A stretch of 64,000 nucleotides of DNA. It comes from Periplaneta americana (Eukaryota; Arthropoda; Insecta; Blattodea; Blattidae). A model generated the notes under the pieces. It saw only the letters and a program-made list of their open reading frames with translations. It did not search any database and was not told where the DNA came from. Each line of letters opens with the position of its first letter. Position 1 is the stretch's first letter. Location: positions 205,932,186-205,996,185 of the forward strand of contig NC_091118.1 in NCBI RefSeq assembly GCF_040183065.1. The letters run 5' to 3'. A program made the translations under genes and the position numbers. Of the stretch, positions 1-64,000 are shown in pieces.

Positions 1-125
1 TGTCTGTTTGTTTGTTTATTTGTTCATTTGTTTATGTATATATTTTTAATGAATTTATTTATTAATTTATTTGTTTATTCGTTGTTCATTTGTTTTCTTT
101 TTATTTTATTTTATTTTATTTATCT
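1..125. repeat. T-rich simple repeat (TTTA/TTTG/TTTTA)
   Basis: Degenerate runs of TTTG, TTTA and TTTTA. Read on the minus strand this is an A-rich (AAAT/AAAAT) tract of the kind that ends LINE copies elsewhere in the window, and the adjacent sequence is probably the LINE 3' end it belongs to. Confidence 0.7.
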
Positions 126-420
126 GAAGTCATTGAACACAAAGTGTTTCAGACTTAGTCCAAAATAAATATTAAAAATAATTAATATACAAAATTTACA
201 AATTTCCATACTCTGTGTTAAACAATTCACTAATTTTATCTGTATTTTTATAAATTTTCATTATGTGAAATATTATCTACTGCAAATTTTAGTTTCTTGT
301 AAACAAATTTCTTGTAAGACATTTTTAATGTCATTTTAAATGTTACTGTTTTACATTCTTTGGCAACCTCACCAAGTTGAGGAAGATTGGATTATATATA
401 TGAAACGACTTATGAGCCAA
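126..420 (-). other. Possible 3' end of a degraded LINE
   Basis: No coding frame is visible. On the minus strand the sequence runs into an AT-rich untranslated-like stretch that ends at an (AAAT)-like tail, the same layout as the better-supported LINE 3' ends at 2085, 10865 and 12088. The assignment rests on layout only. Confidence 0.3.
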
Positions 421-423
421 TCA

Positions 424-556
424 CAGATTGATTGATTCATTCATTCATTTACCTATTCATTTACTTATTTATTAACATATTTATTTACTTAATACTTATT
501 TACTTACCTATTTATTTACTTACGCATTTATTTATTTATTTATTTATTTATTTATA
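424..556. repeat. Tetranucleotide repeat (ATTC/TTTA/TTAC)
   Basis: Interrupted tandem tetranucleotides, starting with ATTC/ATTG units and ending in about 10 TTTA units. Confidence 0.8.
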
Positions 557-1319
557 CTGACGGTTTATAAGCCCAGTGTGATAGATGTAGCGCAAAATAA
601 TTCCTAAATTTCGTCTAAAATTATAATTAATATCTATATAATTACACCTCTGGTGGTGCATAATGTATTGTCCCAGAAACGTCTGATGTTTCGTCAGGTG
701 AAGGAATTTCAGGTGGAAGGAAGAAGCGTAAACATGTAAGATGATTCGCTGTATTAAAGGAATCAGTAAATGATGTCCGAATGACGTTATGGTTCCATTT
801 TAAAAATAAGTTACCAAGCAAATTGTTCTACAAGACCTGTTTTAATGAGGAATGTGAATTTGAAACTTATAATAAAAAACCTGACCGAAGAAGGAAATGT
901 CCGGTGCACATCATCCTGTCTCCTCTCTACAAAGAATCACCACAGATTACTCATATATTCGCAAAATACAAGAACATTCTGGACTCACTTCCACTCATTG
1001 CATCTGTCCATCACGAATTTTTCCGCTCCCTTCCATAAGAGCAAGAAGAGTAACAGCTAGGAATGATTATCTTCGGGAAACTAATAGATCTACAGGTGAT
1101 GAAAATGACTTGTTTGATTCAAATTATGATTTGGAGTAGTCTATTTTGTTTTATTTCCATTCATCATTGTAAGCGCTATAAACTTAAACTTTTGGCAGGC
1201 GGGTCTTTTCTGGTAACACGACCAGGCGCGCAGAGAACACTGTGCGCCACACATTTTTTTTATTAAAAACTGCCTTTTCTATAATGTTAACTGAAAATTT
1301 TTAGGAGCGTTTTCATACA
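557..1319. other. No supported gene
   Basis: Contains a short open frame at 781-1038 (+) that matches nothing I recognise and overlaps other short frames. I see no splice structure, terminal repeat or family motif. It may be a decayed transposon body. Confidence 0.4.

Positions 1320-1357
<38 letters not shown>
1320..1357. repeat. (ATT)n microsatellite
   Basis: About 12 uninterrupted ATT units directly upstream of the LINE A remnant. Confidence 0.9.
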
Positions 1358-1363
1358 GTCACG

Positions 1364-2080
1364 TTGATTACATTTATAATCACGCAATCAGAATGCTAGG
1401 AATAATACGGTCAATAACTTATTCTTTTTCCACGCCCGATTCTCTTTTAATGCTATACTATACATTGGTGCGATCGAAACTCGAATATGCATCTGTAGTT
1501 TGGAACTCGATTACAACTACGGACTCGGCTAAATTAGAAAATATACAAAGAAAATTTATATCCTTATGTTCATTCACATTTTTGCCCATTAATTCCGGGT
1601 ATAGTTATGAGAGAAAATGTGAATATTTTAATTGTCAAAATCTATATGCTAGACGCCATGAGCTAGATTATCTGTTCTTTTGTAAAGTCCTCAAAGGTGA
1701 TATATCCTGTGACTCTTTCTTAAACAATATTACCTTACGTATTCCAACAAAAGATATGAGAGCCCACAAACTTTTCTATATTAGAAATTCGAAATTTCTC
1801 TCACCAGTCTCCAGATGCATTAAAAATGCCAACATGCATGGCTGCGAATTCGATCCCTTCAAAGTATAGACTTTGTTTGCTCTTGGCAACGACTTATCAT
1901 TTATGTATTCTTTTAGGCATTATACTCAATTATCATTGTCTCATAGTATTCTTAGTTATCCATTCTTCGTCATTATTGTAATTAATTGTAATTATATTAA
2001 TGTGTAATAATTATTTTTGTTTTATGTTTTTGTTACATTTGTGCTGAACTGTAATTGGCCACTGGCTGTTGTACAGCACA

Positions 2081-2116
<36 letters not shown>

Positions 2117-2138
2117 AATAAAATAAATAAAAATAAAA
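1364..2138 (+). mobile_element. LINE family A, 5'-truncated copy 1
   Basis: The element holds the end of a non-LTR retrotransposon ORF2 (open to the stop at 1867-1869), a 3' untranslated region and an (AAAT)n tail from about 2082. The protein begins in the region equivalent to YNHAIRMLGI and contains RSKLEYASVVWN and KLENIQRKF, typical of the C-terminal part of Jockey/CR1-like reverse transcriptases (thumb and connection region after the catalytic palm). The YADD/FADD palm is missing, so this is a dead 5'-truncated copy. A second copy with the same frame lies at 21995-23245 on the minus strand. Both share a 3' UTR resembling 'gctgaactgtaattggcc' before the tail. Clade assignment is by motif only. 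Confidence 0.8.
1393..1869 (+). pseudogene. Reverse transcriptase C-terminal remnant (LINE A)
   Basis: An open frame of 158 codons from an internal Met. It aligns along its whole length with the minus-strand frame at 22252-22728; shared segments include SKLEYASVVWNSIT, KLENIQRKFISLCS, YARRH and LDYLF. A full ORF2 would be several times longer and would include an endonuclease and an FADD palm, neither of which is present here. There is no reason to think it is translated from a host promoter. Confidence 0.75.
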
Positions 2139-2163
2139 TTATTATTATTATTATTATTGTTAC

Positions 2164-2230
<67 letters not shown>
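2139..2230. repeat. (ATT)n microsatellite
   Basis: About 30 ATT units with one interruption near 2158-2166. The repeat separates the LINE A tail from the LINE B fragment, so the junction may come from insertion into a repeat. Confidence 0.9.
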
Positions 2231-2231
<1 letters not shown>

Positions 2232-2858
2232 CAGCTTCTTGTCTATGCGGATGACGTGAATATGTTAGGAGAAAATCCACAAACGGTTAGGGAAAACACG
2301 GAAATTCTAGTTGAAGCAAGTAAAGCGATAGGGTTGGAAGTAAATCCCGAAAAGACTAAGTATATGATTATGTCTCGTGACCAGAATATTGTACGAAATG
2401 GAACTATAAAAATTGGAGATTAATCTTTCGAAGAGGTGGAAAAATTCAAATATCTTGGAGCAACAGTAACAAATATAAATGACACTCGGGAGGAAATTAA
2501 ACGCAGAATAAATATGGGAAATGCCTGTTATTATTCGGTTGAGAAGCTTTTGTCATCTAGTCTTCTGTCAAAAAATCTGAAAGTTAGAATTTATAAAACA
2601 GTTATATTACCGGTTGTTCTGTATGGTTGTGAAAGTTGGACTCTCACTTTGAGAGAGGAACAGAGATTAAGGGTATTTGAGAATAAGGTTCTTAGGAAAA
2701 TATTTGGGGCTAAGAGGGATGAAGTTACAGGAGAATGGAGGAAGTTACACAACGCAGAACTGCACGTATTGTATTCTTCACCTGACATAATTGGGAACAT
2801 TAAATCCAAACGTTTGAGATGGGCAGGGCATGTAGCACGTATGGGCGTATCCAGAAAT
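2231..2858 (+). pseudogene. Reverse transcriptase remnant (LINE family B, copy 1, left part)
   Basis: The frame starts inside the palm at [15 protein letters not shown], the catalytic YADD box, and continues through the conserved KFKYLGATVTN, LKVRIYKTVILPVVLYGCE and RLRWAGHVARMG blocks of endonuclease/reverse-transcriptase LINEs. One in-frame stop (TAA at 2421-2423) interrupts it just before the KFKYLG block. The ORF is then cut at 2858 by a foldback element and resumes at 3808. Other copies of the family are at 8268-9490, 23935-25452 and 35035-35502, all on the minus strand. I do not assign a clade with confidence. Confidence 0.8.
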
Positions 2859-3797
2859 TATTAATAAGTATTTAATGAATTTCAATCTTAAGGCATATAA
2901 ACTTGCAAATGTTTATTTGCTATTTAATAACAATATATGAACGTTTTCGCCGTTTAGGGCATCTTCAGATATAACAAAACATATTATCTGGACCTATAAT
3001 AGCATATTATGCAAATAACAAGGGAAATAGAGAACAATATATGTGATACATGAAATTCATGAGCTTTATGTAGATATAACATGATACAGGATGAATATTG
3101 AGATAATCTTTAAATTTGAACTTAGACTGGACGAATGTTTTATTTTATACATATAGCTCATGTTACAATTAATATACATTGTTTAAAATTTGTCAATGAT
3201 GTTAATTTAAAATTTACAATGATGATAATAAAATATTTAAAGTAATCATGGCTGAAAGTTGTCGTAAGTTACAAGATAGTATGCGTAGTTAATGTTCTTG
3301 TGTTTTGTAATTATTTCGCCAACGGCCTCTCTAAGCGAAATAATTACAAAACACAAGAACTTTCAGCCATGATTACTTTAAATATTTTATTATCATCATT
3401 GTAAATTTTAAATTAACATCATTGACAAATTTTAAACATTGTATATTAATTGTAACATGAGCTATATGTATAAAATAAAATATTCGTCCAGTCTAAGTTC
3501 AAATTTAAAGATTATCTCAATATTCATCCTGTATCATGTTATATCTACATAAAGCTCATGAATTTCATGTATCACATATATTGTTCTCTATTTCCCTTGT
3601 TATTTGCATAATATGCTATTATAGGTCCAGGTAATATGTTTTGTTATATCTGAAGATGCCCTAAACGGCGAAAACGTTCATATATTCTTATTAAATAGCA
3701 AATAAACATTTGCAAGTTTATATGCCTTAAGATTGAAATTCATTAAATACTTATTAATAATTTACCAGGCATATTGATATATTAAAATGAATTGTGA
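2859..3797. mobile_element. Foldback element (near-perfect 0.9-kb palindrome) inside LINE B
   Basis: The left arm (2859-3319) and right arm (3335-3764) are inverted copies with few mismatches, separated by a 15-nt loop (3320-3334). The left arm carries about 33 extra bases near 3262-3295, and the right end extends about 33 bp beyond the palindrome. The element interrupts an otherwise continuous LINE B reading frame. The 10-bp word ATCCAGAAAT is present on both sides (2849-2858 and 3798-3807) but occurs once in uninterrupted copies, so it is a probable target duplication. No open frame codes for a transposase, so the element is non-autonomous. Confidence 0.8.
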
Positions 3798-4014
3798 ATC
3801 CAGAAATGCATATATGTAGAGTATTAGTTGGGAGGCCGGAGGGAAAAAGACCTTTGGGGAGGCCGAGACGTAGGTGGGAAGATAATATTAAAATGTATTT
3901 GAGAGAGGTGGGATACGGTGGTAGAGACTGAATTAATCTTGCTCAGAATAGGGACCAATGGCGGGCTTATGTGAGGGCGGCAATGAACCTCCGGGTTCCT
4001 GAAAAGCCAGTAAG

Positions 4015-4018
<4 letters not shown>
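3798..4018 (+). mobile_element. LINE family B, copy 1, right part (3' end)
   Basis: Continues the LINE B sequence after the foldback insertion. It encodes the VGRPEGKRPLGRPRRRW-like block, with substitutions and stops, through the terminal NLRVP segment. It ends in the family-specific 'aagccagtaagtaagta' tail, which runs directly into an (ATT)n repeat. Confidence 0.8.
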
Positions 4019-4063
<45 letters not shown>

Positions 4064-4145
4064 GGTTATTATTGTTATTATTATTGATTGTTATTAGTAT
4101 TAATTATTATTATTAGTATTATTATTAATTTATTATTAATTGTCA
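4019..4145. repeat. (ATT)n microsatellite, interrupted
   Basis: Runs of TTA/ATT with interruptions, immediately after the 3' end of LINE B. Confidence 0.85.
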
Positions 4146-4790
4146 TTATTGAGTGTAATTAGTTACCACTGCCGGGTATATACTCATTTTCAGTGTGAAT
4201 AAATACATACGTACATACAATGTCTTCAATGTTATATCAATTTATGGCGAATAGTTTATCTGCAATTAAATCATAGCATATTTGCATTTTTTTACTTACC
4301 TGGCATCAGAGTTACGGCTTGCGAAATACTAAAGTCTAGTAGAATGAAGTCTGGAAGACTTTCTGCACATTGCAGATGTTGCGTACAATCTGACGACAGG
4401 GCTGCGGACTACAGAGCGTGATTTAAGGGGCGGTTTTGTAACACCGTTTACGTAGTCTTGTTTTGGAGTGGACGAGGACAGTTATTTTCCATTGTCACGA
4501 AATAAACAAACCTTGCACGTTGCCATTTAATATTAATGCAGTATTTCACAAACCACGCTTGTGTTCTGGATAATGAGCCACTAGCGTTATAAATTCATTA
4601 TGTATGTATACATATTCCTGTGTGCTGTGTATTGCAATAGAGACATGAACTTTCCGAGTACCGGGACCTACCTTCATTAGGATATAGTTTATTTGTAATC
4701 ATAATAATCACAGACATTCAACGTTATGTTAATAGATGTCAGCAATGGCGTTGTTCACGCGGTATCATGTAGCCTACTGATCCCCTGATT
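4146..4790. other. No supported gene
   Basis: AT-rich sequence with no long frame, terminal repeat or RNA gene that I can recognise. Confidence 0.5.
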
Positions 4791-4794
4791 CGAG

Positions 4795-4980
4795 ACTGGA
4801 TTCGGGGCGCCGCGCCGGTTTGAAACCCGCTCGGGCCTGGTACCTAGTTGGATTTTTCCGAGGTTTTCTCCCATTTGTAAAGAAAAGTCAGGTAACTAGA
4901 CAGCTGTTTCTTGGACACATGTCGCCAAATACCATCTTGCTATTATGAAATCTTTCACATCTGATAACATTTTATTTAAT
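4795..4980 (+). repeat. SINE-like repeat fragment
   Basis: Contains the segments 'cgggcctggtacctagttgg' and 'tttttccgaggttttctccc', which recur on the opposite strand at 31030-31210 and 61720-61840. This is the conserved body of an interspersed insect SINE-type repeat. The tRNA-like head is too degraded to define a start. Confidence 0.5.
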
Positions 4981-4983
4981 AGA

Positions 4984-6800
4984 CTAGCTGTACCCGTGCG
5001 CTCCGCTGCACTTATTAGAAATACATATAAAGTAATTACATAATTAAAATAGAACATTGGGTCCAGAGAACATTCGTGATTGATAGAAGAATAAGTCGCT
5101 TAATATGATACTTAATTTAAATTGTATTTAAATAATTAAAATGCTATCATTTTGGTCCAGAGACCACTCATTTGGTGCATTGATAATTCGTTTAACATTT
5201 TTCTAAATTAGTCTTGAATGCATCCTTTAATAAATCACTCCAAATTAATACAGTTCATTGTGTACGTAGATCATTTTTATGTTAACATTACTGCGCATCT
5301 TTTTTTATTGCTAAGTTTATTTTATTCATGCCTTTACATCTGTGGTCATGTCGCGTGTTTAGAATGTGTGGGTACATCAGTAGGCCGTTTTTACTCTTGT
5401 TGAGTTCCTGTTTCTATTGTGTGTTGTAGATGGCTTGTGTTCATGTAACTGATTATAGACTTTGATTAATGTTTTTGGTATTTGTAATTGAGGCAGTGAT
5501 GAATAATGGCATGTATCTTTCCAATCCGGCATTTGACTTTATGACTAAGGGAAATCGTGAAAAACCTCAGTCAGATTGGTCGGCCACGGGGTTTGAACCC
5601 GGGACCCCCGAATGCGTGTCTCAAATGCTACCGCCTGAGCCAACTCGTTGGGTTGTATATCATTGTTTATGCAAATAAAAAAATGAGGTACCTTACATAA
5701 ATATTATTTTAAGAAACACAGGAAACGAATATGGGTAAATTATAACTTGAGCGCAGAAACGCCATTTCATGACGCCTTTTAAAATAACTCGGCTCCAGTG
5801 ATCTCTATGGTAAAATGAGTATAATAATGTTATACAATATTTCGACAGAATATCAAGTTTTCTGTGCGTACAGATTTCTTTTCATCTTACCTCAGTCCTC
5901 ATTTGTAGCATTACATCCATCTAGAGAAACTACAAATTTCAAATTGTGAAGGTTAATTAGCTTCTGAGATTACTTCATACAAACACACAGAATATTCTCT
6001 GTATATTAATATTGACAAACGTCAAGACCGCCTTAAATAGACGGAGTTATTTGTTTTGATTTCATTGTAGCCATCGTCGTCGTTCCTGCAATAACTCCTA
6101 TGTCACATATCGATTTTCAGATTTTTTCTCTATTAAATAACTTAAATAGTGATGCAGCAAATAATACAATCTACTATATATAACTTAATTATATTTCTTT
6201 CTTTCGAAAATGTAAGAATTCACGATCTCCTATGCAGTACTGCCATAGGATGAATAAATTTGTTTTCCTTCCTACTAAAAAATTTAATATCTTGCATACA
6301 GAATTTACGGAACAACGACACTATAATCTGAGGCGGCGATAGAAATGTATTGTATTGTTATTTTAAAACTCTTGTATATCCTTAAATATCAGTCCTATCA
6401 AACTTTTGCTTGGGATAAAACTTATCGGAAATTATTTTTAAAGAAACTTTTGTTATGTAACATTTTTTTTTTACAAAAATCAATAATAAGCGAGATATTT
6501 CGGTTAATTTAATTCAGACCCCCTTATAACCCCCCTTTTAATAAAGTATTTTGAATGTCATATAGCCTAAAATCTAAGTTACAACGAACTTAATTTATGT
6601 TCCAATTTTCATCGAAATCCGTTCAGCCATTATCGCGTGAAAAGGTAACAAACATACAGACAGACAGACAGACATACAAACAACAATAAAAAAAGATTTT
6701 CTGTTTCAGGATGATTTTAATATATATGTTAACATCAATTATTTTTGGAAAAGCGAAAATTACCAGGAAAATTTCGCATACACATTTATTATAGTATAGA
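4984..6800 (-). mobile_element. Helitron-like non-autonomous element, copy 1
   Basis: Read on the minus strand, it starts with TC (TCTATACTATAATAAATGTG) after an A and ends with CTAG before a T. About 8 nt before the end lies a short GC-rich hairpin (GTGCAGCGGAGCGCAC). Insertion between A and T with a TC start, a subterminal hairpin and a CTRR end is the Helitron signature. There is no target duplication and no Rep/helicase coding, so it is non-autonomous. A tRNA-type SINE lies inside (about 5470-5670). Copies 2 (7100-8184) and 3 (44322-45592) share both ends or the 5' half. Confidence 0.7.
5470..5670 (-). mobile_element. tRNA-derived SINE inside Helitron copy 1
   Basis: On the minus strand the sequence reads TTGGCTCAGGCGGTAGC (A-box-like) followed about 25 nt later by GTCCCGGGTTCAAACCCC (B box), the internal RNA polymerase III promoter of a tRNA-derived SINE head. 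The neighbouring Helitron copies lack this segment. The 3' boundary is approximate. Confidence 0.55.
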
Positions 6801-7099
6801 TTATATTATATAAAAAGTGCGTTGATAACGGATGTACTCCGATAAGTAAGTTTTTAATTTGTTGTGGGAGCTCTTGAATCTCATAAGCAACAACTTTTAC
6901 AACAGCGCAACATTATCTGCTTGGATCATTACCCAATTTCTTTTGCATTGCATTTATTACATATATATATTTTTATGTATTTTAACACGATTCAATTGAG
7001 CATAGTTAAAATCTGAATTATAAAATAATGGATTGCTAAGCTAACGTACTATTACTGCATACTAAATCAATACACTCTCGTTGTTCGTTAATTCTCTGA
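6801..7099. other. No supported gene
   Basis: AT-rich spacer between the two Helitron-like elements. It may be the divergent part of copy 2, but I could not align it to the other copies. Confidence 0.4.
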
Positions 7100-8184
7100 G
7101 ATTAAAATGAGTGTGTACATAAATATTATTTTAAGAAATACAGAAAACGAATGTATAAAATAGCCTATCAAATTTTCTATGCATAAGAAGCTATTTTAAA
7201 CTTACCTATCCTCGTTTTACTCACGTTACTGTAATAACATTATAGCATTATGTCCATCTAGAGAAACTACACTTTCCAATGGTGAAATAATAATTAATTA
7301 TACAAATCGGTTAATTTAGCTTCTGATATTACTTCATACAAACACAGGAACATTGTCTGTAGGCTATGTTTAATAGCTTTCGATTGTTGTCCAAGGCCCC
7401 TTTTTCGATTGTTGTTGTCCAAGGCCCCTTATAGACGAAGTTATTTGTTCTTATTTCATTGCACCGTCTTAGATGGCAGTTATTTTAATTTTAAAACTCA
7501 TTGATCTCATTAAATATCAGTCCTACCAAAATTTTGTAAAGAATAAAACTTATCGAAAATCATTTTTAAAGAAACTTTGGTTATGTATTTTTTTTTTACA
7601 AAAATCAATAATAAGCGACATATTTTGATTTATTTAATTCAGGCCCCCTTATAACCCCCTTTTTAAATAAAGAATTTTGAATGTCATATAGCCTAAAATC
7701 TAAGTTAAAATGAACTTAATTCATATTCCAATTTTCATATAAATTGGTTAGCCATTATCGCGTGAAAAGGTAACAAACATCCAGACAGACATACAAACAA
7801 AAATTTCAAAAAAGCGATTTTCGGTTTCAGGGTGGTCAATCATATATGAAGAGTTCGCGGGAAAAGCGATGAATGTCACATTTCTGTTAAGGATTAGATA
7901 ATGATCTAATTGAGTCTATAACTGCAAGATGTAGTGCTGTTTCTATAGAAAATAAAAGGAAAGGATTACTGCATTCGTGGTGATAATTTCCTTTTTACCA
8001 TTTTTCATAAGAACAACATTAAATTTCGCAGTGATCCAATGATTTAGATAATGACATCAACCTTAAAAAAAACTGTGACATTCATCGTTTTTCCCGCGAA
8101 CTCTTCATATGTTAGGACAAATTATTTTTGGAAAATCGAAAATTACCAGTACAATTTCTGCTACAGATTTATTATTAGTATAGA
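7100..8184 (-). mobile_element. Helitron-like element, copy 2 (3'-truncated)
   Basis: Its 5' end, TCTATACTAATAATAAATCT read on the minus strand from 8184, is the same as in copy 3. Body sequence 7108-7840 parallels 5687-6710 of copy 1, including the conserved 'ccattatcgcgtgaaaagg' segment. The CTAG/hairpin end is absent, so the copy is truncated near 7100. A 261-bp MITE interrupts it at 7847-8107. Confidence 0.65.
7847..8107. mobile_element. TA-flanked MITE inside Helitron copy 2
   Basis: Both ends carry a terminal inverted repeat of about 34 bp beginning TGAAGAGTTCGCGGGAAAA. The right copy differs by about one or two bases. Flanking TA dinucleotides (7845-7846 and 8108-8109), together with the uninterrupted sequence in copies 1 and 3, show a clean insertion. 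TA duplication suggests mobilisation by a Tc1/mariner-type transposase. No coding capacity. Confidence 0.8.
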
Positions 8185-8267
8185 TAGATAGATAAAAATA
8201 ATGGATATCGTCAAATTATATACGACTTGACAATTTTTTCATCACACTTATTTACTTACTTACAAAT

Positions 8268-9490
8268 GACTTTTAGAGAACCCTGAGGTACATTGCCGTT
8301 CTCACATAAGCCCGCCATCGGTCCCTATCCTAAGCAAGATTAATCCAGTGCCTAGCATCATATCCCCTCAATCAAATCCGTTCTAATATTATCCTCCCAT
8401 CTACGTCTCGGCCTCCCCAAAGGTGTTTTTCCTCAGGTCTCCCAACTAACAATATATATGCATTTCTGGTTTTCTCATACGTGCAAACGTCTGGATTTAA
8501 TGTTGCTAATAATTATGTTACGTTAAGAATACAATGCGTGCAGTTCTGCGTTGTGTAACGTTCTCCATTCTCTTGTAACTTCATCCCAATTAGTTCTAAA
8601 TATTCTCGTAAGTACCTTATTCTCAAACACCCTTAACCTCTGTTCCTCTCTCAAAGTGGGAATACATGTTTCACAACCATAAAGAACAACCGGTAATATA
8701 ACTGTTTTATAAATTCTAACTTTCATTTTTTTTAAAGCAGACTGGATGATAAAAGCTTCTCAACCGAATAATAACACGCATTTACCATATTAATTCTATG
8801 TTAAATTTGCTCTCTAGTGTCATTTATATTTGTTACTGTTGCTCAAAGATATTTCAATTTTTAAACCTCTTCAAAGCACGAATTTCAAATGTCTATATTT
8901 CCAATTCTTACAATATTCTGGTCACGAGACATAATCATATATTTTCTTTTTCGGAATTTATTTTCAAACCTACTACATTATTTTCTTCAAGTAAAATTCA
9001 CTTGTTTTTCCCTAATCGTTTGTGGATTTTCTCCTAACATATTGACGTCATCCGCATAGAAAAGTAGCTGATGTAACCCGTTCAGTTCCAAACCTTCTCT
9101 GTTATCCTGGACTTTCCTGATGACATATTCTAGAGCGAAATTAAAAAATAAAGGTGATAGTGCATATCCTTGCTTTAGCCCGCAGTGAATTGCAAAAGCA
9201 TCAGATAGACCTATACGTACTCTGCTGTAAGTTTCACTGAGACACATTTTAATTAATCGAACTAGTTTCAAATTCAGTAAGAATGTTATATAAAACTTCT
9301 CTCTTAATCGAGTCATATATTTTTTTTAATTCTATGAATAACTGATGCACTGTACCCTTATACTCCCATTTTTTCTCCAATATCTGTCGAATACAAAAAA
9401 TCTGATCAATAGTCGATCTATTACGCTTAAAACCACACTGATGATTCCCAATAATTTCGTTTACGGAGTTAATCTTCTCAAAAGAATATT
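8268..9490 (-). pseudogene. Reverse transcriptase remnant (LINE B copy 2)
   Basis: On the minus strand the best frame (9316-8987) carries [19 protein letters not shown] and [15 protein letters not shown] (palm motifs B and C). A separate frame (8726-8523) carries LKVRIYKTVILPVVLYGCE. The copy has several frameshifts and a deletion around 8500, and its 3' end lies near 8268 at the (TAAG)-like tail. Its 5' end abuts a transposase fragment near 9480-9490. It is clearly more decayed than copies 3 and 4. Confidence 0.75.
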
Positions 9491-9712
9491 GGAAAAGTTT
9501 GTTTTAATACATTAATAAGAAAGTCCTGATAACGAGCTCCAGTTATTCTCTGTGGTAGCACGTATGGTCCTATTAATCTATCATCAAGAACGCTTGGCCA
9601 TAAGTTGATTGAGAATCGGTGCTGATGCCTTGTTTCTTCAACTGCATGGGGATTTTCATCAGCCCACACATGCTGATTACGAAAATTCACAACACCATCT
9701 CTGCTGAACCCT
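9478..9712 (-). pseudogene. Tc1/mariner (IS630)-type transposase fragment
   Basis: The minus-strand frame encodes FSRDGVVNFRNQHVWADENP, then RFSINLWPSVLDDRLIGPYV and LPQRITGARYQDFLINVL. This pattern is characteristic of the DDE domain of IS630/Tc1-mariner-like transposases that often carry a DUF4817 domain in arthropods. Only about 75 codons remain, and the fragment is cut where LINE B begins. No terminal repeats were found around it. Confidence 0.6.
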
Positions 9713-9829
9713 GTTCATATCCGCGCAACCAGACTTTTATTTTCAGTATTCCTTGCGACGTATCAGTATTCCATGCCAGGGGTGTCAACTACGGTATGAT
9801 TATCTGGTAGTCTGCTGTATTGGAGGACA

Positions 9830-9877
9830 GAGAAATGCATTGCCATGAATGGACGTCACATTGAGCACCTCCTGTGA
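9830..9877 (+). pseudogene. Probable transposase C-terminus
   Basis: Plus-strand codons give EKCIAMNGRHIEHLL and a stop. CI-x2-NG-x-HIEHLL is the usual C-terminus of the same transposase group as the fragment at 9478-9712, but here it lies on the opposite strand, which suggests an inversion or two separate copies. Confidence 0.45.
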
Positions 9878-10229
9878 ACAAGTGTTCAGATCTCAGAAAG
9901 TATGTGTTGTAGGACCCATGTTTATTAGACATTATTTTTTTGTTTTGGTGCATAGTATTACCTCCTAAAATATTGGATACTTTTTTAACACATTGTATAA
10001 TATGTTAAAGAAAGCATCCAATATTGCGAGATATATTCATCAAAACAAGAAATTGACCTAATAAAAAACATGAGTTCTAAAATTAGTACCTTCCGAGAGA
10101 TATCAACTGCCTAGATCGTCTAGGCCTAAATCCGACACTGAAAGATATAACTTTACCCGTAAATTTGACCATATAACGCCTTCCCTCCAGTTACTTTCGT
10201 GGGTGCGTCTGAAGGAATGAAGAACAATA
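9878..10229. other. No supported gene
   Basis: No recognisable frame or repeat boundary. It may include the end of the transposon whose C-terminus precedes it. Confidence 0.4.
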
Positions 10230-10820
10230 CATTCACTGTCTCTTCTGTTTAGAATCATGCATACTTCTACTCCGAATTATCTGTTATCGCGCTTTCAATT
10301 TCTTACAACTCTTCGAAACCGACATCAAGCACTTCTTTCTATCCCTCATCATAGAACGTCTTTATACTCATCTTCCTATACTGTAGAAATACCTCGCCTC
10401 TGGAATTCGTTACCTAATGACGTCAGGGACTGCCGGACTTTATCACAATTCAAAATTAAATTGGAAAATTTTGTCTTAGTTAATGTTTTTAGGTATTGCT
10501 AGAAGTATTGATTTGTGTTTTTTTTTTCTTTTTCTTTTTTAATGTAGATTAAAATTGCAAGTTTCTTGTTTATGTTAGTTAATTAGTTAGGATACAATTA
10601 ATTATGATACTTAATGACTCATTTAAAGTTTGTGTGACTGCAACCTGTGTATATTTTTGTATGGCTTTACTTTTTTATAGTGTTTTCTCTCTCTATTTCT
10701 TTATTTCTTGTGTAGCTTTATTTTGTATATAGTGCATTTTTTCTCTGTTTATTTCTATTATTGTATCTGTATTCCTGGTGTTGTGGAAGAGAAGGCCTGA
10801 TGGCCTTAACTACACCAGAA

Positions 10821-10868
<48 letters not shown>

Positions 10869-10870
10869 AA
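10230..10870 (+). mobile_element. LINE family C, 3'-end fragment
   Basis: The frame at 10257-10502 ends with IPRLWNSLPNDVRDCRTLSQFKIKL, the usual C-terminus of Jockey/CR1-type LINE polymerases. It is followed by about 300 bp of untranslated sequence ending 'ggccttaactacaccag' and an (AATA)n tail at 10821-10866. Heavily 5'-truncated. The small frame has no independent meaning. Confidence 0.7.
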
Positions 10871-11270
10871 TAATCATCATCATCGTATGGAACGACCAGC
10901 GTGGTGTCCTATACTGTTGCGATGATGGATCGTGTGTGAGTAACTTCGCATGCAGAATATTGCGTGCGGAATAATGAAACAATGGCACTTGGCGTTTTGT
11001 TTGCTTTGTTAAGAGTAATGATTAATCGAGTCACGAGCCGCTGCTGATGATTTATTTGTGGCAGGACAGTGACACTAAAATAATGCGACCTCTACACATG
11101 ATGGAAGACGCAATTTAGAATTCGAACCAGCACAACCAGTGCGTATCGCGGCAAGAGACACTTTCATTTAAATTGCGTATCTCCGTGGTTATAGACGTAT
11201 GGTGTATGACTCCACAAAAATATGTAAAAGTGATATATATTCTTTATTACATTGGTCATCATCTTCATCA

Positions 11271-11275
<5 letters not shown>
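10871..11275. other. No supported gene
   Basis: Short (ATC/AAT) run at its start, then unique-looking sequence with no recognised motif. Confidence 0.4.

Positions 11276-11363
<88 letters not shown>
11276..11363. repeat. (TCA)n microsatellite
   Basis: About 29 TCA units with almost no interruption. The apparent poly-Ser and poly-His frames here are artefacts. Confidence 0.95.
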
Positions 11364-11365
<2 letters not shown>

Positions 11366-11439
11366 CCTATAAACTATTCGGTTCAGGTCAAAGACCTTAG
11401 GCTTTCAGTAAGTGTTTATGTATTCTTCATTATGTTATT

Positions 11440-12088
11440 CAGAGTTCCAAAATTTTATGATTCCAGACAAAATTACTGGCCGATGTCTTAGAGAACGTTT
11501 CATTCATCACAAATATGCCTACAGAAATTCTGAGAACATACTTAATCCACTTTATTTACTACAGAAGAATATAATTAAAATGTGTTTTCATAAACCTATT
11601 GATTTTCCATCTCAAAAATAATTGTTTTTAGACTTTAATGTTCTTAAAATAATAAAAATTTATTATATTGTATTAATGAAATTCATACATCAAAATCGAA
11701 ATAATTTTGAATTGTATTCTCATAGTTATGAAACAAAAGGTATGAATTCTTTAAGATTGTCTGAACTAAAATGCAACACTGCTGCAGTATTTAATCATAG
11801 TAGTAATTTAGGCCCAAGAATATATAACAAATTTATATTTAAATATCCCATTCTTGTCAATTCTAATAGTCCTAATATTAAATTAGAAAGTTATGTACGG
11901 ATTTTATAAATAATGAACAATTGTAAATTTAAATTTATGTATTCTTATTGTGTAGTAGACATAAGACAAACTGTATTATATACTTCTTAATTTGAATTCA
12001 GGAATCTGCCCCTGAGAACGAGTTCACTCTTTTAGGAGTGAGCTAAAGTTTTTTCTGTTTTTATTATATTTTGTGTTACAATTATTAG
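11440..12088 (+). mobile_element. LINE family D, 3'-end fragment
   Basis: Two overlapping frames carry LYLLQKNIIKMCFHKPIDFPSQ (11540-11621) and then the NFELYSHSYETKG to GPRIYNKF segment (to 11909). These are the end of a Jockey-clade-like polymerase broken by at least one frameshift. A 3' UTR follows and ends in an (AATA)n tail at about 12089 that merges into the long tetranucleotide array. Confidence 0.6.
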
Positions 12089-13560
<1,472 letters not shown>

Positions 13561-14706
13561 ACGAGCTCATGAGTGAACGAATGCGCAGAGTGGATGGAAG
13601 TTTGGATAATGAATAGACAATAGACAGATAATAGATAATAAATAGTAAGATAAATAAATGAAATATATTGTATACCCATAATTAATTAGTTTCTTTATAT
13701 AGGTTTAAGCGAAAATGAAACAAATCATTAAAATTGACACAAGTGTTTTTTCGTTCCCGAAACTGGTTGACGTATTTTAATCCTGCATACTGATGTAGGC
13801 CTATCCCTGTTAAGCATATCCTTTTTTTATCTCTGGGATATTAAAATTTATAATTTAGCACCTCCTAATAAGTCCACATTTCGCACAGAATGCGACTGAA
13901 AATAATTGTATGGAGAACGCAAAATAGTCTTTCATTGAATTCGAGTCTGTAGCGGGGAGTATTGCAGTTTTAAACCTCTCACTGCAGTAACATGTGGCCA
14001 AAAGATCAGCTCCTTCTCTTGGATGTGACGCTATTACGATTTCTTTACATTTCTATGTATCTTTTATCCACAACAACTAATCGAAACTCCTGCTATGACA
14101 ATTTTTTTATCCCATTCCTGTATTTCCTTTTCGTATAACTGATGCCTAGACACGCTTACTTCGACCACGACGGAACCTTTATGGCGTGCTGTACATCTCG
14201 TGGAAATCGATTGCTATAATCCCTACAGGGGTGAGGGCAACAAGAAGTCCATCTTGCGTCGACCATTAGCTCCACCCATGCCCGCACTCAACACCATCCC
14301 CAAGTATCAACCACAAACCCAAATTCCCAAGGCGCCCGACATTTCTGGGCACTTCAGATAGGCGGGAACAGAGCTGCAATTCGAAATGATACCGCTTTAA
14401 TCTCGGCTCATAACGACACATCATCTGTTTCTCAAATAATGAGACGGTATCCATGTCTTTAAGGAGGGTGTATGGTTAATGCACCATCTTTGTTTTTGTA
14501 TAGAGAAATATCATTCCTGCAACAACTTAAATTTGAGGTTAGTTTTTTAGAAATAAATTTGGAGCCAAAATTTTGGGAGAATAACAGCATAGAGTACACA
14601 CATACGTAGTGTTCTGCCAAATGGTAGCCCAGAATTATCCAATCTCTTCTACTTTCTGCTTTCCTCTTAGACTTCTCATATCCCTTAGTATCGTCTCTTC
14701 TTCTGC
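13561..14706. other. No supported gene
   Basis: AT-rich, apparently single-copy sequence. A 62-codon minus-strand frame (14454-14266) matches nothing I recognise and has no splice or promoter support. Confidence 0.45.
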
Positions 14707-14721
14707 TAATAAATAGATAGA

Positions 14722-14800
<79 letters not shown>

Positions 14801-15255
14801 GTAAGTAAGTAAGTAAGTAAATAAATAAGTAAGTAAATAAATAAGTAAGTAAATAAATAAGTAAGTAAATAAATAAGTAAGTAAATAAATAAGTAAGTAA
14901 ATAAATAAGTAAGTAAATAAATAAGTAAATGAGTAAGTAAGTAAATGAGTAGTAAGTAAATGAGTAAGTAAATAAAAATAAGTAAATAAATAAATAAGTA
15001 AATGAGTAAGTAAATAAAAATAAGTAAATAAATAAATAAGTAAATGAGTAACTAAGTAAATGAGTAACTAAGTAAATGAGTAAGTAAGTAAAAAGTAAGT
15101 AAATAAAATAAATAAATAAATAAGTAAATAAATAAGTAAATAAATAAGTAAATAAGTAAATAAATAAATAAATAAATAAATAAGTAAATAAGTAAATAAA
15201 TAAGTAAATGAGTAAGTAAATGAGTAAAAAAGTAAGTAAGTAAATAAGTAGAGAG
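14707..15255. repeat. Compound (AAAT/AAGT) tetranucleotide array
   Basis: Pure AAAT units to about 14800, then alternating AAGT and AAAT groups with a repeated pattern 'aagtaagtaaataaat'. It ends in short GA and GGGA runs. The 243-codon minus-strand frame over it is a repeat artefact. Confidence 0.9.
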
Positions 15256-15356
15256 AGAGAGAAGGAGGGAGATAGATATGTAAATAAACAAACAAAGAAA
15301 TAGAGAAATAAATAAAGTTTACTTATTAATTTATGTATATATGTACTGTATGTGTG

Positions 15357-15410
<54 letters not shown>

Positions 15411-15640
15411 TACACTTAAAGAAATAAGCACATACATATATACATAAGTAAATCATTAAACAAGTAAACAAAGTAACAAGTACATACATAAATACATAAG
15501 TAAATAAATATAAAAATAAATAAGTAAATAAATAGGTGAGTGAGTGAATAAGTGATGAATGAATGAATGAATGAATGAATGAATGAATGAAGAGGCAGGC
15601 AAGCAGACATAGATAGACGGACAGACAAAGAATCAAAGGA
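15256..15640. repeat. Mixed simple repeats incl. (TA)n and (GAAT)n
   Basis: Contains a (TA)n run of about 24 units at 15359-15407, scattered AAGT/AAAT units, and ten GAAT units at 15553-15592. Confidence 0.85.
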
Positions 15641-16449
15641 ACAAACAAACATTTTCCTCCGACCTTGTTCTTTAAGTAGCCTACAATCTATAGGGCACGG
15701 TTGTAAAGTTCCCAGACTACTGCACATGAAAACCGGGTTTCTCCACTTTATCCCACAAATAATGAAATCTAATTGTCTTCAATTTTTTGTTCCCCAGTTG
15801 TGTAAACATGCCGTATTTTCCAGCGTTTCAACAGAATGCATTCTTGTCCGCCTGTAATTATGTCACCACTGTTGCACCTGGGTTCCCAGCAATTAGCCCC
15901 TCTATCAGGTTCAGCTGAGCCGTAGCAACCGTAATCAGGGGGTGGTAAATATTTTGGATCGTATAGGTATTTATCATACGTACAGTTATTTAGTTACCCG
16001 TTACTTCTCTCTGTAAGGAATCATGTTTTCCACACGTATAGAGGAGATGTTTCTCTCCTGTAATAGGCTATAAATATCAGCAATATTTCGTTATGGAAAA
16101 ACATCGCCGTGAATTTCTCGTGAATATAAAACCACTTTTCATTTTAGTGTTGCCAGTGCTGACAACATAAGCCCTTTGGAGCTATATTTTTACTGAAACT
16201 GGCATTTTTCATATGCAGTATTATAGATAATTGACAAGGTCCGGCGGGTTGTATTTCAGGAGTCTGTGTAATGAAACCGACCAGAAATTGGACTGAAAAG
16301 CATTAATCAAAGCATACAGGAATAACACGCGACATCTTCGCAAACATTTACTGTTCTATATTGACGATATCATAATATAATGACATAATCACCAATAAAA
16401 TTGTATTCAAATTTATTCTCATTTTAATATATAAACATTTAATTTAGAA
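15641..16449. other. No supported gene
   Basis: Unique-looking sequence; no long frame, RNA gene or transposon end was recognised. Confidence 0.45.
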
Positions 16450-16515
16450 TACTAGAGTGATTTATATAGAACTGACACAGTTCTTTCTTTAATTATTCCG
16501 TTGGAAATTCATTCA

Positions 16516-16762
16516 ATGACCCAATTTTAGCACCAAATTAAGCAGAATGTTCTGGAGTTTCGATTCCTTTTCACTAGATGCGCAGATGTTTATGTTTTAT
16601 TCCTATTGTTGGCAGCACTGACTCAATTTTAGCAGCAAATTAAGCAGAATGTTCTGGAGTTTCGATTCCTTGTCACTAGATGCGCAGATGTTTATGTTTT
16701 ATTCCTATTGTTGGCAGCACTAGATGCGCAGATGTTTATATTTTATTCCTATTGTTGGCAGC
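16516..16762. repeat. Minisatellite with ~102-bp unit, 2.4 copies
   Basis: Two near-identical units, each ending 'ttattcctattgttggcagc', are followed by a partial third unit of 44 bp. The 'cgcagatgtttat' word occurs near 16581, 16683 and 16727. It lies between the left inverted repeat and the transposase start, where subterminal transposase-binding repeats are sometimes found. Confidence 0.85.
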
Positions 16763-16791
16763 TGTTTTCGACATTTTGTGTCAACGTGAAA

Positions 16792-17181
16792 ATGCAGTAC
16801 ACATTAAATCAACGACTCTTCCTTGTGAAGCAATACTGGATTAAGAATTTAATTACAGCTACTCAAAGGGCATATCAGAAAGAATCTGGTGTTCGCAATC
16901 CTCCCAAAAGAAACAAAATACTGGGACTGGTAAACAAATTGGAAACAACAGGATCTTTGGTGAGTGAAAAGGGCAAGCATCGTTCATCTAGGCTTCCCAC
17001 GATTGTTGTTGACGTAAGAGCACGACTGGAGCAGTCACCCAAATAATCATTAAGACGTTTGTCGCAGGAGACAGGGTACACCTACTCAATGTGTCAGAGA
17101 GCTGCGAAAAGTGCAGGCCTAAAGCCATATAGGGTTACGGTTGTTCATCAGCTACAGGAACCAGATAAGGATAAAAGATAG
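16792..17181 (+). pseudogene. Transposase N-terminal DNA-binding domain (IS630/mariner-like)
   Basis: The frame starts MQYTLNQRLFLVKQYW and continues through a winged-helix-like segment (GLVNKLETTGSLVSEKGKHR) to RARLEQSPK. It is then interrupted by one in-frame TAA (17044-17046) and resumes SLRRLSQETGYTYSMCQRAAK to LKPYRVTVVHQLQ. This order of two helix-turn-helix motifs is the N-terminus of IS630/mariner-like transposases common in arthropods. The element ends before any catalytic aspartate. I infer loss by internal deletion, because the terminal repeats remain. Confidence 0.75.
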
Positions 17182-17297
17182 AGGTAAATAATCTCCCAAA
17201 ATTCCTCTACATTTTAGGTATAATAAGTTGTCGCTAGCACAATTCGTTTTGAAACAATTAATGAAAGAAATGTGTCAGTTCTATATAAATCACTCTG

Positions 17298-17563
17298 TAT
17301 TATTTTAATATATCAGAGAATAATGTTCAGATGCTGTTTTTTACCTACAAAATGCAATTGAAGAGCTTTCTCCCAAAACGAGTTAAGTCCATTTTCAGTA
17401 ATTTGACAGGAAGGACAATTATTGTGGATGCCGTTTCAATTTATGCTGGATTTCCTGGTGGTTTCTTATTGTTGTACATAAATATGTTTTCAGCATAGAG
17501 AAAATAATAAATCCTTAATTGAAATCTACGTTTTAAATAGCACCATTTCTGAATATCTGTTTT
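17298..17563. other. No supported gene
   Basis: Short AT-rich stretch between the transposon and the next LINE. Nothing recognised. Confidence 0.4.
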
Positions 17564-17569
17564 CAGAAC

Positions 17570-18390
17570 TTGGGAGGGGTGTTAGTAGGAGGAAGAAGAA
17601 TAAAGTGCATAAGATTTGCTGATGATATGGCGTTGTTAGCAGAAGAAGAAATTATACTAGGCCTAAAAGATATGCTACTAGAGCTAAATGACAGCTGTGA
17701 GCAGTATGGAATGAAGTTAAATGCGAACAAGACGAAGACCATGGTCATAGGAAGAAAAATAAAGAAGGTAAACTTGCGAATTCTAAATGAGGCAGTAGAG
17801 CAAGTGGACAGCTTCAAATACTTGGGGTGTACTATAAGCAGTAACATGAGCTGCTGCCAGGAAGTCAAAAGGAGGATAGGAACGGCCAAGGAAGCTTTTA
17901 ATAGAAAAAGGAACATTTTATGCGGACCTTTAGAAAAAGAACTAAGGAAGAGACTAGTGAAGTGCTTTATATGGAGTGTGGCATTGTATGGTACAGAAAC
18001 ATGAACATTACGACGAAGTGAAGAGAAGCGAATAGGAGCATTTGAAATGTGGATATGGAGAAGAATGGAACATGTGAAGTGGACAGACAGAATAAGAAAT
18101 GACGCTGTGTTGGAAAGAATGGATGAAGAAAGAATGATGCTGAAACTGATCAGGAAGAGGAAAAGGAATTGGTTGGGTCACTGGCTGAGAAGAAACTGCC
18201 TAGTGAAGGATGCACTGGAAGGAATGGTGAACGGGAGAAGAGTTTGGGGCAGAAGAAGATATCAGAAGATATACGACATTAAGATATATGGATTATATGA
18301 GGAAAGAAAGAGGAAGGCAGAAAATAGGAAAGACTGGAGAAAGCTGGGTTTGCAGTGAAAGACCTGCCCTTGGGCGAACACTAAATGAAT
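17570..18390 (+). pseudogene. Reverse transcriptase remnant (LINE family G)
   Basis: The frame starts within the palm (IRFADDMALLAEE, the FADD box) and continues through FKYLGCTISSN, LVKCFIWSVALYGTET and RNWLGHWLRRN to a stop at 18356-18358. One in-frame TGA at 18002-18004 replaces the Trp expected in the usual ETWTLRR block; otherwise the frame is open for about 260 codons. A short 3' end (GACCTGCCCTTGGGCGAACA) leads into (GAAT)n. It is 5'-truncated, with no endonuclease. Confidence 0.8.
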
Positions 18391-18583
18391 GAATGAATAT
18401 GCAACTGAAATTGTAATAAAATAATGACTGTGTTACCGTGCAGAAATAAAGTAGAATGTAAATAAACGTGTCAAAATGGTGATTTTTATAATCTTAGCTC
18501 AGTAAACTACGCTGGGAATTGTGTAAACTAATTGGTAGGCAGTGTAGCTACATAAGAATGAAATTAACAGAAATTTGTAACAT
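18391..18583. other. No supported feature
   Basis: AT-rich host or old repeat sequence into which the tRNA-SINE inserted. Confidence 0.4.
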
Positions 18584-18595
18584 AAATCTGATATG

Positions 18596-18858
18596 CATAT
18601 CTGGCTTTCAGGTGGTAGCTCCCAGTAAAGCAGGTTTGAATAATTTCAAGGAAAAATTGTCGCACAGCATTTGTGTGCACTCATAGTTGAGTTCTGGCGT
18701 CTTGTCAGCTCATGTGAGTTGTGTGGATATAAAGGAAAAATTGTGATGGTGTCGTGTTTAGTTCCTGGGGTAGCTCAGTCGGTAGAGCGTTCGCGCGCTA
18801 AGCGAAGGGTCCCGGGATCGATACCCGGTCCCGGAACAATTTTTCCTTGAAATTATTT
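18596..18858 (+). mobile_element. tRNA-derived SINE with inverted ends, solo copy
   Basis: Flanked by a perfect 12-bp duplication, AAATCTGATATG (18584-18595 and 18859-18870). The 3' part is a tRNA-like head (18761-18838) followed by AATTTTTCCTTGAAATTATT. The 5' part begins with the inverse of that tail (AATAATTTCAAGGAAAAATT near 18640). The element therefore folds back on itself, unlike an ordinary head-to-tail SINE. The 12-bp duplication suggests LINE-type target-primed insertion. It is the same family as the array at 40369-41941. Confidence 0.75.
18761..18838 (+). other. tRNA-like SINE head (pol III promoter), solo copy
   Basis: Folds as a tRNA: acceptor GTTCCTG with 3' CGGAAC (imperfect), D arm with A box TAGCTCAGTCGGTAGAGCG, anticodon arm TTCGC-GCGCTAA-GCGAA, and T arm with B box GGATCGATACC. 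The base before the anticodon is C instead of the near-invariant U33, and the sequence sits inside a duplicated-flank repeat. I read it as a SINE promoter and not a functional tRNA gene. Confidence 0.7.
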
Positions 18859-18870
18859 AAATCTGATATG

Positions 18871-19239
18871 TTTGAAGTACATTCAAAAACCAAGAACAAG
18901 AAAAGAAAGTGGAAAGTTTCTCTTCAAAAATGACTGGTACAACGCAACAGAAAGTCAGAAATCCAAAGACAGAACCCTAACCAGATATGAATTACATTGT
19001 GAAGATTCACAACGGGAGATGTAAAATCAGCAAAAACAATTAATGCACTAAACTTTTTTTTTTCACAGTTTGATAACCTTTCAAAGCTTATAGGAAATGG
19101 ACGGAAAGAAGAAAGATTTCGAGGAATATGACGATTACTATCCCTCGATAACACTGAACTATATTTCTAATTTCTTAAGCTAAATGGTTGCGATAGAACG
19201 ATTTGGTACAACACTAGCTATTTAGCAAGCTCAGTTCTC
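18871..19239. other. No supported gene
   Basis: A minus-strand 76-codon frame here matches nothing known to me. No splice or promoter evidence. Confidence 0.4.
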
Positions 19240-19548
19240 ACGATTAATAATAATAATAATAACAATAATAATAATTATAATGATAATAATGATAATAATG
19301 ATGATAATAATAATGATAATAATGATGATGATAATAATGATAATAACGATAATAATGATGATGATAATAATGATAATAATAATGATAATAATAATGGTAA
19401 TAATAATACTAATAATAATAGTAGTAGTAATAATAATAATACTAATAATAATAATTTTAATAACAATAATAGTAATAGTAATAATAATAATAATAATAGT
19501 AATAATAATAATAATAATAATAGTAATAATAATAGTAATAATAATAGT
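19240..19548. repeat. (AAT)n/(GAT)n compound microsatellite, left half
   Basis: AAT units with frequent GAT, AAC, ACT and AGT variants. The array continues at 21744; the hAT element is inserted in it and duplicates 8 bp of it. Confidence 0.9.
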
Positions 19549-21743
<2,195 letters not shown>

Positions 21744-21795
21744 ATAATAGTAATAATACTAATAATAATAATAGTAATCATAATAATAGTAATAC

Positions 21796-21856
<61 letters not shown>

Positions 21857-21908
21857 CATAATAATAGTAATACTAATAATAATAATAATAATAGTAATAG
21901 TAATAATA

Positions 21909-21992
<84 letters not shown>
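21744..21992. repeat. (AAT)n/(ATT)n microsatellite, right half
   Basis: AAT/AGT/ACT units to about 21941, then a pure ATT run to 21991. The switch from AAT to ATT makes a short palindrome next to the 3' end of LINE A copy 2. Confidence 0.9.
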
Positions 21993-21994
21993 GA

Positions 21995-23356
<1,362 letters not shown>

Positions 23357-23934
23357 GCTACACATTAATTTGAGTGATAATTAGTCCTTGCCTCTAGTAT
23401 TATGTGTAATATCCTGCGTACTGTTTTGGCTCTCAAAGTAAACGATAAGTGCGGACTGCGAACTAGCTCCATAGTAACGTAACCCGCCCCCTGATCTCCG
23501 CAATCCCGCAACGCGTGATCATTAGCTCCTCCACTACCCGTTCCGCCAAGGGCGTAAACTGTGTACACCGTGCAGATGGCAACCTTGATAAGGGTTGGGG
23601 ATGAAACCGTCCGTAATAATTGAACAGATGAGGGTGTGCCACCCCTTCGAGTCGGAACGATCTAGTTAAAGGGACATGACCACGGCGATGTCCAGGCAGA
23701 AGTCTCCGGTCCTCAAGTTAAACGCGAACGAACCTTTCTGCATTATCGTGCTCCAGATGCTTGTTCAAGTGTAGTCGGGATCAGATGAATGTCACTCCAG
23801 CTACATTTTAGGATCAAGTGCTCAAAATTTCTTATCTAACAGTTCTGAAGTGTCCAGTTTCCTCAATATCCGGACCAACAAAAATTTAAAACTTTAAATA
23901 AAACAATGTATTATTACTACTGTCATTATTACTT
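23357..23934. other. Unassigned sequence
   Basis: More GC-rich than its surroundings, with a 67-codon minus-strand frame (23568-23365) that I do not recognise. Probably an old repeat, but no ends are visible. Confidence 0.35.
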
Positions 23935-25452
23935 ACTTACTGGATTTTAAGGAACCCGAAGGTTCATTGCCGCCCTCACATAAGCCCGCCATTGGTCCCT
24001 ATCCTGAGCAAAATTAATCCATTCTCTATCATCATATCCCACCTCCCTTAGTTCCATTTTAATATTATCTTCCCATCTACGTCTCGGCCTCCCTAAAGGT
24101 CTTTTTCCCTCCGGTCTCCCAATTAACACTGTATATGCATTTCTGGATTCGCCCATACGTGCTACATGCTCTGCCCATCTCAAACGTCTGGATTTAATGT
24201 TCATAATTATGTCAGGTGAAGAATACAATGCGTGCAGTTCTGTGTTGTGTAACTTTCTCCATTCTCCTGTAACTTCATCTCTCTTAGCTCCAAATATATT
24301 CCTAAGCACCCTTAATCTCTGTTCCTCTCTCAAAGTGAGAGTCCAAGTTTCACACGCATACAGAACAACCGGCAATATAACTGTTTTATAAATTCTAACT
24401 TTCAGATTTTTTGAGAACAGACTGGATGATAAGAGCTTCTCAACCGAATAATAACAGGCATTTCCCATATTTATTCTGCGTTTAATTTCCTCCCGAGTGT
24501 CATTTATATTTGTTACTGTTGCTCCAAGATATTTGAATTTTTCACTTCTTCGAAGAATAAACCTCCAATTTTTATATTTCCATTTCATACAATATTCTGC
24601 CCACGAGACATAATCATATGCTCAGTCTTTTCGGGGTTCACTTCCAAACTTGCTTCAAGTAAAATTTCGGTGTTTTCCCTCATCGTTCGTGGATTTTCTC
24701 CTAACATATTCACATCATTCGCTCCTCTGTTATCCTGGACTTTCCTAATGGCATATTCTAGAGCAAAGTTAAAAAGTAAAGGTGATAGTGCATCTCCCTG
24801 CTTTAGCCCGCAGTGAATTGGAAAAGCATCAGATAGAAACTGACCTATACGGACTCTGATGTACGTTTGACTGGGACACATTTTAATTAATCGAACTAGT
24901 TTCTTGGGAATACCAAATTCAATAAGAATATTATATAATACTTCTCTCTTAACCGAATCATATGCCTTTTTCAAATCTATGAATAACTGATGTACTGTAC
25001 TCTTATACTCCCATTTTTATCTAATATCTGTCGAATACAAAAAATCTGATCAATAGTCGATCTATTACCCCTAAAACCACACTGATAATCCCCAATCATT
25101 TCATCTACGTATGGAGTTAATCTTCTCAAAAGAACAGTGGACAGAATTTTGTACGACGTCAACAAAAGTGATATTCCTCGAAAGTTACTACAATTACTCG
25201 TAGTCTTCTCCCCCTTCTTAAAATAGGTACAATTATGGACTCCTTCCATTGTTCTGGTACAATTTCCTTTTCCCAAATAGCAAGTACAAGTTTATAAATT
25301 TCCTGTATAATGAGCTTCCACCCTCTTATATTAATTCTGCTTGAATTTGATCGATACCTGGAGACTTGTACTTTTTCAGATTTTCTATCGCAATTTCGAC
25401 TTCACAAAGTGTGGGTTCGGTTATAAATGGCTCAGTAGTTTTTGTATTGTAT
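23935..25452 (-). pseudogene. LINE family B copy 3, reverse transcriptase remnant
   Basis: The longest LINE B copy. Three minus-strand frames cover 25276-24977 (NFRGISLL, CGFRGNRSTIDQIFCIRQIL), 24974-24585 ([38 protein letters not shown] and the VNMLGEN block, with YAD lost in a small deletion) and 24588-23947 (KFKYLGATVTN to RLGRPRRRWED-like and NLRVP). The frames are separated by frameshifts. The 3' end carries the family 'cagtaagtaagta' tail. The endonuclease part is missing. This copy and the one at 35035-35502 define the uninterrupted sequence around the foldback insertion site at 2858. Confidence 0.8.
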
Positions 25453-26845
25453 TCATTAACATTCCATGGTATTCATACATTGCTTTACAGTTAGAATATG
25501 GAACAAGTCAAAAAACTTAATACTATTATAAAGTCTTAATTTATAGTCACAGTCTAGATGAAATATATACAGACGAGATTTACAATATAGTCTACTAGTA
25601 CAACACATAGTTTTATTATCAATTTCATGAAGCGTTATTGAATGTCATGAATTCACCTACAGAATAGAAGGCGTGAGAAATTAGGTACTTCTTTAATTTG
25701 GTCCTAAATAATCTTATGTTTTGAGTTTCATTTTTTATATCGATAGGGAGGCTATTAAAAATGTTTACTGCCATATAACGCACTCCTTTTTGATAGCACG
25801 ATAGACTTGCCGATGGAGTATGAAAGTCATTTCTTTGACGTGTATTTATGCTATGAACTGTTGAATTAGTTACAAAGTTTTCACGATTACATATGAGGAA
25901 GACTATTAATGAAAAGATGTACTGACAAGCCATGGGCATTATTTGTAGTTTTTTTTTAAAATAGCCCTACAAGATTCCCTAGATTTGGCACCTACTATAA
26001 TTCTAATTACTCTTTTCTGTAATAGAAATATACTGTTACTATCTGTGGAATTTCCCCAGAATATTATTCCAAAACTCATTACCGAGTGGAAGTATGCAAA
26101 GTATATTGTTTTTAAGGTATTGATATTTACTATCTTTTGCATAGATCTAATAGCAAAACAAGCTGAATTTAGTTTGGGGGTAATTTCTTTAATATGATTT
26201 TTCCAATTTAACACATTATCAATTTTTAAGCCAAGAAATTTGGTTGTCGTTGTTTCTAATAGGGATCTGTTGTTAATTATTGCGCTAGAAGTTTACGAGG
26301 TTGAATTTGCACAGGATTTAAATTGAATTATGTTAGTTTTGTTAAAATTTAATACCAATTTATTGACTGAGAACCAGTCACATATTTTGAAGAGAATTTC
26401 CTCTGTTGAAAATTGGAATGTGTTGGAGTTATTGGCTGTAATTACTATACTTGTGTCATCTGCAAATAATATAGGATGACCTACATCTTTTATTACGGGG
26501 GAAAGATCATTTATAAACACTAGAAAAAGTAGGGGACCTAATATTGATCCTTGAGGAATTCCATTATTGATAGTTCCCCATGTCGATACAGATTTCATAG
26601 TTGTATTGATTTCAACTTTCTGTTTCCTATCTATGAGATATGATTGAAACCATCGATGTGCAACAGCTTTAATTCCATAATAATCTAATTTATCTAGCAG
26701 CATTTTATGATTTATACAGTCAAATGCTTTGGATAAATCACAGAAAATCCCTCCAACTTGTAATTTTTTTATTAACTGCCTCCTGTATTTTAATTTCGTC
26801 CTGTGTTTTCTATTTGGTCTATGTAGATTTAGTAGTTGCAAAAAA
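25453..26845 (-). pseudogene. LINE family F (Jockey/CR1-like), reverse transcriptase remnant
   Basis: The minus-strand frame 26841-26293 has the classic palm: FCDLSKAFDCINHKML, NGIPQGSILGPLLFLVFIND and PILFADDTSIVI. A second frame (26214-25939) carries LNWKNHIKEI to FWGNSTDS, and a third (25939-25625) carries the C-terminal FNSLPIDIKN block. At least two frameshifts separate them. The 3' UTR includes GACTTGTTCCATATTCTAAC and ends near 25453, apparently inserted into the 5' part of LINE B copy 3. The N-terminal endonuclease is missing. Confidence 0.8.
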
Positions 26846-26847
26846 TA

Positions 26848-26879
26848 GTATTATTATTATATTATTACTGTTATTGTTA

Positions 26880-26938
<59 letters not shown>
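26848..26938. repeat. (ATT)n microsatellite
   Basis: About 19 pure ATT units (26881-26937) preceded by interrupted ones. Confidence 0.9.
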
Positions 26939-26940
<2 letters not shown>

Positions 26941-27185
26941 AAGGTCAATAGTAAGGGAAAGGTGGTAGATTTTAGATAAGCGAAGTATATTATTACGCTT
27001 AATAAAAGTACTCAAAAGTGTGTACGAAGGCTCTAATATCAGACTTAACAAATAAAGGAAATAGTCGATAAGAGTCGCCTAGAATCAAGCTGCACTTTAT
27101 AAAAAAATCTGGTTTGTTGGAAAACACGAAAATCTAGTGCAGTTACACTCCTAACGGCGATTTTTACTACTTAGGTCTCATATTT
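26939..27185. other. No supported gene
   Basis: Unique-looking sequence up to the left TA-flanked element. Confidence 0.4.
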
Positions 27186-27187
27186 TA

Positions 27188-28300
27188 CAGGGACATCAAT
27201 TTATTTTTACTTCAATTTTTATTATACCTGAGTTTTTTTTAATGTACTTCACTTCCACCCCTTCTACTAATGACATTCCAACTGTCCTGCACACAGAACC
27301 AAGATCGCAGTGAGTTAGTGAGTGTAGTCTGTTTCAGAAATATGTTCGCGTTTTGCAGTGACGAAAGAACTTTCAATATTGAATCATGTTTTCGCACAGG
27401 TACTGTCATCCGTTTGCCTACGTCGCATCCCGATTTTCCCCACTTGCTTCTGCTCGCCCCTCTGTAAGAGCTAGCGGCTGGGCTATCTTAGCTCTTTTCT
27501 GAGAACATTAATTTCTGTTAGGAATTGGACATCTACTTAATATTATATAATTGTTCAAAATAACTTATATAAAATGGCCTTGTTGAGTAATCAACTGTCA
27601 CGTGATTTTCCCCCTTTCTACGATCCTGCGACATAACCACTTGGACGGACAATAGATAGCTTGTCTAAATAATTTTATCTGTGCGGGTCGGGCAGAAGTG
27701 AAGATTGAATTTATAGTACGTAAGGTACTCTTTTATAGAGTAGGTATAGAATTATTTCAACATGAGTTACTAGTACGAAGGACGAAACTGGTAATAATTG
27801 GAATTAGATACAATAGTCTATTGTGCGATAATATACACAAAAGAACTGAAGCCTGTATCGAAATAAACGGCCACCATTTTCAAAAATGTGTTTAAATGTC
27901 CCTATTATGATTATTTTTCAATTTAACTTCATTCTCTATATTGTAGCTAATGTGTTGTAACAGTATAATATACACTGCATAATGAATACGTCCGCATGGA
28001 TAACTCCGTTCGTGAGTAAAAACACTCTTTGTTAATACTGTACTGTATTTTGATTAAACAAAAACCTAATGAAAATTATCAAACTCAAAATTGCGATATT
28101 TCCTAGTTTACGTAAATGGATGAAATACTTTTCTTCCCTCCCGTACCCAGTAAAGTGATTTGTTTGTATTTTACTCCAGTATCATCGAACTCCAGTCGTG
28201 GAAGGGGGTAGCAATTGGTGTTCCGGTTCTCGATCCGTTAATTCAAAGGTATAGCCAGGTTAACATTAAAAATGTTAGTAGAAATAAAATGATGTCCCTG
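27188..28300 (+). mobile_element. TA-flanked inverted-repeat transposon, left copy
   Basis: The ends are CAGGGACATCAATTTATTTT and the inverse of CAGGGACATCATTTTATTTC, with TA on each side (27186-27187 and 28301-28302). It holds a 65-codon frame (27698-27895) that is also present, nearly unchanged, in the right copy, but no recognisable transposase. Size and TA duplication suggest a non-autonomous Tc1/mariner-type element. Confidence 0.75.
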
Positions 28301-28732
28301 TACTTCATAATATTCGCACAGTAAATGTGCTGAAAACACGAGTTCGAGTCCCTATGCCGGAGAAAATTTTTCTCTGTTTTATTCATCCTTCATCATGAAA
28401 TCTATCGTTTTCCATCGTACATAAACTAATGGTATCAATAGAATTATTAGACATTATATTATCGACACAGTTATGTAACTGAAGCGTCTCACTTTTCAGT
28501 AGCAGTAGCCTATATACAGTATGGTCTGCCTTAATGTGACATTAATATTAGATGACAGAGCTATGGAACTTCCGTAAGAAAAAAAATAATAACAATAACT
28601 GCTCCGTGTCATGGCAAGCCAAACGTATGCCGTGTTACAAAGCTCGTAGCTTAGAGCACGCACGGTTTTAATTTCACAAAGCTGCTGTAAGAATCTAATA
28701 AATACAATAAATGTGTGCGAGGTAAACTTCTA
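28301..28732. other. Spacer between two facing transposons
   Basis: About 430 bp of AT-rich sequence; no gene is visible. It would form the loop if the two flanking elements paired. Confidence 0.5.
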
Positions 28733-29842
28733 CAGGGACATCATTTTATTTTTACTAACATTTCCAATATTAACCTGGCTGTACCTTTGGATCAACAATT
28801 AAGAACCGGAAACACCGTTTGCTACCCCCTTCCACGGCTGGAGTTCGATGATACTGGCGTAATATACAAACAAATCACTTTACTAGGTACAGGAGGGAAG
28901 AAAATTAGTTCATCCATTTACGTAAACTAGAAAATATCGCGATTTTGAGTTTGATAATTTTCATTAGGTTTTTGTTTAATCAAAATACAGTACAGTATTA
29001 ACAATGAGTGTTTTACTCACGAACTGAGCTGTCCATGCGGACGTATTCATTATGCAGTGTATGTTATACTGTCTAGAGCACATTAGCGTACAATATAGAG
29101 AATGAAGTTAAATTGAAAAATAATCATAATATGGACATTTAAACACATTTTTTAAAATCGTGGCCGTTCATTTCGATACAGGCTTCAGTTCTAATCTTCA
29201 TATTATCGCACAATAGACTATTGTATCTAATTCCAATTATTACCAGTTTCGTCCTTCGTACTAGTAACTCATGTTGAAATAATTCTATACCTACTCTATA
29301 AAAGAGTACCTTACGTACTGTAAATTCAATCTTCACTTCTGCCCGATCCGAAAAGATGAAATTACTCAGACATGCTATCTACTGTCCGTTCAAGTGGTTT
29401 TGTCGCAGGGTCGTAGAAAGGGGGGGGAAATCACGTGACAGTTAATTACTTAACGAGGCCCTTTTTTAAGTTATTTTAAACACTTGTATAATATTACTTA
29501 GACGTCCAATTCCTAACAGAAATTAATGTTCTCAGAAAAGAGCTAAGACAGCCCAGCCACAGCATTTACACAGAGGCGAATAGAAACAGGTGGGGCAAAC
29601 CGGGATGCGACATAGGCAAATGGAAAATGATGCAATATTTAAAGCCCTTTCATCACTGGAAAAGGCGAACATATTTTGGAACGCACTGTTTACTATGACC
29701 GTAAGGCTACTATGACTGTAGATGCGGTCATGGATCTGTGTGGAGGACGGTTGAACTTCATTAGTAGAAGGGGTGGGAGTGAAGAACATTCAAAAACTCA
29801 GGTACAATAAAAAATTGAAGTAAAAATAAAATGATGTCCCTG
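28733..29842 (-). mobile_element. TA-flanked inverted-repeat transposon, right copy (inverted)
   Basis: Same family as the left copy but in the opposite orientation; 1110 bp against 1113 bp. It is flanked by TA (28731-28732 and 29843-29844) with CAGGGACATCATTTTATTTT ends. The 65-codon frame (29336-29139, minus) differs from the left-copy frame at only a handful of residues. No transposase was recognised. Confidence 0.75.
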
Positions 29843-29844
29843 TA

Positions 29845-30190
29845 TAACAGACCAATCCTTTCAGGGCTTGTTTTACTGTAGCATTCTGCGTGCGGGAACT
29901 ATAATGTCATGTAAGTAATACAAACATGGTAATCGATCAGTAAGTTGGTATGAAATGGAAGAACTTCATCCCACATAATTCGACGATTTATCAGCGATCA
30001 GCGTTACACCGGCATGTTGAATACGTCATCAAGTTTCGAGAATTAAACTACAGTTGAATGCTGAATTTGCAAAACGACTTAAGTCCCTACAAGTAGTTTT
30101 GAGAAATTTAAAGAAAACTGTTTTTGGCCTCGCTGAACCATATATTGTTACAATATATTTTTTTTATATGTAAGAGAAAAATTTGTAGTG
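29845..30190. other. No supported gene
   Basis: No frame, RNA gene or repeat end was recognised. Confidence 0.4.
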
Positions 30191-30345
30191 TTAATAGTAC
30201 ATTATGCAACGAGCCTATAATGATAGTAATTAAGACGCGAGTATGTTTGTTTATGAAACGAGCGCAAGCGAGTTTCATAATTTTAATACGAGCGTCTTAA
30301 TTACCATTATAGGCAGGTTTCATACGACTTTTTATGCTCGACCAT
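30191..30345. repeat. Nested inverted repeat (MITE-like hairpin)
   Basis: CCTATAATGATAGTAATTAA (30214 on) pairs with the inverse ending at 30313, with a small internal difference. Inside it TATGAAAC and GTTTCATA (30252-30279) enclose a GCGCAAGC core. An outer pair, ATGCTCGACCAT (about 30335-30346) and its inverse (about 30766-30777), suggests a larger element reaching about 30783. Confidence 0.55.
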
Positions 30346-30837
30346 ATTTCTAACTTGAAATTATTCAGAAGTATTCATATTATTCTTATATGACTGAGCA
30401 GCGGAACTGACCTTGTGCAATACCTCGTAAATTGTGAGATGTGCGCAGACGCGAAAGTATTGATTTTTTCCGAGGCCGAATGTCATTGACCTTCACAGAG
30501 AATAAGATGAACATTAGTCTGATATAACCTGGAAATTGATTTAGAATTGAAAAACGAGATGACAAATTGAATTTATTTGAATATTATTGACTATTAACGC
30601 TAATTATTATAGTAACAGACCTTCTGCGACAGTATTGGATTTCCAGTCTCCGTGACGTTTCCCTCGTTGTCTTTCGATTGCATATCCGAGAATAATCGAA
30701 AACCTGAACTTTAATGACATGCATTAAAGGACTGCTACCAGGTGTATAATTACTACATTTCGGCATGGTCGAGCATAAAAATTCATACTTTTGTAGCCTA
30801 CTCTTCTTCAGGTCGTAAAAATTTAATTATATTCAGG
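30346..30837. other. Possible body of the hairpin element
   Basis: No gene is supported. The 60-codon minus-strand frame ends at the outer inverted repeat and is not recognisable. Confidence 0.35.
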
Positions 30838-30885
30838 ACTCATTCATTCATTCATTCATTCATTCATTCATTCATTCATTCATTA
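30838..30885. repeat. (ATTC)n microsatellite
   Basis: About 11 pure ATTC units. On the minus strand they form the (GAAT)n tail of the SINE that follows. Confidence 0.9.
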
Positions 30886-31215
30886 TATTCCATATATCTT
30901 ACATGAGCAATGAAGCTTTAAGATGTGGAACAAGTCAAAATTTTACACTGTTACAATTACAATTTTTACAAATTTTTACAATATTTTACAATTTTTACAG
31001 TTTTATAATTTAGTAATTTTCTACAATGATGAGGTGAGGTCCGAGGATTCGCCAAAAATTACCCGGCATTTGCCTTTTGGTTGGGGAAAACCTCGGAAAA
31101 CCCCCAACCAGGTAATCAAATCAAAGGGGTGAAATGAAGTGATGCCGAGGACTCGCCATAGAACATCCGGCTTCAGTCCCACGGCTAGGGAAAACTGGGG
31201 GGGGGGGGTTGGGGA
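30886..31215 (-). mobile_element. SINE, 5'-truncated copy (same family as 61552-62012)
   Basis: It shares the segments CTTACATGAGCAATGAAGCT, TTAAGATGTGGAACAAGTC and TACCCGGCATTTGCCTTTTG with 61552-61870 and in the same order. The tRNA-like head seen at 61930-62012 is lost. The tail is (GAAT)n on the minus strand. Confidence 0.7.
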
Positions 31216-31720
31216 GACTGCAAATTAACTCCAATTCTCCATCATAATTATTAGGTTACTGACACATAAACATGTTTAACTAAATGTATTTATACCAAAA
31301 TCATAAAATAACCTTATTGCAATTGTTGATCAACATTATTTTGAACAATTCTTTTAAACACAAGAGCACAGATATCTGATGGAGAAAAGTACGATATTGA
31401 AGAAATGTTTCTGGGCACTTATTGCCATTAAGAATTTGATTAGTGTGTTGTTGTTATTTTGTCCCTGACAACTGTCGCGAAACAACCACAGTTCTTTAAT
31501 GTAATGGATGTGACACAGTTATCGAAGTAGTGTGCAGGAGAAAATTACATACCTCACTAAGACTTTTCTTGGTCTGTCTCATGGTAGACACAAAAGGAGA
31601 TTTCACTAGTTTTCATGTTGTGCACAGATATAGCTGGGAAGGTGAGTTGGCGATAGTAGTACATATCCTGAACTGGTGTTAGGCAAGCATACATTTTTCA
31701 TGTAGTCAAATGTCACAGCA
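31216..31720. other. No supported gene
   Basis: Nothing recognised before the long simple repeat. Confidence 0.4.
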
Positions 31721-31723
31721 AGA

Positions 31724-34654
<2,931 letters not shown>

Positions 34655-35019
34655 GATGCTTAACTATGCTCCATTTTGAACTACTTTTTACTTCAGCTAC
34701 AAGTTTAGCACGATTACTAAGCATATTGCTTTTCATTTTCATGCTCTGTTCTTCAAACGTAATGAATTTTCTCAACTAAAGAATTACCAATGACAACAGA
34801 AAAAAACATTTTGTTTGCTGATTGTATAATTATGACAGATTTTGTTTCTGGGCCTAAACATACAGTATATCAATCAGAAGTACAACATTCATGATATAAT
34901 GTTAATTTTTTCATACTTCTCAATTCCTGACGTTGTTCAGTGTCAATGACATGAATAGAAAGGAGCTGTAGTGAAATAAAACTGGATAGACCGCAGCAGC
35001 CAAAAAGCCCTGGATCCCT
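34655..35019. other. No supported gene
   Basis: AT-rich sequence between the simple repeat and LINE B copy 4. No feature recognised. Confidence 0.4.
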
Positions 35020-35034
35020 ATTACAACAGGCGGA

Positions 35035-35502
35035 TTTACTTACAAATGGCTTTTAAGGAACCCGAAGGTTCATTGCCGCCCTCACATAAGCCCGCCATCG
35101 GTCCCTATCCTGTGCAAGATTAATCCAGTCTCTATCATCATATCCCACCTCCCTCAAATCCATTTTAATATTATCCTCCCATCTACGTCTCGGTCTCCCC
35201 AAAGGTCTTTTTCCCTCCGGTCTCCCAACTAACACTCTATATGCATTTCTGGATTCGCCCATACGTGCTACATGCCCTGCCCATCTCAAACGTCTGGATT
35301 TTATGTTCCTAATTATGTCAGGTGAAGAATACAATGCGTGCAGTTCTGCGTTGTGTAACTTTCTCCATTCTCCTGTAACTTCATCCAGCTTAGCCCCAAA
35401 TATTTTCCTAAGCACCTTATTCTCAAACACCCTTAACCTATGCTCCTCTCTCAGATTGAGAGTCCAAGTTTCACAACCATACAGAACAACCGGTAATATA
35501 AC
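35035..35502 (-). mobile_element. LINE family B copy 4, young 5'-truncated insertion
   Basis: Flanked by a perfect 15-bp duplication ATTACAACAGGCGGA (35020-35034 and 35503-35517). The minus-strand frame is open from the truncation point through VILPVVLYGCETWTL, RLRWAGHVARMGESRNAYR and GRPRRRWEDNIKMDLREVG to the terminal NLRVP. The open frame and intact duplication mark this as the youngest LINE B copy here. It lacks the palm and endonuclease and is not functional. Confidence 0.9.
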
Positions 35503-35787
35503 ATTACAACAGGCGGACACTCAAGATTATTAATAAAAGTATGTTAATATTGGAAACATCTCATTACCGAAATGACTAGTATGATTTGAATAAATACAGC
35601 ATGAATACCAGATGATAACACGCAAACATTCGTTCCTTTAGTAACGATTGAAAATATCTATCCACATTCGGTTAGAAACGAACAACGCAACCAGTATTGC
35701 AATCCATGAGATTAAAAGACGCACTGTCTTTACCCCACAAACTTGCTGTAGGAATCTACCTATTGCTTACAATAGACAGAAACTTTC

Positions 35788-35797
35788 TATAACAGAG
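35788..35797 (+). promoter_or_regulatory. Conserved TATAACAGAG block upstream of IR gene 1
   Basis: The same 10 bases lie 51 nt before the proposed ATG of the second IR gene; here the gap is 50 nt. It may be a TATA-like element or a conserved part of the 5' end. That is inferred from position and identity only. Confidence 0.5.
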
Positions 35798-35847
35798 CGC
35801 AATGCTTCCAGATTTTAATTAGCTGTAATATTGCGCAATTGGAAGTT

Positions 35848-35854
35848 ATGTCAG
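35848..35854 (+). CDS. Ionotropic receptor gene 1, proposed 7-nt coding exon 1
   Basis: ATGTCAG is followed at once by the consensus donor GTAAGT (35855). The exon leaves one base of the third codon, which matches exon 2 at 37141 (acceptor TTGTTTGCAG, two bases completing the codon). The joined start reads MSVQRKFVLQC and leads into a hydrophobic signal-peptide-like stretch. The same arrangement recurs at 49075 for gene 2, which is why I prefer this start to the near-cognate TTG within the acceptor. No transcript evidence was available. Confidence 0.65.
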
Positions 35855-37140
35855 GTAAGTACAAAATTGCCAGTTCACTGTGTAAGTTGCTATGACATTC
35901 TATAGTATTAGTGGCTTGTGCAGCAAATGCTGCAAACTAAGTTCGTTAGACGTTCAAATAAGAATTTTTCAGATTTATTTTCAATGAAAAATACCAGAGA
36001 TTTTGAAAGTTATTTTCTTCCATAATAATGAAACATACTCCCTCTGAATGTTTTTTTTATGTCAAATACTTTTTCTTGAAGCTATCCACCTTCAGTTTTT
36101 GAATTTCAACGTGAAAACGCAAGTAACAATGTCAGGACGATCAGTGGGTTTTACACGTGGGAATAATGGAATAGCTATTTCAGGTCGTTGTGGATTGTAG
36201 GCGAAAGTTAAAAAAGTCAGGTTTGCTACGCTTTCGAACAATAGACATAGCATCTTGGTATAGCTGCTGCATGTAGAGCTTGAAATGTAGAGGGTGAACT
36301 CATTTTATTCTGCTAAGAGATCTTGCTGAAATGATCCGGAGGCTACAAAATTTTCTAGGCCTCTTATTTTATCAGTAAGTAATATCGTCTTTCCTTAGGA
36401 ACTGTAATTTTTGCGTTCTCTCGAGCCAATACTGAATCTACACCACACCGCCATTAAATATATATAAAAAAGACCCAACCCAACTTGATTAATAACTATA
36501 AAAATATTTGATTTTTAATAATAATGTTATTATCTTACGCAAGTTTTGTAGTTTATATATTAAGATCATGGCATTAACTGTAATAATAATTAATTTCTAA
36601 TGGTAATAATGACATCAAACTACCTCACGTTTTGTAGATTTTAATATCCAATACACAGCTGTACTCAGAAAATTATACACCACAGAATCAGACCTGTAAA
36701 TTATTTTTAATAAGTCTTGAATCTTTTAATAACCAACTGAATTTGAACTCTAAATATGTCAGCAATCCTGCCTTCGTGTAATAGCCTATTGTTTATTGTA
36801 GTGTGTGTTTTGTTTTATTTTGAAATGCAATTAGTTCTCAAAACTGATGAAAGATGGATTTTAGAAAATAGGAAAATTATTTAGGAAAACTGAAATTTCA
36901 CTGAAAACTACTGTTTTTCTGAAAAACTTTGGGTTCCAAGCTTCAAAATGAGGGATCATTTATTAAAATCCGTTTAGCCGTTTTCCCGTAATTTCCATTA
37001 TCAGTTCAAATTACAAATATAGATATTACGACACAAGGTTGAGGAGTGAATTTTGCCCAAAACTTAATTGTTTCTAATTTTTTTCCTTTTAAAGTGGCAT
37101 GAGTCATAAAATTATTTTATACTGTACTCTTTGTTTGCAG

Positions 37141-39158
37141 TTCAGCGGAAATTCGTACTGCAGTGTATCTATCTGCTCATTAAGACTCTAATAATAGATA
37201 CAGCAATACTTCCAAAACAAATGACAGAAGAGGAGGAACACATAGTTCTATGTGTCAAAACTATCAGCAACCAGTACTTTACGCCGCATCGAACTCTGCT
37301 AATTTATACACAGGGTTACAAAACCGAGGAGTCTAATATCACACCAGCGGTAAGCAGATTGCTGTATCTTGAATTTCACGTCACTCAAAGCATTCACAAT
37401 GAACAGAATTTTCCTGTCAAGTTAATGAGTTACCCAGATATGTATTTGCACTTTAGCTTCAACGAGAGCAAGTACAATGACAAACAAGGTAGTTATATTA
37501 TGTTACTGTCAAATGTTTCTGCTGGAGAAGATGCTATGCTTAGAAATTTTGCAAAGCTGCTGCAGATCTTGGCGTCTAGTTCATCATGGAATCCTCGCGG
37601 AAGATTTGCTGTATTTCTTTTATTCCAATCAACGTCGAAAAAGAAACAATGTTCTGTGATAAAGAAGATTTTGCAGGATCTTTGGTCGTATAAAGTGATC
37701 AATGTAGTAGTGGTGATAAAGCAAAGACAAGACATAGTCAGTATGGAAATTGAAGTGTTAAATATCTACACTTGGTTCCCATTTCAAAGTCCAAAAGAGT
37801 GTAAGAAAGTTGAAGATATAGTTTTGCTGGATACTTGGATAATGAATGGAGATGGATGGTTCTTGAAGTCAACAAATCTCTATCCCTCCAAATTCCAATC
37901 TCTCAAAGGTTGTCCTTTGAGAGTCGCCGCAATTGATTATGAACCTTTTGTATACGAGGGATTATACGATTCATCTACAAACACTACTGTGTTTAAGAGC
38001 GGGTGGGAAGTGAGAATATTAGATGTTATTACTGAGAAGTTAAACACATCACCGAAGTTTTTAGAAGTACAAGGATATTTCTACGATGTATTCGATGAAA
38101 ATGGTAGTATTAGTGGATTTACTCGAAATCTCTTATATGACGAAGGTGATTTAGCATTCAGTACATTGTACTTAAGAAATGAATTTTTACAACATGGAGA
38201 TATGACGAAGGTATATTACATGAATCCCTGGAAATGGTACATACCTTGTCCGCAAAAAGTACCACGATGGAAAAGCATCACACGTATATTTTCCTACACG
38301 ACTTGGTTGTTTATGTTCTTAGTGCTTTTCTTAGCAGCAGTGTTTATGCGATACATAGCCAAACTGGTGTTCCTGAAACCCGAGACTCAAAATTACAGTA
38401 CGCTAGTGAACAATATACTAAACGCCTGGGTAGTGGTTCTAGGTATTGGAATTTCTGTGCTGCCACGCTCTGATGCTTTGAGAATTTTCTTCCTGTCTTG
38501 GATTCTGTACAGTTTAGCAATAAACACGATATTCCAAGCTTTTCTCACGTCGTACCTGGTTGACCCTGGGTATGAGGATTATATACGCAGTGTTGATGAA
38601 CTGTTAGCGTCTGGTATGAAATACGGTTTCCAACCTTTCATAGACGAAATCTACTTCCAGAACAACAATGACGACTGGCAGTCTAGGACCATAAGAAAGA
38701 ACAGAATATTGTGTCCGTGTCTCGGTAGTTGTTACAACTGGACTGCCCTGCATAGGAATTTCTCCACTCTTTACGTAGAACTCGGACATCTGCAAAATTA
38801 TATGAAGGGAAGCTTCTTCGATGAATTTGGTCGACCTTTGGTTTGTGAAATCCCAGACAGCACGATGGCTTTTATATTCGTCGGGATGATCACGGCAAAA
38901 GGCAGTCCTTTGTTGGACCGTCTTAACTCCCTCATAGGGACAATAATCGAGTCAGGATTGTTCATGCAGTGGGTGAAAGAGTACTTCGACAGCCTTCAAA
39001 TAAAAGCGAAGTCTTTAGCAATAGAGACACTGTCCAATGAGTACTGCAGTCTGACTTTGGGTTACATGCAAGGTGTATTCTTTCTGTACGGGTTTGGAAT
39101 AGGGCTGAGCGTTTTAGCCTTTATGAGTGAGATTTTATATCGCAACTATTTTAAATAA
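37141..39158 (+). CDS. Divergent ionotropic receptor (IR) 1, main exon
   Basis: Codes for nearly all of a 674-residue protein of the insect ionotropic receptor family, variant glutamate-receptor-like chemosensory cation channels in sensory dendrite membranes. In order: a hydrophobic N-terminus (signal peptide), a divergent extracellular region, the S1 ligand-binding lobe from about residue 262 (CPLRVAAIDYEPFVYE, GWEVRILDVITEKL), TM1 about 383-408 (TWLFMFLVLFLAAVFM), a pore loop (ILNAWVVVLGIGI), TM2 about 450-475 ending SYLVDPGYE, the S2 lobe, TM3 about 648-668 and a short cytoplasmic tail. Several N-x-S/T sites lie in the extracellular parts. The canonical glutamate-binding residues are not obvious, as in most divergent IRs; the ligand is unknown. 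The start is a splice acceptor (AG at 37139-37140); no upstream ATG exists in this exon's frame. It is closely related to the gene at 54920-56943, same strand. Confidence 0.9.
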
Positions 39159-39195
39159 TTGTGACGTAGAATGAAAGTGGATCATGAAGCAAAAG

Positions 39196-39198
39196 TTT

Positions 39199-39270
<72 letters not shown>

Positions 39271-39326
39271 TTCTTCTTCTTCTTCTTCTTCTTCTTCTTC
39301 TTCTTCTTCTTCTTCTTCTTCTTCCC
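39196..39326. repeat. (ATC)n(TTC)n microsatellite, probably the LINE E tail
   Basis: About 23 ATC then about 18 TTC units. On the minus strand this reads (GAA)n(GAT)n directly after the LINE E 3' end. The poly-His and poly-Ile frames over it are artefacts. Confidence 0.85.
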
Positions 39327-40109
39327 TTCAAGAGGTCAAATGGCCTGTTACGATCTCACAGTTGAATTTTCAAACCAGCGCTTTTTTGGGTAACCGAGAG
39401 ATCTTTTCCCGTTTGGACGATAGTAGAGCATGACTTTTGGGATTCTATCTCTATGCATGCGATGCAGATGATTTATCCAGTTGTTCTGATAATGTTTTAA
39501 GTGATTAATTACAGGTTCTACTTATAATTCTTCCATTACTTCTTCATTGCGTTTGTGATTCCATTTCGTATATCCCGCTGTATATCTCATAAATTTCATT
39601 TCATTAGCCGTTATTCTGCTTTCGTCTTTCTTCCTCAATGTCCATGCCTCGCTGCCGTAACAAAGTACAGGTCTCGCCAAGGTCTTGTAAAGGAGAATTC
39701 GAGTATGCCTTTATACTAGGGAAGGTTTCATAATGGTGTTAATTATTCCCATTGTTTTGGTGTATTTAGAAATTTTCTGTGAAATGTCTACTTCATCGAA
39801 AAAGATAGGCCTAATGTGTATCCGAGATATGTATAATAATTTATCCTTTCCAATATTTTTGAATCTAAACATATTTTGCTAGGCACAGGGTATTTTCCGC
39901 AGAAGGCCATAATTTTAGTTTTTTTCTTTATAGATTTTCGTATCATATTTAATTCCAATTTTGTTAGAATTAAAAATTGAACGTTGTAATTCATCTTCTG
40001 AGGATACCACCAGAGCTAAATCGTCTGCAAAAAGTAATGAATCTAGTTGTAAATGTCTATTGAGTTGTATATATCCATGAGGCAATTGTTTCATTCTCTA
40101 ATTATTTGA

Positions 40110-40150
<41 letters not shown>

Positions 40151-40628
40151 CAACGGTGAAAGGCCGCAAACTTGCCTTACTCCTGTATGAATTTCTGTCC
40201 AATGCGATAATTTATTGTCACACCTTACTGCAATTAGATTTGTTTTATAGATATTGCATATGTTTGCTGTAAGTTGTTGTGCAACATGGTCTGTGGCTAA
40301 CACATTTAATAATTTATTTCTGTGTACTCTATCAAATGCTTTTTCCAAATCAATGAAAGCAATATGTGCAAATCAAGATTTTCAGGTATAACTCCCTGCA
40401 AAGTTGATTTGAATAATTTCGAGGGAAAAATTGTTCCGGGGTCGGGCATCGAACCACAGACCTCAAAGTGGGCTGACAACCGTCAAGCAACCAACTTCGA
40501 GTGCACACTAACTCCGTGTGACTTAAATTGTGGTTTTCTGTTAAAGAACAGTCACGTGTATTATGCAAATCAAGATTTTTAGGTATAACTCCCTGCAAAG
40601 TTGATTTGAATAATTTCGAGGGAAAAAT

Positions 40629-41566
40629 TGTTCCGAGGACGGGCATCGAACCCAGGACCTTTGGTTTAACGTACCAACGCTCTACCAACTGAGCTACCCG
40701 GGAACTCTACCCGACACCGATCCAATTTTTCCCTCTATATCCACAGACCTCAAAGTGGGCTGACAACCGTCAAGCAACCAACTTCGAGTGCACACTAACT
40801 CAGTGTGATTTAAATTGTGGTTTTCTGTTAAAGAACAGTCACGTGTGCTATGAAAATCAAGATTTTCAGGTATAACTCCCTGCAAAGTTGATTTGAATAA
40901 TTTCGAGTGAAAAATTGTTCCGAGGCCGGGCATCGAACCCAGGACCTTTGGTTTAACGTACCAACGCTCTACCAACTGAGCTACCCGGGAACTCTATCCG
41001 ACACCGATCCAATATTTCCCTCTATATCCACAGACCTCAAAGTGGGCTGACAACCGTCAAGCAACCAACTTCGAGTGCACACTAACTCCGTGTGATTTAA
41101 ATTGTGGTTTTCTGTTAAAGAACAGTCACGTGTATTATGAAAGTCAAGATTTTCAGGTATAACTCCCTGCAAAGTTGATTTGAATAATTTCGAGGGAAAA
41201 ATTGTTCCGGGGTCGGGCATCGAACCCGGGACCTTTGGTTTAACGGACCAACGCTCTATCAACTGAGCTACCCGGGAACTCTACCCGACACCGTTCCAAT
41301 TTTTCTCTCTATATCCACAGACCTCAAAGTGGGCTGACAACCGTCAAGCAACCAACTTCGAGTGCACACTAACTCCGTGTGACTTAAATTGTGGTTTTCT
41401 GTTAAAGAACAGTCATGTGTATTATGCAAATCAAGATTTTCAGGTATAACTCCCTGCAAAGTTGATTTGAATAATTTCGAGGGAAAAATTGTTCCGAGGC
41501 CGGGCATCGAACCCAGGACCTTTGGTTTAACGTACCAACGCTCTACCAACTGAGCTACCCGGGAAC
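40629..41566 (-). other. Four tRNA-like heads in the SINE array
   Basis: Minus-strand tRNA-like segments at 40629-40705, 40916-40992, 41203-41279 and 41490-41566. Each has an A box (TAGCTCAGTTGGTAGAGCG) and a B box (GGTTCGATGCC), an anticodon arm TTGGT-ACGTTAA-ACCAA (loop triplet GTT) and acceptor ends GTTCCCG/CGGAAC with one mismatch. C occupies the U33 position, arguing against use as a translating tRNA. The leftmost unit (about 40431) has lost the tRNA body. Confidence 0.75.
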
Positions 41567-41844
41567 TCTACCCGACACCGATCCAATTTTTCCCTCTATA
41601 TCCACAGACCTCAAAGTGGGCTGACAACCGTCAAGCAACCAACTTCGAGTGCACACTAACTCCGTGTGACTTAAATTGTGGTTTTCTGTTAAAGAACAGT
41701 CACGTGTATTATGCAAATCAAGATTTTCAGGTATAACTCCCTGCAAAGTTGATTTGAATAATTTGAAGTTGGTTGCTTGACAGTTGTCAGCCCACTTTGA
41801 GGTCTGTGGATACAGAGGGAAAAATTGGATCGGTGTCGGGTAGA

Positions 41845-41920
41845 GTTCCCGGGTAGCTCAGTTGGTAGAGCGTTGGTACGTTAAACCAAAGTCCCGGGTT
41901 CGATGCCCGGCCCCGGAACA
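41845..41920 (+). other. tRNA-like head of the inverted terminal unit
   Basis: Same tRNA-like sequence as the array units but on the plus strand, with one base missing in the variable region (CCAAAGTCCC in place of CCAAAGGTCC). It is followed by the SINE tail and the target duplication. Confidence 0.75.
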
Positions 41921-42000
41921 ATTTTTCCCTCGAAATTATTCAAAGCAATATGTGTTTCTAAGTTGAATTCCCGGTGTTTTTCCGTCTTACAATAAGCAAA

Positions 42001-42297
42001 AGTTTCTAGAACGTCTAAAGCAGGGAAGCCAAACTTTCGCTCCCTAAAGCGCAAACATTATCATATCTACTTTCTCCACCCCCTGTCAGTGACTCTGTTT
42101 TCTTTCTGTTTATTTAATCGTTAGCTGCAGAACGTAAACATTCAGTGGCGAGAAGTTTACAGAATATTTCAAAAGGGCACTGTCTACAGTACCAAGATAC
42201 AGCTTCAATAAGGAATGGGAAGATGGTTATTTTGTTATTGATGAAAATAATAAAGTTAATTATTGTCTATTATTTCGCATCCAATTTCCTTACATAC
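42001..42297. other. No supported gene
   Basis: AT-rich, with a 61-codon frame of no recognisable family. May include upstream LINE E sequence. Confidence 0.4.
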
Positions 42298-42305
42298 GTC
42301 ATTAT

Positions 42306-43775
42306 TAGGGAACGGAATTTGGAGCAGTAAAAGCTAGTATTGGCATCTACACAGCCATTTGTTTACAACCCTCTATACCAAGTCCTCCCCTCCATGACAA
42401 ACTCGGAGATCTCTGCACGTCTACAACAGGTGAACGGGACAGTTGCCGCATAAGAACTTCAACATGCAGGTTTGCAGTTCAGAGTGGTGACGTGCAGGTA
42501 TAATGCCGAAAGTGAAACCAACTAACAACAGAAAATTGAAAGACAATATTTGTAAAAGCTCCAGATCGAGTACCAAAATTCAGGAAACAATTCCCTAAAT
42601 TGTCGCTTCCCCCATGTCCAGTTCTTAACAGATGCGGGTCATGGTTAGAAGCTTGCAATAATTATTACGCACATCACCTCCAATCTGTGAAGAAAGTGCT
42701 TCAGTCTTTCGATCCCGATGACACGGCTGCGATTCAAATACGCCAGGAACTGCTAAATAATAGAACAATCGATATTAAGTCAAAATTTTTATATTTACCG
42801 GATGCCATTATTCGATTAGCACAGTCAGGGGTAGAACTAGTTGAGCAAATAAATATTATGAGTACTATTGTAAATAAACTGAGTGCAGTAGAAGGTGAAG
42901 TAGGAAAACGTGTTGGTGAAAAAATGAACAGAGTTTTGATTAAAAATGATAAGTACAGTATTCTTAGTCGGATTTCAGCTGCACTAACTAACACGTGTCC
43001 CAATGACGTCATTCAACATGTGAATTTAATTGACGTATTTTGTTTCAAGTACTCTCCAATTGTCTCTGCGAATGTAGAGCGGAGTTTTTCCATGTTAAAA
43101 AATTTCCTTGCTTGCAACAGAGCAAAGTTGTGTTTTGAAAATTTGAAAATGATATTTACAATTTATTATAAGAAGGCACAGCAGGAATAAATTGTTTCAT
43201 CAACAAAACATAGCATTAATTGAAAAATACCATTTCGTTTGGTGCTACATTTTGTACAACATTTAATGATACTCTATTAGGCTATGTTGTAAATATTGTA
43301 GTATATTATATACAGTATATTCTAAATACTGTAGTGTACGTTGTGTACATATTATCATATTTCATGATATTGTAAATAAAGGTTTTAATTTAACACGCTC
43401 CTGACAGAAAAACACACATATTCAGAGGCGAGTTCCGTACAGAAGACAACTATCAGCCATCAATATTTCCACTGACAAGCGAGGACGCAGGGATTGATAT
43501 TTAATTATGTATATTTGTAATGTTGTTTATTGGTGTCTTGTGCTTTGACAAAAAACACATGTAGTTCAAAGTGAAATGCAGATTATGTATGTAGGCCACT
43601 ATATGTCATTAAACTATTCCATATGTTTATTCTGAAATACGTTTACAGCACGTTGCGTGTAAGTTTGTATGAAGTGGACTGTACTCGTCCATGCAGCTCG
43701 CTTGACAGTCACTGAGTTATGAATATCTATACTGCGTTTCACGATTCTTTATAATACTCCAAATCCCTTTCCCTG
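42306..43775 (+). mobile_element. hAT transposon, family 2, internally deleted
   Basis: The ends are TAGGGAACGGAATTTGGAG and the inverse of CAGGGAAAGGGATTTGGAG. A perfect 8-bp duplication GTCATTAT flanks it (42298-42305 and 43776-43783). The transposase start (42503) and C-terminal part (42600-43190) are joined by a large internal deletion. A T in place of the first C of the left end may impair mobility. Confidence 0.85.
42503..43190 (+). pseudogene. hAT family 2 transposase, internally deleted
   Basis: It starts MPKVKPTNNRKLKD, like family 1's MPKVRHSV start. After about 30 codons it reaches a stop; beyond this an open frame (42600-43190) carries PVLNRCGSWLEACNNYYAHH (the RW-x2-WL segment of hAT transposases, here CGSWLEA), through SPIVSANVERSFSMLKNFLA (C-terminal dimerisation region with the presumed catalytic Glu) to the stop. 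The BED zinc finger and both catalytic Asp regions are missing. Confidence 0.85.
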
Positions 43776-43783
43776 GTCATTAT

Positions 43784-44321
43784 AATACAGTGCGTTCGTA
43801 GCTCGGCCGGACCGTTCCGCGGCGGCCTTGAATGATGATGTTTTGCAACGAAATAGTAGAAACTGATGTTAAAGTAATTGCATCTTAATCAAGAATGGTT
43901 GCTAGTGCACATTTGAAAGTATTCTTAGCATAAAAAAAATTGGTTTTCATGATTTGTTTTGCCCCTCAACAATGGATATTTTGTCTCACGAAAGAATAAA
44001 AAAATGGTCTCACATCAAAGATAATTAATTCAACAATCACCCTGCAAAAGCACTATAAATTTACATCAAGAAGCAGGCTGCTATCAACATTGAAACACAA
44101 AAAAGTCACTAATGTCCGATATCACTCCATTTGACGGTACAGACAAATCGAATGATGGATACTGCTAAGATACAGAAACACAATCGGATGACCATTTGTC
44201 CTTCATACCGAAACGTCAGATTAACCGAGTATCGTTGTACCGTAATGTCGTGTGACCAAAAAGATTCGTGACTTAAAAAGAGAGACCAAAAACCGCTTGA
44301 AACGTGCCCAAAATCTTGAAA
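43784..44321. other. No supported gene
   Basis: A short GC-rich patch (about 43800-43830) in otherwise AT-rich sequence; no frame or repeat end was recognised. Confidence 0.4.
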
Positions 44322-45592
44322 TCTATACTAATAATAAATCTGTAGCCGAAATTTTTCTGGTAATTTTCGATTTTCCAAAAATAATTAGTCCCAACATATA
44401 TAATTAACCACCCTGAAACCGAAAATCGCATTTTTGAAATTTTTGTTTTTCTGTCTGTCTGTCTGTCTGGATGTTTGTTACCTTTTCACGCGATAATGGC
44501 TGAACGGATTTCGATGAAAATTGGAATATAACTTAAGTTTGTTGTAACTTAGATTTTAGGCTATATGGCATTCAAAATACATTATTTAAAAAGGGGGGGG
44601 TTACAATGGGGCCTGAATTAAATAAATCGAAATATCTCGCTTATTATTGATTTTTGTGAGAAATATTACATAACAAAAGTTTCTTTACAAATCATTTCCG
44701 ATAAGTTTTATTCTTTGAATCATTTTGATAGGAATGATATTTAATGAGATAAACGAGTTTTAAAATTAAAATAACTGCCATCTAAGGCCGTATAATGAAA
44801 TAAAAAACAAATGACTTCGTCTATAAGGGGCCTTGGACAGCAACAATCGAAAGCTATGAAAGATAGCCTACGGAGAATGTTTCTGTGTTTGTATGAAATA
44901 ATATCGGAAGCTAAATTAACCGATTTGTGTAATTAATTATTATTTCACCATTGGAAAGTGTAGTTTCTCTAGATGGACATAATGCTATAATGTTATTACA
45001 GTAACTTCTGATATAATATAATGTAATATAATATAATATAATATATAATATAATATAATATAATATAATATAATATAATATAATATAATATAATATAATA
45101 TAATATAATATAATATAATATAATATAATATAATATATAATGTAATATAATATAATATAATATATGTAATGTAATATTAAATAATATAATTTAAGTTATT
45201 TGAAGGGTTCAGAATCATAGTGGGCCAAACGCCATTTACTGAATACGTAGAAAACAAGGGTTAAAATTATTACCATAATTCAATGGAAACCTATAACAAG
45301 TAAAATAAAGTATACACATTAAATCTAAATGATGTCAATGCTCATTAAACTATGGTTGCATGTAATAAAAATTAGAAACATGTTAAAGAGTTGTCATTGC
45401 ACCAATGAGTGGTCTCTGGACCAAAATGATCGAATTTTAATTATTTGGATGCAATTTAAATTAAGTAACATATTAAACGATTTATCTTTCTATCAAACAC
45501 GAATGTTCCCTGGATCAAATGTCCTATTTTAATTATGTAATTACTTTATATTTATTTCTAACGTGTGCAGCGGAGCGCACGGGTACGGCTAG
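44322..45592 (+). mobile_element. Helitron-like non-autonomous element, copy 3 (both ends present)
   Basis: Starts TCTATACTAATAATAAATCT after an A and ends CTAG before a T. The hairpin GTGCAGCGGAGCGCAC (45565-45580) lies 8 nt before CTAG. Body segments match copies 1 and 2 in reverse orientation, including the 'cgcgataatggctgaacgg' block. It contains an expanded (AATAT)n microsatellite. No Rep/helicase gene. Confidence 0.75.
45005..45183. repeat. (AATAT)n microsatellite within Helitron copy 3
   Basis: About 34 five-base units with a few six-base or shortened variants. Confidence 0.9.
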
Positions 45593-46242
45593 TGTACTAA
45601 TACATCCATTAGGGCCAGCATTCTCATTTTTTCTTATTACTTTTTTATGTAACCAATTACTCTGTCTGAAGGCTTGTAAGAATGTCCTAGAACAGGAAAA
45701 ATAAACTCAACATTTTTAATCATCTCTGGGGCATCAGCTATGCAACTGACATGCCTATGACAATTTATTGAGTTCCTATTTTCCCCGGTACATTCGTCAG
45801 CAAACACTGTACGATGCACAGTTTCTGTAATCGCCTGAAAATTAATTGTCATTAGATAATTATACTAAAAAATGATAATTAATAATCATAATATTTTGCT
45901 CTCATATCATCACCAAAACTTTCGTTATACAGTTTCCACAATTTTATAATAAAAAGATTACTGGAGAGATATTGACATTATCAATATTGTACAGAATGCT
46001 TACACCTGCTCGCCTCCTGATCCCTGCTTGAATCTGGGAACATTTTTGATAAGCAATACTCACACTTTTGTGTTTGCTGTTGTTTTTCTTTCAATCGAAT
46101 TAAAGGAGTTAGTAATACATACACATCTCCAGTTATTGAAATCAGTATTGAAATTCTGTTCTTCTCTCACAAGAACCTTGCAATTTTCCACTGCTGATGA
46201 GTTTTGATTTCGTAAATACATAAATTAAAACTATAGCAATGT
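45593..46242. other. No supported gene
   Basis: A 71-codon minus-strand frame at 45852-45637 matches nothing known to me. Confidence 0.4.
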
Positions 46243-46945
46243 AATAGTAATATGCGTTACAAGAGCAGTATGTTGAAATTTTCATGTTCGAGGAAAAGTT
46301 TGAAAAAGCGAAACGTAGTTGAGCTTTTTTAATTTCCGAGAATTAAAAGAAAACACACCGCTCGTGTATCGTACATTATTTTGTGCGAAGATCGTTTATT
46401 ACATACCTGAAAGAGGAATTTCTAATTAGTTGCAATGAAATCTCCATCTTTGTTTCTGTTCAATGATGGCAAATTTGCAAAACAAAAATATTTATCTTTA
46501 ACATTGTTGCTTTAAAATGTTTTCTGTGTTTACTATACTCCAGCAGGCCGTGATATACGTCTGTATTTTTTTCCCCCAGTTTATGGAATCTTGTTGATTT
46601 TTTCACGGCTTCCTTAATGTTACTTGCATCACGAATGCAGTAACTTTAGTGGAGTTGTAGAGTTTACTTAATTTTTGCAAATATTTAAAAGCAATAATTA
46701 ACAGTGCAATTTAGGTGAAATTGCAGTGGTAAGTTTCCAATTTATAATTGTTACTATATTGAACGTCTCTAAAATTAATATGTTAATAGTCTAAAGCAGT
46801 AAAATCAATATGTCACTTAAGCGGTAAGAAGAGGGAAATTATTATGTGTGTTAGGTTGGGAATACTGAATGTGAAATTTTAGACTTTCCGCGGATTGGTT
46901 TTGTGCGGAAAGCAAGCAAATACGCACGATCTCGCACAAATGAAT
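46243..46945 (-). repeat. Interspersed repeat family R, copy 1
   Basis: About 0.7 kb that recurs in the other orientation at 57143-60150 (split by a hAT element) and 60155-60965. Shared words include TGTGCGAGATCGTGCGTATT (one end), TAAACGATCTTCGCACAAAA and CATTCGTGATGCAAGTAAC. No inverted ends or coding capacity were seen, so the class is unknown. Confidence 0.75.
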
Positions 46946-47510
46946 ATTTGTGAAATTAAACTACAGCGCTGTAAATGATAAGTTTTTAAGCCGTAACTCC
47001 AGTGCAGATGATCAGTTCTGTAACGAAATCGAAATTTGAACACATGTTTATGGTGGTAAATGATAAATTTTGCTTCAAATATTCAACCATATTAAACATG
47101 CAGTTTTAATATGGTTAAAATCGTAGCTAAGTAATTTTCACAGTAATTTCAGTAGAGGTTTTGATTTATCTAGAGAAAATCAAAACTCGAGTGAGATTTA
47201 ATTGACTATTACATGATTAGAAGAAAGTATGTAAATATTAAAAGCAATAAAGTATACTCTAATACAATTAAATATTAATTGACTCACTAAAATACTAAAC
47301 TGTCTTGAAAATGTATTATTGTACCGTCTCATCATTACAAATATTCCGCTAGATGGCAGTAGTGTGTTATGATTAGCTGTTCTCTTGTTACCAGTTGTGC
47401 CAACTATACAATCTTCATTGAACTCTATGGACGATTACTAGTAAAGAAGGCTTTGTTGATTCAGCTTCATTTTTATTAAAATAATTGCATTCCACTTGAA
47501 ATTATCAATA
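46946..47510. other. No supported gene
   Basis: AT-rich. No feature recognised. Confidence 0.4.
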
Positions 47511-47512
47511 TA

Positions 47513-48237
47513 CAGGGTGTTTCCGAGGTGGTGTTACAAACTTTCAGGAATGATAGCGAATGGCTCTTGTATCAATTTGAGATAAGGAACCCTGGTCCAG
47601 AAATGACAGAGTCCAAAGTTGCAAGCAAAAATAGTTCTGTGGAAATGAAATAATTTTATTCCTCTATACACCTTATTTATGTGTATTTATCTCTACACAT
47701 TTTACACATACTGTATTCATCTGACGTTGTTTACGTTGTCTACTTACAGTATTCCATTCAATGCGCTGTTTGAGGGATGGGGACAGGAAACTACACTAAA
47801 GCAATGCAGATAGCGTAATGTGTAACGGACATGGTCGGTCCTGATATGCACGTCTGTAGACAGCAGTGTATGTGTACAAGTTGCAGTGTCCAGTAGATCA
47901 GTCCTAGTGAAATGGAGAAGTACATGAGAGCGGAATAAGCAGACCTGATTTTCGAATATGGATGAGCCAATGGGAACAGTAGACAAGCTCACAGATTGTG
48001 TCGGGACAAGTACCCACGTAGAAGACATCCGGCCCGTACCATTTTTCCACGACTGTTCCAAAGGTTAAGGGAAGGAGGGCACGTGGTGGAAAATTGCAAT
48101 TCCATTTCCACACAACTATTTTTGCTTATAACTTTCGACTCAGTCATTTCCGGACCAGGGTTCCTTATCTCAAATTGATACATGTACCCTTCGCCATCAT
48201 CCCTGAAAGTTTGTAACACCACCTCGGAAACACTCTG
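47513..48237 (+). mobile_element. TA-flanked element with ~135-bp terminal inverted repeats
   Basis: CAGGGTGTTTCCGAGGTGGT at the left and its inverse (ACAC... CTCTG variant) at the right lead long inverted repeats of about 135 bp with mismatches. TA flanks both ends (47511-47512 and 48238-48239). Inside is a broken DUF4817-like transposase N-terminus, so this is a Tc1/mariner-type deletion derivative. Confidence 0.75.
47912..48094 (+). pseudogene. DUF4817-like transposase N-terminus, broken
   Basis: The plus-strand frame reads MEKYMRAE, stop, ADLIFEYG, stop, ANGNSRQAHRLCRDKYPRRR, then FPRLFQRLREGGHVV. This is the helix-turn-helix DUF4817 pattern found at the N-terminus of IS630-type transposases in insects. 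Two in-frame stops, and no catalytic domain. Confidence 0.7.
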
Positions 48238-48239
48238 TA

Positions 48240-49013
48240 TATTAAATAATCTCTGATACGTGACTATTCATAATCCGATACAGCGGAAGCTATAACATAA
48301 CCTAAATAATATAAACAAAATAAATGGTAGAAATGTTTTAATTAAGGATGATGAAATGAACATGAATAATTTTAAGAGGTACAGTTATTCAAAGTACAAT
48401 GTTGGCAAACAAAGAAAAAATGCTAGGGAAATGATAAAAACAAACAAATTGTAGGGAGGTCATAAAAATTGTAGGATAAGCAGCCATGATTGGTTGAAAC
48501 ACGTTGTTCCGTACCGTTTCATTCAACAAAAGAAGTACGTTGTAGTAGAAGTGTAATAGTCAATAAAAAACAAATTCAGATGATTAGCTTTATTACTGTA
48601 CTATTCATATGGAACATGTCATACACAATAGCGGAAGACTTGTAAAGTTGTACGATAGGTATTGTGTTATGTAAAATGTGTTATCAAATGCTGTCAAGGA
48701 ATGAATTACGATTAATTTTTTTAACCTCCCTGTACAACACTATAAACTATGGAATACAGATATTTTGTTCTATTTATAAAGGAAGTGACTCATTATTCCA
48801 ATGGGAAACTTGTTAAGTGGAACATTGCGTTTGATATCAGATGGAACATGCAAGCTCGCAATTATTTCGTTACAATGGAAAAATGTCTACTGAACCAATC
48901 AAAATCCGAGTAGTGAGCAGTGCTACAAACCGATGATTAATAAAACTCGGATGGTCTTGACTCAAACATGCAGTGACAATGTCAGTTACGTTTGAAATAC
49001 GCAGCAGAACTTA
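48240..49013. other. No supported gene; upstream region of IR gene 2
   Basis: No transposon end or frame was recognised; probably contains the IR gene 2 promoter. Confidence 0.4.
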
Positions 49014-49023
49014 TATAACAGAG
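49014..49023 (+). promoter_or_regulatory. Conserved TATAACAGAG block upstream of IR gene 2
   Basis: Identical to 35788-35797 and almost equally spaced from the proposed ATG; here it is preceded by TTA, giving TTATATAACA. A shared core promoter element is the simplest reading, unproven. Confidence 0.5.
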
Positions 49024-49074
49024 AGTTATCTTTTTTGGGCCTTCTTGTACTGAAATTTGCTAGCTGGAGTATTA

Positions 49075-49081
49075 ATGTCAG
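49075..49081 (+). CDS. Ionotropic receptor gene 2, proposed 7-nt coding exon 1
   Basis: ATGTCAG followed by donor GTTAGT (49082). The phase matches the acceptor TTGTTCGCAG before 54920. The joined start reads MSDQRKSTFLYVFIVINVL, a good signal peptide. Sequence just after the donor (TAGTACAAAA) also parallels gene 1 (AAGTACAAAA). The intron is 5838 bp and holds an LTR element and a minisatellite. Confidence 0.65.
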
Positions 49082-50789
49082 GTTAGTACAAAACTGCAAA
49101 AATGTTCAGTGCAGATTAACTGTTTAAGATTTAACAACATAGAATAAATTGCAGGTACAATGTCGGTTCACACGACAGTAACTAAAAGAAACGATCCGAT
49201 GTAAATGACGAATTTTCTCAAAATGAATTTATATAGCAAGTAACAAACAGATCTTTAATATGCAGAATGTAAAGGGTATAAGTGTCGTCCTTTTAACAGT
49301 CGTCGGAGACGGTCTACAGGGGCAAAAACGTCCATACAACGTAGGGTCAAAACTTTAGTTTTCCTAGAAAAAAATTATTTTCTTATTTATTTGCCTTACT
49401 GCTTTTATGCTATGGACGAAACGAACACAGGTGCTTGTTTCTCAAGATTTCAAATACAACTGACTGAATTTGCATTTGAATAAATTATTGAAAAAGTGCT
49501 AAATAAACATTGTGAAAAATTCTAATGGGTAAATAAAGAATTAATAAATATTTCTACTGTACGATGCGTGATACAAAGACAAGAAATTTGATAAGATCAT
49601 TTAAATTTTAATTAATAATGATACCGAGATAGTTTGCATCAGTGGAGGGACATTTACAACTCTTGTGATCTAAAATTTTTGTTGTGTATTATTAGTCTAT
49701 CTTCATCACAGACTTTTAAAATTTGAATGAGAACAGATGTTAAAGAAGAAAGAATTGAAAAGATCTTAATATACAGGGAGCACTGTAAATAATGTCATTA
49801 ATTTCGGACTTATTCTTTGAGATATTTCAAACAAAAACGTTTAATACAATTTTACTTGTTTTTGCATCCTTTTCGAAAAAAATATATTTTATATTAAACG
49901 TTTCATAGTGTATATTGTTTTGTGAAAGCTATTGAATTAATTCCCAATATGCTCAGTCAGTTTGAGAAAGCAGTGTATTATGATAATAAATTATGGAAAT
50001 AATTTCAGTTTTGTCCTTTAAATATGCAGAAATTTGATCCGAATAAATGTAAGTTTTCGTTCTCCAAAGGAATTTTAAAACATACAGCAGTGTGACAAAG
50101 ATGTAAAGGTTGTTGTTGCCTGCAGAGAGCCAGATATACGTTGTCGTAGGCCAAGGACCCTGACAGCTGGCGTGTTCGAGACGAGGGTTGAGAAAACGAG
50201 ATATGTAAACATAACACACAAGATTGATTTTAAAGACGTCTAGTGAAATTTTATTTCTTATATGTAAGTTTACCGGCTATCTTTTTAAAGCGAAAGTCTG
50301 ATGGAACTATTTCTAACTGCCTGAAGAAAACGCTTGCAGTACGATAAATGGAGGTTTTTTTTAATAATCAAGTTGACTTATGTAACGTAAAAATAAGCTA
50401 TTCGTATTGCTGTGTTCACCAAATAGTTAATTTTTACCTATAGAGTTTTAAATATTTTAAAATCTTGTTTTTGTAACGTGAATTAAGCACCATTATTGTT
50501 TTCTTTCTGCAGAATATTAAATTGAAATGAGAATGTAGAAATATTTATTAATCTTTTAAATTTATTTTGCAATAAGCGTATCTGTGTTCTCTGAATATTT
50601 AATTCAAATTAGGTTGTAGAGTTTAGTTTCAATTTTTCAAGATTTTCTTTAACGTGAAGAGAACAATGTTTGTTCTCCGCTCTGAAAGACAGTTTAAACA
50701 CAAAAATTAAACAGTATATGTGTATTTTTGTAATGGATTTAAAAACAATGTACGTGGCAATGACCTTCAACTTTCTTGTTCATAAGTAG
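49082..50789 (+). other. IR gene 2 intron, left part
   Basis: AT-rich intron sequence with no supported gene. Short frames near 49953-50219 are not recognisable. Confidence 0.45.
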
Positions 50790-50807
50790 CCGAGTAAGGA
50801 GGTTTGT

Positions 50808-52883
50808 TCAGAGCAAGGAGAGCTCGCTGGCCACGGGTTGGTCCTCGGCGTCCATCAGGAACACTTCATCCCGACCAAGACGGAGTATACGGCGCCGGAC
50901 GTCCACCGTCGCATCGAGTAACCGCATGGCGTCGAGTCCCAGGACGACGTCCTCGGTGATGTTGGCGACGAACACCCACATCTCCAGTTTCCTCTTCCCC
51001 AAGGTCAGGTCCAGGAAGACCTCTCTCTGGATGGGCAAGCTCTCGCCTGAAGCAGTCCGTAGCTCGTATTGGCGCAGCGGCGTCCTCCCAGGTAGGCCCC
51101 GCACGACGTCTGGTGTGGCGATAGTGAGCATCGCCCCGGTGTCCACCAGTACTCTGCATGGACGGCCTCTTATCCGTCCTTCAGCAATCAGCCCATCGTC
51201 GCATCTTCTGTCGACCGGTTTCAGGACGAGCCGAGGGGACGGTGATGATGGCGCCGACGTGCTCCTCCTAGCATCGGCCCCCTCTCTCTCCTGACTGTAG
51301 CCAGGTCGGTCGCAACTCCTCCGCAGGTGCCCAGGTTCACCGCAGGACCAGCAGGTGGGCACCCGTCGTCTCCGTTGCTCAGGCAACTGTTGGTTTCTCT
51401 CGGTGTCAGCCACCTCTCTCTCCTGCCGGTGGCCGTAGCGGTCGCAGTCCCTTCTCAGGTGTCCCGGTCTGCCGCAGGACCAGCAGGTGGGCGCCCGTCG
51501 TCTCCGCCGCTCCGTTGACTGCTGGCGCTCCTCGACGTCGGCCACCTCTCTCTCCTGCCTGTGGCCGGATTGGTCACAGTCCCTTCTCAAGTGTCCCGGT
51601 TTGCCACAGGACCAGCAGGTGGGCGCCCGTCGTCTCCGCCGCTCCGTTGACTGCCGCTCGGGTGGCTTCGGTTGGCGCCCCCCAGCATCCGTCGCCGTGA
51701 CGCTCCTGATCCAGTGCGGTGTTGAGACTCCCGCCGCCGACTTGGCCGCCTCCATCCTGAGGGCCGCCGCCAGAGCTGCGTTGATGGTACGATGCTCTGC
51801 CAGGAGTAGCTGTTGTCTGATTTCGGGGTCTCGAACGCCGCTGCCGAAGGTGTAGGCCGCCTCTCCAGCGATGAAGTCATTAGGTAGGCCCCTGAGGGCC
51901 TTATGGGCAAGTTGTTCCACCGCCATCGCGAATTCTTGCAGGGACTCGCCTGACTGTTGGACCCTCGTTTTCAGTTGGGTCCTGAATGCTGCCGCAAGTT
52001 GATGGTCACCATAACGTCCCTCCAAGGCCGCCATTATCTCAGCGGCTGTCCCATCTTCTGGAACGCTATGATTAATCTCCGACGCCTGTCCCTGAAGCGC
52101 GGCCAGCAGCTGAGTGGTTTTCTCTTCTGGCGTCCACCCATTGTGCTCTGCGATGGCCTCGAACTGGCGACGGAATATCGCCCAAGACGTCGTACCGTCG
52201 AACTTCGGCGTCTTGACGTTGTGATGTCTGGCTGAAGGCGATGATTCCGCAGGGCCACTATATGGAGTCCTCAACTCTGTGGCCGCTTCTTGCATGGCAC
52301 GTCGAACCTCCTCGGCAACTATCTGTTTATGTTCTCTAGCCTGGCGATCCACCAACGCGAGAATGTGCTTGTTTTCCTCGGCGTGTTTGTCCATCACCTC
52401 ACTCGTCTTGTCCAGCAACTCGCTTGTGTGCTCTTGACGACGCTCGAGATCGCGGATTTTGCCGTCGAAATGGTCTACCTCCTGTCTCAACTCGGCTACT
52501 GTCTCGTTTATAGTTGTAAAATTCTGGTTTAGTTTATCCAAATCGGCCTTAAGTTCGTCTTTTACGATGGCGACAATTCCATCTACGTGGGCCGAAACGC
52601 TTTCAATTTGCGTAGTGACGTCATCTTTCACTCCGCTTATGTCGCCTTTCACTCCGCTTATGTCGCCTTTCACTCCGCTTATGTCGCCTTTCACTCCGCT
52701 TATGTCGCCTTTCACTTCACTTATGTCGTTCTTAACCTCACTGATGTGCTTGTTCATGTCGTTCATGTCGTCTTTCATTTCTGCTTTCACGTCACTTATA
52801 TCACTTTTCACCTCACTGATGTGTTTGTTCATTTCTGCTTTCATTTCCGTGATGGCTTGCAGGATCTGCTGTAGGTTCTCCAT
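50808..52883 (-). CDS. Gag-protease polyprotein of LTR retroelement (intact frame)
   Basis: 691 residues. About 1-200: heptad-like coiled coil with four near-identical DISGVKG repeats. About 220-390: retrotransposon Gag capsid-type domain (FDGTTSWAIFRRQFEAIAEH, LLAALQGQASEI, QQSGESLQEFAMAVEQLAHK). About 430-545: three CCHC zinc knuckles (CWSCGKPGHLRRDC and two variants), each in a duplicated 40-odd-residue module rich in Arg. About 565-690: aspartic protease with the DTGA active site (near residue 580) and VVLGLDAM flap/ILG-like motif. The frame closes soon after the protease. Gag would assemble particles and bind RNA while the protease matures it; both roles are by family knowledge. Known gypsy elements continue into reverse transcriptase, which is absent here. 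No stop or frameshift, suggesting youth or constraint. Confidence 0.85.
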   Translation of the reverse strand: MENLQQILQAITEMKAEMNKHISEVKSDISDVKAEMKDDMNDMNKHISEVKNDISEVKGDISGVKGDISGVKGDISGVKGDISGVKDDVTTQIESVSAHVDGIVAIVKDELKADLDKLNQNFTTINETVAELRQEVDHFDGKIRDLERRQEHTSELLDKTSEVMDKHAEENKHILALVDRQAREHKQIVAEEVRRAMQEAATELRTPYSGPAESSPSARHHNVKTPKFDGTTSWAIFRRQFEAIAEHNGWTPEEKTTQLLAALQGQASEINHSVPEDGTAAEIMAALEGRYGDHQLAAAFRTQLKTRVQQSGESLQEFAMAVEQLAHKALRGLPNDFIAGEAAYTFGSGVRDPEIRQQLLLAEHRTINAALAAALRMEAAKSAAGVSTPHWIRSVTATDAGGRQPKPPERQSTERRRRRAPTCWSCGKPGHLRRDCDQSGHRQEREVADVEERQQSTERRRRRAPTCWSCGRPGHLRRDCDRYGHRQEREVADTERNQQLPEQRRRRVPTCWSCGEPGHLRRSCDRPGYSQEREGADARRSTSAPSSPSPRLVLKPVDRRCDDGLIAEGRIRGRPCRVLVDTGAMLTIATPDVVRGLPGRTPLRQYELRTASGESLPIQREVFLDLTLGKRKLEMWVFVANITEDVVLGLDAMRLLDATVDVRRRILRLGRDEVFLMDAEDQPVASELSLL

Positions 52884-52912
52884 TGTCGATAATGTCCCAC
52901 TCCTGACACCAA

Positions 52913-53628
52913 TGTGAATTTTATTATTAACAACAATGTAATTTATTCGTCACAACAATAATTCCTTTCTACAATTCGCCTTAAACGCTCTCGTCAACAA
53001 TTGGATCTTCACTCAACACAGTATTCGTTATAGCACTCCACCGACGACAATGACAATTTACTTGGACTATTACGCACAACAATGAACTGTTAATCTTAAC
53101 TAATATTTACAAAGCACTATTTACAAATCAGAACTACCAGTTCTCAGTTCACAGTTCGTCTATCTCAGTCACTCGAGTTCACTGTACTCGAACTCGGGTC
53201 CCTCCAACTGCGGTCCACTGCACTCGAACTCAGGTCCCTCCAACTGCGGTCCACTGCACTCGAACTCAGGCCTTCGGCTGCTGACGCAGTTGCGGACGCA
53301 CACTCGAGTCGAACTCCGGTACACAAGACTGGCTTCCTTGCTCTGGCTTTCTCACTGACTGAATAACTGAAAACTCCTGTCGTTCCTTCGCGACCGTAAT
53401 TTATAACCACAGCGACGTAGCCTCGAAAGTTCGAATTCGCGAGTCTTCCATTTCGACGGATTTCTCGGCCTCTCTAGGCAAGCAGAAGATGCGCGCGCAA
53501 ACTCTTTCCACTCTCTCGCCGCGTTGGCCCCTTTCCCCTCTCAGCCGCGCGCCATTCCAAAGTGCTCCGCGCGATCTGCTTTCTTGCGGGACGCTGGTCG
53601 TGAGTTCGAATCTCACGTCGCTGTCACA
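52913..53628 (-). repeat. 5' LTR of the gag-protease element
   Basis: Begins TGTGACAG and ends TTCACA, giving TGTGA/TCACA inverted termini, 716 bp. It has a TATA-like GTTATAAATTA (about 53408-53398) and an AATAAA polyadenylation signal (about 52943-52938). Three near-identical direct repeats containing GACCGCAGTTGGAGGGACC lie at about 53180-53260. The first 37 bases contain the inverse of a tRNA T arm. Confidence 0.75.
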
Positions 53629-53735
53629 ATACTAAAACCTAAAAATGGAAATAAATATATCAAACTGTTAACTAGTGAAGATGAATATCTTAGAACAATT
53701 GACAATTTGGGCTCTCTTAAAACTGTAGTAATATA

Positions 53736-54716
53736 TTAGGTACAATAGAGAGTAGTAATATATTAGGTATAATGCAGAATAGTATAGTATTAATTACAGT
53801 GCAGAATAGTAATGTATTAGGTACAATACAGAATAGTAATATATTAGGTACAATTCAGAGTAGTAATATATTAGGTATAATGCAGAATAGTATAGTATTA
53901 ATTACAGTGCAGAATAGTAATGTATTAGGTACAATACAGAATAGTAATATATTAGGTACAATTCAGAGTAGTAATGTATTAGGTGCAATGCAGAATAATA
54001 TAGTATTAATTACAGTGCAGAATAGTAATGTATTAGGTACAATACAGAATAGTAATATATTAGGTACAATTCAGAGTAGTAATGTATTAGGTATAATGCA
54101 GAATAGTATAGTATTAATTACAGTGCAGAATAGTAATGTATTAGGTACAATACAGAATAGTAATATATTAGGTACAATTCAGAGTAGTAATGTATTAGGT
54201 ACAATGCAGAATAGTAATATATTAGGTACTATTCAGAGTAGTAATGTATTAGGTACAATGCAGAATAGTATAGTATTAATTACAGTGCAGAATAGTAATG
54301 TATTAGGTACAATACAGAATAGTAATATATTAGGTACAATTCAGTGTAGTAATGTATTTAGGTACAATGCATAATAGTATTGTATTAGGTACAATTCAGA
54401 ATAGTAATGTATTAGGTACAATGCATAATAGTATTGTATTAGGTACAATTCAGAGTAGTAATGTATTAGGTACAATGCATAATAGTATTGTATTAGGTAC
54501 AATTCAGAGTAGTAATGTATTAGGTACAATGCAGAATAGTATAGTATTAATTACAGTGCAGAATAGTATAGTATTAATTACAGTGCAGAATAGTAATGTA
54601 TTAGGTACAATACAGAATAGTAATATATTAGGTACAATTCAGAGTAGTAATGTATTTAGGTACAATGCATAATAGTATGAATTAGGTACAATTCAGAGTA
54701 GTAATGTATTAGGTGT
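53736..54716. repeat. ~1-kb minisatellite, 27-bp unit in 108-bp higher-order unit
   Basis: The 27-bp unit (ATTAGGTACAATACAGAATA plus 7 bases) repeats about 36 times. In the first 600 bp four variants form a 108-bp unit, with TATAGTATTAATTACAGTGC once per unit. Because the unit is a multiple of three, frames stay open for about 200 codons (NSNVLGTIQ-type repeats), but this is not a gene. Confidence 0.9.
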
Positions 54717-54919
54717 GCTGTATATGAGTAATTTGGCATGGAGAATTGTGATGCTCCAACGAATTATTGAAAACTTCTGAATTCAGAATTTTTATTAACT
54801 CCAATTGAAGATAAATATATTTCTTAAATAAAATATTGAGTGACAATTAAAATAAAAGATTATATCTAGAAAATTTCCTACTGAATTGATAATATTTACT
54901 CTTCATATATTGTTCGCAG

Positions 54920-56943
54920 ATCAACGGAAGTCCACGTTCCTCTATGTATTTATAGTCATTAATGTGCTGGAATTATATGGAACAATATTGCCCAACCAAA
55001 TGACAGAAGTAGAGAAGAACATAGTTCGATTTATGAAGATCATCAGTGATCAGTACTTTAAGACACATCGAACTTTGGTGATTTCTACATCCAGCAATGG
55101 AACAGAAGTGCATACAACCCACAGATTGAATACCACCTCAACAGAAATCAGTTTGAAGCGTGTTGAGTTTTACGTCTTTCAAAACATTCACAGTGAAGAG
55201 AATTTTCCCGTGAAGGTTCTCAATTATCCCGATCAGCAGGGACAGTTGAACGTCAATGAACGCGAGTACACTGACAAAGAAGCGAGTTACATTATATTGC
55301 TGTCAGAGGTTTCCCTTGGAGAAGATGTTATGTTTAAAAATTTTGCAGAAATGCTACTGATGTTGGCGTCTAGTTTATCGTGGAATCCACGCGGAAGGTT
55401 TCTTGTATTCATTTTATCTCGCACAGATTTAAAAAATAAACAAAGTTCTGTAATAAGAAGAATTTTAGTGGAACTCTGGAAATATAAAGTGATAAATGTA
55501 GTGGTAGTGATAACAGAAAAACAAGAAGTAAAAGGCAAGGAATATGAAGTGTTCAATGTGTACACATGGTTCCCATATGAAAGCTTAGAACAGTGTAAGA
55601 AAGTTGAAGATTTAGTATTGCTTGACACTTGGGTCATGACTGAAAGTGGTTACTTGATGAAGTCTGCAAATCTGTACCCTTTGAAGACGCAGAACCTTAA
55701 TGGTTGTCCTTTGAAAGTAGCTACAACGCAATATGTTCCTTTCGTCGAAGAACCTATTTACGATTCAGCAACGAGCAGTAACGTGTTTAAGAGTGGGTGG
55801 GAAATTAGAATGTTAGATACTATTACTGAGCGATTAAACACATCAGCAAAATATTTAAACGTGCAAGATTTCTACGATGTCTTCGAAGAAAATGGAAGTG
55901 TTACAGGATTTACTCGAAGTTTTATGTATGACGAAGGTGATGTAGCTTTCAGTTCTTTGTTCTTGAGAAATGAATTTCTTGCACTCTCAGACATGACGAA
56001 GGTATACTACATGAATTCCTGGAAGTGGTACGTGCCTTGTCCACAAAAAGTTGCACGTTGGAGAAGCATATTACGGATATTCTCCTACACGACATGGTTT
56101 ATAATGTTCTTAGTACTGTTCTTCGCAGCTCTATTTATACGGTACATTGCAAAGCTCCTGGTTTTGGAGCCTGAGCCTCAAATTTACAATACAGTAGCGG
56201 AAAATATACTCAACGCATGGGCGGTCATTCTAGGTGTTGGCATATCTGAGCTACCACGCTCGGATGTTTTGAGAATATTCTTATTAGCTTGGATCGTCTA
56301 CAGTTTGGCAATAAACACGATATTCCAAGCTTTTCTGACGTCATACCTGGTTGATCCAGGCTACGAAGACCACATTCGCAGTTTGGATGACCTATTGTTG
56401 TCGGATATGAAGTATGGCTTCGATCTTTTCGTCGACAACATGTACTTCAAAAATGTTAACGATGATTGGCAATCTAAGACTATAGCAGAGAACAGAATAA
56501 TTTGTCCATATTTGGATGATTGTTATGAGTGGACCGCTCTTCACAGGAACTTCTCCACGCCTTATCCAAAACTCAGACATGCCGAACACTATGTCAAAGG
56601 TAACTTCATCGATGAATTTGGTCGACCTTTAGCTTGTGAAATCCAGGACGACACAATGGCTTTTATCTTCATCGGAATGGTCACGGCGAAAGGCAGTCCA
56701 TTGTTGGACCGGTTTAACTCTCTCATTGGAGGGATAATCGAGTCGGGATTGTTCATGCAGTGGATTAAGGAATCATTCGTACTGCAACAAATAAAAGTAA
56801 AATACTTAGGAATATGGACACTTACTGATGAGTACTGCAATTTGAATTTGGAACACATGCAAGGTGTTTTCGTCCTGTACGGATTTGGAATTTGTATGGG
56901 TATTGTAGTGTTAGCTTTCGAGATACTTGCACAACGTTCTTAA
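54920..56943 (+). CDS. Divergent ionotropic receptor (IR) 2, main exon
   Basis: Codes for nearly all of a 676-residue paralogue of IR 1. Segments in common include LPNQMTEVE/LPKQMTEEE near the N-terminus, NPRGRF, YKVINVVVVI, VLLDTW, FKSGWE, DDWQSKTI, EFGRPL and GSPLLDR. The order is signal peptide, divergent extracellular domain, S1 lobe from about residue 270 (CPLKVATTQYVPFVEE), TM1 about 388-411, pore loop (ILNAWAVILGVGI), TM2 ending SYLVDPGYE, S2 lobe, and TM3 about 653-674 with almost no cytoplasmic tail. Presumed ligand-gated cation channel in chemosensory neurons; the ligand cannot be inferred. It begins at splice acceptor TTGTTCGCAG, with no ATG. No internal stop or frameshift, so probably functional. 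Confidence 0.9.
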
Positions 56944-57142
56944 GGTCTCCATTTTTTTAACATTAATTGGTAGTCTAGAGTTATATGCTAGGTTTGTTGG
57001 CAGTTCAAACGGAAAATTTTCATCACAAACTGAGCAAAGAAACACTAAAAATAAAAAAAAAAGTTCTTGGAGGCTTTTTACGTATTTTACACTTATTACT
57101 TTAATTACGCATTGTTTACGCGTATTTCACTGTAATGTAAAT
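56944..57142 (+). other. IR gene 2 3' untranslated region (probable)
   Basis: AT-rich sequence with an AATAAA-like signal near 57045-57052, followed by interspersed repeat R. Confidence 0.45.
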
Positions 57143-57340
57143 AACTTTTGTGCGAGATCGTGCGTATTTGCTTGCTTTCCGCTCAAAACCAATACGCGGT
57201 AAGTGTGAAATACCACATTCAGTATTCCCAACGTAACACACATAACAATTTCCCTCTTCTTACCGCTCAAGAGACATATTCATTTTACTGCTTTAGGCTT
57301 TTAACATATGATTTTTAGAGACGTTTAACATAGTAATAAT

Positions 57341-59536
<2,196 letters not shown>

Positions 59537-60154
59537 GTAATAATTATAAATTGGAAACTTCCCACTGCAATTTCACCTAAATTGCACTGTTAATTATTGT
59601 TTTTAAATATTTGCAAAAATTAAGTAAACTCTACTACTCCACTAAAGTTATTGCATTCGTGATGCAAGTAACGTTAAGGAAGCCGTGAAAAAATCAACAA
59701 GATTCCATATGCCGATGTTATTACTGCAATATGTTATATAAATAATATTTTTAAAATATTAAAATGAAAAATAAGTCATTACATAACCTTAACGTTTGTT
59801 TTAAGTTCGCATTTATAGACTGGGGGAAAAAAGACAGACGTATATCACGGCCTGCTGCAATATAGTAAACACAGAAAACAATTTTATAGCAACAAGTTGA
59901 AGAGAGATATTTTTGTTTTCCAAAATAGCCGTCATTGAACAGAAACCAAGATGGAGATTTCATTGCAACTAATTAGAAATTCCTCTTTCAGGTTTGTAAT
60001 AAACGATCTTCGCACAAAATAATGTACGATACACGAGCGGTATGTTTGTTTTCAAGTTCTCGGAAATTAAAAAAGCTCAACTACGTTTCGCTTTTTCAAT
60101 CTTTTCCTCGAAAATGAAAACATCAATATACCGCTCTTGTAAGCATATTACTAT

Positions 60155-60965
60155 TGTGCGAGATCGTGCGTATTTCCTTGGTTTCCGCACAAAACCAATG
60201 CGCGGAAAATGTAAAATTCCACATTCAGTATTCCCAACCTAACACACATAACAATTTCCCTCGTCTTACCGCTTAAATGAAATATTGATTTTACTGCTTT
60301 AGGCTTTTAACATATTATTTTTAGAGACGTTCAATTTAGTAATAATTATAAATTGGAAACTTACCATTGCAATTTCACCTAAATTGCACTGTTAATTATT
60401 GTTTATAAATATTTAAAAAAATTAAGCAAACTCCACAACTCCAGTAAAGTTACTGCATTCGTGATGCAAGTAACATTAAGGAAGCCGTGAAAAAATCAAC
60501 AAGATTCCAGATGCCGATGTTATTACTGCAATATGTTATATAAATAATATTGTTAAAATATTAAAATGAAAAATAAATCATTACATAACCTTACCGTTTG
60601 TTTTAAGTTCGCATTTATAGACAGGGGGGGGGGGGGAAGAAAGACGTATATCAAGGCCTGCTGGAGTATAGTAAACACAGAAAACATTTTAAAGCAACAA
60701 TGTTCAAGATAGATATGTTTGTTTTGCAAATTTGCCGTCATTGAACAGAAACCAATTTGGAGATTTCGTTGCAACTAATTAGAAATTCCTCTTTCAGGTA
60801 TGTAATAAACGATCTTCGCACAAAATAATGTACGATACACGAGCGGTATGTTTTCTTTCAATTTTCGGAAATTAAAAAAGCTCAACTACGTTTTACTTTT
60901 TCAAACTTTTCCTCGAACATGAAAACTTCAACATACCGCTCTTGTAACGCATATTACTATTTTCT
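60155..60965 (+). repeat. Interspersed repeat family R, copy 3 (tandem to copy 2)
   Basis: Begins TGTGCGAGATCGTGCGTATT immediately after the end of copy 2 and runs to 'cttgtaacgcatattacta'. It contains a G10-G11 run near 60624 where copy 2 has fewer Gs. No coding frame. Confidence 0.75.
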
Positions 60966-61551
60966 TTACGTTTAAGGTCCCAACCCTGGTCAGAATACAA
61001 ACTCCGCGATGTTCTTAGGCGATAGTTCCACACAACCGGTAACCATAGCAATGCTTAGAGTTAGAACTCTGACAAGAAAATTGGACTGAGACATGCAAGC
61101 AGAATTTCCAGTCTTGAAGCTGTAAACCACTCGAGGCGAAAGAGAGTTCACGGAGTTCTAATGAGCATGTGACGTCATCTATTGAAACAATGGACAGGGG
61201 GCTGTGTTCGAGCCTCTCCTAGAGCATTGTGCGAGGTTGTAATGAGATGGTGAAATCTTTTACTGAAACAATGGACGCGGCGCCGTGTTCGAGTCTCTCC
61301 TTGGGCACGGATGCGCGCAATTTCCCTCCGGGAGAGTTACCCCGTCTTCATAAACTTCGTGAAGAGTTGAACTCTAGTGTGGGAGTTACTAGAACTTCGT
61401 TGACGTGACCGAGCCTTAGAATTTAAACAGACGGTGACCCAGTTCTGCTGTGCACAATGGTATGAAATGTTTCACGCAACATTGCGTTTGTGCAGGAAGA
61501 GACAAAAAATTGCATGTTAAAAGCTTCTTGGAATTTTTTGCTCGTTCGTTC
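60966..61551. other. No supported gene; two imperfect ~75-bp repeats
   Basis: At about 61157-61230 and 61233-61305, two related segments share TGAAACAATGGAC and GTGTTCGAG. Otherwise nothing was recognised. Confidence 0.4.
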
Positions 61552-62012
61552 GTTCATTTTATTCCATAGATCTTACATGAGCAATGAAGCTTTAAGATGT
61601 GGAACAAGTCAAAATTTTACAATATTACAATTACAATTTTTACAAATTTTTACAGTTTTACAATTTAGTAATTTTCTACAATTTTTACAATTTTGTGCAA
61701 TTTTTTACAATATTTTGGCGAGATGTAGTGAGATGAGGTGAGGTCCGAGGATTCGCCAAAATATTACCCGGCATTTGCCTTTTGGTTGGGGAAAACCTCG
61801 GAAAAACCCAACCAGGTAATCAAATCAAAGATGGGTAATCAAAACAAACGGGTTGATGCCGAGGACTCGCCATAGACCATCCGGCTTCAGTCCCACGGCT
61901 GTGGAAAATCTCTGAAGAAACCAAAGTCCAAAGGGGGATCCAACCCAAGCCCGAACGCAGCTCCGGATCAGCAGCCCAGCGAGTCTGCCGACTGAGCTAT
62001 ATCGCTGGCTCT
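61552..62012 (-). mobile_element. tRNA-derived SINE with LINE-F-like 3' end
   Basis: On the minus strand: tRNA-like head from about 62012 (GATATAGCTCAGTCGGCAGA as A box, GGGTTGGATCC as B box), a body with TTTTCCGAGGTTTTCCCC-like sequence, then GACTTGTTCCACATCTTAAA and a CGAA/AATG-rich tail near 61545-61560. The 3' part resembles the 3' UTR of LINE F (25453-26845), suggesting it uses that LINE's machinery. A truncated copy is at 30886-31215. Confidence 0.7.
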
Positions 62013-62059
62013 ACTAAAAGTATACAATACATAGCCAATCAGATTATTAAATTTACAAA

Positions 62060-62525
62060 CGCAAACGATCATTCATAAGTTGAGCTATATGTATAATACA
62101 AAACAAGTAAGTTAATTAAATTTATGGCATAAACAATTCAACCAGTTGATATACAGAAATTGATAATACATATCATGCAAACTACTTCAAATTACAAACA
62201 CAAACAATTTATCAACAGAGCTATACAGAATACTATTCAATTTAAAGCATATACAATTCATCGGCCAAAAGTATAATAATATATACAATACAAAGTAAGC
62301 AGAATAATTTAATTTACAAGCATACTTTCATTAAGCTATACAAATTTGTGCAATTAATATCAAGTAGATTAATTCAATTTATAATCATAAACAATTCATC
62401 AGTTGAGCTATACATATTACCATTCAATTTACAGTAGGCCTATATACAATTCATCAGTAGAGCTACACAGACTAGTAATCATTTTAAAAGCATATACAAT
62501 TCATTAGCCAAACTATATGACGATA
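62060..62525. repeat. Diverged tandem repeat, ~50-78 bp units
   Basis: The motif 'caattcatcagttgagctat' recurs in altered form near 62078, 62130, 62205, 62257, 62328, 62386, 62450 and 62500, separated by TAATAATTTAATTTACAA-like spacers. An old, decayed tandem array. Confidence 0.5.
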
Positions 62526-62831
62526 TTTGAATTTTTGTTTTGTCTTTATACATAGAGTACAAAGGAAGTGTTGCTATGGATTGAAAATTGCACTTACAAA
62601 TTTTCGTGAAATTACAAATTTCCATCACCCTAAGTACAAAATAAATCGCTTACGACTTTCTGTGTCTTCGTCTTTGTGCAAGGATTAGTCATATAATTTT
62701 GGAAGGAAAATGTTGAAATTACAAAGTAATTATTTATTTCAAGATATGAAAATTTTCGGGATAGATCCAATAAATACATTTATCTAAACTTACTCACGCA
62801 ACGTATGTTTGGCCACATTTGATTAAATGCA
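62526..62831. other. No supported gene
   Basis: AT-rich sequence with nothing recognised. Confidence 0.4.
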
Positions 62832-63055
62832 GTCGGCCTGGTTGATGCAGTTGGTATAGCGCTGGCCTTCTATGCCCGAGGTTACGGGTTCGATCCCGGG
62901 CCAGGTCGATGGCATTTAAATGTCCTTAAATGCGACAGGCTCATGTCACTAGATTTACTGACATATAAAAGAATAAAATTCCGGCACACCGGCGACGCTG
63001 ATATAACCTCGGCAGTTGGGAGCGTCGTTAAATAAAACATAACATTGATTAAATT
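62832..63055 (+). mobile_element. tRNA-derived SINE, second type
   Basis: The tRNA-like head (about 62837-62911) has acceptor GGCCTGG/CCAGGTC, A box TTGATGCAGTTGGTATAGCG, loop triplet TCT and B box GGGTTCGATCCCG. The body includes CCGGCACACCGGCGACGCTG and the element ends GCGTCGTTAAATAAAACATA. Mismatches in the anticodon stem and the attached body mark it as a SINE and not a tRNA-Arg gene. Confidence 0.7.
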
Positions 63056-64000
63056 GAATGGTACCTTAGAACGGTGAAGGTTTTGGATTAGAACGGGGTT
63101 CTTCTCTATAAAGGAGCATTTTGTAATTTTTTGAAATTTCTTTTTTCTCTGGTACAATAAAGATGACACGACATAATGCGAAGGGCTCTGAAATAGGAAA
63201 TGAAATATTATGGCACTAGAAGGTTCAAATATAATTATGAACATAAAAAAGTGGATTTTCTTAATTTTTCAACATTATTTTACCATACTTTCCCCTTAAT
63301 AATTAAGATCTGTGCAATTGTATTACTTCCAGCTGGGATACAAAAGAAAGACCATTCCAGTACGTTTGTTTGGTGTGCCATTTTAGTTAATGACCTGTTT
63401 GTGCCTTATTTCACTGAAGATGGTCGTGGAATTGTGTAATTGTGAACCAGGGAAGTATCGTCAATTGTTTCTTTAGTCTTTTGTCGCAGTCTAGTACAGA
63501 GATATCTTACGTAGTCTCTGGTAGCAATGGCCCATAATTGAGTCATTCAACGTCAAATCGCACAGCAATAAAACACGACCTTCTCGGAAATGGTCGATTT
63601 TTTTTTTCATGAATTCCAGACATCAAATAACGAGACCCGTATTTTTTTATTTTCACAATTATTAATTATTTGTGTAGTTATGAATATTTGAAGTTACGCA
63701 AATTATGCTCGCACTGTTACATAAACTCGCTTGGAACTTTGTGTCTACATATAATTGAGATTTGCGGTTTGGCGTATTTGAAAGACGAAATACAACACTT
63801 TTTATTACTTTAGACCTATCACAAATAAATTTAAAATTTGGCCTATTGTTTTAATCATTTCTTTTTCAAAGCAAAATTACTATATTAAATAGCCAAGTTA
63901 AAAATCTGAAAAAATATAGACTTGTTCGCTGATGTATTATCTGTAAACTACTGCATTTATAAATATGGGATCGGCACCCATACATTTGTAACAATTTATT
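63056..64000. other. No supported gene
   Basis: Frames of 79-120 codons here have no recognisable family, and no transposon ends were found. Confidence 0.4.

Follow-up and report, generated by a model that had tools for sequence, protein, structure and literature searches.

Two divergent ionotropic receptor (IR) genes, here A and B, lie on the + strand of the analysed window (the whole 64-kb stretch of Periplaneta americana contig NC_091118.1, to which all positions refer), and as judged from their sequences they are very probably tandem duplicates of one divergent IR gene, with a common TATA promoter, a short leader, a 7-nt first coding exon, a phase-1 intron and a signal-like stretch at the beginning of the main exon. 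Their features are as follows.

35520..35847, + strand: upstream segment of gene A (putative promoter), alignable with the upstream segment of gene B and preceded by a LINE-like repeat whose match ends near 35502
35788..35797, + strand: TATA-box-like sequence TATAACAGAG of gene A, 60 nt before its ATG
35848..35854, + strand: 7-nt first coding exon (ATGTCAG) of gene A, with GTAAGT as its donor
35855..37140, + strand: 1286-nt intron of gene A in phase 1, splicing predicted from sequence
37141..39158, + strand: main exon of ionotropic receptor A, to the stop, with Lig_chan and LBD_receptor domains
48735..49074, + strand: upstream segment of gene B (putative promoter), alignable with the upstream segment of gene A
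49014..49023, + strand: TATA-box-like sequence TATAACAGAG of gene B, 61 nt before its ATG
49075..49081, + strand: 7-nt first coding exon (ATGTCAG) of gene B, with GTTAGT as its donor
49082..54919, + strand: predicted 5838-nt intron of gene B in phase 1, containing a gag/protease-like open reading frame (ORF) on the - strand and a 27-nt satellite
54920..56943, + strand: main exon of ionotropic receptor B, to the stop, with Lig_chan and LBD_receptor domains

All but seven coding bases of each gene are carried by the main exon, and the predicted spliced proteins comprise 674 residues (A) and 676 residues (B) with zero internal stops. The tiny exon contributes Met-Ser and a single base of the third codon, which specifies Val/Asp, and the acceptors end in TTTGCAG and TTCGCAG. 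Stop-to-stop translation detected no Met upstream of residue 30 in either main-exon frame, so that without the tiny exon there would be no start codon ahead of the hydrophobic N-terminus in either gene. A first-pass annotation had proposed an ATGTCAG with a GT donor upstream of each large IR exon, main exons that open without an ATG at acceptors of the same phase, and products of 674 and 676 residues, and each of these was recovered here, the phase being 1 and the frames remaining uninterrupted after splicing. Its proposal of a duplicated gene structure with introns of 1.3 and 5.8 kb is likewise supported by the same exon, phase, donor block, TATA spacing and upstream DNA in the two genes, while of the matched signal peptides what stands is a hydrophobic N-terminus in both proteins, by hydropathy alone.

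Over 670 aligned positions, proteins A and B show 63.4% identity, and their domain and structure matches fit divergent ionotropic receptors. Both proteins scored above the Pfam cut-offs for PF00060 (Lig_chan; 34.5 and 40.0 bits, cut-off 30.8) and PF24061 (putative IR ligand-binding domain; 39.7 and 38.5 bits, cut-off 27), and both were under the cut-off of 30 for the glutamate-site domain PF10613 (19.4 and 17.1 bits); an NCBIfam search returned no match. In sequence searches against solved structures, the matches listed (best 60 of 110 and best 60 of 67) were ionotropic glutamate receptors, mostly GluN1, together with GluD1, GluD2, GluA2 and kainate-type entries. The S1 Arg binds glutamate in ionotropic glutamate receptors, and IRs diverge from it; in a profile alignment to GluD1 (9jrg), which is weak and possibly shifted, the Arg of TITPERES lies opposite a Phe that is preceded, three residues before it, by an Arg. 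By analogy, A and B probably function in taste or contact chemosensation. An AlphaFold2 model from the two-sequence alignment was uninformative (mean pLDDT 32.6).

The divergence between A and B amounted to dN 0.234 and dS 0.882 (NG86), or 0.247 and 0.728 (YN00), with a pairwise dN/dS of about 0.27, which indicates that the pair evolved mostly under purifying selection; these and all other conservation figures rest on two sequences, A and B. A third IR copy or pseudogene was not found in the 64-kb window, tblastn giving E < 1 for the two main exons only. It is unlikely that one of the genes, most likely B, is a decaying copy that is no longer efficiently spliced: B has a weaker donor (T at +3), a weaker start context (T at -3 of the ATG, no purine) and an intron grown to 5.8 kb, but its full-length frame is intact, and the dN/dS points to divergence mostly under constraint, a measure in which recent loss would leave no trace.

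Met30 and its neighbourhood (QMTE) are kept in both genes, and the first 26 main-exon codons, ahead of this Met, are less constrained and evolve faster (dN 0.557, dS 0.880, NG86). Past the donor consensus, intron positions +7 to +16 (35861-35870 and 49088-49097) are identical at nine of ten bases; conservation past donor +6 exceeds what splicing needs, and it could mark a promoter or intronic element. These observations would suit a true start at Met30, with the conserved block as a 5' UTR exon or promoter element and the ATG in ATGTCAG incidental. We nevertheless regard a Met30 start as quite improbable, since both genes have an open frame free of gaps from exon 1 to residue 30, the ATG, phase and donor are conserved jointly, and the peak 12-residue hydropathy falls from 1.9 and 2.4 in the full-length proteins to 0.8 and 0.6 from Met30, so that a channel subunit whose extracellular part comes first would lack a signal sequence.

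Over the 23 bases from the ATG of the 7-nt exon, A and B are identical at 21. Since 73 of 147 fourfold degenerate sites are identical between the two genes, unconstrained DNA is expected to be about half identical, and the binomial P of the 21/23 match is about 3e-5 at 0.5 (7e-4 without the ATG and GT). We then considered all ATG-to-donor exons shorter than 120 nt with a compatible acceptor phase (45 in 34780-37100 and 227 in 47000-54880) and scored their donors with a matrix representing the general donor consensus. The donor of the ATGTCAG exon ranked 1/45 in A (score 8.9) and 2/227 in B (score 5.0), the candidate outranking it in B being an unrelated site within B's intron. Among 293 same-length candidate pairs, the ATGTCAG pair was the most conserved (z 6.4), and the runner-up (z 4.1) combined B's exon with a LINE word at 35315; when both regions were dinucleotide-shuffled 200 times, no shuffle gave a pair above z 5.0 or matched the real pair. 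None of 1000 dinucleotide shuffles equalled the local score of the block; among random window pairs 4 of 488 did so, as did 12 of 1000 when this control was repeated. One of these 12 exceedances was the two IR exons themselves, ten were listed repeats or simple-sequence arrays paired together, and the remaining one had a listed array on one side alone. The 9-mer ATGTCAGGT has four + strand copies in the window, against a shuffle mean of 0.17, and one - strand copy, and elsewhere than in the first exons (24209, 35315 and, on the - strand, 2788) it always falls within copies of one LINE-like repeat, so that the 9-mer by itself is not discriminating; the extended block ATGTCAGGTWAGTACAAAA is confined to the two first-exon sites when both strands of the window are considered. 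A chance or repeat-derived match, with the real first exons elsewhere, could draw on these LINE copies and on the random-pair scores, but it is highly improbable in view of the shuffle results, the repeat-rich make-up of the exceedances and an upstream homology that falls on exactly the exon-1 anchor.

This upstream homology, which the first-pass annotation had described as a block common to both genes, extends over about 330 bases alignable beyond chance. The 8-mer TATAACAG lies 60 and 61 nt before the ATGs of A and B, followed by AG in both, and has a third + strand copy in the window at 29843. Global alignment of the upstream segments (328 bases in A, 340 bases in B) was matched by 0 of 300 dinucleotide shuffles (z 6.3) and by 0 of 1000 random window pairs; identity was 64.4% versus 64.8% in the shuffles, the significance residing in fewer gaps. 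Similarity was weaker over the nearest 60-100 bases, matched in 500 trials each by 3-13 shuffles and by 10-13 random pairs; over 130 and 160 bases, none of 500 shuffles matched it, but 5 and 3 of 500 random window pairs did, respectively. The alignable segment of A reaches nearly to the LINE-like fragment. Comparisons of similar length elsewhere in and around the two genes gave no such signal, as shuffles readily matched the scores of the intron starts (232 of 300, z -0.6), of the DNA downstream of the stops (300 of 300, z -2.2) and of the DNA beyond the LINE fragment (278 of 300, z -1.2; the A side of this control, 34700-35052, has its last 17 bases inside the LINE match). The last 328 intron bases were marginal (z 1.7; 24 of 300 shuffles), and the last 60, 100 and 200 were matched by 39, 174 and 13 of 500 shuffles, respectively; there may be weak similarity near the acceptors of A and B. 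Comparison of the introns with blastn yielded four matches (E 4e-4 to 0.22, 53-60% identity), of which the strongest was in opposite orientation, and no convincing homology. Beyond the coding regions, gene B has an AATAAA at +107 after its stop, while none of the five poly-A hexamers tried was present within 742 bases after the stop of A.

For A and B as duplicates with a 7-nt first coding exon, we propose the following course of expression. Given the usual spacing from a TATA box, transcription would start about 30 nt downstream of it, near 35818 in A and 49044 in B, and a leader of about 30 nt would precede the ATG; gene A has a further ATG ahead of its start codon, at 35802, which follows the TATA box and lies upstream of this predicted transcription start. 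The first exon would end after its seven coding bases, and removal of the phase-1 intron would join Met-Ser and the split third codon to the single large exon, whose opening hydrophobic stretch is most likely a signal peptide. The role of exon 1 would be to supply a promoter-proximal start codon.

The A/B pair is a well-resolved example of an already known kind of IR gene structure, and IR biology as known is unchanged by it. In the available sections of Robertson et al. 2018 (PMC6175461), 5' introns that barely interrupt the coding region are described within the cockroach's largely intronless IR clade, so that the contrast with intron-poor IRs drawn by the first-pass annotation is softer than it implied. 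According to the same sections, the largely intronless, massively expanded IR clade of Blattodea (BgerIr196-950, ZnevIr156-222) consists of divergent IRs that, like A and B, have a single large coding exon; almost the whole coding sequence lies in that exon and any intron sits close to the 5' end, as we also found in A and B. The 5' introns of that clade are termed idiosyncratic there, and those sections do not give exon lengths, whereas A and B have a common 7-nt exon, phase and upstream block. The divergent IRs of Drosophila, as covered in the accessible part of Croset et al. 2010 (PMC2924276), are mostly single-exon genes with 19 of 25 introns in the first half of the gene, a 5' bias similar to that of A and B; a tiny start exon is not described in that part. 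The expanded IRs of Campodea and Frankliniella, according to extracts of PMC6938034 and PMC7570057, include intron-bearing subclades whose introns were gained after the expansion of intronless ancestors. In Campodea these introns are kept throughout each lineage and lie, where the extracts give a position, about a third to half along the coding region, in contrast to the start-codon-adjacent introns of A and B; for the thrips Frankliniella, where the gain also followed the expansion, the extracts give no positions. Beyond the general statement of Robertson et al. 2018, no exact precedent for IRs with so small a first coding exon was present among the literature matches listed, and extracts of PMC6482461, PMC11302349, PMC8956072 and PMC4899716 contributed nothing decisive.

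What A and B add is a pair of paralogues that, at dS near 0.9, have the minimal exon, its phase, the donor flank and the promoter spacing in common, which suggests that the tiny-exon arrangement most likely predates their duplication. The pair also provides a searchable start module, consisting of TATAACAGAG, about 50 nt, and ATGTCAG followed directly across the exon boundary by GTWAGTACAAAA, which could help to annotate the N-termini of IR models that have no start codon; as a scan pattern it can be written as TATAACAG, 45 to 75 bases, ATGTCAGGTWAGT. A broader reading, which we offer tentatively and consider rather doubtful, is that the 23-nt start/donor block and the TATA box at -60 form a compact regulatory/start module under selection subfamily-wide, located upstream of many start-less IR exon models. 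If this were true, the additional conserved bases after donor +6 would be the mark of an element in the intron that governs receptor choice or splicing.

Repeats are prominent in and around the receptor genes. The intron of B contains, antisense to the gene (50808-52949, - strand), a 713-codon ORF (2142 nt) that has an aspartyl protease domain and matches the CCHC knuckle three times; the direct-repeat search listed no long terminal repeat pair in this intron. A 27-nt satellite forms a 989-nt array at 53726-54714 in the same intron. Subtraction of the gag/protease-like ORF and the satellite leaves about 2.7 kb, and the extra length of B's intron is probably at least partly due to later insertions, the intron having presumably been swollen by transposon and satellite DNA. 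Upstream of gene A, a TCTA microsatellite spans 2.9 kb (31748-34651; about 723 copies, 97% match) and ends about 0.4 kb before the LINE fragment that precedes the gene, and between the receptor genes a 287-bp tandem repeat occupies 40454-41764 (4.6 copies, 96% match). A hAT-like (DUF659) element is present in two inverted copies (19538-21748 and 57336-59547) that are 99.6% identical over 2212 bp, which suggests recent transposition; one copy carries a 530-codon open frame (57578-59170), and in the other the frame is split into two overlapping frames.
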